From NCBI GenBank assembly GCA_946902875.1, contig OX336349.1, forward strand, positions 10,563,891-10,627,890: DNA of 64,000 nucleotides, given 5' to 3'. Origin of the DNA: Nematopogon swammerdamellus. Taxonomy: Eukaryota; Arthropoda; Insecta; Lepidoptera; Adelidae. The notes under the pieces were generated by a model. It did not search any database and was not told where the DNA came from. It was given only the letters and a program-made list of their open reading frames with translations. Positions 1-64,000 of this stretch are shown piece after piece (within the stretch, counting starts at the first letter, position 1; the number at the start of each line of letters is the position of its first letter). Position numbers and translations under genes: made by a program.

Positions 1-7
1 GGAAGCC

Positions 8-1190
8 ATGCTGTGCCTTCCGCCTCTTGAACTTTTCATACAACAAGAGGCGGCAGCCGCAGCAATTAGGCTGAACGTCCTAGGACTGTGGAGGGCTAGT
101 ACACAAACACCACACACGACCATACTTCAGGAAATCATAAAAAAACATCCCCTGATAGAGGCACCGTGTGATAGAATCAGGAAAACACACTTGTTTGACA
201 AACACTACTATGTAGAACTAGCTGAGGAACCTAAGGACTATTCGGGGTCCGAGGTAAGATGAGACCGATGGGTCAAAAACAGGGTCGGGAACAGGGGCAG
301 CAGCTTTCTCACTTGACCTAAACATACATAAGACAATCACTCTAGGTATTCACAACTCAATCTTCCAGGCTGAGTGCATCGGAATAATAGAGGCAGCAGC
401 GGCAGTACGCAACAGAGAAATCACTGGTTACCAGATCAGAGTACTGTCAGACAGCGCATCGGTGCTACAAGCCCTAAACACCGTGACAATCAACTCCGGA
501 CTGATACTCCAGTGCCACCAGGCACTAGAGGGTATAGCGGTAAACAACAAGGTAACCCTACAGTGGATCAGGGGGCACAGCGGCTCCTACGGGAACGATG
601 CGGCGGACGAGCTGGCTAAACGGGGCTCCAGCTGGAGTGCAGAAGGCCCAGAACCGTATGTACCCTTACCAATCAGCCAGTTCACATATTGGCTACATCA
701 ACTTACAAAATCTAAACATGAAAATCTCTGGGCCAACACCAGGGACTGCAGGCAATCCCGGGAAGCCATTCCCAAACCAGACCTGAGACTCAGGAAGTGC
801 CTGCTACAGTTCCACAGAGGTCAACTGCGTATGGCGGTAGGACTTCTTACGGGTCATTGCCCACTCAACAGACACTTGTTTACAATAGGTGTCACCGACA
901 GTCCCCTGTGCAGAGGCTGCATGGCGGAGGACGAATCAGCCACCCACGTGCTCCTGGAGTGCCCGGTGGTGGCAGAAGTACGACTGCAGTTTCTTGGGAA
1001 CGTGAGAACTGCCCATGGAGTGTGGAAGCGTCCAAGAAGAGTGCTCCACTTCATGAAAGAGCTCGGGTGGCTGGAGTAACACCACCCGAGCGCCAACGTA
1101 CAACGGACCGTCTTGAGGTCTCAGTGCGGAGAATGGCCCACCCGTCTTCCCAAGAGGCTGGGCAGCAAACAACAACAACAACAACAACAC
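8..1190 (+). pseudogene. non-LTR retrotransposon 3' end: RT C-terminus plus RNase H, frameshifted
   Basis: This is the 3' part of a LINE ORF2 of the RNase H-bearing kind (R1/I/Jockey-like), inserted in a Sec31 intron on the opposite strand. Frame 2 (8-262) has the RT-to-RNase H linker (FIQQEAAAAAIRLNVLGLWR). A frameshift near 250-262 moves to frame 3. There the RNase H domain shows TDGSK, the glutamate region QAECIGIIEA, LSDSASVLQAL and the WIRGHSG histidine motif. After it comes a Cys/His-type tail (CRGCMAEDESATHVLLECP) and the end ELGWLE* at 1079. The 3' end is a (CAA)n run at 1168-1188. The catalytic residues look intact, so the frameshift is the main visible lesion. Confidence 0.85.
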
Positions 1191-1199
1191 ATGTTTCGA

Positions 1200-1480
1200 C
1201 AATTCGTAGGTGGTTATAAAAAAAACTAAACACCCTAAAAAAATTTCAACACCGTAACATTGCTTAAAAATAAAAAAAAACAAAAAAAAATTTGAGGGAT
1301 TCGAACCCATGTTCAAAAAATACAAATCCTACACTGTTACCACTGAGCCACGAAATCACATAAACGACCAAACGAATATTGGATTCCCTTGGTTCGCTTT
1401 CGGCTTTCTTAGGAGGACAACTGTCACTGAGAGACAGAGAATTGGCCCCGAGACACTCGTGCTACTCAAGCCGGGATAGT
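1200..1480 (-). mobile_element. tRNA-derived SINE copy
   Basis: On the minus strand there is a tRNA-like head with A box GTGGCTCAGTGG (about 1350) and B box GGGTTCGAATCC (about 1300), followed by an A/T-rich tail reading out at about 1215. The same arrangement recurs at 25300-25500 and 25690-25885. Confidence 0.65.
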
Positions 1481-1599
1481 CTACTTGTGAGCTGTCAGTT
1501 TATGATGCAAGAAAGTCTAGGTTTGTTTGAAAACTGATTGGGACAAACCAAGTTTCTCGAAATAGAAAAGTTAAAGAGCATAATAGCGAGGAATATCAC

Positions 1600-1797
1600 C
1601 GCAGTTAGCAGCCATAGTCTCGGCATCGCAATGCGTCACGATAGTCGCCAGGGCCTCCCGCCAGCTCTTGAGCGATGTGTCGCTGATGAACGACGCCCAC
1701 TTGGACAGCAGCAGCGTGCGAGACAACACTGACACAGGGTCGGATGATGTGGAAGACAGGTAGTACTTTTGTACTCGGTACAATAACTCTGGGCTAC
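1600..1797 (-). CDS. Sec31: Sec31 exon 16 (last in window)
   Basis: It encodes [15 protein letters not shown], then [20 protein letters not shown], matching the family after exon 15. Donor GTGATA is at 1599-1598. The next exon is left of the window; the intron in between contains the LINE and SINE at 1-1500. Confidence 0.93.
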
Positions 1798-4700
1798 CTG
1801 GAAATGAAATCATTTTAAAATTTGTAATGCATTACACTTTTATGTGGGGCAGCTAGGCTTAATGTAAAATGTGACTTTTTCCCACCCTATCATTGTTTCC
1901 TCGTTGTGTTTTTTAAAGATGGAAAAGTATATTCACATAAATTCTTCAAAGGACTGTTATACTGGCGGATAATAATTTGTGTCATTCGAAAATAGGACTT
2001 AGCAGTCACAGAAACTGTCATTATTGGAGTCGGCGGCAGTTCATGAAATTTATAGAACACTCTTTCAAATTTACTCAACAAACAAGCACAGTCATAGTTT
2101 TGTTAAATTTTTCTAATACTTAGAAAATAGTAATTAGTATTGTATTGTATTGTTTATTGATCATTCATATGGCAGTTAGACTGCGCTCGAACTTGTCACA
2201 ATTTGTTCTATCCGGTTCGATTACACCCACGAAGAAGAACCGACAAGAAACTTCACAGGGTATTTTTTTAAACATATTTTTACAAGTGACTAGCTACATA
2301 ATAACACCACCCATAGTCTATCTAAAACACAGCTTGAGAGCAAGATTAACAATTTTGCTGAGAGTTCTGACTACAAAGACTTATTAATTAAGTGAATCAG
2401 TAGTAGTATAATTTAGAAACACCGCCTTTTAGGCTTTTAAGAGTACGTCCTTACTCTTCCAACTTACTCATAGGCTGGCTCTTATGAGTTACTGCATGGG
2501 CTATCCTCTAGAAGCCGATATTTCTTATTTTAAATATAGTACTGTACATAATTATATTGTATTTTCGATGGATAACGTTTTAGAATTTTAGCAAGATCAG
2601 AAAACACACCCAATGAAGCAATGATGAGAGCGTCTGCGACTCTCTTGGCCTCCAGGCATAGCTCGACAGCTTCTTCAAGATTGCCGCTTACCAGCGCCCG
2701 ACAAATCAGTCCCGTCAGATCTAACAAACCAAAATAACAATTTATAAACAGAATTAGGTCACACAATACTAGCTACAATTGCTAAGTACCGCATCTCTGT
2801 AAGACGAGTGTGACTGAGTGTGTTCTATCGTTTATTTCATGGGGAGTGTTCGGAGGAGCTGTTTAACGCGATTCCGTCGTCCCCATTCCACCTCCGCACT
2901 ACGCGTACTAGGCAGGGGATGCACCCCTATTCAATCGACCTACCACGGATACCAACCGGTTCTGTAGGTCTTTTATTCACAGAACCGGGAAAATGTGGAA
3001 CGCACTCCCTGCCCATCTATTTCCTCACAAGTACAGCCTGGGATTTTTCAAAAGGGGCGTGAAAAGGCTCCTGTCAGGCCGGCATGACATTCGCAATCCC
3101 CGTGCATCACAGAATGTCCATGGGCATCGTTAGACACCTACTTGTAGGTGAAACGATGCCACATGTCGCGCTAAAGATAAAAAAAAAAAAAAAAAGACGA
3201 AGCTGAACTCAAAAATTAATTTAACATTTAATGTATAAACAAACAGTCCATTTCAAGGTGCTTACCGTCGCCGGTTGGTATAGTGATGTTTTTTGCAGTT
3301 GTTAGGAATTCGGTATTAATTAATTTCCGCTCGATCAACGTGTTTACATCCTGTAACAAAAAAAAATTGGACTTAACCACTCACTCGTCAGTGTTCCATA
3401 CGTATGGATCGCACACTAAAGTTACGCATAGGTCCGCTGTTCCAACCGTTACTTCCTCAATTAAAAATTATTGTTGGTGTTTTTTGTGCATTACGTAATA
3501 TAGTACTTTGTTGTGTTTGTGTATAAATTATTCGAAAGAATACAATATTTCTGAAGTGAATGTGTTATATTGGATTATATTGTTATATTGATTTTTATCC
3601 ATTCGCGACAAATCACACAAATCGAAAAAAATCTTAAACTCACTAAGTGGAATCAAAACAAAGGTAAGTGAACTGTGAGGTACCTTTGTAGGAAACTTTG
3701 TAACAATTATAACCATGCTTTTGCTAATAAGGCATTCATAATTTTTTTTTTTCTTTTCAATATACATTTTTTCTCTCTCTTTCGTAACGAATCACGGCCA
3801 CGAATATCTCCGACACTTTGCGGAGATCCATTCGCGCCCCGTCAGACCTTTGAGGGGTTAGGAAAATAAATAATATGGTAATAAACTTATGAGCGGCGGG
3901 TGGCCGAGTGGTTTGGGCATCGGCTTCTCATGCGAGAGGTCCGCGGTTCGAATCCCGTCAGCGTGTACCAATGAGTTTTTTTTTATGCCGAAAAAATTTA
4001 CGTGCATACCTACACCTGCTGCTTCACCGTTCGGAACCGGTGTAAAACTGTAGGTCCCTTCCCTTGCCCCTTACTAGGTGGTAGGCTCAAATTGTAGCCG
4101 ACTGGGTCGGTACCACCGTACTGGATGTAAGATGGCCGCATAGCAGCCTCGGCTGTGTTCTCCTCTAGTCCAATTTCTAGCCAGCAATCCAGGGAAGTCT
4201 CCGGTATGGCACCTATCTTCCCGGAGGTGATATTGGCTGGTCGGAGCATGCGCTTTAGCCCCTCCAACTCAGCCACCCATACCGGATTACATAAAAAAAA
4301 CAATTCCGAAAACATGTCCAAACATATATTATAATATAATATTGCCAAATTAGTACCCGCATTAGTATCAAGGTAAAGTAAAATAAAATAATTACATTAC
4401 AAGTAATAGGACAGATTGTAATATTACAAAAAAGTTTGTTTAGTAAACCACAAATGATGAAGTAGAATAGCAACAAATACTGTATGTAATGTACATAAAA
4501 TTAGAAGGAAAAGTCCAGTAGGCATTATGAAGATTAGAAAAGAAAGAAGGTGTGCTAAACTTACCGACAGGTCAGTACTGGTGTCAGTAGAAAGCTCCGC
4601 TTCCGTTTCAGTGGACTCACCCTGCGTGCGGCGTGCGTTATACACAAACGGAAACATTTAGTCACACAAGTGGGAGCTGTACAGAGCATGTGGTTTAATT

Positions 4701-7700
4701 ATTAAATACGTGAGGAAGTGTATCGAAAACCATTTAGTTCACCATACCATAGTTATTAAATAAATACTTAATAGTTTTAGGTCGGGAAAACTAAAACAAG
4801 AAATATTAACGGTGCTAAGAATGGATAAATCGTTAATGAAATTTCATTTTGGTTTTTTTTTTATGGATTCATCTGGCGGTAGATTGGAAAGACTCAGTGG
4901 CATACAAACTAAATTACAACAAAATAATTTAATCTCTCTCTGCACATAATGAAAAAGAGACATTATCAAATTTATCAGAGAATTGAAACTATTTTGAGAT
5001 TATCAAAACTATTGAGTACCATTTAAATCATAATCATATACAGTAGACTACTACATACATAATGCATTATTAAATTAATTAGCCTGTATGAAAGTACAAA
5101 ATACCACTCAGTTAAAATAGCAATTATAACAAGAGTTAGAGAGCTAGAAGTGTATGAATGAATAGCGAGTAGAAATAAGCATGACATCAAAATACCCTGC
5201 TGAGTCCCGCAACACCGCTCGTCAGAGAGTCAATGTTGTCAGCATATTCCCCCGCTGCTAGACCCAGGCCTTTGAACTTGGATGTTATTTCATCTTGCTT
5301 GAATCCTGAAAAATTACAATTTGCGTTGTCGCTTTTAACTTTTACTACGAAATTCGGTCATACATCTTCAGTTGCAGTAAAAACAGAACATGATTGCATA
5401 CCCTGCAGTGAAATAGATCTATTATATTCGCTGAAAAAATGGCTAAAACTGATTAATTTTCTAATGAACGATCAAACTGATATTTACTAGCCACCTATAA
5501 TACGGTCACAACGGCCAGTTTAGGTGGCAGGGTACGTTGAAAAACAAAACAAATTGTTCAAAATTTTAATAACTTTGTAAAAGTGTGACATTGTTTATAA
5601 TTTTGTGTGTGCAATAAAAATTTTGAATTTTGAATTTTTGAACAACATTTATTATTATCAAATATTATGAGGCGCATTTGGTCAAGTGGACTTACTTTTC
5701 TTAATTTTACATGAAACCAGTTCAATTTGTACAAAAAACTATATACTATATAAAAATGAAAAGCTTAAAATCAATATTTTCCCGATTATGGGGAGACGTA
5801 AGCTGTGCCTGATACCTATTCACTAAACATAAGTTGGTATTTTTAAGTTTATAATTTATTTATCTTTTATATATTTACTAGCTGAGCCCGCGGCTCCGCT
5901 CGCGTGAAATTAGTATTTCAAAGAAGACAGTAAGTAACTATGGGCGAGGCCGAAGGCCAAGCTGCGTTCAGGAAGTCGATAAACAATCTCTAAGAAAGTA
6001 AGTACTTAAGGGCGAGGCCGAAGGCAAGCTGCGTTAAGGTAAACGATAAACCTTCTCAAATAAAGTAAGTAACTAACGGCGAGGGTTCAGGCTGAACTGT
6101 ATTCTAGAAAGAAAATAAACCTTCTCAAAAAAAGTAACTAACTGAGGGCGAGGCCGACGGCCGAGCTGCGTTCAGGAAGACGGTAAACCTTCTCGAAAAA
6201 GTAAGTAACTGAAGGCGAGGCAGAATGCCGACCTGCGTTCAGAAAGACTATAAACCTTCTCAAAGAAAGTAAGTAACTAAGGGCGAGGCCGAAGGCCGAG
6301 CTGCGTTCAGGAAGACCATGAAACTTCTCGAAGACAGTAAGTAACTGAGGGCGAGGCCGAAGGCCGAGCTGCGTTCAGAAAGACCATGAACCTTCTCGAA
6401 GACAGTAAGTAACTGAGAGCGGGGCCGAAGGCCGAGCTACGTTCAGGAAGACCATAAACCTTCTCAAAGAAAGTAAGTAACTAAGGGCAAGGCCAAAGGC
6501 CGAGCTTCGTTCAGGAAGACCATGAAACCTTCTCGAAGAAAGTAAGCAACAAAGTGCGAGGCCGAAGGCCGAGCTGCGTTCAGGAAGAAGATAAACCTTA
6601 TCTAAGAAAGTAAGTAATTAAGAGCAAGGCCGAAGGCCGAGCTACGTCCAGGAAGACCATAAACCTTCTCGAAGAAAGTAAGTAACTGAGGGCGAGGCCG
6701 AAGGCCGAGCTGCGTTCAGGAACACTATAAACCTTCTCGAAGAAAGTAAGTAACTGAGGGCGAGACCGAAGGCCGAGCTGCGTTCAGGAAGACTATAAAC
6801 CTTCTCGAAGAAAGTAAGTAACTAAGGGCGAGGCCGAAGGCCGAGCTGCGTGCAGAAATACCATGAACCTTCTCGAAGACATTAAGTAACTTAGGGCGAG
6901 GCCGAAGGCCGAGCTGCGTTCAGGAAGGCGATACACCTTATCTAAGAAAGTAAGTAATTAAGGGCGAGGCCTAAGGCCGAGCTACGTTCAGGAAGACCGT
7001 AAACCTTCTCGAAGAAAGCAAGTAACTGAGGGCGAGGCCGAAGGCCGAGCTGCGTTCAGGAAGACTATATACCTTCTCGAAGAAAGAAAGTAACTGAGGG
7101 CGAGGCCGAAGGCCGAGCTGCGTTCAGGAAGCCCATAAACCTTCTAGAAGAAAGTAAGTAACTAAGGGCGAGGCCGAAGGCCGAGCTGCGTTCAGGAAGG
7201 CTATAAACCTTCTCGGAGAAAGTAAGTAACTGAGGGTGAGGCCGAAGGCTATAAACCATCTCGGTTAAAGTAAGTATAAACTATGGGTGAGGCCGTAGGC
7301 CGATCTGCGTTGAGGAAGAGGATAAACCTTCTCGATCAAAGTAAGTAACTATAGGCGAGGCCGAAGGCCGAGCTGCGTTTAGCTAAACGATACCTATACC
7401 TTCTTAAATAAATTAAGTAGCTAAAGGCGAGGCTTCAGGCAGGGCTGCATTCTGGAATACAGTAAACCTTCTCGAAGAAAGTACGTAACTAAGGGCGAGG
7501 CCACTGGCACCCCCATTCCCCTGAATCACATTTCCATCCCCTGAAACACGTCTTTAGTGATTTATTCTCAGCAGCTGTAATTCAAATTTTCATGTTTGTA
7601 ACTTCAAATAACAAAGACTTTCATACAAAGTCATCGTCCCCATTTCAAAGTTGTAATTTCCAAAAATCCTTAACGGATACTTACGTTATGTTCCACATTT

Positions 7701-10700
7701 CAGCTTTCTAGACTTAGTAGTTTTGGCTGTGCGTTGATAGACCAGTCAGTCAGGACAAACAATTTTATAAGTATAGATATCTACTCTTTATTCTTTTCGT
7801 CTCTTCTACCAAAAGCATCTATCTACACCAACGCAACGCAACAGAACTGCTAACGCCATATATTACGACCATTCGACACTAAATTCCGTTTTCTTTGATA
7901 CTGCTTAACCCTAAGGCTATTTAACTTTATGGTATATAGTGAGCCTGAAGAACTACTCTTTACATTGGTGTAAACCGCATCAAAATCTGTTAAGTGGTTC
8001 CGAGTTTATCTCATACATGCTCATATCGTCACATACATACATACATACATGCAAACAGACGTTTCCTTTTATAAGAAGTAGAGATAGAGAAAAGAAGATA
8101 GAGATTAAATTATCCTCCCTTCCCCTCTCCCCACGGACTTCTCCCCCCTACCTCAACCCCCCTCTTCAAAGCCACCCCCAGTATGGATAAAATTATTTAA
8201 AATCATTTAAAATTCTAAAATCTAATTTTGAAATCATCCCCTATTTTAATTTAAGGGTTGATTTAGCAAAAACGCTGAAACACGTAATTCTTTATTTTAT
8301 ACCAAAAGCCTAAATATGAATTTTCATATCCCTAACTTGAGAAATGATGGGTTCCCCATACAATCTTTCATCCCCTATTTTACCCCGTTAAGGGTTGTTT
8401 TTTGAGACAAAAGGTAGCCTATGTTCTTCCTCGGGATGCAATTCATCTCCGTAATTTTTTTTATAAAATCCTAAAATCTAATTTTGAAATCAACCCCTAT
8501 TTTAATTTAAGGGTTGATTTAGCAAAAACGCTGAAACACGTATTTCTTTATTTCATACCAAAAGCCCAAATATAAATTGTCATATCCCTAACTTAAGAAA
8601 TGCTGAGTTCCCCATACAAACTTTCATCCCCTATTTCACCCCCTTAAGGGTTGTTTTTTGAGACAAAAAGTAGCCTATGTCCGTCTTCAGGATGCAATTC
8701 ATCTCCGTGCAATATTTTATCGAAATCTGTTCGGCGGTTTAGGCGTGAAAAGGTAACAGACAGACAGACAGACAACAGAGTTACTTTCGAATTTATAATA
8801 TTAGTATGGATATGGATATGGATAGTATGGATTAACCCATACTACCGCTCAAAAGAGCATTCATATTTACAGCATAAACATGAATACTAAAGAATCTGAC
8901 CACTCAGCCTATTTAAATATTAGGTATATCTGGTGTATAGTGCCATCGTCAATTTGATACTTAAATATATCAAGTAAATTAAACAAATTATCTAACATCA
9001 AATAACAAAGACTGTCATACAAAGTCGTAACGCTGAAACACGCAAAAACGCTGAAACACGTAATTCTTTATTTCATACCAAAAGCCTAAATATGAATTGT
9101 CATATCCCTAACTTGAGAAGTGATGGGTTCCCCATACAAACTTTCATCCCCTATTTCACCCCGTTAAGGGTTGCTTTTTGAGACAAAAGTTAGCCTATGT
9201 TCTTCCTCAGGATGCAATTCATCTCCGTACAAAATTTTATAAAATCCTAAAATTTAATTTTGAAATCACCCCTATTTACATTTAAGGGTTGATTTAGCAA
9301 AAACGCTGAAACACGTAATTCTTTATTTCATACCAAAAGCCCAAATATGAATTGTCATATCCCTAACTTAAGAAATGCTGAGTTCCCCATACAAAATTTT
9401 CATCCCCTATTTTTTAACAACCCTTAAGCGTTGGTTTTTGAGACAAAAAGTAGCCTATGTCCGTCATCAGGATGCAATTCATCTCCATGCAATATTTTAT
9501 CGAAATCTGTTCAGCGGTTTAGGCGTGAAAAGGTAACAGACAGACAGACAACAGAGTTACTTTCGAATTTATAATATTAGTATGGATTTTATTTCATGTG
9601 CATTATCTTTTATAGGTACTTATTTTTTCGTGTGTTTTGTGAATAAAATTTTTGAATTTGAATTTTAAAAACCTTGTAAACTAGGTAAAACATTAACACA
9701 CATTTTGTACTATCTGAATTGTTGCCTAAGGTGGAAGTGTTAAGTCCTGATATGATAAGTTGACTAATGCAAAATCCGATACTGACCGAGCAGGTTGAGA
9801 ACTTCAGATCGGAAGTTGGGTTCGAAGTTGGCCTTGAGGAAGAACCAGGTGTAGCGCTCGTTCTGATCCGTCGCTGAGTCACCGCGCTGCCGGCAGTACC
9901 TGTGCCCACATACAGTTCACTCTTACCGCTCAGTGTCCACTTGAGTTTGTCTATTTTGTACATCACAACTGCATAATTACAAAAACATTGTCTTTCCACA
10001 TCATTTTTTTTATATAACCTTAACCTTCCATCTAATATCGACACAAAAAGTTTGAATATCCCAAAAAAGTGATCGGGGAATGAAATAAAATAAGTTATAA
10101 AACGATTCCATACAATAACGCAAAGCTATATTATATTCTAAATATATATAGAAACTCATTCACACTCTTCGCGCCTTACTTGCTGCTTCATAGTTATCTT
10201 GTCCTAAAACTTTGCTAAATGTGGTGGTCGGTGTTGTGCTGTAATTTACCACGACTCTTTGCAGCACAAAACCGATTACTCTGCTTACTCCGATTGTCGG
10301 TGTATTCGACTTTCATAAACCACAAATGGCATCGATCAAGTAACCTTCACAATTCATGTTAGTCAAGTTAATCAAAATTGGACCTAATGTCAGTGCAGAC
10401 AAGAGTTAACCGCTTTGGCAGTGTGAGTAAGAGAAGACTTACTCAGCCAGCCGATACGTAGCTTCAGGACCTTGCGTGGCATGAGCCCCAAGCACTGCGT
10501 CCAGCTGTGTCGCACGCTCCACAATCTCCGGTTCGCTGACAACCTATAATTCAGAATGTTTCAATATCTCTATGATCCCATACAATCTGAACCAGTTTTG
10601 CAAGGGTTCATGGATCATGGGATGTTCCCATGATCCATGAAACCTTGAATAAATTTTCTTTGTAATTTTATTTGTTCTTTGCAAAGTTAACCTGTTGAGT

Positions 10701-13700
10701 CTCACTTTAAGGGGGGTAGCCCCCTTGAGTTGACATACACTCAAATATTTCGTAAACTAATTAAGTTAGATCAATAAACTCTTTTGATCGATAAAGCTAA
10801 TGAAATTACTTAATACACAAGTGAGAGCTTTTGTATGGAAAAATCTGTGGCACTAGGGTCGGCCACATGTAGATAATTTTATCGATAAACACTGATAATG
10901 TATAAAACAAAACATAAAATGGTATTCAAAGCCTAGAATAGCTAGCGGGGTTGTTCAGTGACGGTAAATTTTAGACAAAAAAATTAAAAATTAAATTAAA
11001 AACATTATTCTTGGTGTATATTATGTCATAAAGTTAATAATAATTAAGGATTTATAAGTTTTTTATAAAAGATAACTAGAGAAGAAAGCGGCATAAAATG
11101 TAAGTAAACATTGTGAACGTATTAAGCAATTACAATATATTTGTACATTCCATCAGCTATTTTGCACATTTGTTTATTTTCCCCAACGTTTTGCAAATAT
11201 AGAAAAAAATATGGACCTGGCTGATGTGCACCAATCTGCGTGGATTTGCTTCGCTCCAGCTATTCTCGAACGACACCAGTTTTCCACCAAACTGAAATAT
11301 ACAAAAACAAATTATTGCCACATGAACAAATACTTAAAGAATTTGGTGGACATAGGCTAACTGAGACAGCAGCGACCGATATTGTTGCAAAAAAGTCCAG
11401 TTGCAGGTGCAAACACGAGGAACATAACATATTTTAAAAAATTTCTGTTTCTCTATATTTTTGGAATGATTTTATATGTTGGTACCATGTTTCTTTTGTT
11501 AATAAATTATTTGTATTTGTTTTTTTTTTTATGGGAAGCACGACATTTGGCGTTGAACTGTAGACCAGACTAACGCAGTGGTGAAGTGCGACGGCGCCCA
11601 CGGGCATTTGGGCTATTTACGAGAATTTATTTATATATTTATTTGTATTTGAGGGAAGCAATGGCATTGCTAAATATGCTGACACAGTAAGTCAAAACAA
11701 ACCGTGCACCGTGCACGTGCCTACGCACTGTAGGCACCCCACAAACACTAAACAGAACAATAACGATGTGTGCAAATGTCAAAGACCGTAGGGATACCAT
11801 GGGACAGATTACGAGACTCGCAGCAAACTTGTAGGGAATGAGATATAGTGACACATCAAACTTGTAGGCTAGGGACGCGAGACTCACAGCAAACTTGGCG
11901 CGTACGGGTCGCTTGGCCCAGCGCGGCGGCCGCGGCAGCAGCTGCTGCACTTTGAACTCGGAGATCTGCTGCGACACCACCGGCATCTGGCTCATCGAGT
12001 CCACGCCCGGGAACGAGTCCATTATGTTGCTGCGACTGTTGAACTGTAGACAATGTTTATACATTTACTATGCACATTTTTTGAATGGACACATATATAA
12101 CTCTCTGAAGTCATCCGTCCCCACGTGGCAGAGGTGTTTCAGATCTTGCATGTACCATGTAAATGGAAATAGTATTGATTTAACAGCACAAACTTCTTAC
12201 TGACACGCTGAAGTAGATATCAAGATACCAGAGAACAGTGATCGATACATGTCAAACCAGCGACGCATTTGTGTCATTTGTTCAAACCTAGTTGTACTAA
12301 TGAGTTATGTTTGCCTAACTGAATATTTTTTCATGTTTTTATCATAAAATATGCAATAATGGCTGTGCCTGATCATCTGACGAACTAGTTTGCAAGATTA
12401 TCAGTGTCAGTTCTGCATACAATTTCAGTATGACAAAGCAATAGTACTGGAACTGGAAAATGATGACAGACCACATTGGGCTTGGTGCCCCCGTTGAGTG
12501 AGTGCACGTTGACGTGGCCGTCGAAGCTGGCGCTGGCCACGAGGCACGGGTTGCGCGGACACCACGCCACGTCGAACACCCACTGCCCCTCCGAGCTGAT
12601 CTCAGACAGCAGCTCACCGCCCTGCGCATACCCATCAACATCACATACATATTGTTTATGTAACTTGACTGATGTCTGGCTACATCACCTACTACACCCG
12701 GAATGTCAGCACATTACACCTTATTCCTGTTGGAACCAATTGGACGTGCCGGCTACACTGAAGTAGATGGAAAACACGGATAGGCTACATCACCTGTGCA
12801 CCGTGTGGGGCCGGTACTTTAAAAGAATTGCTCCACTGCATCTCTCCGCATGTATGTCGTAAAAGGCGACTAAGGGATATGACTCCCTTCTTATATTACT
12901 TGGTGGTAGGGTTTAACCCGCCCGGGTTGGTACCACCGCACTGGTTGGTCGAAACGGCTATGTAAATAGTTTGTGTTTTCCGTCCAGTTCAGTGCAGCCG
13001 GCACGACCGAAGGGAAGAAGCACTGACGTGGCACCAAGACCTCACGGACGTTGTAGGTGACGTAACCAACCGTGTCAGTTTCCATAAAAAAAACCTACTA
13101 CATCACAGACGCTGTAGTGTAGGTGATGTAGCCATCCGTTTCAGTTTCCATAAAAAAAAACAATTATCCCAAAAAGTTACTTATTTTATTACAAGCTGCC
13201 CATTTGGCATTTAACCCATGCCAAATACAGGCACTCCACACCAAGAATATAACTCGGTTCATAGCAGAAATCGGACTTGGGGGTGCGCTCTAAACTTTTG
13301 AGAGTTCACAATAGATCTTCCTAGGTCGCAGTGACAACAGGGCTCAGTAGCCCTAACTCTCACACTTAAATCATGATCATAATCACTATGACATGAGACG
13401 CAATTTATGTAAAATATACTTTCTATAGTGCCAGTACTATTGTGCCATCAGTTACATACAGGTGTCGTGTTGTTAGGGTTCCAGCACAAGACAGTGCCGT
13501 CTTTGCTGGCGGACAGGAGCAGGTCGGGGTCCTGCCGGCACCAGGATAACGCCATCACGCCCTTGTGGTGTCGCTCCAGCGTTACCAGCGGAGACGCCGC
13601 CAGTCTGCACAGGTACAATATGAACATTGAATCTATCCTGAAGGTCTGCAGTCACCCTGGTCGTCTCGTGGCTTCCGTGAAGTACATAGCCTAGAGCAGT

Positions 13701-16700
13701 TGGAGACCAAGGAGTTTGCATGAAGGTCTTGAGAGATTAGTATGCAGTCAAAAAAAACTATTTCTACAAAACCACACCAGCTATTCTGCTCCTGTCATGG
13801 CATTCGCATTCCCCGTGCATCACAGAATGTTCATGGGCATCGCTAGACACCCGCTCGTATATGTAACGATGCCACATGTCGCGTTTTGCATAATAAAAAG
13901 TGGGAAATGTATTTCCTAGAGAAAGGCTGTGGGTTCGAATGCGATGGAGTGCCCTCCTTTCTTTCTCGTTCTGAGCTTGACAAGTTTATTTCTTTTGCAG
14001 GTAGCTCCATGGATCGAATTCCATGTACAACTAGCAACAGTGCCCACAGGTACATATAGTATCAAGTTACCTCAAGTCCCAGAGCTGTATGACAGGCACC
14101 TGGTCGTCCTCAGACGCCACACACAGCTGAGTTGCCACAGATGGGTGCCATGCTACAGACCGCCAGCGAGTTCTTGACTGTGCGTCACTAGAAACATATT
14201 TGTTGTTTTGTATTATTACAAAAATTACAGTATGTAAAAGATAATTAGCAGGATGTAAGCCTTTCACGTCCACCAACAGATAAATATGTCAATAATAGTG
14301 CTCCCAGAGACTGTGTTTTGTATGTTGGCATAGATTCCAGGGTTTAACGCCAAATGGGTTAAAAGTTACAGTTCACTCAGAGGGTATATATATTATATGT
14401 GTGGTGTAGGTCGATAACGAGCAATTAATATTCTGTTCAAGAATAGTTTGATATTATCGAATGTAATAATTTGTCAAATAATAAAAATTTTAATTTTTGT
14501 ACCTCAATTTCATAATGGGTTCGTTCTTTCGAAGATCCCAGACGACGCATCTTGTTGCAAATGTCGAAGCAAGAATGTGTTGCACCTGTATGGAAAATTG
14601 GAAATATAAACAATTTTCAAAAATTTAACAAAAATGTTTGTTTTATTTTTGTCATGTCTATCACATACAAATTCTTTTATTCATATTCATATTTCTATTC
14701 ATCCATGTAGTATCAAAGTACACTGCAATAGGTCAGGCATCAATAAATTAGATATCCGGGCTTAGACGTTCGATTTGGCTGCTATTGATGACATTTTCTC
14801 AAAGATTGATGTGGTGTCACGGTAATAGCTTTTAGATATCACAAACAGCAATGGCTAAACCGGCTTAGATATAGGTTCAAAGAAAAAATATCGCTCCATA
14901 TGCTCATAAAATTGGGGGTAACATTGTTCGCGTCCGTGCCACCTGAAGTGACACCATCCTCCTGGGTGGTGCCGAATGAACAACAAATAGTCTGCAGCCA
15001 CCCTCCTGGTGGTCTTGTGGCCTTCATGGAGGGCATAGGCTGGCTGGGGTGGCTGAGGATCAAGGCCAAGAGAGACTAGTTTGCAGGTTTAGACAGACCC
15101 AACCCCTACTACTTCTACTACAACAACTACTGCATGCTCATTAAATTTTATAGTCATTTGGTACGGAAACTGGGTGTGCGAGTCCAACTCGCACTTGAAT
15201 GTTTTTTTTTTAAATCCACTTTGCAGCTCTATTGACACATCTTAAATGTGTAATTACTCTTATCAATAAATCTTTGTAAGCTAGTTTGCTGATGTTGTAT
15301 GAATGCATGAATTATAATAATTAATAAAATAAAGTAGTAACCTGTTGGTTCCAAGCCAAGTCCTGCACGTGATCGCTGGGCTGGGACTTGTTGCCGGGCG
15401 CCATGGGGGAGCTGGTGTTGTTGAGGTCCCAGATGTAGATCTCGCTGTCCGAGGCGCCCGACGAAAGCAGGTTGCTTTGGAATGGATTCACGTCCAAAGC
15501 GGAGACGTGACCTGCGAGGCATTATGATGAAATAAAGAGTGCGGGGAATGGACAATCTCTGGCTCTACTAGTATAAAAAAATCTTTTTTTTTTTATGTAA
15601 ACCAACATGGGTGGTGGGTGGCTGTGTCGAGAGACCAATGGTACAGTCGACAGAGCCAAGAACCCCTCTCCTCGCGAAACCACGCTCAGTGAGGCGCCAT
15701 GCAAGAAGATTTACGGACTGTTGCTAGCCCGTTGTTACGACGTTTGAAGACCGTAGACCGAAGACCATGGATTGACCGTAATTGTGAAATGTTTTTAAAA
15801 TTGTGGGCATACAATTCTGGTCCACGTGTGGAGATATAGGAAGCCGGGTGAAATAAATGACTTGGTCTCCATGCGAAGACTAGAGAATCCAACCGGTTCA
15901 AAGATTCTCTTAACCCTCGTCTTGTGAGATTGTAAGAGATTACCGTTATGTTTAGTGCTGCTTCCAACCAAAGCATCCGTGGCGCCTTTCATAAGTCTGT
16001 CCACATTGTAGAAGTTGAGGAGACCCCCGTCACAGCCCCCCACCAGCACCCCCGCGCCAGACCACACTATCTTCTGGAACCTGATGAAATACCCAACATT
16101 ACCTACTCAAACATATAAAAAGAACCTTTTTTTGGTTGTGCCGGCTACACAGAACTGGACGTAACACACAACTATTTACAAAGCTTCGACCGACATTTCA
16201 TTTAGTGTGGCGGTAACAATCCGAGCAGGTTAAATCCTACCACCACCCTAGTAAGGAAAGAAGGGAAGGGACTACACTTTAAGTGGAATCCGAACCCCTG
16301 TCAACCTCCGATGGTCGAACGATAACCCGTTAAAGGTCTGACCGCGCCCAGGTGTGCTTAAGATCACGAAAAACAGTCGACCGATCACACCACTGAGCTA
16401 CCGAGGCATATCTTTTTTGAACATTATCTAATGATGTCATTATGTAAATCGGGTGAATCAATTGAAAAACAGACTTGGCAAAACAAATACAGTAGAACCA
16501 CGACTATCCGGACGTAGTTACTGCGTGCTACTCTCAAAACGTCGTCTAGGTGCGAATCAGTAAGCCGAGATCTGTAGACATTCTTCGCATATTTCATTTC
16601 AATACGAGGATTGACACAGGTATGTTGACGCAAACAACGTCAGGAGCAAGTGTGCGCAATTTTTGAGCGTTTCAACCAGCTACCTATTACAGTTCAAAAG

Positions 16701-17008
16701 ATACAGCCCTTTAAAGGTAGGACAGACAGACAGATAGCAGACGGACTAGCTTTCGTACGGGTACGGAAATCTAAAAAAATGTTTGTGCTGCGTTGCAATA
16801 CTAACTTGTGCTGGCTAGGCAGTGAGCTCTTCAGCTCCATGTCATAGCTGGGGTCGTTCAGGTTGAGCGAGTAGAGCTCGAGGTGGGAGCTGGAGGAGAA
16901 GGAGGCGTCGACCTGCTGCGCGGCCGAGCCGGTCGCCAGCAGCGGCGGGTGCACGTCCGCCGGCGACCAGCTCACGTTCACCGTCCGCTTCAACTCCTTC
17001 AACTTCAT
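1600..17008 (-). CDS. Sec31: Sec31, COPII outer-coat subunit, N-terminal 670 codons in 16 exons (3' part off window)
   Basis: Sec31 pairs with Sec13 to form the outer cage of COPII vesicles at ER exit sites and stimulates Sar1 GTP hydrolysis through Sec23. Exons, in gene order: 16806-17008, 15944-16080, 15342-15511, 14503-14585, 14071-14187, 13460-13604, 12472-12621, 11888-12043, 11217-11291, 10443-10543, 9787-9899, 5196-5305, 4565-4621, 3266-3350, 2610-2720, 1600-1797. All have AG/GT borders and the phases add up (2011 nt). Exons 1-7 encode the WD40 propeller (motifs [27 protein letters not shown]). Exons 8-9 carry the segment that in the family completes the Sec13 propeller ([16 protein letters not shown]). 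Exons 10-16 encode alpha-solenoid helices ([21 protein letters not shown]). The proline-rich GAP-stimulating region should lie beyond the left edge. Introns are full of transposon relics, yet every coding exon is intact. Family assignment is firm; exact donors at exons 7, 9 and 12 have near alternatives. Confidence 0.95.
2610..2720 (-). CDS. Sec31: Sec31 exon 15
   Basis: It encodes [20 protein letters not shown], then [17 protein letters not shown], the diagnostic solenoid signature of Sec31. The donor is GTGTGT. Confidence 0.96.
2820..3195 (+). mobile_element. LINE 3' end (RT C-terminal remnant and tail)
   Basis: A degenerate reading frame is typical of the last residues of an insect LINE ORF2 (an arginine-rich [10 protein letters not shown] stretch, then a region like WNSLP...FKRGVKRLL in a shifted frame). 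A 3' segment ending in poly(A) at 3179-3195 follows. Related 3' segments occur at 13785-13905 (plus) and 11529-11625, 32838-33360 and 38930-39165 (minus). Confidence 0.6.
3266..3350 (-). CDS. Sec31: Sec31 exon 14
   Basis: It encodes [20 protein letters not shown] then NITIPTGDG. The acceptor is TGTTACAG and the donor GTAAGC. It leads into the conserved solenoid core in exon 15. Confidence 0.88.
3892..3975 (+). repeat. tRNA-like SINE head (not a functional tRNA)
   Basis: It has a perfect A box (TGGCCGAGTGG) and B box (GGTTCGAATCC), a good D stem (CCGA/TCGG) and a T-run after the 3' end. The anticodon loop can only be drawn with 6 nt and the acceptor stem does not close, so it reads as a tRNA-derived SINE head. 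Confidence 0.6.
4010..4345 (+). repeat. dispersed repeat, LINE/SINE tail family
   Basis: A G/C-rich segment contains ACTGTAGGTCCCTTCCC, GGTGGTAGGCTC and GGTCGGTACCACCG. A related copy lies at 32195-32470 in the opposite orientation. It is in a Sec31 intron; no coding potential. Confidence 0.6.
4565..4621 (-). CDS. Sec31: Sec31 exon 13, 57-bp acidic Ser/Thr cassette
   Basis: It encodes [19 protein letters not shown], flanked by a good acceptor (CGCACGCAG) and donor (GTAAGT). Its length is divisible by three and both junctions are phase 0, so it can be skipped without a frame change. I have no direct evidence that it is used. Confidence 0.75.
5196..5305 (-). CDS. Sec31: Sec31 exon 12
   Basis: It encodes [20 protein letters not shown] and [14 protein letters not shown]. 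It follows a 4.5-kb intron holding the 67-bp minisatellite. The acceptor is TTTTTCAG and the donor GTATTT; it ends in phase 0. Confidence 0.85.
5880..7512 (+). repeat. about 67-bp minisatellite, roughly 24 units, in Sec31 intron 11
   Basis: The unit core is GGGCGAGGCCGAAGGCCGAG followed by CTGCGTTCAGGAAGAC, a variable stretch, CCTTCTCGAAGAAAGTAAGTAACT. Units near 6650-7200 are nearly identical, whereas the edges (5930-6130, 7240-7500) are degenerate. The array starts just after AGCTGAGCCCGCGGCTCCGC (5880), a common lepidopteran repeat start, so it probably expanded inside that element. Degenerate relatives are at 34215-34425 and 37425-37465. Confidence 0.9.
7513..8815 (+). mobile_element. dispersed Lepidoptera-type repeat body with two internal 250-bp units
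   Basis: Internal units start CGCTGAAACACGTAATTC (about 8270 and 8528). The end is marked by ACAGACAGACAGACAACAGA then ATAATATTAGTATGGAT near 8800. Together with the minisatellite and the start at 5880 this looks like one non-autonomous element about 2.9 kb long. Confidence 0.55.
9020..9590 (+). mobile_element. second, truncated copy of the 7513-8815 repeat
   Basis: It carries the same internal units (about 9050 and 9300) and the same end (ACAGACAGACAACAGAG, ATAATATTAGTATGGAT at 9574-9590). The two copies are head to tail in the same Sec31 intron, so local duplication is likely. Confidence 0.6.
9787..9899 (-). CDS. Sec31: Sec31 exon 11
   Basis: It encodes [20 protein letters not shown], then [18 protein letters not shown]. 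The acceptor CACAG at 9900 was chosen because the nearer AGs put the exon out of frame. Confidence 0.92.
10443..10543 (-). CDS. Sec31: Sec31 exon 10
   Basis: It encodes [20 protein letters not shown], then EATYRLAE at consensus donor GTAAGT. It aligns with the first solenoid helices of Sec31. Confidence 0.92.
10607..10641. repeat. perfect 16-bp hairpin in Sec31 intron 9
   Basis: TTCATGGATCATGGGA and its exact complement are separated by TGT. No other feature explains it. Confidence 0.8.
11217..11291 (-). CDS. Sec31: Sec31 exon 9
   Basis: This 75-bp phase 0-0 exon encodes [12 protein letters not shown] then PRRLVHISQ and completes the Sec13-docking blade. The acceptor is TATATTTCAG; the donor GTCCAT is poor but keeps frame with exon 10. 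Confidence 0.9.
11529..11625 (-). repeat. LINE 3'-tail fragment
   Basis: It has a T-run then ATGGGAAGCACGACATTTGG and GACGGCGCCCACGGGCAT, the reverse of the tail family seen at 3090-3190. Confidence 0.5.
11888..12043 (-). CDS. Sec31: Sec31 exon 8
   Basis: It encodes a linker with Met- and Gln-rich stretches ([20 protein letters not shown]), then [16 protein letters not shown], the start of the blade that Sec31 donates to Sec13. Donor GTGAGT. Confidence 0.93.
12472..12621 (-). CDS. Sec31: Sec31 exon 7
   Basis: It encodes [20 protein letters not shown], then [20 protein letters not shown], the last WD blade. The donor GTCTGT is weak; a GT four bases upstream would break frame. Confidence 0.94.
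12780..13150 (+). mobile_element. SINE body/tail copy (ACCGTGTGGGGCCGGTAC family)
   Basis: It contains CCCACTGCATCTCTCC-like sequence, GTCGTAAAAGGCGACTAAGG, GGTGGTAGGGTTTAACCCGC, GGTTGGTACCACCGCACTG and GTCAGTTTCCATAAAAAA. The A-run and last 40 bp are repeated (13085 and 13145). Related fragments: 17955-18090, 26668-26770, 40450-40560 and 41605-41690. Confidence 0.65.
13460..13604 (-). CDS. Sec31: Sec31 exon 6
   Basis: It encodes [20 protein letters not shown], then [20 protein letters not shown] and NPNNTTP. The acceptor is CTGTGCAG and the donor GTATGT; it ends in phase 0. Confidence 0.95.
13640..13905 (+). repeat. two LINE 3'-tail fragments between Sec31 exons 5 and 6
   Basis: The first part (13640-13745) resembles the tail at 14930-15125. 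The second (13785-13905) is the ATGCCACATGTCGCG family seen at 3090-3190. Confidence 0.5.
14071..14187 (-). CDS. Sec31: Sec31 exon 5
   Basis: It encodes [20 protein letters not shown] and PVIQLWDL, near-invariant in Sec31. The acceptor is GTTTCTAG and the donor GTAACT. Confidence 0.96.
14503..14585 (-). CDS. Sec31: Sec31 exon 4
   Basis: It encodes [20 protein letters not shown] followed by NEPIMKL. Donor GTACAA splits a Ser codon (AG|T) shared with exon 5. Confidence 0.94.
14860..15125 (+). repeat. LINE 3'-end fragment with (CTA)n-type tail
   Basis: It contains GTGGCCTTCATGGAGGGCAT and GAGAGACTAGTTTGCAGG, then CTACTACTTCTACTACAAC. It is the same family as 13640-13745 and lies in Sec31 intron 3. 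Confidence 0.5.
15342..15511 (-). CDS. Sec31: Sec31 exon 3
   Basis: It encodes [20 protein letters not shown], then [17 protein letters not shown] and VQDLAWNQQ, the best-conserved WD blade of the family. The acceptor is CTCGCAG and the donor GTTACT; it ends in phase 0. Confidence 0.95.
15595..15790 (+). repeat. dispersed repeat, also at 26940-27075
   Basis: The shared core GACTGTTGCTAGCCCGTTGT (15716-15735) matches 26975-27010 with an indel; both copies then read CGATGTTTGAAGAC-like sequence. Function is unknown. Confidence 0.45.
15944..16080 (-). CDS. Sec31: Sec31 exon 2
   Basis: It joins exon 1 to give [11 protein letters not shown], then [18 protein letters not shown], which is WD blade 2 of Sec31. 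The acceptor is ...TTTCATCAG and the donor GTAATC. Confidence 0.92.
16128..16410 (-). mobile_element. tRNA/5S-type SINE, degenerate copy
   Basis: On the minus strand it begins ATGCCTCGGTAGCTCAGTGG (16408-16389, A box). A decayed 5S-like middle and a B box-like GGGGTTCGGATTCC follow, then the body down to an A-run near 16128. It lies in Sec31 intron 1. Confidence 0.55.
16488..16570 (+). repeat. pogo/Tigger-like terminal repeat relic
   Basis: ACAGTAGAACCACGACTATCC resembles the termini of pogo/Tigger elements (CAGTAGAACCTCGATTATCC). A second one is at 17646-17715. Both are relics with no transposase. Confidence 0.4.
16806..17008 (-). CDS. Sec31: Sec31 exon 1 (start codon)
   Basis: It begins MKLKELKRT and contains [20 protein letters not shown], the conserved N-terminus of Sec31. 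It ends in ...SLPSQHK at donor GTTAGT, split after two bases of the Lys codon. The start is chosen because MKLKE is the family N-terminus. Confidence 0.93.
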
Positions 17009-17115
17009 CTTGTCGCTGCTCGCTATAACACCCTATAAACATTCTCTTTCCATTAATATAGTCTGGTTTGTTTAGTGATTTTTTAAAATTTTTTTTTTTT
17101 TATTTATTTAGAGCA

Positions 17116-17412
17116 CAGAGCACGGAACACCCCCCGCCCGCGCCCCCTCCTAGAGGCGCCCTAAGCGATAATATTTGAAACCCAATAACTGGACGCAGAG
17201 CTGCTAGCTCTGTGTATGTGTGTGTGTGTGTGTTAGTATCGACACTACACACAAAGAGGAGCAAGTTAGGCACACGCACAAAACAAATGCACACGCACAA
17301 CACACATATGAAAGTCATAGGCCACGCCTACAGGCTTCAACGCCTTTGTAGGGAAATCACGCTCACGGCGCCTCTAGTAGGGGGCGCGGGCGGGGGGGCG
17401 TTCCGTGCTCTG
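17116..17412. mobile_element. 297-bp MITE with GC-rich terminal inverted repeats
   Basis: Left end CAGAGCACGGAAC followed by a C-rich block and CTAGAGGCGCC. The right end is its complement (GGCGCCTCTAGTAGGGGGCG to GTTCCGTGCTCTG). The repeats are about 46 bp with few mismatches. A (TG)n run lies inside. I could not identify a target duplication. Confidence 0.75.
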
Positions 17413-17419
17413 TAACCAA

Positions 17420-17640
17420 CAGTGTGATCAACACAAAATTTACAATAGTACAATGGGTCACACATACACCGCTAATAGGTCACTACAGATAAAACTAAGT
17501 ATATTAGCGTAAGAGAAAGAAAAATACATTTAAAGAAATCAAAACTGATAAATAAACAGTTAAAATAGAAAACAATAATGATAATTTAATATAACTAATC
17601 AATTAAAATGAAAACAACTAAGCTAAACAAACATTAAATG
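17420..17640. other. AT-rich stretch, nothing recognised
   Basis: It is probably intronic or upstream Sec31 sequence. No reading frame, repeat or site could be supported. Confidence 0.5.
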
Positions 17641-17645
17641 GTACT

Positions 17646-17720
17646 ACAGTAGAGCCTCGATAATCCGTACTCAGGCTAATCCGAACGCCTCTATAATCCG
17701 AACAGCGTCAAGTGACCCCC
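17646..17720 (+). repeat. pogo/Tigger-like terminus
   Basis: It reads CAGTAGAGCCTCGATAATCC, then two further copies of TAATCCGAAC. The leading TA would be the usual target duplication of this superfamily. No partner end is visible nearby. Confidence 0.45.
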
Positions 17721-17954
17721 TCTCTCTCTCTGACGAATCTTTTATTTTATCGACGATTCTCCTACTCCAAAATACGAGAGTCGAGAAAATACCCCACTCG
17801 AAGCCGTATCAGCACTTAACACTTGGTTGGACTGAGTTGACGAAAATGACCTCTCGTTATCTGAAATGATGATGCTTCGTATTTTCAGGGACAAGGATTT
17901 TTATTTGTCAATAAATAGAACACACCAGACTAAAATAGATCAGTTTATAACTAC

Positions 17955-18090
17955 CGTGTACCGTGTGGGGCCGGTACTTTAAAAGAATAGCCCCACTGCA
18001 TCTCTCCCCGTGTATGTCGTAAAAGGCGACTAAGGGATATGACTCCCTTCTTATATTACTAGGTGGTAGCGTTTAACCGCGGAGCCACGC
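17955..18090 (+). repeat. SINE body fragment (GTGTGGGGCCGGTAC family)
   Basis: It is nearly identical to 12795-12915 and is broken off at 18080 by sequence starting GGAGCCACGCATCTTC, the possible terminus of the 18-25 kb complex. Confidence 0.6.
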
Positions 18091-18119
18091 ATCTTCTATA
18101 AATTAACCCTGGTTATTTT

Positions 18120-19353
18120 TTTTTTTAAACCATCAAAACATTCACCCATACCACTTCCCTTGTTTTTACATACATTTATATTCAAAAGCAATGTTTTGGT
18201 GCCTTAAGAAATATATAAATTTTGTATGAAAAATTAATCTTGTATGGAAAATTTTTTTTTTCTCAGAATCTACGCACTTCCGGCAAAAAAATATTTTTGG
18301 CAATAGTTCCTTAGACCCTCGCCTACCAGTCCCAGCTACCAGCAATTTTCTAATTATGTGCACTTATACTACAGCTCACCCAGGACGGTCACTGAACTCG
18401 ATTCCTTCACAGACAATAACCACAAAACTCAACGTTCTTGTAGGTCGGGAGGAATCTTTACGGAAAGCCGATGGGTGAAAAATGTGCCAAGAAGTGTGTG
18501 TGTATCTACTCTTAGGGCATCGGCTCAGTTTATATGGAAATGCAGTAGCTATATCTGACTCTTTTCGGACGGCACATCAGGCCAAAATATAACTGTAATA
18601 AAAAGACCAACACAAATGCAAGACAATTATTTTTATCAGATTATGTCATTCACCGGCACAAGACTGTATGCACCGGCGAAGCTGTTGGTCGAAGTACTAT
18701 GGCGCTACAGTAATATTAAAATAGTTTGTGAAAGAAAGAGTAGTTGCTACTCACTTTCAGTAATATTTGCAGTCAACAGCAGAACTGTTAGACATCGAAA
18801 CACTTCGTTCACTTTTTGAACCAAGCAAACGACGAGCTGGCACCAGACACTTCCAACGTGGCGGCCAGCAATTAATGTATGTTCTTTGGTACAGTAAATG
18901 AGAAAAATTCGTATTATAGCAGTAGTATCTTTTCTATTGTTGTATATACTTAAGTTGTTTATCTATATACTTAAGTTGAAATAGCACTAGGGTAAAGAAC
19001 GAGAGAGTTGACTGAATTTAAGTCAATATTCATAAACAAATTACCACGAAGCTTGACAGCTCCAATGACCTTGTGCCACAAAAATGTCAAATGCTGAATA
19101 AGTTTTTTTTAATGTTGGCATCTCCAGCTCCAAGCCAACTAGTTCATGTTCGCTAAGCCACCTGAAAGAGCTACTCGCTCCTACAACCGCTTTTTTACTC
19201 CATTCGGCAAACTTCGGCTCGAAAGAGGAATGTGCGGTATGATATATATAAGTGATGTTGTGTGATATGATGTGTGGTATGTATTAGTGATGTTTTTGGT
19301 GGTTTAAAAAAAAATTGTTGTCTAATAAAAAAAAAAGTCGGTTTACGGACGAT
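18120..19353. other. unique AT-rich sequence; candidate Sec31 5' exon inside
   Basis: Apart from the candidate first exon at 18755-18885 nothing coding is recognised; the reading frames at 18358 and 18616 look like chance. Confidence 0.4.
18755..18885 (-). promoter_or_regulatory. possible untranslated first exon and promoter of Sec31
   Basis: Reading the minus strand, a moderately GC-rich stretch (GCTGGCCGCCACGTTGG near 18855-18870) is followed by sequence ending at a good donor, CTGAAA|GTGAGT at 18755. A plausible acceptor (TTTATAG near 17035) precedes the Sec31 start codon. The position fits a 5' leader with a 1.7-kb intron, but no transcript evidence is visible. Confidence 0.3.
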
Positions 19354-21151
19354 AGTTTTACGTGATGACGTGGAATAATCGTAGTACATAGATCAAAGAT
19401 CAGTATTTTCTATTTCCAGTAGAAAGATTAATCATCTTATGACTGGCCATCAATAAAATTCTGTTGTCTGATCTTGACAGTTTTAAAGCCAGCCATGGAC
19501 GATAGCGCCATCGCGTCAGTTGGAACCACGTCAGTCCAAAAACTGACCGTGCGTGTCAAATCCGTGCCGTGAGCCAATATTTAGCGTGACGCCGACCCAC
19601 GGATTTTCCGGGCGCACCATAATCCATCGTGGCGTCATGCCATGGCTTCACGCCGTTCGCCCGTGCATGTGCGAACTCACATGCATTTCGGCTCATTTCG
19701 TAGATCGGAGCGGTACGATTGCACGTGCGTGCGCCTTGGGTAGGGTTGCCATAAAGGCACAGGTACTGACCGGGACACTATATCAAAACCTAGATTATGC
19801 ATAAATTCTATTAGATAATTAGGCAGGCAATGGTTTTGAATGTCCATAACCAATAAATTATAGGCCACAGAAAATTGTCCGATTCAGAACGATTCACGCA
19901 GCTCTGTAAACTCACAGATAGTTAGCCAAAAGTCTCCAATGAACGTTCGTTGTCTATGTATACACATAATTGACATCTGCGAATGAAATCTACGGACTTA
20001 TAATGCCTGAAACGCTCTGTAAGGAGTGTTAGGAAACTACTGCTGCTGGCCGGGATGTATTTTTTAAACGGTTTTATTTAGCTTGACTCCGTATATTTGT
20101 TTGTTTGTTACTATCTTTGTTTCAAATCTTGCGACAACTTTTTCAACTACTTCTACTGAACCGATTTTTATGAAACTTTGCACACACATTGAGTTCTCGT
20201 GACAATACAATATTAAGATAATTTCAACTTGGTAACGAGGGTCTGATGATGGAGTCAGGAGGAGGACAGTGGAACTCTTCAACCGTTACTAGTAACCCCC
20301 TCGAGTTTGGGCTCATGTGGTTGGTTTGGACGAGTGTTCCATACTTCTACCAATACACTTGGTGACGACGGTCTGATGATGGAGTCAGGAGGTGGCCAGT
20401 GGAACTCTTCAACCGTTACTAGTAACCCCCTCGAGTTTGGGCTCATATGGTTGGTTTGGAAGAGTGTCCCATACTTCTACCAATACACTTGGTGACGAGG
20501 GTCTGATGATGGAGTCAGGAGGTGTACAGTGTAACTCTTCAACCGTTACTAGTAACCCCCTCGAGTTTGGGCTCATTTGGTTGGTTTGGACGAGTGTCCC
20601 ATACTTCTACCAATACACTTGGTGACGAGAGTCTGATGATGGAGTCAGGAGGTGTACAGTGGAACTCTTCAACCGTGACTAGTAACCCCCTCGAGTTTGG
20701 GCTCATTTGGTTGGTTTGGACGAGTATCCCATAGTTCGACCAATATATTTGGTGACGAGGGTCTGATGATGAAGTCAGGAGGTGTACAGTGGAACTCTTC
20801 AACCGTTACTAGTAACCCCCTCGAGTTTGGGCTCATTTGGTTGGTTTGGACGAGTGTCCCATACTTCTACCAATACACTTGGTGACGAGAGTCTGATGAT
20901 GTAGTCAGGAGGTGTACAGTGGAACTCTTCAACCGTGACTAGTAACCCCCTCGAGTTTGGGCTCATTTGGTTGGTTTGGACGAGTATCCCATAGTTCGAC
21001 CAATATACTTGGTGACGAGGGTCTGATGATGGAGTCAGGAGGTGTACAGTGGAACTCTTCAACCGTTACTAGTAACCCCCTCGAGTTTGGGCTCATTTGG
21101 TTGGTTTGGACGAGTGTCCCATACTTCTGACCAATTTTACGTGATGACAAC
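19354..21151 (+). repeat. 1,798-bp direct duplication, copy 1
   Basis: It runs from AGTTTTACGTGATGACG to the next occurrence of that sequence at 21152. The roughly 870-bp non-repetitive part matches copy 2 base for base as far as I can read. Then comes a 7-unit array of the 130-bp minisatellite. Confidence 0.9.
20228..21140 (+). repeat. 130-bp minisatellite array 1 (7 units)
   Basis: GGTCTGATGATGGAGTCAGG recurs with exact 130-bp spacing (about 20239, 20369, 20499, 20629, 20759, 20889, 21019). Units differ by point changes only. Open frames on both strands are by-products of the 130-bp period. Confidence 0.95.
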
Positions 21152-23837
21152 AGTTTTACGTGATGACGTGGAATAATCGTAGTACATAGATCAAAGATCA
21201 GTATTTTCTATTTCCAGTAGAAAGATTAATCATCTTATGACTGGCCATCAATAAAATTCTGTTGTCTGATCTTGACAGTTTTAAAGCCAGCCATGGACGA
21301 TAGCGCCATCGCGTCAGTTGGAACCACGTCAGTCCAAAAACTGACCGTGCGTGTCAAATCCGTGCCGTGAGCCAATATTTAGCGTGACGCCGACCCACGG
21401 ATTTTCCGGGCGCACCATAATCCATCGTGGCGTCATGCCATGGCTTCACGCCGTTCGCCCGTGCATGTGCGAACTCACATGCATTTCGGCTCATTTCGTA
21501 GATCGGAGCGGTACGATTGCACGTGCGTGCGCCTTGGGTAGGGTTGCCATAAAGGCACAGGTACTGACCGGGACACTATATCAAAACCTAGATTATGCAT
21601 AAATTCTATTAGATAATTAGGCAGGCAATGGTTTTGAATGTCCATAACCAATAAATTATAGGCCACAGAAAATTGTCCGATTCAGAACGATTCACGCAGC
21701 TCTGTAAACTCACAGATAGTTAGCCAAAAGTCTCCAATGAACGTTCGTTGTCTATGTATACACATAATTGACATCTGCGAATGAAATCTACGGACTTATA
21801 ATGCCTGAAACGCTCTGTAAGGAGTGTTAGGAAACTACTGCTGCTGGCCGGGATGTATTTTTTAAACGGTTTTATTTAGCTTGACTCCGTATATTTGTTT
21901 GTTTGTTACTATCTTTGTTTCAAATCTTGCGACAACTTTTTCAACTACTTCTACTGAACCGATTTTTATGAAACTTTGCACACACATTGAGTTCTCGTGA
22001 CAATACAATATTAAGATAATTTCAACTTGGTAACGAGGGTCTGATGATGGAGTCAGGAGGAGGACAGTGGAACTCTTCAACCGTTACTAGTAACCCCCTC
22101 GAGTTTGGGCTCATGTGGTTGGTTTGGACGAGTGTTCCATACTTCTACCAATACACTTGGTGACGAGAGTCTGATGATGGAGTCAGGAGGTGTACAGTGG
22201 AACTCTTCAACCGTGACTAGTAACCCCCTCGAGTTTGGGCTCATTTGGTTGGTTTGGACGAGTATCCCATAGTTCGACCAATATATTTGGTGACGAGGGT
22301 CTGATGATGAAGTCAGGAGGTGTACAGTGGAACTCTTCAACCGTTACTAGTAACCCCCTCGAGTTTGGGCTCATTTGGTTGGTTTGGACGAGTGTCCCAT
22401 ACTTCTACCAATACACTTGGTGACGAGAGTCTGATGATGTAGTCAGGAGGTGTACAGTGGAACTCTTCAACCGTTACTAGTAACCCCCTCGAGTTTGGGC
22501 TCATATGGTTGGTTTGGAAGAGTGTCCCATACTTCTACCAATACACTTGGTGACGAGGGTCTGATGATGGAGTCAGGAGGTGTACAGTGTAACTCTTCAA
22601 CCGTTACTAGTAACCCCCTCGAGTTTGGGCTCATTTGGTTGGTTTGGACGAGTGTCCCATACTTCTACCAATACACTTGGTGACGAGAGTCTGATGATGG
22701 AGTCAGGAGGTGTACAGTGGAACTCTTCAACCGTGACTAGTAACCCCCTCGAGTTTGGGCTCATTTGGTTGGTTTGGACGAGTATCCCATAGTTCGACCA
22801 ATATATTTGGTGACGAGGGTCTGATGATGAAGTCAGGAGGTGTACAGTGGAACTCTTCAACCGTTACTAGTAACCCCCTCGAGTTTGGGCTCATTTGGTT
22901 GGTTTGGACGAGTGTCCCATACTTCTACCAATACACTTGGTGACGAGAGTCTGATGATGTAGTCAGGAGGTGTACAGTGGAACTCTTCAACCGTGACTAG
23001 TAACCCCCTCGAGTTTGGGCTCATTTGGTTGGTTTGGACGAGTATCCCATAGTTCGACCAATATACTTGGTGACGAGGGTCTGATGATGGAGTCAGGAGG
23101 TGTACAGTGGAACTCTTCAACCGTTACTAGTAACCCCCTCGAGTTTGGGCTCATTTGGTTGGTTTGGACGAGTGTCCCATACTTCTGACCAATACACTTG
23201 GTGACGAGGGTCTGATGATGGAGGCAGGGGGTGTAAAGTGGAACTCTTCAACCGTTACTATTAACCCCCTCGAGTTTGGACTCATATGGTTGGTTTGGAC
23301 GAGTGTCCCATACTTCTACCAATACACTTGATGACGAGGGTCTGATGATGGAGTCAGGAGGTGTACAGTGGAACTCTTCAACCGTTACTAGTAACCCCCT
23401 CGAGTTTGGGCTCATTTGGTTGGTTTGGACGAGTGTCCCATACTTCTACCAATACATTTGGTGACGAGGGTCTGATGATGGAGTCAGGAGGTGTACAGTG
23501 GAACTCTTCAACGGTTACTAGTAACCCCCTCGAGTTTCGGCTCATATGGTTGGTTTGGACGAGTGTCCCTTACTTCTACCAATACACTTGGCGACGAGGG
23601 TCTGATGATGGAGTCAGGAGGTGTACAGTGGAACTCTTCAACCGTTACTAGTAACCCCTCGAGTTTGGGCTCATAGGGTTGGTTTGGACGAGTGTCCCTT
23701 ACTTTTACCAATACACTTGGCGACGAGGGTCTGATGATGGAGTCAGGAGGTGTACAGTGGAACTCTTCAACCGTTACTAGTAACCCCCTCGAGTTTGGGC
23801 TCATTTGGTTTGTTTGGACGAGTGTCCCATACTTTTC
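21152..23837 (+). repeat. direct duplication, copy 2, with 14-unit minisatellite
   Basis: It has the same start and unique part as copy 1; its array is twice as long and runs into the helicase fragment at 23838. A junction variant (TACTTCTGACCAA) ends array 1 at about 21135 and recurs inside array 2 at about 23188. Confidence 0.9.
22026..23837 (+). repeat. 130-bp minisatellite array 2 (14 units)
   Basis: It has the same unit and spacing as array 1. Variant units (ATAGTTCGACCAATATATTT; GATGATGTAGTCAGG) recur in a fixed order, suggesting multi-unit duplications. The last unit is cut after CGAGTGTCCCATACTTTTCG. Confidence 0.95.
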
Positions 23838-24220
23838 GAACGCAAAAGTATGAAACAGACATACCATCTGTTCAAATTGATTTTGAAAGAGACGGCGGAC
23901 ACCTTATCCATCCTAAAGCCATACAGTTTCCAGCAAAGTTTAATTATGGAACAGCTGAGAGACGGATGTTACTGATAATTTTGTCATGGGCCTCCACTGT
24001 CCATAAAATGCAGGGCAGTACTGTTGACCGTGCTGTCGTGTATTTGGGCTCCAGACTATTTGAGGAGGGTCAAGCGTATGTTGCATTGAGTCGCGTAAAG
24101 TCTTTAGAAGGGTTATGCATTGAGGAGCTTAATTGTGAGTAATTGACAGGTAAGAAACCGAGTAACAAAGATGCAATGAGAGAGTTGGAAAGGATGACGA
24201 GTTTACGTAATAATGAATGA
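23838..24220 (+). pseudogene. Pif1/Helitron-type helicase, C-terminal fragment
   Basis: Helicases of this group unwind DNA 5'-3' and are fused to the Rep nuclease in Helitron rolling-circle transposons. The fragment shows motif V ([19 protein letters not shown]) and motif VI ([16 protein letters not shown]), preceded by [15 protein letters not shown]. All upstream motifs (Walker A and B, Rep domain) are missing and replaced by the 130-bp array. A TAA at 24140 interrupts the frame; family-like sequence (TGKKPSNKDAMRELERM) continues to a stop at about 24220. So it is truncated at the 5' side and carries a nonsense mutation. Confidence 0.8.
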
Positions 24221-24284
24221 TACGAGCCAAAAATCAAACTAAAAACGAGTAAATAAAAAAAATAGGTAAAAAAACTTTTAAGTT

Positions 24285-24615
24285 AAACGGTTTTATTAAA
24301 AATAAAAAACTAGAAAAAAAACAGCTGTACAAAAAACTAGAAAATAATAAGGACACGTATAATATGCGTAATAAATAACATGCGCCCCACGTTTTTATAT
24401 TAGTCTGTTAAAAGTCTCAATTTATTACTTATTCCGCTGACGCAGCGACACAATGTGCCCTTTGGCATCCGACATGAGAAGACAGCACGCTAGTATTGCA
24501 CGATTTCTTACCCAGACGTAAAATCTTAAGAAGGCCCAGGCTTGTGTCCTTATTATTTTCTAGTTTTTTGTACAGCTGTTTTTTTTCTAGTTTTTTATTT
24601 TTAATAAAACCGTTT
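24285..24615. mobile_element. fold-back element with perfect 72-bp inverted repeats
   Basis: Arms 24285-24356 and 24544-24615 are complementary with no mismatch I can see, around a 187-bp centre. The ends read AAACGGTTTTATTAAAAATA. It lies directly after the helicase relic. Confidence 0.8.
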
Positions 24616-25154
24616 TTTTTCAATGATTTTCGCTTTGCATTTTTCTAATAAAAATATATATAAAGCGAGTACGTGCTTAGTACTAACATATAAACATAAA
24701 ATATTAATAAGAAGAAACACTAAGCCCTTTGAAGATTTTTTTTTATATACTACTACTAATATTAGTATGGATAAAACTAACTGACTTCTGGTTCCAGACT
24801 GCGACATTTGCTGGTCAGGCGGGACGACCGGGACTGAGATTCTAAACCGGTGACAAGTCCCGGTGTACCGGGACGAATGGAAATCCTAATCAGAAGACTG
24901 ACCACTATTTGGAGCGATCGTTCGTGGGCTAATATTTTGGAACCACGCCATTTGTCGTCACGCCAGTTGTAATGAAGTCAATTGGCGCCATTGTCCATGG
25001 CGGGCACTTCCATGGTAACTTTGACTATACCGATTGTGCCTCTCTATCGCTTGTTACGCGCTCTCGCTTGCACACACAGGTTCAGATGGAACGTGACACG
25101 CTTTCGCTTGCAGCCGGTGCTCATCAATTTATAAGACGTGACGTCATCACGTCA

Positions 25155-25217
25155 AAAAATAACCAGGGTTAATATAGAGAAGATGCGTCGCGCGATGCAT
25201 CTTCTCTATATTAACCC
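25155..25217. repeat. 21-bp perfect palindrome, two element ends head to head
   Basis: GGGTTAATATAGAGAAGATGC (25166-25186) faces its exact complement (25197-25217) over a 10-nt centre (GTCGCGCGAT). The left half extends into AAAAAATAACCA, matching the reversed sequence at 18086-18120. Confidence 0.8.
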
Positions 25218-25299
25218 TAACCTAATGTTGAGGCGGCGCATGTCGTTTTTGTTACGTTTGTATTTCCGAAAATAAAGCTTTCTTAGGTGGTCATAAAAA

Positions 25300-25885
25300 A
25301 AATAACCATAACCTAATTTTAACACCCTAACATTGCTTAAAAATAACAAAACAAAACAAATTTTGACAAAAGGGACACGAACACATGGTCGAGATCGAAA
25401 AAATAAAAATCCTACTCTCTTATATCACTGAGCCAACAAATTATATAAACGACCAAACGAATATCGGATTCAGTAGGTTCGCTTTCGAGCCGAGTCAACC
25501 CGAGTGTTTCCGAAAGGAGCGTAGGAGCAGGTGCAGGATCAGCCAGAGCTGTCAGGTGCCAAACCCGTTCATGTTCATCTGAAATTGCCACAAATCATTC
25601 ATTGTTGTTATTAAAACTAAAATACTTGAAAATACTCTAAGCCGCGTCTCCTGCGCACGTTTTTTCGAAACAATAAAGCAATCGAAGCAAAAAGAAAACA
25701 AAAGAAAAAAACAAAACAAAATTTGAGGGATTCGAACCCATGGTCAAAAAATATAATTCCTACACTCTTACCATTGAGCCACGAAATCACATAAACGACC
25801 AAACCAATATCGGATTCCCTTGATTCGCTTTCGGCTTTACTATCACTGAGAGACGAACAGAATTGATCCCGAGCCACTCGTAACT
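25300..25885 (-). mobile_element. two tRNA-derived SINE copies in tandem
   Basis: Heads lie at about 25370-25450 (decayed) and 25725-25800 (A box GTGGCTCAATGG, B box GGGTTCGAATCC on the minus strand). It is the same family as 1200-1480. Confidence 0.6.
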
Positions 25886-25899
25886 TTAACCCTTAATGC

Positions 25900-26480
25900 A
25901 ATGACTTATGGTTACATTTTAAATAATTAAAATAAATCTGTCGCTTTTCGAGACTGAAGATGACGATCTGACGCGAGTTTAACATTTTTTACCCACCTAA
26001 AAAAGTGCCAAGCGCCGCTAAAGAAGTTTTCACTTCAAAAATGCGAACTACAACTCTTTGATATTGTGATGTGGCAACTAGCTTCATGTTATTTAGTTTT
26101 CTTACTACTTAGTACCTACAAACGAACGAAACGATACGTGTTGTACGCATTTTAATTGCTAAATGAAACGGATAAAAATGCTAGTGAAGGTGAAAATAAT
26201 TGTTTAGAAATAGTAGATGTCATGGGAGAGTTTGAATAAAATCTAAAAGAACATTTTTGTTTTTTTTAATTCTCTACAATGACCCAAAATTGTTTTGGGG
26301 GTTTTTTTTTTCAAAAAGCTAGTTTTCGGTGGGATTTTTTATATAGCTAGGGTGAAATGCAGTAATATCTTTATTTAGACAATTACATTATTAATATTAG
26401 ATAACAAATATAAACTAAAACTACCTAAATTAAAATTACCTAAACTCATATGTCCATCTGGCAGCACTGTGGCTGACTGT
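25900..26480. other. AT-rich sequence upstream of ave
   Basis: The stretch ACCCACCTAAAAAAGTGCCA at 25990 also occurs at 35660 and 36433, so part is repeat-derived. A possible initiator (AATCAGTCTG) lies at about 26488, 120 bp before the ave start codon. Confidence 0.35.
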
Positions 26481-26608
26481 CACTGTCAATCAGTCTGCCG
26501 GAAAAACAAGGTTGTTTTGTTGTAGACTTTCATTAATTAGAAATTGTTACATTCATTCTTTACATTACATTCAATTACAGTTACAATTACAATTTTGTCT
26601 AATAAAGA

Positions 26609-26653
26609 ATGGTTGCGGAAGAATCTGGTCTCTACACGGCTAACAAGCCTAAG
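26609..26653 (+). CDS. ave: ave exon 1
   Basis: It holds the start codon and 15 codons up to donor AAG|GTATTA. The short charged N-terminus begins MV, as in the fly protein. Confidence 0.8.
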
Positions 26654-27751
26654 GTATTATATTGCTAGCTGTACCGTTTGGAGCAGCTAAAAAGAATAGC
26701 CCCACTGCATCTCTCCCCGTGCATGTCGTAAAAGGCTACCAAAGTAAGGGATAAGAATAAGATATCGCGCTAAAGGGCAACAGGTTAGCCACCTCACCTT
26801 AGTACGGTCGAGTCATGCAGTTAGGTAGGTGGGTCTTCGTGCCTTACTTGCAACGTAAAACGTGACGTTTAACAATACAATCTAACTAAAGTTTAATTTT
26901 TATAATTTCTGACGCTCGTAATAGGTTTAGTCTTGTTAGGTTTAGTCTAATGCTCAGTTAGGTGCCATGCCACCAGATTTGCGGACTGTTGCTAGGCAGT
27001 CTAGCCTGTTAATACGATGTTTGAAGACAGGATTTGGGAACCAGCCGGAAGACAGTGTTTGAAAGTTGAGCTGTCTAGTGTTCTAGCTAGGTACTAACTA
27101 CCACATAAATCAATGGAATAATGATACTGTTGTTAAATTTACTTATTGAGCTGTTCAATATCGGCAGGTAAAGACAGCTCGACCGAAAGCTGTTTACCTG
27201 TGGAGCGTGGGCGATGTACAGAAATGGCTGACACGGCATTGCAGTGATTACTATCACCTTTATTGGGATACATTCCAAAAGGTTCGTTGATACAACATTT
27301 TTCTTCTTTTTTATCATCTTTCTTATCTACCACAATCTTAGAATTCTCAGAATAAAAAGTTATAGAACAAAAATGTTTCACGTTCATGTATGTATATAGC
27401 ATAACTGCAAACTATTTGTGTCAGACTGCTTGAAACACGAGCATTTATGTATGTGAGTTCACAAGAAGTGTAACACAGATATTAGACATACCTAGGTACC
27501 TACCTCTCTTTGTACCACATAAGTTTATAATTAATTCACCTGTTGATTGTTTTATTCCATGTTTCCAGCACGACATAACGGGTCGGTCTCTTGTACGTCT
27601 GAACAACAACACGCTTGTGCGTATGGGCATCGCGGACAAGGAGCACCGCGAGGCCATCTGGCGGGAGATACTGAAGCTGCAGCTCAAGACTGACATCATG
27701 GAGATCAGAGACCTGGAGAGACGGCATAACTATTTCAATTATGATATGTAA
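26609..27751 (+). CDS. ave: Aveugle-like SAM-domain adaptor, complete, 3 exons, 113 residues
   Basis: In flies Aveugle (Hyphen) is a small SAM-domain adaptor that links Ksr and Cnk to promote Raf activation downstream of Ras/EGFR. Exons: 26609-26653, 27168-27281, 27569-27751, all with AG/GT borders and phase 0 junctions. Exon 1 gives MVAEESGLYTANKPK. Exon 2 carries the first half of the SAM domain (VYLWSVGDVQKWLTRHCSDY, then YHLYWDTFQK). Exon 3 carries the second half (HDITGRSLVRLNNNTLVRMG) and the conserved tail KTDIMEIRDLERR. A stop follows YDM at 27749-27751, so the protein is little more than the SAM domain, as usual for this family. Intron 1 contains a SINE fragment. AATAAA at 28091 is a likely poly(A) signal. 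SAMD10/12-type proteins are the vertebrate relatives. Confidence 0.9.
26668..26770 (+). repeat. SINE body fragment in ave intron 1
   Basis: AGCCCCACTGCATCTCTCCC and GTCGTAAAAGG mark the family of 12795-12915. Confidence 0.6.
26940..27075 (+). repeat. dispersed repeat in ave intron 1 (second copy of 15595-15790)
   Basis: It shares GGACTGTTGCTAG and ATGTTTGAAGAC with the Sec31 intron copy. Confidence 0.45.
27168..27281 (+). CDS. ave: ave exon 2 (SAM N-terminal half)
   Basis: It has 38 codons, acceptor ATCGGCAG and donor GTTCGT. LWSVGDVQKW is the canonical start of a SAM domain. Confidence 0.9.
27569..27751 (+). CDS. ave: ave exon 3 (SAM C-terminal half and stop)
   Basis: The acceptor is TGTTTCCAG; 60 codons and TAA. 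The family tail IWREILKLQLKTDIMEIRDL is complete. Confidence 0.93.
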   Translation, partial: HDITGRSLVRLNNNTLVRMGIADKEHREAIWREILKLQLKTDIMEIRDLERRHNYFNYDM

Positions 27752-28090
27752 TTTTATCTCTTCGTCGCTAGTGCTTCTAAAGAGATGATGATAACTACAG
27801 GTTACTGTGTTACCCAATAGTAGGTACCTTGTACAAAAGTCTTGAAATGCAGTAACCGATACAGATAACCATTGAAAGGGAAGGGGATGTGACTAGTGAT
27901 GAAATGTTTCTTACTTTGCACTGTCTAAGTAATTTCAAAAATTACATTGCAAGGTAGGATTTAAATGAAATAGGTTTTGTATTCTACATTAAAAAGTGTC
28001 TTAAAGTGTAGTAGATGAATAGTTATTTTATTAAAATTGCTTATACAGTACAAATGTCGGTAATCTGGCGCTCGATTGTACGCCACGCCC

Positions 28091-28096
28091 AATAAA
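28091..28096 (+). terminator. likely poly(A) signal of ave
   Basis: AATAAA, 340 bp after the stop codon, is the first canonical hexamer downstream. Confidence 0.45.
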
Positions 28097-28099
28097 CTG

Positions 28100-29460
28100 C
28101 CATTTTTAGTACTCGACGTGAGCATAAAACAGTAGAACCGCATATTGTGTAACCTAGCACCTGGATAGGTATTTGTAGATGTTGCTCGCGCTCCGTACTC
28201 CGGCTCACTCCTTCCTTACCCGTCTGCTCCGTAGTCCAAAATGTTGGTGCAAATTTGATAGATAAAAAGCAGTTTGTGTTTAATTTATTTAGAACTTGTA
28301 TGAATGCTAAATTTAAATGCTAAAATATGTAGTGATAAATTAGATTGTTTTAATATATGTTTATTTAATTAAAAACATGTCTTTGTTGCAAGAGCTGTTT
28401 CTTTTTGCATACATTAGTAAACCACCCTTTCAAAGAAGTCCATCATAGGGAATTGTTTTATAGTGCTGGATTATCTCCCTTGCACTGTAATACCTAACAC
28501 AAAGAATATGAAGTATAGGTAGTAAAAAATTAATATAGGTAAGTTTCCTCGCTAACTACAGCTGATTGGCGTTACTCTGTAGTAGACATAGAGGTAGTAG
28601 ACTATATAATATTAAATTTCTGTTTTATGTATTATGTACAAATGTTATGATTGTTTTATTTCCCAAACGTCCTCTGTGACCTTTGTTTGATTCAATTGAA
28701 ATTCCAATTTAGATTTAACTCCTTGTTTTTATATGGTCATTCATGGCGTACAATATCAAAGTAATATCACGTCAAAGCATGATTTTATATAAAATTAGAA
28801 CTGTACAACGGTTTCAGAATAAGACATTTTGTGGATTATCGAAGTTTAGAGAAAAAGTAATTCCTTACATAAAAACGTCAGTACACCTATGTCACTCTTA
28901 TAACATTTTGTTTGTCGGAAATCATTCCCCTAATTGACATCTTTTTATTTCTAAAAGTAATTAATATTGACGTGAAGTACTGTCTCGTAACCATGTTATG
29001 AAGGATGCTACTAAAATATAAGGAATAACAATAATTATTAATTAGAAATAATTAAGAAAACTTTTTCAATAAATTCATATGGCGTCTCGGGCGACGCAAA
29101 CCCGACAGATTGATAGCACTGAAACGTTAAGGGTAGATCATGAAATATGACTCAGATTTTATATTTTTTTAAAGTAATGAATAACTTTGATTTTACTACA
29201 AATTTCAAATTAATTTTATTTCATTATTACAATACACATTTTTAAAGAGAAGCACTACACTAGAAAATCTCTTGCAGAGGCAGTTGTTGACAGTTTCTTG
29301 TAGCCATTTTGCGCTTATCTAGTTTATACAACATTAAAAATAAGGAACTATTAAATTTTTCATGAAATTTTCATAACACCTACGAAAAGCCACAAAGTTT
29401 TGTCAAAAAATATCTATAATTGAACAAAGTCCATACAATAAAATAAAACATACAAATTAA
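28100..29460. other. AT-rich intergenic sequence
   Basis: No reading frame, splice pattern or repeat that I can support; the frame at 28743-28937 looks like chance. Confidence 0.4.
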
Positions 29461-29467
29461 CATAAAC

Positions 29468-31008
29468 AAGTGCGAGTTGGACTCGCGCACCGAGGGTTCC
29501 GTATCATCAGCATCACTCAATATATTTGTATTATGTATGTACAAAAACAATTGTTTTGGAAAATCACGAACCGCCTAAATAAACACTACAGCAATGGTTT
29601 GACTGTGCGGCATTCGTGAAGTTGAAATATACAAAAATATATTTGTTATATGACATAACCACATATCTACAATTTTCGGATTTGTTCTTTACTTGTGATG
29701 GGAGACCTTGCTTCTTGCCCAATTTCATTACTCTAGGTCAACGGTAAGTACCCTATAGGTTTTGATTTCATCTGAGTGAGTTTGCAAGTATTAATATTTG
29801 CCATAAATAGCCGTATCTTTTGATTATATTTAATTATCCATTCATAAGCTTTCATTTTCTATAACTCGAAGGGATCGCAGATGTTAGTATTTCAATTTGA
29901 TATCTTGACTCGTTACTGAGAAAAAGGGTCTTGACACACAAACCAAGCAATTTTTTTTAAATATCATATAACTACAAGTTTAAAATTTTAGGATGTTTTC
30001 CTTTACTTGTGTTAAGAGACCTTGCTTCTTACCAAATTTTATGATTCTAGGTTGACGGGAAATACCCTATAGGTTTTGATTTGATTGGAGTGAGTTTGCG
30101 AGTATGAAATGTGACATATGGCCGTATCTTTTGATTGCATTTATTTAGAACCTTTCATTTTCTACACCTTAAAGACATCGTAGACCTTAATATTTCATAT
30201 TAATTTCAATTTGATATCTTGACTTCTTCCTGAGAAAAAGGGGTTTGACTTACAAAACGAACATAATTTTTTAAATGCCATATAACAACAAGTTAAACAT
30301 TTTCGGATTTTTCCCTTTACTTGTGCTGTAAGACCTTGCTTCTTGCCAAATTTTATGATTCTAGGTTGACGGGAAATACCCTATAGGTTTTGATTTGATT
30401 TGAGTGAGTCTGCGAGTATGAAATCTGACATATATGGCCGTATCTTTTCATTGCGTTGATTTAGAAGCTTTAATATTCTACACCTTATAGAGATCGTAGA
30501 TCTTAGTATTTTGTATTAATTTCAATTTGTTATCTTGATCCGTTCCTGAGAAAAAGGGACCTTGACATACAAAACAAACAAAAGTTTTTTTTAATGTCAC
30601 ATAACTATAAATTTTCAATTTTCGATTTTTTCCTTTACTTGTGTTGTGAGACCTTGCTTCTTACCAAATTTCATGATTCTAAGTAAACAGGAAGTACTCT
30701 ATAGGTTTTGATTTGATTTGCCTGTAGCAAAATATGTGACTTAAATGGGCGTATCTAGTGATTGCGTTGACCTAGAAGCATAAATTTTTTACACCTCCTG
30801 ATTGCGTTGGTTTAGAAGCTTTAATATTCTACACCTTAAAGAGATCGTAGACCTTAGTATTTGATATTAATTTCAACTTGATACCTTTACCCGTTCCTGA
30901 GAAAAAAGGTCTTGACAGACAGACAGCCAGCCAGCCAGCCAGACGGACAACAAAGTGATCCTATAAGGGTTCCGTTTTTTCCACCTTTGAGGTACGGAAC
31001 CCTAATTA
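29468..31008 (+). mobile_element. 1.5-kb non-autonomous element with four 310-bp internal repeats
   Basis: It starts with AAGTGCGAGTTGGACTCGCG and GAGGGTTCCGTATC and ends with GGTTCCGTTTTTTCC and GAGGTACGGAACCCTAA, so GGGTTCCGTA is inverted at the two ends. Inside, TTTACTTGTG...GAGACCTTGCTTCTT recurs near 29690, 30003, 30318 and 30636. (CAGC)n/CAGA repeats lie at about 30915. No coding frame. Confidence 0.65.
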
Positions 31009-31009
31009 A

Positions 31010-31560
31010 CCCATCATTAGAACAAATATTAAAATAATTGTTACATTTAAAGTAAGAAAGTCATGCAACAATTAAAACCACAAATAATAAACAATAAAAA
31101 TTGCATGTAATTCACATAAAATATACATCTAAACTGTGTGTTTGTGTACTACATAATACATGGCTTTGCATTACGTACTTACTGTCTGGGAAAGCAATCT
31201 ATTACAATCAATAAAGATGTGTCCTACATCTCAAAGTAAGGTAGGTACCTACATTAACTACTTAAAGAATTAGGTTTCGTACCTATTATAACTTATAGTC
31301 GATAAATCAAAATCACCGAAATAAAAATTATCAAACTTTTATAATTTAGATCAATTGAGAAAATAAATTTAAACATTTAAATAAGATTGTGAGCAGATGG
31401 GCCGGGAGGGCAGGAAAATTAAAATAAATATGGGCACACTTATTTGTTCCACCCGCGCTCAGCCGTACGCGGCACGTATTTACATATATATATACATAGT
31501 ACGTAGGTACTATGTACGTACTGGCAGCATACGCTAACCAAGCGCGCCAAACTTCAAAAC
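31010..31560. other. AT-rich intergenic sequence
   Basis: Nothing coding seen. The short palindromic TACATAGTACGTAGGTACTA region near 31495-31525 is noted only. Confidence 0.4.
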
Positions 31561-31707
31561 CGGCGGCATTTCCCGCACAGCAGCCGCCGCGAAGGGCGGG
31601 CGGATTCACTCGCTGGGCGGACCGTGGTGTGGGCGGGAAGTTACAAGTTGAGAAACGGGACGGTTGTGATCAGTGAATGTACACAGTTCGCATTGGAATT
31701 GAAACGA
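31560..31707 (+). promoter_or_regulatory. candidate promoter and untranslated first exon of an unidentified gene
   Basis: A GC-rich block (CAGCAGCCGCCGCGAAGGGC, GCTGGGCGGACCGTGGTG) is followed by initiator-like GATCAGTGAATG at 31669. The strong donor AAACGA|GTAAGTAT is at 31707. No coding exon could be linked to it. A copy of about 70 bp around the donor recurs at 38139-38210 with the donor mutated. Confidence 0.35.
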
Positions 31708-32194
31708 GTAAGTATATGAAAATGGTTGGAAATAATGAAACTTTATTATATTAATTAACATAAACTTCTTTAATGTCTTTACAAACATTCAACAAATTAA
31801 CGAGCTTTCATAAAATGTGTATTGAAATCTTCTTTATGGCTTGATAAAAATTTTACTAATTAATAATCAAATAGGTACAAAAGATTTATCGAATATATCA
31901 ACGTAGCATGTGTTGGGTGGGCCCACACTCTTTCTATTTTATTTATTGATAGATAACTACAGATTTCTTACACATCAGCGTAGCTAGAAAATATCCTAAT
32001 TACATATTCAGATTTTTTTATTTTACGAGAGGCTGTAGAAATTGTGCGGTCTTGGAAAGTCAATAATGTTATTTGAAAGGCGAAGATGGTCGTAGGTGTA
32101 CGACCACCTTCGTAAATACCTAAACAAACATTTGTAAATCTTCTGAGCACGTTTTTTAATGCAATTCGGTATGAGTCTCTGACTCAGAGAGGCC

Positions 32195-32470
32195 AGAGCA
32201 CATGCTCCTATCAGCCAACTTCGAGAGAGGTGCCACACCGGAGACTTCCCTCTGGTTTGCTCGCTATATTGAACTCAGTGGATTAGAGGACACACAGCAG
32301 CCGGAAGCTGCTAACGAGCCATATAAAGCCCAGTACGGTAGAAGCCAACTGGGTTGCCGGTTGAAACCCAGTCGGCTACAAATTTGAGCCTAATATACCC
32401 ACCACCTATTCCCCTACAAGGGGAGGGACCTGTAGCCTGTAGTTCTACACCGGTTCCGAAGGAAGAAGCA
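32195..32470 (-). repeat. dispersed LINE/SINE tail, opposite copy of 4010-4290
   Basis: On the minus strand it reads AACCGGTGTAGAACTACAGG and GTAGCCGACTGGGTTTC, as in the 4-kb copy. Confidence 0.6.
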
Positions 32471-32837
32471 GCAGATAACGTCTCGGCCGGATTCGAAGCT
32501 CGAACCTTGAGATCAAGATTCCTACGCCGCCGCCGCCTCGATCGCGCCGACACTCGCTGCTTTAAATCATTATGTACAGAAAGCAAATATTTGAAGTAAT
32601 CAGAATTCCGTGAAATGTGCAAACATCGTTTACCCAGTGGCGGCTTAAGGTGGATTGACACCCGGGGCTGAAAAATATTTGTGATAATATTTCCATGTCA
32701 CTAATTTGAAAAAAAAACTATGTTTTATGCAAAAAGGGGCTGAAAAATATAACGTAATTTTTTTTTTACAATTTATTGAATTATGTAATTATGGTTCTTA
32801 AGTTTCAAGTTCTTGGTTTCAGCACTGGAAAATTTTC

Positions 32838-33360
32838 TTTTTTTTATGGGAAGCACGACATGATGCGCGCCAGAGAGGCGTAGTCCGACGACGACGCCCA
32901 CGGGCATTCGAATATTTCGTAGGCTGCGAACACCATGTCGGCCGGCTAGGTGCACCTTCACATTATGTTTAAAGGACCCCAGACTGTACATTAGAGGAAA
33001 GGATGCCGGTGGGAGTGCACTCCACCCACATCTTGGCAACTCTGTAAGTAAATGAAGGATTTACAGGATCTATTTGTCCTAAGTGGGGGGATATCGACAG
33101 TGTGTGGATGCATTCCTAACCTGTTGCGCGTGGATGCATTCCTAACCTGTTGCTGTTAATCGAGTCTAAGGAGCCGGAGCAGGCATTTTGCGGATCCGTC
33201 CCACAGATGCGAACAGTACTCCACGCATGAGCGAATCTACGCTGTATAAAACAGCAGTTTTTGGTTCAGCGCTGGTTGGTGGCTGGCTGGTGGTTGGTAC
33301 TGACGCACATTGTTGAGGACACCCAGCTTCCTTGAGGCTACCTTAGCTTTCTCCTCTAAA
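32838..33360 (-). mobile_element. LINE 3' end, degenerate
   Basis: It starts at a T-run followed by ATGGGAAGCACGACATGATG, the reverse of the tail family at 3090-3190, and extends upstream into remnants of the RT C-terminus. A short duplication (GTGGATGCATTCCTAACCTG) occurs at 33105 and 33130. Confidence 0.5.
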
Positions 33361-33419
33361 GCAAAAATAAACCAAGCAGTGTTTAATTAAAGAGTAAACC
33401 ATCCATATTATTATAAACC

Positions 33420-34200
33420 AGACAACTTGGCGGCGCCTTTTTCGACTTACATGCTACGCGGACGAGTCGGTTCATTTTCGTAAATTTTTATACAATCTTA
33501 TCCCAGTCAATTTGTCACCCCATGGCTTCTTGTCACCCGGGGCGGACCCGTTTCGGACTCAGTTTCGGTTGCACGTTTGAGTGTTCCAGAAGTACCTTTC
33601 ACTATTATTGTAGGCACAGATCAGAGAAGTATTGTAGGTATCAGTTCTTACTTCGGCTTGGCTGGCGTGAAATTTTACGTTTATTTCTCTTAGTCGAAAA
33701 GTCAACTATCCCTATGCAAAATTTCAGGTCCCGAAGTTTTATAGATAAAGCGTCCAAGAGTAGGTGTAACAACCAACTGACACGCGAAAAGACATCATTT
33801 GTATGTAGGACTACCTACATACATCGAAGTACATCAGTTTAGTTGCCAAGCCAAGAGCCGTCAAGATCCGTCTGAGTAATTTATGCGTCGATTATCTCGC
33901 GGGAGTGACGGCTGGGACGCACATTAGCTGAGACAAGATGGCAAGCGCTATAGTGCGTTACCTAGAGCTCCGTCTCGCATCGCTAAAGGACGGAAATAAG
34001 CAGATATTGTCTTGAGCGTCAACACCCGCATCAACGCCCTCAGCACAGTTAACACCTATAAGCAAACTACATCAACGTAACAAGGATGTTATATAGGTTA
34101 ATGTTATGAAGGATTCAGCGTGAGCCCGTGAAATTGTTTTGAAGAGTTTTCATAGGTAATCGACTGTAAAAGACATGTTTATACGTAGGATCTTTGAAAC
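33420..34200. other. unassigned sequence, moderately GC-rich
   Basis: A 106-codon frame at 33522-33842 and a 25-codon frame at 33940 have no recognisable motif. It could be LTR or intergenic sequence. Confidence 0.3.
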
Positions 34201-34214
34201 AGGAAAAATTCACA

Positions 34215-34425
34215 AGACGGAAAGGCGAGAGCGAAGGCCATCTACGTCCATCTAGCCAGGCCAGGCGAACCATATGCTTTCTCGAAGTAACTAAAGTCAC
34301 TAAAGGCGAGGCCGAAGGCCGAGATGTGTCCGCATTAAGCGATATACTGACTTAATCTAAAACAGGACGTTACTAAGGGCGAGGCTGAAGGGCAAACTAC
34401 GTTCGCGTGAGCACATAGGCATTAT
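34215..34425 (+). repeat. degenerate copies of the GGCGAGGCCGAAGG minisatellite
   Basis: Three units share GGCGAGGCCGAAGGCCGAG with the Sec31-intron array 27 kb away. Confidence 0.65.
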
Positions 34426-34427
34426 CG

Positions 34428-34802
34428 AAAAAAAGTTTTAAAAAACATAAAACCGACTTCCTAAAAAAAGTAAAACTAAAAAACTATTTAAAATAAAAAT
34501 ATAAAAACCGCCTTCAAAAATATATGAAATAAAAACCTAAAAAAAAAACGAGCCCTAGAGTTGAAGGCGGTGCTAAAAAGGCTACACAAATCACAAAGGA
34601 TATTATCATCCACTCATGTTTTCTTTCATGCATCATTTTTGCTTGCTTTAGCACCGCCTTCAACTCTAGGGTTGGTTTTTTTGTTTTTTAGGTTTTTATT
34701 TCATATATTTTTGAAGGCGGTTTTTATATTTTTATTTTAAATAGTTTTTTAGTTTTACTTTTTTTAGGAAGTCGGTTTTATGTTTTTTAAAACTTTTTTT
34801 TT
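34428..34802. mobile_element. fold-back element with about 150-bp inverted repeats
   Basis: Arms 34428-34577 and 34647-34802 contain TAAAACCGACTTCCT, AAAAACCGCCTTCAAAAATA and CTAGAGTTGAAGGCGGTGCT and their complements; the centre is only about 70 bp. Few mismatches are visible. Confidence 0.8.
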
Positions 34803-34845
34803 ATTTCACAGTTTTTTTTAGTAATTTTTTGCTATTAATGTACTC

Positions 34846-34882
34846 GGCGGAATCGCTCGGCCTTCGGCCTCGCGATTCCGCC
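34846..34882. repeat. nested GC hairpin
   Basis: GGCGGAATCGC and its complement flank GGCC-TTC-GGCC, giving a 37-nt hairpin 45 bp after the fold-back element. Confidence 0.75.
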
Positions 34883-34924
34883 TCGCTTTCCAATCCGATC
34901 TTGACCCAATTAAAATAGGACCAC

Positions 34925-35278
34925 GTCAGCTTCGATAGCTCAGTGGTGCAGACAGTCAACTGTCGCTATTGAATGTTAAGCAACGCTGGGTGCGGTCAGT
35001 ACTTGGATGGGTGACCGCTGACCGTTGGAGGCTGACCGAGGTTCTGATTCCTCGTAAAACTGTAGGTCCCTTCCCTCCTAATCTTACTTGGTGGTAGGGT
35101 TTAACCTGCCCGGGTTGGTACCACCGCACTGAACGGTCGAAACGGCTATGTAAATAGTTTGTGTTTTCCGATCAGTTCAGTGTAGTCAGCACGATCAAAG
35201 GGGGAAGCACTGACATGGCACTTAGTTTACCCGGTGTTATGGGCTGACATCACGGACGTTGTAGGTGATGTTGCAGAA
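34925..35278 (+). mobile_element. SINE with tRNA-like head and 5S rRNA-like insert
   Basis: A box TAGCTCAGTGG is at 34938; the 5S-like block (AAGCAACGCTGGGTGCGGTC, AGTACTTGGATGGGTGACCG) is at 34977-35023; a B box-like GAGGTTCTGATTCC follows. The body is ACTGTAGGTCCCTTCCC to GACGTTGTAGGTGATG. The poly(A) end is replaced by the tandem repeat that follows. Confidence 0.8.
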
Positions 35279-36576
35279 CTTAGTAGAATGGACAGACATA
35301 AACGTGTTACGGAACCCTACTTTTATTATAAAATAACCGTCGGAGGGCCTTGGTTAGAAAATTGTAAAATTTAGTAGAACGGACAGACATACATTTGTTA
35401 CGGAACCCTACATTCATTTTGAAATAAATGTTAAATTTTGTAGAACGGACAGACATGCATTTGTTACGGAACCCTACATTCATCTTGCAGAACTTAGTAG
35501 AATGGACAGACATAAACGTGTTATCGAACCCTACTTAACAGTTGCACTGCGGGAGTGCCGGCAGATCCCGTGCCACTCTAACTTAACCCTTAATGCAATG
35601 ACTTAAGGTTTCATTTTAAAAATAAGGCTGACGCGATGTCGCGCGTTATAAATTTTTTACCCACCTAAAAAAGTGCCAAGCGCCGCTAAAGAAGTTTTCA
35701 CTTCAAAAACCTCAGGGTTATCCCCTTTCAAATAAAAAAAAAAAGAATTTTCAAAATCGGCCCACAATTGACGGAGTAATCGCGTAACAAACATCCAAAA
35801 AACTGTAGGTCCCTTCCCTCCTAATCTTACTTGGTGGTAGGGTTTAACCTGCCCGGGTTGGTACCACCGCACTGAATTAAACGTCGGTCGAAACGGCTAT
35901 GTAAATAGTTTGTGTTTTCCGACCAGTTCAGTGTAGTCAGCACGATCAAAGGGGGAAGCACTGAAATGGCACTTAGTTTACCCGGTGTTATGGGCTGACA
36001 TCACGGACGTTGTAGGTGATGTTGCAGAACTTAGTAGAATGGACAGACATAAACGTGTTACGGAACCCTACTTTTATTATAAAATAACCGTCGGAGGACC
36101 TTGGTTGAAAATTGTGAAATTTAGTAGAATGGACAGACATACATTTGTTACGGAACCCTACTTTTATTATAAAATAACCGTCGGAGGGCCTTGGTTGAAA
36201 ATTGTAAAATTTAGTAGAACAGACAGACATGCATTTGTTACGGAACCCTACATTCAGTTTGCAGAACTTAGTAGAATGGACAGACATAAACGTGTTACCG
36301 AACCCTACTTAACAGTTGCACTCCGGGAGTGCCGGCAGATCCCGTGCCACTCTAACTTAACCCTTAATGCAATGACTTAAGGTTTCATTTTAAAAATGAC
36401 GCTGACGCGATGTCGCGAGTTATACATTTTTTACCCACCTAAAAAAGTGCCAAGCGCCGCTAAAGAAGTTTTCACTTCAAAAACCTCAGGGTTATCCCCT
36501 TTCAAATAAAAAAAAAAAAAAATTTCAAAATCGGCCCACAATTGACGGAGTAATCGCGTAACAAACATCCAAAAAA
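35059..36576 (+). repeat. 743-bp tandem duplication (two copies)
   Basis: Copy 1 is 35059-35801 and copy 2 is 35802-36576. Both include the SINE body, several units around GTAGAATGGACAGACATAAA and TTACGGAACCCTAC, and AGTGCCAAGCGCCGCTAAAG. Copy 2 has one extra or longer internal unit. Confidence 0.8.
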
Positions 36577-36889
36577 AGAAAACATACCGTCGAATTGAGA
36601 ATATCTTAGGTCTAAAGTAAATTTCTCGTGAAGACAAATGCAACGAGCCCAAACACGATGGGTTTATCATGTGTAGTTTAGGAGTTCCTATGGCCACCTT
36701 CTGTCTCCATCATCAGACCAGCTCGATGGTACTCGGTACAGTAGGTGCCGGTCAGGTAACATAATAAATTAAGCGCACCTGGCCGGTCGGAAAAGGTAAA
36801 CAATTTCAAATTTAGAATATTCATGAAACAAGGGTCCGAATATGTATCTCTAGTATATCGATTCATGTATTTCAACAGGACAGAGAAAA

Positions 36890-37430
36890 TTTCAAAATAT
36901 TAGGTATTTAAATACTTTTTAGTTCTTTTTGTTTTGTTTTTTGGAAATCGGTTTAATATTTTTTAAAACAGTTTTTATTTCATTCTTTTTAGTAATATTA
37001 CATAAAAAAGAATAATCGAAATCGAATAATCGAAATCGATTGAAGTGGTACAGAATTATTCGCCATATGTGTCAGACTGCAAATTGCTGAATAAGTCCAC
37101 ATCACAAAAGTTTTGCTGAAGGTAACCACACACCATACTAATTTATCAAACTGAAAATTGCCGAAAACGACCACATCACAAGTTTTGCTGAAGGTAACCA
37201 CACAACATAGTATTATGCTGATTTTTCGAAAACCACTGAACCAATTTCGATAAAATTGAAATGGGACCACCTCGGAAGTATGACCTAACTAACAAAAAAA
37301 GAATTTTCTAAATCGGCCCTCAATTGACGGAGAAATCGCGTAACAAACATACAAAAAAAAATTTAAAAAAAAAACATACAGACGAATTGAGAACCTCCTC
37401 CTTTTTTGGAAGTCGGTTAAAAAGTACGTC
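36890..37430. repeat. degenerate TCGGTT-ended repeat with internal duplication
   Basis: TTTTGGAAATCGGTTT at 36940 and TTTTTTGGAAGTCGGTTAAA at 37402 resemble the ends of the 34.4-kb fold-back element. TTTTGCTGAAGGTAACCACA occurs twice (37111, 37183). Confidence 0.45.
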
Positions 37431-37478
37431 CACCAAGGGCGAGTCTGAGCGTCGAGCTGAGTCAAGCGATATTTTTCG

Positions 37479-37531
37479 ATATTATTTGGCAGTAATTTTC
37501 TCTCTCGAAGAAAATTACTACCAAATAATAT
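37479..37531. repeat. 23-bp hairpin, one mismatch
   Basis: ATATTATTTGGCAGTAATTT and its complement surround a 7-nt loop. Confidence 0.75.
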
Positions 37532-37901
37532 TGGTGGAAACCTATTCTCTAATTCGATTACTCTTGACCTACTCGGTCTCTATAAGTGACGGCGTGATGT
37601 TACATTACAGATCACTTTGTGGAAATCCTATGTTTATTGGTTGACATCGACTTTGACTAATTTTGACCATAATATTATTGGCGCAAAGACATTAAACCCA
37701 CCTAACCTAACCTGGTTTTTTAATCTCTTTGTATTGGCGTGATCTTACAACATTACAGATCACTTTGTGGAAATCTTATGTATATTGGTTGAGTAAGTTT
37801 CAAATAAATCCCATTAAAGCAAACCGATTATAAAATTTTGAGTAATTTTGACCATATTATTGGCGTGATGGTAAAATATCACAGATCACGCGCACTATAT
37901 A

Positions 37902-37936
37902 CATATGTGATCTGATCAGTGAACAGATCACATATG
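37902..37936. repeat. perfect 13-bp hairpin
   Basis: CATATGTGATCTG / CAGATCACATATG with loop ATCAGTGAA. Confidence 0.8.
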
Positions 37937-37940
37937 CATA

Positions 37941-38126
37941 TTGCTCACTATATTATTCAGGATCGTGGCATGTGGACATCCGTTGTCTCTGCCTACCCCA
38001 CCGGGAAACAGGCGTGACGCTATGTTTGTATGATTGTTCACTATATTATTCAGGATCGTGGCACGTGGACATCCCCTGTCTCTGCCTACCCCACCGGGAA
38101 ACAGGCGTGACGCTATGTATGTACAT
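37941..38126 (+). repeat. 93-bp tandem repeat, two units
   Basis: CACTATATTATTCAGGATCG and CTACCCCACCGGGAAACAGG recur at 93-bp distance with three base differences. Confidence 0.85.
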
Positions 38127-38138
38127 ATTACATATTTG

Positions 38139-38210
38139 ATGAGTGAATGTACACAGTTCGGATTGGAATTGAAACAAGTAATTATGGAAATGGTTGGATT
38201 GGAAATATTT
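38139..38210 (+). repeat. copy of the 31.67-kb exon/donor segment
   Basis: TGAATGTACACAGTTCGGAT and TTGGAATTGAAAC match 31674-31705. The donor reads GTAATTAT instead of GTAAGTAT. Confidence 0.7.
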
Positions 38211-38754
38211 CCATACTTCAATTTACGAAAAAAAAACACATTTTAAAGCAAACTGATTCACAAAATATTACTTCCGACTACACTACTCATCCCGTATCAA
38301 TTATGGCGTGATCTTACATAAATTTCAATAGCACACAAAACATTACAGATTATATTGGTGAAATCCGTATATGTAGGTAAATCGGCTAATAGTAATTTTC
38401 GTGTAAATCCCTAAAGCTAACCGAATAGGTATATTTTTCCGACTGCGTATTCATTTTCGATCTCACTGCTTGCTTCGTAAGCTCGTAATGGCGTTATGCT
38501 ATATAGCATATAACCTGGCGAACATATGTAGCATTACATAGGCATTATATAAACACTGCAAGCGAATAGGTTGAGCCGATCTTGAGTTATGAGCGAGCGA
38601 GCATACATACATAGACACAGCGTACGATGGAACTTATAATTGCATGTTGGGAAGGGATGTAAGAGAAGATAGAGAAGGGATAGGGATGTATCTTAAATTC
38701 TTTATGTTACTAGCCACAAACCATTTGAGTCCCGTGCTTCAAGTCGACTGTATA

Positions 38755-39415
38755 GATGTTAGTCCTATCAATCAATACTAATAATAAGTCTGTAAGGGAT
38801 GGTCATGGAGTAAGTTACTTCGTTTTATTAGATATTGCGTTTGTAGACTCTATGTATGTAATGATACTAAAACTAGATTGACGATTTTTAGAAATATGTT
38901 CTGGATATAGGTATGTATGTATGTATGTTTTTTTATAGTAAGCGCGACATGTGACGCCGAGCCACCCATAAGGTGTTTAGCGACGCCCATGGACATTCGG
39001 TCACATGCGGGGGCTGCGAATGCGATGCCGGCCTGACAGGTGCCCATTCACGCCTCTCTTGAAGGACCTGAGACTATACTTGGGTTGGGGGGAAATATGT
39101 GGGCAGGTAGAGCGTTTCAGAGTTTACCGGTTCTGTGGAGGAAGGATCTGCAAAACCGATTGGTATATATGTATGTTCCTCCATAACTCTTAAACCGATC
39201 TTCCGATTTCGACAAAAATTAATACAAGCACATTTAGCTATAGCAGACACAGGATAGGCTAAATAGAATTCAGTTCCGGTTACGCTAAGATGTGGCTCTC
39301 ATACAAACCGAATTGTTCCGCGTGCCGAAATAAAGGTGCGGTAGCGGGCTTACGTTTACGCTCTTCTTTTTAAATCCGAATTTTACGCGAGCGAAATCGC
39401 GGGCAAAAGCTATTT
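38755..39415 (-). mobile_element. dispersed repeat (GCCCGCGATTTCGC family) split by a nested LINE tail
   Basis: On the minus strand it starts TAGCTTTTGCCCGCGATTTC (39413) and ends at about 38755; a LINE tail at 38930-39165 interrupts it within the ATACATAC run. The same family, uninterrupted and in plus orientation, is at 55147-55535. Confidence 0.7.
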
Positions 39416-39429
39416 ATCAATAATTTAGG

Positions 39430-40440
39430 CAATCCGATATTTACAAAAGAAACAAAAAGCTTTTACACACATCATCCGGCTGGCGGTGCTGTAAACATAC
39501 GTTTTGTTTGTATGAGTGATGTGACGCGTTCCTTTTCTTCGCCTGACAAGCGAAAATGTTGCAGCTGTTCTTGCTCTTGGCGGGAAGATGGGAAATGTTA
39601 GAAGGATGCATAGTTTGTGTTATTTCGGTCTTGATTTGACTAGGTAACTAAAGAATACTTACTATAATATACCACGCATTACAGTTCGAACATCGTAAGG
39701 ATTTATGTAGGTAAATTCGAAAATCTTTGAAATTCTGTGTAAATAAAAAAAAACATTTTGTTCAATTTCAAGGTAGAGAATGATTCCTTCCTGATAATTT
39801 TTTAAGTAAGTGTAGTACATAGTAGTGGGTACTATGTAGGTATGTATTCAGGTGTGCATTTATTATGCCATATGCCTCTTCAGCGACTTCAGCAAACATT
39901 TAATTGTGGGTGTAAGGGCATATTGTACGATAATCAAATACATAATATTATTATTAAAATTATTACTCAAGTATTATTGTATTGTATATCATGCTTGATA
40001 ATGCTTGGTACGTCCCATGCCATTATTATTTTGATAAATGATACAACTAAGAATATTACAATACACATCGTTACATTGTGTTTTTATTGCAAGTAAATTA
40101 TGAGAATCCGAGCTTAGAATAGATACCTACTATAAATATGTCATGTAAAGCGTTGAAATGGTTGAGCCCTGAATACATAAATGTGTCCCTAACATGCGGG
40201 CATTAAATTAACAGGGTGCTCTCTTTGTTATTCTGAACACAGCTGTATAAAAAAAACCGCCAAGTGCGAGTCGTACGCCGCCAAATGGAGGTCGAGATTT
40301 TCCGTACACAATATAATTTGTGTTATGTCTTTACCAAAATAATTATGTTTTCGAAAATAACGAAAAGCCTAAATAAAAACTAAGCAATGGTTCGGCGGTT
40401 ATACAAACCATTGCTTCTTGTATTTAAAATATTATAATAT
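39430..40440. other. AT-rich intergenic sequence
   Basis: Only a short relic of the AAGTGCGAGT...TTTCCGTACA family (40260-40310) is recognised. Confidence 0.4.
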
Positions 40441-40444
40441 TTTT

Positions 40445-40565
40445 TTTTTTGGCAAGACCGAAGGGAAGCACTGTTCAAGTCCAAGTTCACCCGGTGTTAT
40501 GGGCTGACATCGCGGATGTTGTAGGTGATGTAGCCAACCGTGTCAGTTTCAATAAAATCAACGAA
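40445..40565 (+). repeat. SINE 3' end fragment
   Basis: GGTGTTATGGGCTGACATCG and GTGTCAGTTTCAATAAAA are the end of the tRNA/5S SINE body. Confidence 0.6.
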
Positions 40566-40674
40566 ATAAATTAAAAAAAACAATTAAAGTCTAAATTATA
40601 GCTTTAGAAACGATATACATACGCGTCCTCAATATGATAGATATTGATAATCTGAACTGGGACCTAAAATCTCA

Positions 40675-40844
40675 AATAGTCCGTTGTACGTTAACGCTCG
40701 GGTGGTGCTACTCCGGCCACCCGACTTCTTTCATGAAGCGGAGATTTAGGGGGTTCCCACATTGCCAAGAAACTGGAGTCGTTCGTTCGCCACCTTCAGC
40801 GCACGTGAGCGGCTGTTTCGTCCTTCCCCATGCATTCTCTGCAG
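40675..40844 (-). pseudogene. second copy of the LINE 3' end seen at 890-1100
   Basis: Read on the minus strand it matches the ORF end: a CxxCM-[KE]DE-x-AAHV block, a shifted middle and FMKEVG-like end, then the ACACCACCCGAGCG-like 3' flank. It is truncated at its upstream side exactly where the 40845 palindrome begins. Confidence 0.7.
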
Positions 40845-40883
40845 CTGTCAGTCAATGAACAAAATTTGTTCATTGACTGACAG
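40845..40883. repeat. perfect 39-bp palindrome
   Basis: CTGTCAGTCAATGAACAAA, one central A, then the exact complement. It forms the truncated edge of the LINE fragment. Confidence 0.9.
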
Positions 40884-41023
40884 ACATTTAATGTCTGTTT
40901 AGTATTTAGTGGGCAGTATAAAATGTTAGGAGCCCTAACGCTATTCGAAGCTGTGTGGAACTATTGTAGGTATTATATACCTGATACGCCTACCTATTTT
41001 TGGATACACTATGCAATACCTTT

Positions 41024-41416
41024 GTCAGCCTCGATAGCTCAGTGGTGCAGACAGTCAACTGTCGCTATTGAATGTTAACAACGCTGGGTGCGGTCAGTAC
41101 TTGGATGGGTGACCGCTGACCGTTGGAGGCTGACCGAGGTTCGGATTCCTCGTAAAACTGTAGGTCCCTTCCCTCGTAATCTTACTTGGTGGTAGGGTTT
41201 AACCCGCCCGGGTTGGTACCACCGCACTGAATGAAACGTCGGTCTAAACGGCTATGTAAATAGTTTGTGTTTTCCGACCAGTTCAGTGTAGCCGGCACGA
41301 TCAAAGGGGGAAGCACTGACATGGCACCTAGTTCACCCGGTGTTATGGGCTGACATCACGGACGTTGTAGGTGATGTAGCCAACCGAGTCAGTTTCCATA
41401 AAAAAAAAAAAAAAAA
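41024..41416 (+). mobile_element. full-length SINE, tRNA-like head with 5S rRNA-like insert
   Basis: A box CGATAGCTCAGTGGTG is at 41032; the 5S-like block (TTAACAACGCTGGGTGCGGT, CAGTACTTGGATGGGTGACC) is at 41074-41117; the B box-like GAGGTTCGGATTCC is at 41137. The body ends in GAGTCAGTTTCCAT and an A-run (41399-41416). Sister copies: 34925, 54201 and, inside the palindrome, 46161 and its mirrors. Confidence 0.85.
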
Positions 41417-41604
41417 TACATACACTTTTACTAGCGATCCGTCCATAAAATAATTTTATAGCACATTTTTAAAGCATATTTACAAGCGGTAAGTATAGCG
41501 CGACGGAATTTGCTAACTGTCGGTTAACAAAGTGTGCGTGCCTTCATGCATGCATGCATGCAATATTGTGATCACGAATACATTCAACCGATCACATTAA
41601 AAAC

Positions 41605-41690
41605 CACACATTGTACCGTGTGGGGTCGGTACTTAAAAAGAATAGCCCCACTGCATCTCTCCCCGTCGCATGTCGTAAAAGTCGACTAAG
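41605..41690 (+). repeat. SINE body fragment that was the target of the 12.5-kb element
   Basis: The family sequence TCGTAAAAGTCGACTAAG stops at 41690; its continuation ACTAAGGGATAAG is found at 54181, on the other side of the palindromic element. Confidence 0.8.
41685..41690 (+). repeat. target-site duplication ACTAAG, left copy
   Basis: ACTAAG precedes the left terminus; the right copy is at 54181-54186. Uninterrupted family members read GACTAAGGGATA once, supporting a true 6-bp duplication. Confidence 0.8.
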
Positions 41691-41699
41691 AGTAGGGTA

Positions 41700-42135
41700 T
41701 GTAGGGGGCTCCGAGCACACACTCGTGATTTTTCTAAGTCCGAGAATCAGGGGGCGTGGCCTAATTTGGGGTGTACGTAGGGCTTCGAAGTCAGGGTTCA
41801 GCTCCAGGGTGTCAGGTCAGGGTGCTGCGCCCCATCAATTTGGAGGGTGTACGTAGGCCTTCGGATTCAGGGTTCAGACTTTCGGATTCAGGATTCAGGC
41901 CTTAGGATTCAGGATTCAGGGTTCCAGATTCAGGGTTCAGGTCCAGGGTGCTGCGCCCCATCCATTTGAGGCGTACGTAGGCCTTCGGAGTCATGGTTCA
42001 GCTCCAGGGTGCTGCACCCCACCAGCATGGTTCCACATGCACCGAGGCTTCGCCCCTGCCCCCTACCCCACCCCGCCCCTACCACCATCCGCCGCCTCTG
42101 CCCGCGCTTCCCCGCCCCCTGCCTCACCGCCCGTT
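41700..42135 (+). repeat. sub-terminal GC-rich tandem repeats, left arm
   Basis: Many variants of GGATTCAGGGTTCAG and CCAGGGTGCTGCGCCCCA, then a C-rich block (CCCCTACCCCACCCCGCCCC). The mirror is at 53736-54171. Open frames here are low-complexity artefacts. Confidence 0.8.
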
Positions 42136-42140
42136 CTCCG

Positions 42141-42600
42141 CGGCTGACTCAGTATCTTTGGAATTTTACCTGTAGAGACGTGACGCCATTTGTCGTGACG
42201 TGACATCGGTGGCAGGTTTTAACCTGTAGCAACCTGCAGGAACGACTTACCCCCCTACCCATTAATATAAAGATAACGTAACAATGTTCTGTGAAATGTA
42301 TTCATACTCAGCATGACTGAGGCATCGTCAGTCAGGTAGGTTGGAGCCTAATGGTGTAGGAATGCAGACATGGCTGTCTCAATATCTTTGGAATTTTACC
42401 TGTAGAGACGTGACGCCATTTGTCGTGACGTGACATCGGGTGGCAGGTTTTATCCTGTAGCAACCTGCAGGAACGACTTACCCCCCTACCCATTAATATA
42501 AAGATAACGTAACAATGTTCTCTGAAATGTATTCATACTCAGCATGACTAAAGCATCGTTAGTCAGGTAGGTTGGAGCCTAATGGTGTAGGAATGCAGAC
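42141..42600 (+). repeat. two 230-bp copies of the BIR-gene leader
   Basis: Each unit has the first codons of the BIR gene (GCTGACTCAGTATCTTTGGA, or ATGGCTGTCTCAATATC at 42370), then TTTTACCTGTAGAGACGTGA and a 200-bp leader ending GGAATGCAGAC. The third unit continues into the real gene at 42601. A fourth start is at 44020. Confidence 0.85.
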
Positions 42601-42969
42601 ATGGCTGACTCAATATCTTTAGAATTTTACCTGCGCTATTCGTCCGAGTCGGCAGGTCTTCAAACATTCAACGATTGGCCACGCGCCCTCCGGCAGAAGC
42701 CTGAAGAAATTGTTAAGGCTGGGTTTTTCTACACTGGTTTTGGTGACAAAGTGGTGTGCTTTTACTGCGGAGGAACACTCAACCAGTGGCGACCGGAAGA
42801 CACACCGTGGGAGGAGCACACGAGGCTAGACCGCTGCGCTTTCGTCTACATAATGAAGGGAGCTGACTTCGCCACAGTCAAAGCAAAAGGATTGGACGAG
42901 ATCGACATTCCGAGCTATTCGCCATACTTGTATGCGCCATCAGACGATGGAGCCTTTAACTTGAAATGA
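42601..42969 (+). CDS. single-BIR, IAP-like protein, left arm (122 residues)
   Basis: BIR domains bind one zinc and, in inhibitor-of-apoptosis proteins, hold caspases or their IAP antagonists. Residues about 18-85 form a BIR: FNDWP at 23, KAGFFYTG at 39, zinc ligands C53, C56, H73 and C80 (C-x2-C-x16-H-x6-C), the WRPEDTPWEEH segment and CAFV. There is no RING and no second BIR, so it is far shorter than insect IAP1/2 or most baculovirus IAPs. The N-terminal MADSISLEFY is also present in the upstream leader duplicates. The reading frame is intact, single-exon, with AATAAA at about 42979. The mirror gene at 52902-53270 encodes the same protein. Presumed role is host cell-death control by a mobile or viral element; this is inference. 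Confidence 0.85.
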   Translation: MADSISLEFYLRYSSESAGLQTFNDWPRALRQKPEEIVKAGFFYTGFGDKVVCFYCGGTLNQWRPEDTPWEEHTRLDRCAFVYIMKGADFATVKAKGLDEIDIPSYSPYLYAPSDDGAFNLK

Positions 42970-43393
42970 TTAATTTTCAATAAATATTTTTACATTTAAC
43001 AGTGAATACATTTATTTCAACCCACCCACACCCATAAATGAAACAAAAGTTAGCAGAAATGTTTATTTATTTTCACAAATCTTAATGCTAAAGTGTACAT
43101 GATATATGTTTTAGAAAAGTCACTTAAACCCATTATTTACATAAATGGGGCAACCTAAGTTTCGTCAGCAAATATTTATTTCTTGGTCAGGTCTATGATG
43201 GTTGTTTTAAAGATGATGATGATGGCGTGGTAGATAGGTTAGAAATCAGCTTGCTGTCGCGCTGGTTAATGGTGATATGTATGATGGCCCATTACCTCTG
43301 AGAAAAAATTGTATTGGATGTTGTCAGAATATTTTAATTTTTCATGACATATTTTATTATTTAATTTACGTACAAAGTGGAAATCTTATACTC

Positions 43394-43810
43394 TTAATCT
43401 ATTTGTATAACATTTTGCTGCGCATCTAACATTTGCGTAACGATATTGGCTATAGCGGAAATTATCCTTCGCTCATATTGGTTTAGCTCTGGGGTCTGCT
43501 GCACAATGCCTAACGTTGGCGATTGATGCTGCTGAGTGATCCAATCTGAAGATTGCAATGTGCACACGTTTGATGTTGGATCTTGCTTGTGCGATGTCAG
43601 CGGTGATGGCGGCTGCTGTTGATGTGTAGGCGAATAGTATGCAGATGAGTATCGCGGTGGAGATGTCGCTGGTAGAGGTGGCGATGGTGAATAATTCATC
43701 AGGGTATACGTAGGTGAGCCGTAGGTGGGTGAGTATCGCGTTGGATATATCGTTGGTGGAGATGTAGGTGGTGAATTAAGCAGCGGTGAGTCTTGCGCAA
43801 GCGAACCCAC
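43394..43810 (-). CDS. proline-rich protein of unknown function, left arm (138 residues)
   Basis: I do not recognise it. It is rich in Pro, Ser, Thr and Tyr, with repeated SPPTS and YSPTYGSPTY-like units up to about residue 65. A Gln-rich part follows, then a short helix-like C-terminus (ERRIISAIANIVTQML). It is convergent with the BIR gene, 425 bp apart. A poly(A)-type AATAAA lies just downstream on the minus strand (about 43355). The mirror copy has a premature stop, so this arm holds the only intact version. Confidence 0.6.
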   Translation of the reverse strand: MGSLAQDSPLLNSPPTSPPTIYPTRYSPTYGSPTYTLMNYSPSPPLPATSPPRYSSAYYSPTHQQQPPSPLTSHKQDPTSNVCTLQSSDWITQQHQSPTLGIVQQTPELNQYERRIISAIANIVTQMLDAQQNVIQID

Positions 43811-43879
43811 CCAACTTATGAGTGGTGGTGCGGAAATGTATTAGGACAGTGTTTTTCAAACTGCGGATAGCGAAGCCAG

Positions 43880-44080
43880 TGCTAGGTCAGGGTGCTGCGC
43901 CCCACCAGCGTGGTTCCACTGGCACCGAGGCTTCGCCCCTTCCCCCTACCCCGCCCCGCCCCTGCCACCCCCCTCCGCCAGTCAGGTAGGTTGGAGCCTA
44001 ATGGTGTAGGAATGCAGACATGGCTGACTCAATATCTTTGGAATTTTACCTGTAGAGACGTGACGTAATGAAGTACCACT
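43880..44080 (+). repeat. GC-rich block plus fourth BIR-leader copy, left arm
   Basis: CAGGGTGCTGCGCCCCACCA, a C-rich run, then TCAGGTAGGTTGGAGCC and the start ATGGCTGACTC at 44020, which is closed by TAG after 11 codons. Confidence 0.7.
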
Positions 44081-44228
44081 CCAACCTATCGTCCTGTGAG
44101 TTACACCGAGTCGAGATCGAGGGGGTGAAAGCTCATGCCACTCGGTGTGCGAGTTGGACTCGCACTTGGTCGGGAAACTGGCTCGGTTGACTATATCAAC
44201 TACAACCTACAGTTATACGTTTATCCTA

Positions 44229-44540
44229 CAGTTGGTGAAAGCTGCAAGTTGAAATCAAACTTATTACAATGGCTCAAGGTACATTATTTATGTTTGATTC
44301 CTGCCTACGTGCCGGAGTACCTAGCGTGTTAATACTTGCTTACAGTGTGACTCATTTAGGGATGAACAATTAGAAATTGTGGTGTGAAGGGTGGTTGGTG
44401 AAAGCTGCAAGTTGAAATCAAACTTATTACAATGGCTCAAGGTACATTATTTATGTTTGATTCCTGCCTACGTGCCGGAGTACCTAGCGTGTTAATACTT
44501 GCTTACAGTGTGAATCATTTAGCGATGAACAATTAGAAAT
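44229..44540 (+). repeat. 163-bp direct duplication with a 34-codon frame, left arm
   Basis: GGTGAAAGCTGCAAGTTGAA recurs at 163 bp. Each unit has a small frame (ATG at 44269 and 44432; MAQGTLFMFDSCLRAG...). Coding status is doubtful. Mirror at about 51297-51608. Confidence 0.65.
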
Positions 44541-44545
44541 TGTGA

Positions 44546-44995
44546 ACTGGGGTTGACAAAAGAGCTCATTAGTGGTAGATACCAAGGGATCGCTCACAGG
44601 CAACGTAGATTGAGACTTGTTGAAACATACCAATTGTTGTGGAGATATTTTTAAATGTAAAATTTTCTTAGTGCAACTATTGTGAAAGATAACTGATGTC
44701 TGGGGATGAACAAAAGAGCTCATTACTGGAAGGTATCAGCGGGTCGCTCACAGGTGACGCAGCGCAGGTTGAGACTTGCAGAAACATGAAAATGTTTGGT
44801 GAAATTATTTAAAAGTAATATCGCGCTGTGATAAAGTGTAGGTAAGTCGACCCTTCCCACAACAGCCATTATTAAAGATAATAGACGTCTTTGGGGGTTG
44901 AACAAAAGAGCTCTGTACTGGGAAAAACCAACGGGTCCATCTCGTTCGACGCAGATTGAGACTTGTAGAAACATGAAAATGTTTGACAATTTTTT
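44546..44995 (+). repeat. three diverged repeats upstream of the 101-residue gene, left arm
   Basis: ACAAAAGAGCTCATTA, a G-rich spacer, then TTGAGACTTGTAGAAACATG-like sequence recur at about 44550, 44710 and 44900. They could be promoter or origin modules. Mirror at about 50842-51291. Confidence 0.6.
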
Positions 44996-45163
44996 ATAGT
45001 AAAATATTTTTATTTATCTATATAGCTCATGTTTATAAGACTGAGCGCACAATTTTAGTAAAACAGTTCGATCGCAGCAGCACGCCGACTTGTATCTCTA
45101 CACACCACAGTGAGCTGATTTCTAAATATCGACCACACCCGCATCATCTTCACACCAACCATC

Positions 45164-45469
45164 ATGGACCTAACCAAGATCAACGAAGCGGGCAAGCGAG
45201 CCTTCCTGGAGACGCGGAAACTCGCCATCTTGGAGATTGGAAAACTCTACCGAGTGACCGACTTGCGCAAAGTTGCAACCAAATACGGAGATCGCATTGT
45301 AGCTGACATCGATGAGACTTTCTGCGTCTTCCTACCCAAGCGGATGATCGACGCCTTCAACAAGGATGGGAAGATGTTCGAAGATATGGTTGAAGCTAGC
45401 AGAGAAAACATGCTTGGGCTGAAATACCTTGGTGGGACGTACAATGCTATCGAGTTCGATAGTATGTAA
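45164..45469 (+). CDS. 101-residue protein of unknown function, left arm
   Basis: The single-exon frame MDLTKINEAG... has an alternating beta-like middle (KLYRVTDLRKVATKYGDRIV, then ADIDETFCVFLPKR) that could be a small OB-like nucleic-acid-binding fold. The pattern reminds me of short proteins repeatedly annotated in arthropod repeats, but I cannot name a family. Upstream are CTATATAG and TTATAAG boxes (45018, 45033) and a 130-bp leader. AATAAA motifs lie at about 45525 and 45580. The mirror at 50368-50673 is identical in protein sequence, suggesting recent origin or arm-to-arm conversion. Confidence 0.6.
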   Translation: MDLTKINEAGKRAFLETRKLAILEIGKLYRVTDLRKVATKYGDRIVADIDETFCVFLPKRMIDAFNKDGKMFEDMVEASRENMLGLKYLGGTYNAIEFDSM

Positions 45470-45858
45470 GAAGAGGGCGTGGAAATGTATGTGGAATACC
45501 AACGTTTTAGCTGTACGATTTTAGAAATAAAAAATTTTGTCTAAGATATGTACTGTGTATTAAGGAAAATAACCTTATGTAATAAAGCTTATAATTGAAC
45601 AATATTTTTTAATTTTCATACCCAACCGCACTAGATAATACCAAGGTATATAGTTATTAGTTCCTTAGTAAGAAACTCTAACAATTTTGTGAATCATCAA
45701 AATTTATTTCACTAAGGTTGGAAACAAAAGATTAAAAATTGTGGGAATTCTTTTCATAGCTTCAGCCCACAACTTTACCTGCGCACATGTAGGTACTTCT
45801 GGCATGAGGGGGCTGCTTCTAGATTAGGAAAGGTGGGTTGACGCTTGAGTTTAAATAA

Positions 45859-46074
45859 TATTATTTCGAGGCATCATTTAAAATTGAAACGTCGTGCAAG
45901 CAAGTTCTCAAAGAAATCAACATCATGGGAGTGACCGCTAAATGGCGAATTAACAGCACCGCGCAAGTGCAGGTGGCCATCGTGCGGCACAACAGTGGAA
46001 AATTCAATGATGGCGAGCTGTATCGCTGTATTCAGCTAACCTATTCTTCAGATGAGATATATTTGTCATTATAA
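45859..46074 (+). CDS. exon-like reading frame, left arm (72 codons)
   Basis: It is open from 45859; it could begin at ATG 45925 (MGVTAKWRINSTAQVQVAIV...) or, as an exon, further upstream. In the right-arm copy the same frame meets a perfect splice donor (TCAG|GTGAGATA at 49775). Here that site is TCAGATGAGATA and translation runs on to a TAA at 46072. Product unknown. Confidence 0.4.
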   Translation, partial: YYFEASFKIETSCKQVLKEINIMGVTAKWRINSTAQVQVAIVRHNSGKFNDGELYRCIQLTYSSDEIYLSL

Positions 46075-46160
46075 TATATATTTTATACATACCACTTTTT
46101 TACAGAATCACAATGTTTACTCGATGTGAACCTATTATACCTTATCACTATTTGATCATT

Positions 46161-46425
46161 GTCAGCCTCGGTAGCTCAGTGGTGTGTCAACAGCTGTAAA
46201 GCAACCCTGGGAGCGGATAGTGCTGAGATGGGTGATTGATCACTCATCCGTTGGAGGCTGACCGTGGTTCGGATCCTACGTTAAACTGTAGGATAAATGT
46301 ATAACTGTAGGTTGTAGTTGATATAGTCAACCGAGCCAGTTTCCCGACCAAGTGCGAGTCCAACTCGCACACCGAGGGTTCCGTATCACCATATCATGGT
46401 CAGCACCACTCACGCCATTAATCTA
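46161..46425 (+). mobile_element. tRNA/5S-type SINE inside left arm
   Basis: The head GTCAGCCTCGGTAGCTCAGT is at 46161, with a degenerate 5S-like middle and B box GTGGTTCGGATCC. Then come AAGTGCGAGTCCAACTCGCA and GAGGGTTCCGTATCACC. The mirror is at about 49404-49666; a third, direct-repeat copy is at about 47980-48225. Confidence 0.65.
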
Positions 46426-47013
46426 CCTGAGATGGGGCCTGGCGGCGAAGCTTTACAAGCGCAATTGTTCAGCCGGAAGCCGGAGCCGGTGGGGTAGCAC
46501 GTTAAATTTATTAACATTTTATTAGGTAATAATTACTCCAATTAACTACTCTATTAAACTGAAATGAAACTTAGGCGGTAATATTTCTAAAAATTATTTT
46601 GATTGCTCCAATTAAAACAAGAATTACATTTATTGAAGTTTTATTAGGTACCTATTAAATATCCCCATTAACCTGATAAGACCCTTAGCCTACAGAAAAC
46701 GTTCAACGAGCCAACATTTCCGAGAGTTGGTGGATGACTCAAGATTCGGGAAGCATGATACCGGATTCGGGAATCATGAATTGGAGCCCAGGAGGTGGCG
46801 AGGGTGGCGGAGCGGGGGTAGCGGGGGTGGGGTGGCACGCTAAATTATTTTTTTTTTTATTAGGTATTAATTACCCCAATTAACTGTTCTATTAAACTGA
46901 TATGAAGCTTAGGCGGTAACATTTCTAAAAAATATTTTAATTACTCCAATTAAAACGATAATTACATTTATTGACGTTTTATTAGGTATTAATTACCCCA
47001 ATTAACTGACAAA

Positions 47014-47850
47014 TTGATGGGGCGCAGCACCTTGACCTGGCACCCTGGAGTTGAACCCTGACTCCGATTGGGCTGCAGGGATACTGCGGAGGGGTGAAGG
47101 CTGGGGCGGAGGAGGGTGGCAGGGGCGGGGCGGGGTAGGGGGAAGGGGCGAAGCCTCGGTGCCAGTGGAACCATGCTGGTGGGGCGCAGCACCCTGACCT
47201 AGCACCCTGGACCTGAACCCTGTGGAAATGTTGGCTCGTTGAACGTTTTCTGTAGGCTAAGGGTCTTATCAGGTTAATGGGGATAATTAATAGGTACCTA
47301 ATAAAACTTCAATAAATGTAATTCTTGTTTTAATTGGCGCAATCAAAATAATTTTTAGAAATATTACCGCCTAAGTTTCATATCAGTTTAATAGAGTAGT
47401 TAATTGGAGTAATTATTACCTAATAAAATGTTGGGGCGCAGCACCTTGACCTGGCACCCTGGAGCTGAACCCTGACTCCGATCGGGCGGCAGGGATACTG
47501 CGGAGGGGTGAAGGCTGGGGCGGAGGGGGGGTGGCAGGGGCGGGGCGGGGTAGGGGGGAGGGGCGAAGCCTCGGTGCCAGTGGAACCACGCTGGTGGGGC
47601 GCAGCACCCTGACCTAGCACCCTGGACCTGAACCCTGCGGAAATGTTGGCTCGTTGAACGTTTTCTGTAGGCTAAGGGTCTTATCAGGTTAATGGGGATA
47701 ATTAATAGGTACCTAATAAAACTTCAATAAATGTAATTCTTGTTTTAATTGGCGCAATCAAAATAATTTTTAGAAATATTACCGCCTAAGTTTCATATCA
47801 GTTTAATAGAGTAGTTAATTGGAGTAATTATTACCTAATAAAATGTTAAT
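47014..47850 (+). repeat. spacer of the palindrome: two direct 420-bp units
   Basis: Each unit has a GC-rich half (GGGGCGCAGCACCTTGACCT, GGCAGGGGCGGGGCGGGGTA) and an AT-rich half (GTAGGCTAAGGGTCTTATCA to CCTAATAAAATGTT). Units start at about 47020 and 47433. The AT-rich half is also part of both arms (46505-46740, 48690-48910). Confidence 0.75.
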
Positions 47851-47857
47851 AAATGAG

Positions 47858-48400
47858 TGCCGATTTCAGATTTTTTTTTTAACACATTGGTACACCTCAT
47901 TGCCCTGAGTATAGGTCTTAATAATAAATATAGGTGCCAAAATAGTAGTGTATGAAGCATTATAACTAATGGCGTGAGTGGTGCTGACCATGATATGGTG
48001 ATACGGAACCCTCGGTGTGCGAGTTGGACTCGCACTTGGTCGGGAAACTGGCTCGGTTGACTATATCAACTACAACCTACAGTTATACGTTTATCCTACA
48101 GTTTAACCGAGATCCGAACCACGGTCAGCCTCCAACGGATGAGTGATCAATCACCCATCTCAGCACTATCCGCACCCACGGTTGCTTTACAGCTGTTGGC
48201 ACACCACTGAGCTACCGAGGCTGACAATGATCAAATAGTGATAAGGTATAATAGGTTCACATCGAGTAAACATTGTGATTCTGTAAAAAAAGTGGTGTGT
48301 ATAAAATATATATTATAATGACAAATATATCTCACCTGAAGAATAGGTTAGCTGAATACAGCGATACAGCTCTTGTGCCGCACGATGGACCCCTGCACTA
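47858..48400 (-). repeat. direct duplicate of the 49303-49850 segment
   Basis: It shares GAGTGCCGATTTCAG, the SINE and the exon-like frame end, but lacks the middle of that exon (jump at about 48373). Confidence 0.65.
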
Positions 48401-49010
48401 TTTGTCAGTTAATTGGGGTAATTAATACCTAATAAAACGTCAATAAATGTAATTCTCGTTTTAATTGGAGTAATTAAAATAATTTTAAAAATGTTACCGC
48501 CTGAGCTTCATATCAGTTTAATAGAGTAGTTAATTGGGGTAATTAATACTTAATAAAAAAAAAATTATTAATTTAGCGTGCCACTCCACCCCCGCTACCC
48601 CCGCTCCGCTACCCTCGCCACCTCCTGGGCTCCAATTCATGATTCCCGAATCCGGTATCATGCTTCCCGAATCTTGAGTCATCCACCAACTCTCGGAAAT
48701 GTTGGCTCGTTGAACGTTTTCTGTAGGCTAAGGGTCTTATCAGGTTAATGGGGATAATTAATAGGTACCTAATAAAACTTCAATAAATGTAATTCTTGTT
48801 TTAATTGGAGCAATCAAACTAATTTTTAGAAATATTACCGCCTAAGTTTCATATCAGTTTAATAGAGTAGTTAATTGGAGTAATTATTACCTAATAAAAT
48901 GTTAATAAATTTAACGTGCTACCCCACCGGCTCCGGCTTCCGGCTGAACAATTGCGCTTGTAAAGCTTCGCCGCCAGGCCCCATCTCAGGTAGATCCTGC
49001 CCGGTCTACC

Positions 49011-49404
49011 CTTAGGTAGATATGATAATGTAACAATGGTGCTAACCTAACATAAGCACAGTACCTTTTTCTATCAATAAACAAACAAATGACTAACACT
49101 ACAAATAACAACTCTTTAAAATAATACCTTATAATAACACAAAGGATAGCAAAAACAGAATAATACAAAAAGTAACAACACAATAAAATAATATAACTAA
49201 ATACAACGCAGCAATAAATAAAATTAGAAAAGACATACATAAAACGACAAAACATTATTTTTTTTTAAATCGTCAATGGCCCTTTTGTGCTAACAAGAGT
49301 GCCGATTTCAGCTTTTTTTTAACCCATTGGTACACCTCAATGCCCTGAGTATAGGTCTTAATAATAAATATAGGTGCCAAAATAGTAGTGTATGAAGCAT
49401 TATA
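49011..49404. repeat. 394-bp segment present only in the right arm
   Basis: It is flanked by GGTAGAT direct repeats at its left edge and AT-rich throughout. It is either an insertion here or a deletion in the left arm. Confidence 0.6.
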
Positions 49405-49774
49405 ACTAATGGCGTGAGTGGTGCTGACCATGATATGGTGATACGGAACCCTCGGTGTGCGAGTTGGACTCGCACTTGGTCGGGAAACTGGATCGGTTGA
49501 CTATATCAACTACAACCTACAGTTATACGTTTATCCTACAGTTTAACGTAGGATCCGAACCACGGTCAGCCTCCAACGGATGAGTGATCAATCACCCATC
49601 TCAGCACTATCCGCACCCAGGGTTGCTTTACAGCTGTTGACACACCACTGAGCTACCGAGGCTGACAGTGATCAAATAGTGATAAGGTATAATAGGTTCA
49701 CATCGAGTAAACATTGTGATTCTGTAAAAAAGTGGTGTGTATAAAATATATATTATAATGACAAATATATCTCA

Positions 49775-49964
49775 CCTGAAGAATAGGTTAGCTGAATACA
49801 GCGATACAGCTCGCCATCATTGAATTTTCCACTGTTGTGCCGCACGATGGCCCCATGCACTTGCGCGGCGCTGTTAATTCGCCATTTGGCGGTCACTCCC
49901 ATGATGTTGATTTCTTTGAGAACTTGCTTGCACGACGTTTCAATTTTAAATGATGCCTCGAAAT
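49775..49964 (-). CDS. exon-like reading frame, right arm, with intact splice donor
   Basis: This is the mirror of 45859-46074. ATG lies at 49902-49900; the frame ends at CAG|GTGAGATA. Two missense-type differences from the left copy are visible (STAQVQV versus SAAQVHG). No downstream exon could be identified. Confidence 0.4.
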
Positions 49965-50367
49965 AATATTATTTAAACTCAAGCGTCAACCCACCTTTCC
50001 TAATCCGGAATTATCTAGAAGCAGCCCCCTCATGCCAGAAGTACCTACATGTGCGCAGGTAAAGTTGTGGGCTGAAGCTATGAAAAGAATTCCCACAATT
50101 TTTAATCTTTTGTTTCCAACCTTAGTGAAATAAATTTTGATGATTCACAAAATTGTTAGAGTTTCTTACTAAGGAACTAATAACTATATACCTTGGTATT
50201 ATCTAGTGCGGTTGGGTATGAAAATTACAAAATATTGTTCAATTATAAGCTTTATTACATAAGGTTATTTTCCTTAATACACAGTACATATCTTAGACAA
50301 AATTTTTTATTTCTAAAATCGTACAGCTAAAACGTTGGTATTCCACATACATTTCCACGCCCTCTTC

Positions 50368-50673
50368 TTACATACTATCGAACTCGATAGCATTGTACGT
50401 CCCACCAAGGTATTTCAGCCCAAGCATGTTTTCTCTGCTAGCTTCAACCATATCTTCGAACATCTTCCCATCCTTGTTGAAGGCGTCGATCATCCGCTTG
50501 GGTAGGAAGACGCAGAAAGTCTCATCGATGTCAGCTACAATGCGATCTCCGTATTTGGTTGCAACTTTGCGCAAGTCGGTCACTCGGTAGAGTTTTCCAA
50601 TCTCCAAGATGGCGAGTTTCCGCGTCTCCAGGAAGGCTCGCTTGCCCGCTTCGTTGATCTTGGTTAGGTCCAT
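50368..50673 (-). CDS. 101-residue protein of unknown function, right arm
   Basis: It is the mirror of 45164-45469 and identical in translation. It keeps the same leader and poly(A) signals, including TTTATT complements at about 50310 and 50250. Facing copies at such distance could give double-stranded RNA if either were read through the spacer. Confidence 0.6.
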   Translation of the reverse strand: MDLTKINEAGKRAFLETRKLAILEIGKLYRVTDLRKVATKYGDRIVADIDETFCVFLPKRMIDAFNKDGKMFEDMVEASRENMLGLKYLGGTYNAIEFDSM

Positions 50674-52060
50674 GATGGTTGGTGTGAAGATGATGCGGGT
50701 GTGGTCGATATTTAGAAATCAGCTCACTGTGGTGTGTAGAGATACAAGTCGGCGTGCTGCTGCGATCGAACTGTTTTACTAAAATTGTGCGCTCAGTCTT
50801 ATAAACATGAGCTATATAGATAAATAAAAATATTTTACTATAAAAAATTGTCAAACATTTTCATGTTTCTACAAGTCTCAATCTGCGTCGAACGAGATGG
50901 ACCCGTTGGTTTTTCCCAGTACAGAGCTCTTTTGTTCAACCCCCTAAGACGTCTATTATCTTTAATAATGGCTGTTGTGGGAAGGGTCGACTTACCTACA
51001 CTTTATCACAGCGCGATATTACTTTTAAATAATTTCACCAAACATTTTCATGTTTCTGCAAGTCTCAACCTGCGCTGCGTCACCTGTGAGCGACCCGCTG
51101 ATACCTTCCAGTAATGAGCTCTTTTGTTCATCCCCAGACATCAGTTATCTTTCACAATAGTTGCACTAAGAAAATTTTACATTTAAAAATATCTCCACAA
51201 CAATTGGTATGTTTCAACAAGTCTCAATCTACGTTGCCTGTGAGCGATCCCTTGGTATCTACCACTAATGAGCTCTTTTGTCAACCCCAGTTCACAATTT
51301 CTAATTGTTCATCGCTAAATGAGTCACACTGTAAGCAAGTATTAACACGCTAGGTACTCCGGCACGTAGGCAGGAATCAAACATAAATAATGTACCTTGA
51401 GCCATTGTAATAAGTTTGATTTCAACTTGCAGCTTTCACCAACCACCCTTCACACCACAATTTCTAATTGTTCATCCCTAAATGAGTCACACTGTAAGCA
51501 AGTATTAACACGCTAGGTACTCCGGCACGTAGGCAGGAATCAAACATAAATAATGTACCTTGAGCCATTGTAATAAGTTTGATTTCAACTTGCAGCTTTC
51601 ACCAACTGTAGAATAAACGTATAACTGTAGGTTGTAGTTGATATAGTCAACCGAGCCAGTTTCCCGACCAAGTGCGAGTCCAACTCGCACACCGAGTGGC
51701 ATGAGCTTTCACCTCCTCGATCTCGACTCGGTGTAACTCACAGGACGATAGGGTGGAGTGGTACTTCATTACGTCACGTCTCTACAGGTAAAATTCCAAA
51801 GATATTGAGTCAGCCATGTCTGCATTCCTACACCATTAGGCTCCAACCTACCTGACTGGCGGAGGGGGGTGGCAGGGGCGGGGCGGGGTAGGGGGGAGGG
51901 GGGTGGCAGGGGCGGGGCGGGGTAGGGGGAAGGGGCGAAGCCTCGGTGCCAGTGGAACCACGCTGGTGGGGCGCAGCACCCTGACCTAGCACTGGCTTCG
52001 CTATCCGCAGTTTGAAAAACACTGTCCTAATACATTTCCGCACCACCACTCATAAGTTGG

Positions 52061-52477
52061 GTGGGTTCGCTTGCGCAAGACTCACCGCTGCTTAATTCAC
52101 CACCTACATCTCCACCAACGATATATCCAACGCGATACTCACCCACCTACGGCTCACCTACGTATACCCTGATGAATTATTCACCATCGCCACCTCTACC
52201 AGCGACATCTCCACCGCGATACTCATCTGCATACTATTCGCCTACACATTAACAGCAGCCGCCATCACCGCTGACATCGCACAAGCAAGATCCAACATCA
52301 AACGTGTGCACATTGCAATCTTCAGATTGGATCACTCAGCAGCATCAATCGCCAACGTTAGGCATTGTGCAGCAGACCCCAGAGCTAAACCAATATGAGC
52401 GAAGGATAATTTCCGCTATAGCCAATATCGTTACGCAAATGTTAGATGCGCAGCAAAATGTTATACAAATAGATTAA
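52061..52477 (+). pseudogene. proline-rich gene, right arm, premature stop
   Basis: It is the mirror of 43394-43810. A single C-to-T change turns a Gln codon after ...YYSPTH into TAA (52250-52252), truncating it to 63 residues. The downstream frame is still open to TAA at 52475-52477, so the lesion is recent. Confidence 0.75.
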
Positions 52478-52901
52478 GAGTATAAGATTTCCACTTTGTA
52501 CGTAAATTAAATAATAAAATATGTCATGAAAAATTAAAATATTCTGACAACATCCAATAAAATTTTTTCTCAGAGGTAATGGGCCATCATACATATCACC
52601 ATTAACCAGCGCGACAGCAAGCTGATTTCTAACCTATCTACCACGCCATCATCATCATCTTTAAAACAACCATCATAGACCTGACCAAGAAATAAATATT
52701 TGCTGACGAAACTTAGGTTGCCCCATTTATGTAAATAATGGGTTTAAGTGACTTTTCTAAAACATATATCATGTACACTTTAGCATTAAGATTTGTGAAA
52801 ATAAATAAACATTTCTGCTAACTTTTGTTTCATTTATGGGTGTGGGTGGGTTGAAATAAATGTATTCACTTTTAAATGTAAAAATATTTATTGAAAATTA
52901 A

Positions 52902-53270
52902 TCATTTCAAGTTAAAGGCTCCATCGTCTGATGGCGCATACAAGTATGGCGAATAGCTCGGAATGTCGATCTCGTCCAATCCTTTTGCTTTGACTGTGGC
53001 GAAGTCAGCTCCCTTCATTATGTAGACGAAAGCGCAGCGGTCTAGCCTCGTGTGCTCCTCCCACGGTGTGTCTTCCGGTCGCCACTGGTTGAGTGTTCCT
53101 CCGCAGTAAAAGCACACCACTTTGTCACCAAAACCAGTGTAGAAAAACCCAGCCTTAACAATTTCTTCAGGCTTCTGCCGGAGGGCGCGTGGCCAATCGT
53201 TGAATGTTTGAAGACCTGCCGACTCGGACGAATAGCGCAGGTAAAATTCTAAAGATATTGAGTCAGCCAT
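52902..53270 (-). CDS. single-BIR, IAP-like protein, right arm (122 residues)
   Basis: It is the mirror of 42601-42969 and its translation is identical, including the zinc ligands C53, C56, H73 and C80. It has the same duplicated leader upstream (53271-53730) and the same AATAAA downstream. Intact in both arms, unlike the proline-rich gene, which hints at selection or recent gene conversion. Confidence 0.85.
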   Translation of the reverse strand: MADSISLEFYLRYSSESAGLQTFNDWPRALRQKPEEIVKAGFFYTGFGDKVVCFYCGGTLNQWRPEDTPWEEHTRLDRCAFVYIMKGADFATVKAKGLDEIDIPSYSPYLYAPSDDGAFNLK

Positions 53271-53730
53271 GTCTGCATTCCTACACCATTAGGCTCCAAC
53301 CTACCTGACTAACGATGCCTTAGTCATGCTGAGTATGAATACATTTCAGAGAACATTGTTACGTTATCTTTATATTAATGGGTAGGGGGGTAAGTCGTTC
53401 CTGCAGGTTGCTACAGGATAAAACCTGCCACCCGATGTCACGTCACGACAAATGGCGTCACGTCTCTACAGGTAAAATTCCAAAGATATTGAGTCAGCCA
53501 TGTCTGCATTCCTACACCATTAGGCTCCAACCTACCTGACTGACGATGCCTCAGTCATGCTGAGTATGAATACATTTCACAGAACATTGTTACGTTATCT
53601 TTATATTAATGGGTAGGGGGGTAAGTCGTTCCTGCAGGTTGCTACAGGTTAAAACCTGCCACCAATGTCACGTCACGACAAATGGCGTCACGTCTCTACA
53701 GGTAAAATTCCAAAGATACTGAGTCAGCCG
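53271..53730 (-). repeat. two BIR-leader copies, right arm
   Basis: It is the mirror of 42141-42600, with ATG at about 53501 closed by TAG after 11 codons. Confidence 0.8.
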
Positions 53731-53735
53731 CGGAG

Positions 53736-54171
53736 AACGGGCGGTGAGGCAGGGGGCGGGGAAGCGCGGGCAGAGGCGGCGGATGGTGGTAGGGGCGGGG
53801 TGGGGTAGGGGGCAGGGGCGAAGCCTCGGTGCATGTGGAACCATGCTGGTGGGGTGCAGCACCCTGGAGCTGAACCATGACTCCGAAGGCCTACGTACGC
53901 CTCAAATGGATGGGGCGCAGCACCCTGGACCTGAACCCTGAATCTGGAACCCTGAATCCTGAATCCTAAGGCCTGAATCCTGAATCCGAAAGTCTGAACC
54001 CTGAATCCGAAGGCCTACGTACACCCTCCAAATTGATGGGGCGCAGCACCCTGACCTGACACCCTGGAGCTGAACCCTGACTTCGAAGCCCTACGTACAC
54101 CCCAAATTAGGCCACGCCCCCTGATTCTCGGACTTAGAAAAATCACGAGTGTGTGCTCGGAGCCCCCTACA
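53736..54171 (-). repeat. sub-terminal GC-rich tandem repeats, right arm
   Basis: It is the mirror of 41700-42135: GGGGCGCAGCACCCTGGACC, CTGAATCCTGAATCC-type repeats. Confidence 0.8.
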
Positions 54172-54180
54172 TACCCTACT

Positions 54181-54186
54181 ACTAAG
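54181..54186 (+). repeat. target-site duplication ACTAAG, right copy
   Basis: It follows the right terminus ...ATACCCTACT directly and continues as GGATAAG, the normal SINE-body sequence. Confidence 0.8.
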
Positions 54187-54200
54187 GGATAAGAAAATTC

Positions 54201-54568
54201 GTCAGCCTCGGTAGCTCAGTGGCGCGGTTGGTTAGTCAACTGTTATTAAGCAACGCTGAGCGCGGTCAGTGTTTGGATGGGTGACCGCTCGACCGTTGGA
54301 GGCTGACCGTGGTTCGGATTCCACGTTAAACTGTAGGTCCCTTCCCTTCTTACCTTACTAGGTGGTAGGGTTTATCCCGGCCGGGTTGGTACCACCGCAC
54401 TGAACGAAACGTCGGTCGAAACGGCTATGTAAATAGTTCGTGTTTTCCGTCCAGTTTAGTGTAGCCGACATGAAATTAAGGGAAGCACTGACATGGCACC
54501 TAGTTCACCCTGTGTTATGGGCTGACATCACGGATGTTGTAGGTGATGTAGCCAACCGTGTCAGGTTC

Positions 54569-54599
<31 letters not shown>
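54201..54599 (+). mobile_element. full-length SINE, tRNA-like head with 5S rRNA-like insert
   Basis: The head GTCAGCCTCGGTAGCTCAGT is followed by the 5S-like TTAAGCAACGCTGAGCGCGG and TGGATGGGTGACCGC, then B box GTGGTTCGGATTCC. The tail is a run of about 29 A (54571-54599). It starts 15 bp after the right target duplication of the 12.5-kb element. Confidence 0.85.
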
Positions 54600-54601
<2 letters not shown>

Positions 54602-54639
54602 ATCTCACCAATTAATTGATTGAGTAACAGCCTGTATAT

Positions 54640-55140
54640 ACTATATATACAATATCGTCCGTCACGTGCGTCGGTTTAATAAAGCTATTGTACTTATTGT
54701 TCCGGCAAGATTTAGCTGCGTTGCGCTCTATCTAATGGGTTCTCTCTCCGCAACTCTGAATTCAGTTTATTTTCATATTGGCAAACTTTCAAATCTAACT
54801 CAAATTTATGTTAAAGCGCGATCTGAACGCGTCGGATTAATTCTTCTAATAACAAAGGATTTTTATCAGACACGAACTGATGCGCATTGTATAGAGTTGG
54901 GCAAACGAATTACGAAGTGTAGAGACATACTTATTTTGTTGGTTTTCAATCAGATTTAAATTAGTGTACGCGAATAAAATTTGGCAATGTATTTTTATAC
55001 TATAGGTACAATAGTACATATATGATTATAGAATAGGTAGTTATATAAAACTAACGATTTCTTGCTCTTTACACCACTTTTTTGTTTTGTTTTATTTGCG
55101 CTTTGCTCAAACTGTAATAATCTGTATGGAGAGCATTTTC
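54640..55140. other. unassigned sequence
   Basis: A 97-codon frame at 54666-54959 shows no motif. GTTTAATAAAGCTATTGTAC at 54675 looks like a poly(A) region, perhaps of a solo LTR; not provable here. Confidence 0.3.
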
Positions 55141-55146
55141 ATAACT

Positions 55147-55535
55147 AACTAGCTTTTGCCCGCGGCTTCGCTTGCGTGAAATTCGTACCTATTTAAAAAG
55201 AAGAAAGTAAGTTTATGCTCGCTACCGTAGTAGGTACCTTTATTTCGACGCGCGGAACAATTCGGTTTGTATGAGAGCCACATCTTAGCGTAACCGGAAC
55301 AAAATGTTATTTGGCCTATCCAGTGTCCCGATAGTTAAATGTGTTTGTACTAAGTTTCTTCGAAGTCGGATGATCGGTTTAAGAGTTGGATGGACGAACA
55401 TGCATACATACATACATACATACAGAACATATTTCTAAAAATCGTCAATTTAGATTTAGTATCATATAGTCTACAAACGCAATAAAACAAAGTAAATTAC
55501 TCGATGACCATCCCTTACGAATTTATTATTAGTAT
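55147..55535 (+). mobile_element. dispersed repeat (GCCCGCGGCTTCGC family), intact copy
   Basis: It starts ACTAGCTTTTGCCCGCGGCT and ends at CGAATTTATTATTAGTATGA, with an (ATAC)n run at 55403-55425. It is the uninterrupted sister of 38755-39415. Confidence 0.7.
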
Positions 55536-55539
55536 GATG

Positions 55540-56370
55540 ATGATATGATGATGATGATGATGATATTGCAAATATTGTAATGTGGTATAGGTACTGCAGA
55601 AAAAAAAATATTGACTGCTGGCGAGTTTTCTTGTCTATTCTTTCTCTACCCATACCACATTTCCCATACAAATTAGTTAGACAAGAAACTGCGAGTGAGT
55701 GGTTCAGCAAGCCGATTAGGTAATAGCTGCCAATGCGTACCTACACCGTATAGGTTGATTCGAAGAAAGTCTTAACTAATAAAAAAGGAAAATCATTAAC
55801 TTGCGCCGTCCTCATTCTAAGTTCGCTTATTATAAGTCGGGAACTACTCAATCGATTCGCATAGGGTTTTAACTGACGCATTGAGGCACATCTAAGGATA
55901 GCTATGGGATATATTTCCATGAATCGATGCCGCGCGAACATCTATAAATTGCGATCGATTCCGTAGGAACATTACATCGACTAAGTAGCTAAGTACCTAA
56001 TTCTCAATCTACACTTTGTTGGTCTGAATAAAAGGTATTTTCCCGGTATAGGAAAATGTTGCTACGGAATCGCAATTTGTTCATTTTTGTTCATAATCTT
56101 TTTATAACTATTTCTTGCTACTTTACAATCTAGGTATAAATTCCGTTTCTTAATGCACACGAGCAAATAGACATACAAATAATATCTCTACTCTAGGCCT
56201 AGAAAAAAGTGACTTTAAAAAATACGTTTCTCCCCAGAATCAGTGAATCTTCGGTTTTGTTTGTTAGTGCGAGATCGCCAACAAAAGCCGGCCGCTTTAA
56301 TTCGATCATGTCAAAATAGCTAATGGGGCTAGTGATTTTACGAGGCAGTCGCGTCGCTCGCGGCCGCCTC
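55540..56370. other. (GATGAT)n and unassigned sequence
   Basis: A GATGAT-type microsatellite lies at 55534-55564; otherwise nothing recognised. Confidence 0.4.
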
Positions 56371-56371
56371 G

Positions 56372-56980
56372 CCGAGGCACCACCGTTTAGTTGGAGACCA
56401 CCAAACTTTGAAACTTATATTTGAGCCAACCTATTACCGCTGCTCCAAACAATACGAGGCAACATGTCACACCTCCAACGACTCTTTAGCGGCAGTTCGT
56501 GAAATTTTTGGCCATAAAGTGATATCCAAAAGAGGTGACATTAACTGGCCACCTGGCAGCCCAGATTTGTCCCCAATAAAATTTTTCCTTTGGGGATCGC
56601 GACCTTAAAAGCAAAGTTTTCATAAACAACCCACAGTCTATTCAAGAATTGAAGGAAAACATTTGCAATGAAATGCAAAACATTTCAACGAACACTTTTC
56701 AGGCGGTTATGGAAAATTTCAGGTCCAGGTTACAGGAGTGTAAAAATAATCAAGGTTCACACTAACACGATGTAATATTTAAAAAATAAAACCCTTATTT
56801 TACGTACTTTTATATGCAATAAACGTTTCTTGAAATAAACAGCTGGTTTATTGTTTATAGCAATTTAAAATGTAAAGAGACTAATTTGGTCCACCCGTTA
56901 TTTGGGGATGGTACTTAATATTTATTCAAAAAAATTCTCACCTTTCAACGGGCTCCAACTAAATGGAAACCTCCTCGGCC
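56372..56980 (+). mobile_element. mariner-like transposon deletion derivative
   Basis: Imperfect inverted ends GCCGAGGCACCACCGTTTAG... and its counterpart at about 56945-56980 (TTTAGTTGGAG shared) flank a transposase remnant and a 3' AT-rich part. The N-terminal half of the transposase is missing. Confidence 0.65.
56430..56765 (+). pseudogene. mariner/Tc1-superfamily transposase, C-terminal half, broken
   Basis: GHKVISKRGDINWPPGSPDL and FFLWG are the hallmark of a mariner-related DDE transposase. The usual QDGA block reads QYEA and the aspartate before FFLW is lysine, so catalytic residues are lost. A frameshift near 56600 moves to the frame reading LKSKVFINNPQSIQELKENI, which runs to a stop near 56765. 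Confidence 0.8.
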
Positions 56981-56999
56981 ACTCGCTAGCTAGCTCGCA

Positions 57000-57470
57000 A
57001 CAACGCAACGAATGCCTCGTGTTTCAACAATTTCTAGATTCTGGTTACCGAATGATTTAGGACACATTATGTATGTCCACCAAATACTATGTTCAGTATG
57101 ATATGAGTATATAATATGTGTAGGCTAGCTTGTAAATAGGTAGTAGATATGAATGCTGAAAAGAGAAATAACGCAACAAATTCGGAATACATTCGACTAG
57201 CTATTCATATTTCGCTTTCTCTCCATTATTTACGTACCTATGATCCACTTAATATTTACTTTTTTTGTCGCCAATATTACCAAATCATTAGATTGTGTTG
57301 TTTCTTAAAATTGTAATGCGAAATGGCGATAAATAAACGTTTTCATTTCATTTCATTTCATTTTACTTTATTATATCTTAGCTCGGATTCGAACCAATGT
57401 TAGGTAAGTAAACTCATTAGGTAGAGAAAGGCATTTGTTACAAGACTATACTATACAAGTGGAACCACTT
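57000..57470. other. AT-rich sequence
   Basis: A (TTTCA)n stretch lies at 57343-57362; no gene seen. Confidence 0.4.
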
Positions 57471-57474
57471 CGAC

Positions 57475-57780
57475 AGGTAGGGTTTATGGGCTCCTGGCCT
57501 TTCACGTCCAAGTATATCTCCGATTACTCCGACACACTCCATTGGAAGGTGTGGATCTAAGCTTACGATGGCTTCACCGAACATATCCGGGCCCATCGGC
57601 AGTAGAGGAGGGTATTAATCGAGGCCGGGACTAGCGAGTGGCCACTCTAAATTTCCCGCGCATGCTTCACGTTTCGGCTCGCTTCAAGCCCTCGTCAGCT
57701 AGTCTGCGTTGACTAGGACGCGGGGAAACACCAGTCCCGCTCTCGACCTCCCTCTCTCTACCTATCCATATTCTGTAGGA
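57475..57780. repeat. GC-rich block, probable transposon relic
   Basis: GATCTAAGCTTACGATGGCT, CATATCCGGGCCCATCGGCA and GGGAAACACCAGTCCCGCTC contrast with the AT-rich surroundings and resemble untranslated parts of R1/R2-type LINEs. I cannot assign it. Confidence 0.3.
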
Positions 57781-57789
57781 TGCTTCCAG

Positions 57790-58530
57790 TGACGTTTTCG
57801 AAGAAGTTTTCGACAAAATTGCCCACATAATTTGAAAAATAGATTCACCAAATTATTCGGTTTTCCGTGATAACTTTAAGGCTTCGAATTTTCGTTTAGG
57901 TTTTCCTTCCTTAAAACTATGAGAGAGGACCTATGTTCCTTATTGTAATTTTCTTTTATTTTAGATTCAGTAGTTTCGGAGAAAAGGGCGTTGGTAGCCA
58001 AAGTTTTCATAAAATGCTAATAAGGCATGTTCTTCTAACCAAAATAAGTTGTAAGTATGTATCTTATCCCTCTTGAAATTAACGCTAGATTTTCTATTTC
58101 AGAACGTGTTCCTTGGCAACAGCAACCAGAAACTATGAATAAAAAATCTCATAAGAAAAAGGTTCGTTTACATATTATTAGATAGCTACATAAAGTAACA
58201 TGTTTGTTTTGTCCCAGTGGCCTGTTTCTGTAGGCACTGTTGAAAGGTATAATATTGTGCAGGATCTCTTTTATGTGTGGCGTCTCTCGATTTCGAAAAT
58301 GAAATTGGCTTTGCCAAGTATAAATTACCTATTGCTAAGTTTAAATTACCTCCTTGCAAAATGTAACCCGCTTTATAAGATAAACATTTATTTTTATTTA
58401 AACTCGAGTTGAGAGCTTCATCTCATTGTAAATTAATTTACGAAATTTATTTGGCACAGATTATCTCTACTCGAAATATTTTGATTTCACCTTCAATTAA
58501 AATGTTTGGCTGCCAACTAGATACCTAGGT
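57790..58530. other. AT-rich intergenic sequence
   Basis: No motif; the frame at 58200-58412 looks like chance. Confidence 0.4.
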
Positions 58531-58539
58531 ACTCTACTA

Positions 58540-58640
58540 CGTGGCCGGCGGCGGCGTCGGCGGCGGCGCTGCGCTGGTCAGTGCCCTGCTCGCTCAGGGT
58601 CTCGTGGATTATTTAAACGTGGTTTACTCAGTCAGTGGCT
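58540..58640 (+). promoter_or_regulatory. CpG-rich block, possible promoter
   Basis: GCCGGCGGCGGCGTCGGCGG then GCTGGTCAGTGCCC and TTACTCAGTCAGTGGC contain initiator-like TCAGT. No downstream exon was found, so this is only a candidate. Confidence 0.2.
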
Positions 58641-58934
58641 TACGAGTTGGCTTATTTATATCGAGTTAATACAATCATAGGAGCGTACTTGTATGTACAT
58701 ACTTTGTATTGTACCAGATATTCATTGCAGTCCATATTTTTTTTTTTTTAAGTAAGCAAACCACTGTACCTCTATCTATATGTATATATACCTAGTAAGT
58801 AGGTATTATAAGTAGTAAATAACTATCTACCATAGACAACAAAACGGACTAAAACTACCTATTAAGTATTCTGTGCTAAAAGTGGTAATACTTGGTGCTT
58901 ACCAATAATGCTAAAAAAACCGTCATGTAAACCA

Positions 58935-59170
58935 TGTTCACGTGCCGAGGGCCTCCAGACTTTTTGGATGGGTGGGTGCCCGACCGTTTAAGTTGGCTGT
59001 GGTTCGGATTACACTTGAAGCTGTAGTTTCATCGTTTTATCTTACTATGTACCTACATATTTAGATGCTAGGGATTAACCCGTTCGGATTGGTACAACAG
59101 CACTGAATGACGATCGGTTGAACAAAACGGCTATAAAAATAATTCGTCGTGTTGAGGCGACGCGACACAC
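58935..59170 (+). repeat. decayed tRNA/5S SINE
   Basis: TTTTTGGATGGGTGGGTGCC (5S-like), GGCTGTGGTTCGGATTACAC (B box region) and GATTGGTACAACAGCACTGA follow the family order. Confidence 0.5.
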
Positions 59171-59289
59171 ACATACTCACACTACGTTAAACTTATAACA
59201 CCCCTCTTTTTGCGTCGGGGGTTGTAAAATGACTACACGTAGGTATATTTTAGATAACCACATAAAAACTTTACTGAACCCTGTTTGTA

Positions 59290-59475
59290 CGCAAAAACGA
59301 AGATAAATGCCGGCAGCGCGCCCACAATTTTGGCGCGCTTTTTAATGCGCGCGTAGCGAAGGCGTAGGCGAAGTTTTTGGGCTCAGGGCATTCGACGCGT
59401 GCGCGCGCGGCCTTTCCGACGCGACGCGCAACAGACAAGCGCTACGCAAGCATTGACACGCATTGCCCCTTGTGG
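59290..59475. repeat. CpG-rich repeat-like block
   Basis: GCGCGCCC...TTGGCGCGCTTTTTAATGC, TGCGCGCGCGGCC and CGACGCGACGCGCAACAG form a local CpG island-like patch; no gene. Confidence 0.35.
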
Positions 59476-59479
59476 TCGC

Positions 59480-61190
59480 ATTCCATTCATTAGCAGATTT
59501 AGACTTCAATGGCTTTGATTAAATAAATACTAATTAGTTAATAGGTACCTAGTTACCTAAAAATATTATATTAGCAGATACAGTAACTTATTTTTTTTAT
59601 GGAAACAATACTTGGTCAGAAACAGTAGACAATAATAGTAAGTAATCCCAGGTACATAGGTAGAGGCAGTATTATTATGACGGAAATTCCTCAGTCAGGA
59701 ACTGGTTGGGAAGTAGGCAGTCGGGAATCGTTCGTTGAAAGATCTCTTTGTATCGTGCTTTTGATGTAAGTATAGGTAGTTTCTTGTTTAATGGACTCTT
59801 CACGTCCTTTCTCATCAATCATCATACGAATTATAAAAGCTACGTCCATAAAACAATAATATGTCGCAACCGAGGTCGCAACAACATGTGCGACCCAATT
59901 CGTCAGCCTGTCTAAAGGCGGGCTCCGAGATTCTGTCACATAATATACCTACGTACTACGTACGTAACGTACTGTCCAGTTTGTTTTGGCACCGCCATCA
60001 TTTTGATTCGAGGCGATCATGAGGCGATTGATCTTATTTCTGGAATAATATGTCACATCGCGTCATCCAGCCATTATTTTTATTTTCTAGCTCAAACTAT
60101 TATAGCGTTGGTAATTTTATAGAAACGCATTAATGAATCCATTCGTGCATCGAGGGAAACGTATCATCAGGCCCATGAGAGTGTAATTACTACCTACCTA
60201 ATTAATTATAGGTATTGTTCTGGAAAAAGTTTCTAGGAGAGAGCAAACAAGGTAATTATTAGGTACCTACCTACCTACACTGTTTTCCAAACTGATCATA
60301 TTCTGCGTAGACTCTACCATGCACTACCATATCATGGTAGAGTTTGCGCGATTTGTAAACTTATACGAATGATCCTTACAATTAATTTTCACCTTTTCAC
60401 ATTCAAGCAACTTCATCAAGACCCAAAAAAATGGATCACACACATCGATCAAATTATTATTATCTGTTTCGTCGGCTCAAAGACAAACAACAAGTTGACT
60501 GACACTGGGTTTAATGGCGGCTTCAAGTGCGATCAAAACACTATACAGACTATTCTTGCCCTATAGTCTTGCATGCAGAATAATAATAAACAAAGGAGGC
60601 GAGATATGGGCGGTTGGCCTCGTTAGTAGGCAGACAAGCGGTTGACAGGTGGGCGTCGCCACGCCGCGCCTCCGCGCCGCGCCGGCCGTGGACATACGAA
60701 CAGCGTGTTGGAAAATGCATAGTTAGGTACATACTCGTAGAGTTCCAAGATCCCCAGAAGCTCAAATGAAAGAAACAAAACAAATGTTTGTTATAAGTAC
60801 CTACTTGATAGGTATTACATACTTATTATATTTTATTGAGTAGAGAAAAAGTTTTAGATAGGTACCTACTTACTTGTAATATTTTAATAGTTTACACTTT
60901 CAGTTAGAGCAGATGTTTACCTTCTATTGGGATAATTTTAGAACAAATATACTTAACTATTTTAAAAAATCACAAGGCTTTATAACTTCTGCAGATATAT
61001 ATTAGAAAATGTTGAACCGACTTTACATTCACATTATGTGACTTTTAAAGAAAATTGAAAAATGAAGTTAATTGGAAACGACACAGGCATTTTGTATCAT
61101 TCCAAATAAATTGAAATTTTCAAGCATTATTGTCAACGAAATTAAAAATAAGTTTTCACGCATCTTGGACACCGCCCACGCATTTTGAAC
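59480..61190. other. AT-rich intergenic sequence with one GC patch at 60650-60710
   Basis: A 16-bp inverted pair (ACTCTACCATG...CATGGTAGAGT) is at 60311-60342. CACGCCGCGCCTCCGCGCCG near 60660 is the only CpG cluster. No coding sequence seen. Confidence 0.4.
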
Positions 61191-61193
61191 ACG

Positions 61194-61440
61194 GGTTGGC
61201 TAAGCTCAAGTGGCAGTGGACGGGGGCACATCAGCCGAAGAGACGACTTCCGCTGGAGTAACTACTGTCCTACACTGGCGTCCGTGGACAGGAAAACGGA
61301 GTATGGGAAGACCACTCCCCGGGTGGGACGACGACACCAAGGAAATCGGCGGAACGCATTTGTTCCTACCACCAAAGGCCGTGAGGACTGGAGGAAAGTT
61401 GGATGTGTAATTGGACACATACGCGCTGACCTGTGACGCT
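61194..61440 (+). pseudogene. RTE-clade LINE, ORF C-terminal fragment
   Basis: LKWQWTG, then (in shifted frames) ISRRDD...W and HWRPWTGKRSMGRP, matches the last 60 residues of RTE ORFs such as the copy at 61780-61900. At least two frameshifts are visible. Confidence 0.75.
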
Positions 61441-61779
61441 GACTGACTAACGCATGCGCCAAACTAAAAATGTGTAAATGCAACGTTTGTTACCTTATAT
61501 TTATGAATGCTCGCTTATACATCGAGAACGACCGAGAGAACGATTCAACTAATTTGCATTAGATCAATGCAATTTAAAAAAATATTTGCTACCTAGCGGC
61601 AGTAAAGAAATACGCTTGGAAGTAGATTAAATTTTTATCAAAATAAAAAAATATCATCATCATCATCAGCCTGTATCGATCCACTGCTGGACATAGGCCT
61701 CTCCCAAGGCGCGCCACCACACGCGGTCTTCCGCTCTTCTCATCCATCCACTCCCGGCTACCTTTTTTAGGTCATCTGT

Positions 61780-62073
61780 CTACCTAGCCGGGGGGCGTCC
61801 CACGCTACGTTTGCTTGTACGTGGCCTCCATTCGAGTACCCGTCTACCCCATCGGTTGTCGGGTCTACGACAGATGTGCCCTGCCCACTGCCACTTCAGC
61901 TTGCTTATTTTCTTAGCAATGTCGACTACCTTAGTTCTTTGACGTATCATGTCGTTACGGATTTTATCGGTCAAAGAAATGCCGAGCATTGCTCTTTCCA
62001 TAGCTCGCTGAGCGACTTTAAATTTGTGGACCAGGCCAATCGTCAGGGTCCACGTTTCCGCTCCGTACGTCAT
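61780..62073 (-). pseudogene. RTE C-terminal domain
   Basis: TYGAETWTL, RAMLGISL and KLKWQWAGHICRR...WGRRVLEWRPRT define the RTE/craTE C-terminal region. It is the intact counterpart of the fragment at 61194. Confidence 0.88.
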
Positions 62074-62962
62074 TACTGGCAGAACGCACTGATTGAAGAC
62101 CGTGGGATGGAGGATGAAAAGATGTGGCGGAGTTTCCCAAATGCCGCCCAGCCTAGCTGAATCCTTCTGTTGGCCTCCTTGTCAAAGTTGTGCTTCCCTA
62201 GTTGGATGGTTTGTCCAAGATAGACATAATTCTGCACAACTTCGAGGGTCGCCTCTCCAACTGTTACGTGCCCCGGGACGACGTGTTCGTTGAACATGAC
62301 TTTTGTCTTGTCCAAATTCATCCCGAGGCCGACTCGGCGGGAGGCGACATTGAGGCCGTTCAGCAGGTTATTCAGCTCCTCCAGCGATTCGCCTATCACG
62401 ACTATGTCATCAGCGAAACGTAGGTGTGAAATGTACTCGCCGTTAATATTAATGCCGTGCTTTTTCCAATCCAGCAGCTTGAATATATCTTCCAATGCAT
62501 TCGTAAACAGTTTCGGAGATATAACATCTCCTGTCTGACTCCACGATGCAATTGGATAGGTTTTGTCTGCTGGTCCTGTATTGGTACGGTCATTGTCGCG
62601 GCACTATAGAGACATTTCAGCACCTCAATGTATCGCCAATCGGTTTGGCATCGCTGTAAGGATTCCACAGCCCAGGTTTCGATAGAGTCAAAGGCTTTCT
62701 CGTAGTCCACAAAAGCGAGACACAGTGGCCGATTATACTCTTCGGACTTCTGTATAATCTGCCGTAAGGTGTGGATGTGGTCTACGGTACTGTAACCCCT
62801 CCGAAACCCGGCCTGCTCTGGCGGCTGGTGGTCGTCAAACCTTCGGGCGAGACGATTGGTGAGGACTCTCGAGAACAGCTTATATACGTGGCTCAGGAGC
62901 GAGATGGGCCTATAGTTCTTCAACAAGGCTTTGTCGCCTTTCTTGAAGAACAATACGGCCAT
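62073..62962 (-). pseudogene. RTE reverse transcriptase core
   Basis: KNYRPISLLSHVYKLFSRVL, FDDHQPPEQAGFRRGYSTVD and FVDYEKAFDSIE come from one frame; HLRFADDIVVIGESLEEL from another, with a shift at about 62550. Both catalytic aspartate motifs are present. Confidence 0.9.
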
Positions 62963-63170
62963 ACTCCTGTTCCACGACTCTGGCGTAATGCCACCGTGTA
63001 TGACAGAGTTGAAGAGCCTCTGTAGTTCCTTGAGGACCTTTGTCCCCCCGGCTCTGGGAAGCTCTGTAGTAACTCCGTCTTCACCAGGAGCCTTGTTGTT
63101 TTAAGCTGCTCTAGAGCAATCTTGATCTCGCCCATGTTGACGTCTGGGATATCCTCCGTGTAGTGGCGGG

Positions 63171-63629
63171 TTAATCTGGCTCGTCGGTCGTCTTTGTCGG
63201 GAACTGTAGGAGCAGCAGCTCGTGAGTCATATAGCCGTTCGTAGAACTTTTCGACTTCTGTGAGTAGTTCTGGCTTCGATGAGAGACAGCTCGACCATCT
63301 GCAGTTTTAAGTTTCGTCAGGTGGCTTCTGCCCAGTTGCTGCACGAACACTTTGGAGCCCTTATTCTGCTCTATCGCCTCATACACACGGCGTGTATTGT
63401 GTAGGCGAAGGTCGCGTCGTATCAGCTTCTTTATTTGGGCATTTTGAGCCCGAAGACCTAACGAATCAACTATTGCCTCGCGTCTCTGTCTCATCGCTTC
63501 CAGTGTCTCACTCGAAAGTTTCGACTGTTTCCCCTTGTGCTGATGTCTAAAATGTTTGCAGCCCACTTCTCGAATGACCTGCACCAGATTGTTAGTCATC
63601 TCATCAACGTCCTTTGTGGTTTCCAGCAA
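63171..63629 (-). pseudogene. RTE linker between endonuclease and RT
   Basis: A helical, basic segment (KLSSETLEAMRQRREAIVDS) conserved in RTE; the frame ends near 63260, where the ORF shifts. Confidence 0.7.
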
Positions 63630-63649
63630 ATCGAATCTATTTTTAAGCT

Positions 63650-63970
63650 CTATAGCTCGAAGCTGTCAGAACTCTGTGAGACTTGGAGCAGAGTTGGGCG
63701 GAGAGTTGACTTCATCAGACGGGACCGTTCAAGCTTGTAGTTAATATTTATAGTGCCTCGTACAAGTCTGTGATCGCTTCCAGTCTTAAACCGTTTTAGC
63801 ACTGAGACATCTCCAAATATTCGCTTCTTGTCCGCCAGGATGAAGTCAATCTCATTTTTCGTCCCACCATCGGGACTTTCCCAGGTCCACTTCCGTTGGG
63901 GCCTCTTCTTGAAGACATAAAAAATATAATTATTGTAATTCGGCTGTCCTGCGAAACGCCCATCACGCAC
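63650..63970 (-). pseudogene. RTE endonuclease, C-terminal part
   Basis: WTWESPDGGTKNEIDFILAD and TGSDHRLVRGTI are the last catalytic blocks (IDFIL, SDHRLV) of the apurinic-type endonuclease. The frame breaks at about 63645. Confidence 0.85.
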
Positions 63971-64000
63971 AGCTAGTAGGTAGGTATAATAATGTTTTTA

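What the first reader, a model, noticed from the sequence alone, without database searches (positions are those of the whole stretch)
41685..54186. 12.5-kb palindromic element with 6-bp target duplication, probably a non-autonomous Polinton/Maverick relative
Identical inverted ends starting 5'-AG and a perfect ACTAAG duplication that restores the interrupted SINE body show one integration event, not an assembly fold. Arms of 5.3-5.8 kb make up nearly the whole element. Known Polintons have 6-bp duplications, AG ends and inverted repeats, but normally shorter repeats around 10-20 kb of core genes; here the core is missing and the repeats carry the genes. I know of no described element of this shape.
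Basis: partly seen in the sequence, partly recalled or inferred. Interest (0 to 1): 0.95.

Follow-up and report, generated by a model that had tools for sequence, protein, structure and literature searches.

The report
Palindromic Polinton satellite family
A 12.5-kb mobile DNA element made almost entirely of two mirror-image halves belongs to a family of such palindromes that share the ends and insertion signature of a virus-like transposon (a Polinton) present in full in the same genome, which suggests that Polintons spawn self-complementary satellites that keep their two halves alike.

Summary
Window 41691-54180 (12,490 bp) is a near-complete palindrome flanked by ACTAAG on both sides. It is not an isolated oddity. 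In the same 699-Mb assembly the first 500 bp of the arm recur as at least 14 inverted end pairs 12.4-18.9 kb apart. Twelve of these elements, the window's included, were read wholly or largely, and all twelve are palindromic. Each element whose two ends could be read has a perfect 6-bp target duplication (13 of 13, two Polinton-type relatives included). A full 14.2-kb Polinton (C28:9309949-9324141) has the same ends; it carries PolB, A32-like ATPase, rve integrase, double-jelly-roll capsid and a BIR gene. The window arm combines this Polinton's end and BIR gene with about 3.2 kb lacking a long counterpart in it, including a predicted OB-fold protein. New here: the palindrome is transposed as a unit; its arms show concerted evolution; and a second palindrome type carrying PolB in both arms shares the same central hub. 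I infer snap-back or panhandle copying during protein-primed replication, with helper PolB and integrase. My literature searches found no described palindromic Polinton.

The parts
41685..41690 (.). left copy of target site duplication ACTAAG
   Evidence: sequence
54181..54186 (.). right copy of target site duplication ACTAAG
   Evidence: sequence
41691..47014 (+). left arm (5,324 bp)
   Evidence: inverted-repeat and tile maps
48400..54180 (-). right arm (5,781 bp), mirror of the left; holds about 411 bp missing from the left arm
47015..48399 (.). centre (about 1.4 kb) with nested inverted repeats, including two pieces of about 210-220 bp of the Polinton's left subterminal region; with the inner arms it forms the hub shared with the PolB palindromes
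46421..47004 (-). inner end of left arm: inverted match (95.4%) to the Polinton's left subterminal region, L039:872-1443
   Evidence: query coordinates there include 100 bp of flank
48410..49046 (+). inner end of right arm: match (95.8%) to the same Polinton region, L039:872-1494
   Evidence: query coordinates there include 100 bp of flank
41691..42400 (+). terminal 710 bp, 99.0% identical to the left end of the full-length Polinton C28
42601..42969 (+). BIR-domain (IAP-like) ORF, left arm; 42633-43185 is 98.9% identical to the BIR segment of Polinton C28
   Evidence: PF00653 E 2.5e-21
52902..53270 (-). BIR-domain ORF, right arm
43394..43840 (-). Pro/Ser/Tyr-rich ORF, left arm (coding status uncertain)
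52031..52477 (+). mirror of the Pro/Ser/Tyr-rich ORF, one internal stop
45164..45469 (+). ORF2, 101 aa, predicted OB fold, candidate ssDNA-binding protein, left arm
50368..50673 (-). ORF2, right arm

Best explanation
The element is a non-autonomous, self-complementary satellite of a Polinton/Maverick. SHOWN: it has the ends and the 6-bp duplication of a Polinton that is present in full in the same genome; no PolB, integrase or capsid gene was detected in it; it exists as a multicopy family of palindromes; in the sister copies WIN, C3 and C21 the same two slightly different arms were carried to new sites together, so the palindrome is transposed as a unit; in other copies the arms have been made alike. 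INFERRED: PolB and integrase of C28-type Polintons act on its AGTAG... ends in trans. Protein-primed strand displacement gives a displaced strand that is complementary to itself; it folds at the central hub, and copying on this hairpin or panhandle rewrites one arm from the other, starting at the terminus. The first palindrome probably arose by such a snap-back on a recombinant Polinton end. ORF2 may coat the displaced strands and BIR may keep the host cell alive; both roles are guesses from fold and family.
For: Shared ends: 99.0% over 711 columns with the full Polinton C28, and the BIR segment 98.9% over 553 bp; gene content of C28. Of ten C28 frames searched in six frames against the window element only BIR matched at E <= 0.01. 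Exact 6-bp TSD in 13 of 13 evaluable elements (C9 not evaluable). Unit transposition: over about 4.3 kb WIN_L, C21_R and C3_R differ by 2-5 substitutions, and WIN_R, C3_L and C21_L by 1-6, while the two arms of one copy differ by 10-18; WIN lies in the opposite orientation. Terminal conversion: C21's arms are identical in the outer 2,286 bp but keep 10 inner substitutions, all found also between the arms of C3 and of WIN; C21_L differs by substitution from C3_L only at five outer sites (468, 502, 672, 1295, 1606), where it has the other arm's state. Concerted evolution: C31 and C24 show no difference between arms in the 4.3 kb compared (99.86% over their full blocks of about 5.7 kb); C18b has 5 in 5,343 within the copy against 56-64 in about 5,280 to the window; the same BIR lesion lies in both arms of C18b. 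PolB palindromes C4 and C20: inner arms 99.94% within each copy, 99.4-99.5% between them; C4, compared directly, shares its hub with the window element at 97-99%.
Confidence: 0.8

Rival explanations
1. Arms are kept alike by ordinary gene conversion in the chromosome after insertion, as in sex-chromosome palindromes; replication plays no part beyond the first palindrome.
For: The partial tract in C21 and block-wise differences in C22 look like conversion tracts; long inverted repeats are known conversion substrates (general knowledge).
Against: Arms identical over 4.3 kb in C31 and C24 and 99.9% over 5.3 kb in C18b need long tracts; the C21 tract starts at the terminus (one case); two palindrome types with different outer arms share one hub, which by inference needs arm replacement on both sides.
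Confidence: 0.35
2. Each palindrome is formed anew by snap-back from a one-armed precursor at every transposition, and the integrated copies are dead ends.
For: C31 and C24 arms are identical over 4.3 kb, C18b and the PolB palindromes nearly so.
Against: WIN, C3 and C21 share the same two distinct arms and the same centre at three loci, so at least this lineage copied an existing palindrome.
Confidence: 0.15
3. Two Polintons or fragments inserted tail to tail, or a chromosomal inverted duplication.
For: Each arm begins with a Polinton end.
Against: One TSD flanks the whole unit in 11 of 11 evaluable BIR/OB palindromes and in the C4 PolB palindrome, and the same structure lies at many loci. The centres were not searched for an internal TSD.
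Confidence: 0.02
4. Assembly artefact (fold-back reads or missed adapters).
For: Arms are 98.9-99.7% alike in the main blocks and no raw reads could be checked.
Against: Both outer ends stop at a TSD in different host sequence; arm-specific indels and substitutions recur at independent loci.
Confidence: 0.01
5. A foldback or Galileo-type cut-and-paste transposon unrelated to Polintons.
For: Arms make up nearly the whole element.
Against: Duplication is 6 bp in 13 of 13 and the termini are those of a Polinton carrying an rve integrase.
Confidence: 0.02

Closest known systems
Polinton/Maverick (polintovirus, adintovirus) elements; here the full copy C28:9309949-9324141
   Same: AGTAG... ends, inverted repeats, exact 6-bp duplication, BIR gene segment at 98.9%. 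Vertebrate Mavericks have (AG)3 or (AGT)2 end motifs, 6-bp TSDs and TIRs of 46-1,447 bp (passages of PMC8097293).
   Different: No PolB, integrase, ATPase, protease or capsid detected in the window element; inverted arms of 5.3-5.8 kb fill it and carry its genes twice; extra OB-fold gene not found in C28.
Palindromic (symmetric) defective genomes of adenoviruses, recalled; my one search for them listed no paper
   Same: One end of a protein-primed linear genome duplicated as a palindrome, dependent on a helper.
   Different: Those are, as recalled, laboratory derivatives; this is a chromosomal multicopy family that integrates and persists.
Foldback and Galileo elements of flies (recalled; Galileo named in a passage of PMC8504770)
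   Same: Very long inverted arms.
   Different: Different duplication length (recalled 7-9 bp) and transposase class (recalled); no Polinton ends.
Teratorn (passage of PMC6431247)
   Different: 41-182 kb herpesvirus-piggyBac element with 18-bp TIRs and its own transposase.

Membership tests
Polinton/Maverick, autonomous element | 6-bp target site duplication | tested here: met
   ACTAAG at the window element; 13 of 13 evaluable elements of the set
Polinton/Maverick, autonomous element | AG/AGT-type termini as inverted repeats | tested here: met
   AGTAGGG or AGTAGTATAC at both ends of the BIR/OB palindromes, AGTAGGTAAG in C4; motif from PMC8097293 passages
Polinton/Maverick, autonomous element | protein-primed PolB in the element | tested here: not met
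   none of the 72 listed PF03175 matches (91 of 178 candidates scored) lies in the window element; C28 PolB has no six-frame match there at E <= 0.01
Polinton/Maverick, autonomous element | rve integrase in the element | tested here: not met
   C28 integrase frame (216 aa, as read in L039) has no six-frame match at E <= 0.01; 15 of the 25 listed ORFs of 80 aa or more scanned by Pfam (the other ten are eight right-arm mirrors, one boundary and one flank ORF), only BIR above cut-off
Polinton/Maverick, autonomous element | double-jelly-roll capsid, ATPase, protease | tested here: not met
   no six-frame match of the C28 frames at E <= 0.01, same Pfam scans; in C28 capsid and ATPase are recognised by Pfam, the protease is not
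Non-autonomous derivative of a Polinton | same ends and duplication length as a full-length element in the same genome | tested here: met
   C28, 99.0% over the first 710 bp, TSD CACCCA
Non-autonomous derivative of a Polinton | mobilised in trans by the full element | not testable with these tools
   needs an experiment or polymorphism data
Foldback/Galileo | long inverted arms making up most of the element | tested here: met
Foldback/Galileo | family-typical duplication length (7-9 bp, recalled) | tested here: not met
   6 bp in 13 of 13
OB-fold ssDNA-binding protein (ORF2) | OB fold with similarity to known SSBs | tested here: inconclusive
IAP / BIR protein | BIR domain | tested here: met
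   PF00653 E 2.5e-21; BIR-protein chains in PDB such as apoptosis 1 inhibitor, XIAP and BIR-containing protein 1

The most novel reading that the evidence does not exclude
The genome hosts a helper-satellite system in which Polintons have given rise to a lineage with self-complementary, hairpin-forming genomes. One palindrome type carries PolB in each arm, another carries an OB-fold protein and a BIR protein, both are built on one shared central hub, and both rely on the conventional Polinton for integrase and perhaps capsid. The palindrome is a replicating architecture, with arm-to-arm copying in each or most cycles, that allows whole-arm gene exchange and rewrites one arm from the other.
Probability: 0.35. 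Interest if true: 0.88.

Novelty: new variant of a known kind. Interest (0 to 1): 0.76.

Why it matters
I found no description of non-autonomous Polintons that consist of two gene-bearing mirror arms in the ten searches I ran. The set of copies traces unit transposition and arm homogenisation by sequence alone, which gives a natural test of how protein-primed Polintons replicate and how defective or satellite genomes arise from them. It also shows a candidate ssDNA-binding gene and an IAP-like gene travelling as cargo without the replication and capsid genes.

Tried and rejected
Considered and rejected: assembly fold-back, tail-to-tail double insertion, chromosomal inverted duplication, foldback/Galileo class (see rivals). 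Led nowhere: ORF2 in the viral contig collection (70 pattern matches, none confirmed) and in phage records (none); BIR in the large protein set (2 candidates, none at E <= 1e-8); Pfam on the ten members of the ORF2 alignment (six families, best E 0.04-0.1, taken as chance); PHROGs (one weak match for ORF2, E 0.065, a phage Kil protein, taken as chance); PDB sequences with the ORF2 profile (three weak unrelated chains); Rfam over 41-55 kb (0 matches); single-strand folding of the first 100 bp of the arm (z 0.23, no special hairpin). In the PDB fold lists many ORF2 rows are B subunits of bacterial toxins; these share the OB fold and say nothing about function. The literature test was limited: ten searches, each seen as a listing that often showed only part of the papers found (for example 8 of 112, 15 of 78, 20 of 31); four papers were opened for passages.

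Genome searches: the end search and the PolB search were answered. The search for ORF2 over the whole genome did not complete, so where ORF2 came from, and whether any full Polinton carries it, is open; the BIR search was unanswered and not repeated. The C7 and C15 end pairs were not fetched; C20's outer arms and C9's right end were not fetched; for the C3 full-length Polinton only the PolB piece (L032) and the right part (L047) were held.

I also corrected element coordinates taken (its query had 100 bp of flank).
Full report
OBSERVATION. The element runs from 41691 to 54180 (12,490 bp), begins AGTAGGG and ends CCCTACT, and is flanked by ACTAAG on both sides. Arms of 5,324 bp (left) and 5,781 bp (right) match in main blocks of 99.7%, 98.9% and 97.3% identity around a centre of about 1.4 kb. 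The left arm lacks about 411 bp that the right arm keeps. The element shares 8,506 25-mers with its own reverse complement; none was shared in any of 100 first-order Markov shuffles; five other 12.49-kb pieces of the window gave 0, 0, 0, 96 and 284. Two SINE relatives elsewhere in the window show the uninterrupted site with one ACTAAG.

A FAMILY IN THE SAME GENOME. The window lies in an unnamed assembly of 699 Mb in 39 contigs. The first 500 bp of the arm gave 73 matches, with only 40 of 349 first-look candidates scored. Among them are 14 inverted pairs 12.4-18.9 kb apart, the window's included. I read eleven pairs besides the window: ten (C9 without its right end) and C18b. All eleven are palindromes. 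In one search the longest matching block per copy is 2.5 to 5.9 kb (above 4.5 kb in eight of ten; C21 and C22 are split by indels), at 98.9% identity or more; C18b has one of 5.3 kb at 99.9%. In C6 the left arm is followed by a second, partial direct copy of itself. Two pairs (C7, C15) were not fetched.

INSERTION SIGNATURE. In one search, 12 of 13 elements could be evaluated: ten BIR/OB palindromes (window included), the full Polinton C28 and the PolB palindrome C4. All 12 have an exact 6-bp duplication, each of a different sequence; C9 could not be evaluated. C18b adds GCGATG, so 13 of 13. Two terminal variants occur in the BIR/OB palindromes, AGTAGGGTATG and AGTAGTATACATA. The (AGT)2 start and the 6-bp TSD are Maverick motifs given in PMC8097293 (passages).

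THE POLINTON. PF03175 gave 72 matches in the genome (91 of 178 candidates scored), none in the window element. Eight of them lie inside an arm-end match, seven at about 3.5 kb and one at about 7 kb; a ninth (C8:4129156) lies about 6.6 kb inside the same end as C8:4126103. One of the eight, C28, was read in two pieces. From end to end (14,193 bp) it has PolB (ORF 1,275 aa), an A32-like ATPase (PF04665 4.7e-9), an rve integrase (PF00665 2e-13), a PLA2-like protein (PF08398 2.1e-12), a protease-like ORF (my reading of its motifs, no Pfam match), a 277-aa ORF in the penton position (position only), a double-jelly-roll capsid (PF21738 9.9e-115) and a BIR gene (PF00653 1e-22) beside the right end. 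The right part of a second full-length-type copy (C3, L047) is 98.8% identical to it over 5.2 kb.

ANATOMY OF THE ARM. Element 1-710 matches C28's left end at 99.0%; element 1-395 matches its right TIR at 96% over 408 columns, and element 943-1495, the BIR segment, matches C28's right side at 98.9%. Element 1496-4730 (3.2 kb) has only short matches to C28, of about 100 bp or less; it carries a Pro/Ser/Tyr-rich frame and ORF2. The inner arm ends, element 4731-5314 (inverted, 95.4%) and its mirror 6720-7356 (95.8%), match the C28 region just inside the left TIR, and the centre holds two further pieces of about 210-220 bp (whose query had 100 bp of flank). So the arm is a composite of Polinton end, Polinton BIR, foreign segment and Polinton subterminal hub. 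Ten C28 frames searched in six frames against the window element gave BIR only (E <= 0.01).

CARGO. The BIR frame is open in 22 of 23 arm copies (C3_L is shifted), and both arms of C18b lack the central zinc-binding stretch, so 22 of 25. ORF2 aligns over its full length in 25 of 25, with no stop in the 23. The Pro/Ser/Tyr-rich frame has no stop in 18 of 23. Because the copies are young, these counts are weak evidence of selection. ORF2 has nine relatives of 37-52% identity and a modelled OB fold (pLDDT 82). The best viral-library match is the SSB of Staphylococcus phage JBug18 (E 1e-5); that this phage is of the protein-primed kind is recalled. PDB matches are weak. ORF2 was not found in C28, in the parts of the C3 Polinton held, or in the parts read of the PolB palindromes (one chance match in L047 at E 6).

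HOW THE ARMS EVOLVE. Over about 4.3 kb, ten copies with both arms read differ within a copy by 0-18 substitutions (mean 7.2) and between copies by a mean of 19.9 over 180 arm comparisons. WIN, C3 and C21 carry the same pair of unlike arms (WIN inverted) and the same centre, so the palindrome was copied whole. In C21 the outer 2,286 bp of the arms are identical, while ten inner substitutions remain, all ten also present between the arms of C3 and of WIN; C21_L departs by substitution from its sister C3_L only at five outer sites, where it has the other arm's state. This is a tract running in from the terminus. C31 and C24 have no arm differences in these 4.3 kb (99.86% over their full blocks of about 5.7 kb); C18b has 5 in 5,343 against 56-64 in about 5,280 to the window, and the same BIR lesion in both arms. 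These facts show arm-to-arm copying. Against a simple rule of copying in every cycle, WIN, C3 and C22 keep 13-18 differences.

A SECOND PALINDROME TYPE. At C4:3003298-3018281 lies a palindrome of 14,984 bp with ends AGTAGGTAAG, TSD AATTTC and a 1,258-aa PolB frame in each arm; outer arms 99.88% over 2,448 bp, inner arms 99.94% over 3,137 bp. C20 holds a sister copy (inner arms 99.94%; 99.4-99.5% to C4), with one of its two PolB frames shorter (782 aa). Both carry a BIR remnant, and C4, which I compared directly, carries the window element's hub at 97-99%. In the parts read of C4 and C20, of the ten C28 frames only PolB and the BIR remnant matched at E <= 0.01.

MECHANISM. Shown: shared ends, same duplication length, no own replication or integration genes detected, unit transposition, arm-to-arm copying, one hub with two kinds of outer arm. 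Inferred: PolB and integrase supplied by C28-type Polintons; self-complementary displaced strands folding at the hub; homogenisation by copying on the hairpin or panhandle, starting at the ends; origin by snap-back on a recombinant end. Chromosomal gene conversion remains the main rival for the homogenisation step.

COMPARISON AND NOVELTY. It works like a Polinton satellite. It is not an autonomous Polinton, since PolB, integrase and capsid were tested and not found. Ten literature searches (seen as listings, often partial, with passages read in PMC8097293, PMC12220804, PMC8504770 and PMC6431247) gave no palindromic Polinton; most subscription papers and bioRxiv are not covered. I rate it a new variant of a known kind.

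Noticed in passing
L041-L043 (G000:C4:3003298-3018281) and L044 (C20): A second palindromic element type with a PolB frame in each arm, different ends (AGTAGGTAAG), 6-bp TSD AATTTC at C4, and the same central hub as the window element.
   Followed up: partly
L025 (G000:C6:26163914-26172400): Left arm 1-4514 is followed directly by a second, same-direction copy of arm 648-4404, in a 16.5-kb palindrome variant.
   Followed up: partly
G000, listing: Another PolB group with frames of 1,167-1,168 aa makes up 23 of the 72 listed matches, all but one without a stop inside the match; its elements were not examined.
   Followed up: no
L045/L046 (G000:C18:460308-473210): Both arms share the same loss of the BIR zinc-binding stretch, an example of a lesion present in both arms.
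   Followed up: partly
window 24001-36490: 284 25-mers shared with the reverse complement (96 in 18001-30490), so smaller inverted repeats exist elsewhere in the window.
   Followed up: no
window 258-1219 and 62073-63665: ORFs that read like RNase H and reverse transcriptase pieces of LINE-type elements (by eye).
   Followed up: no
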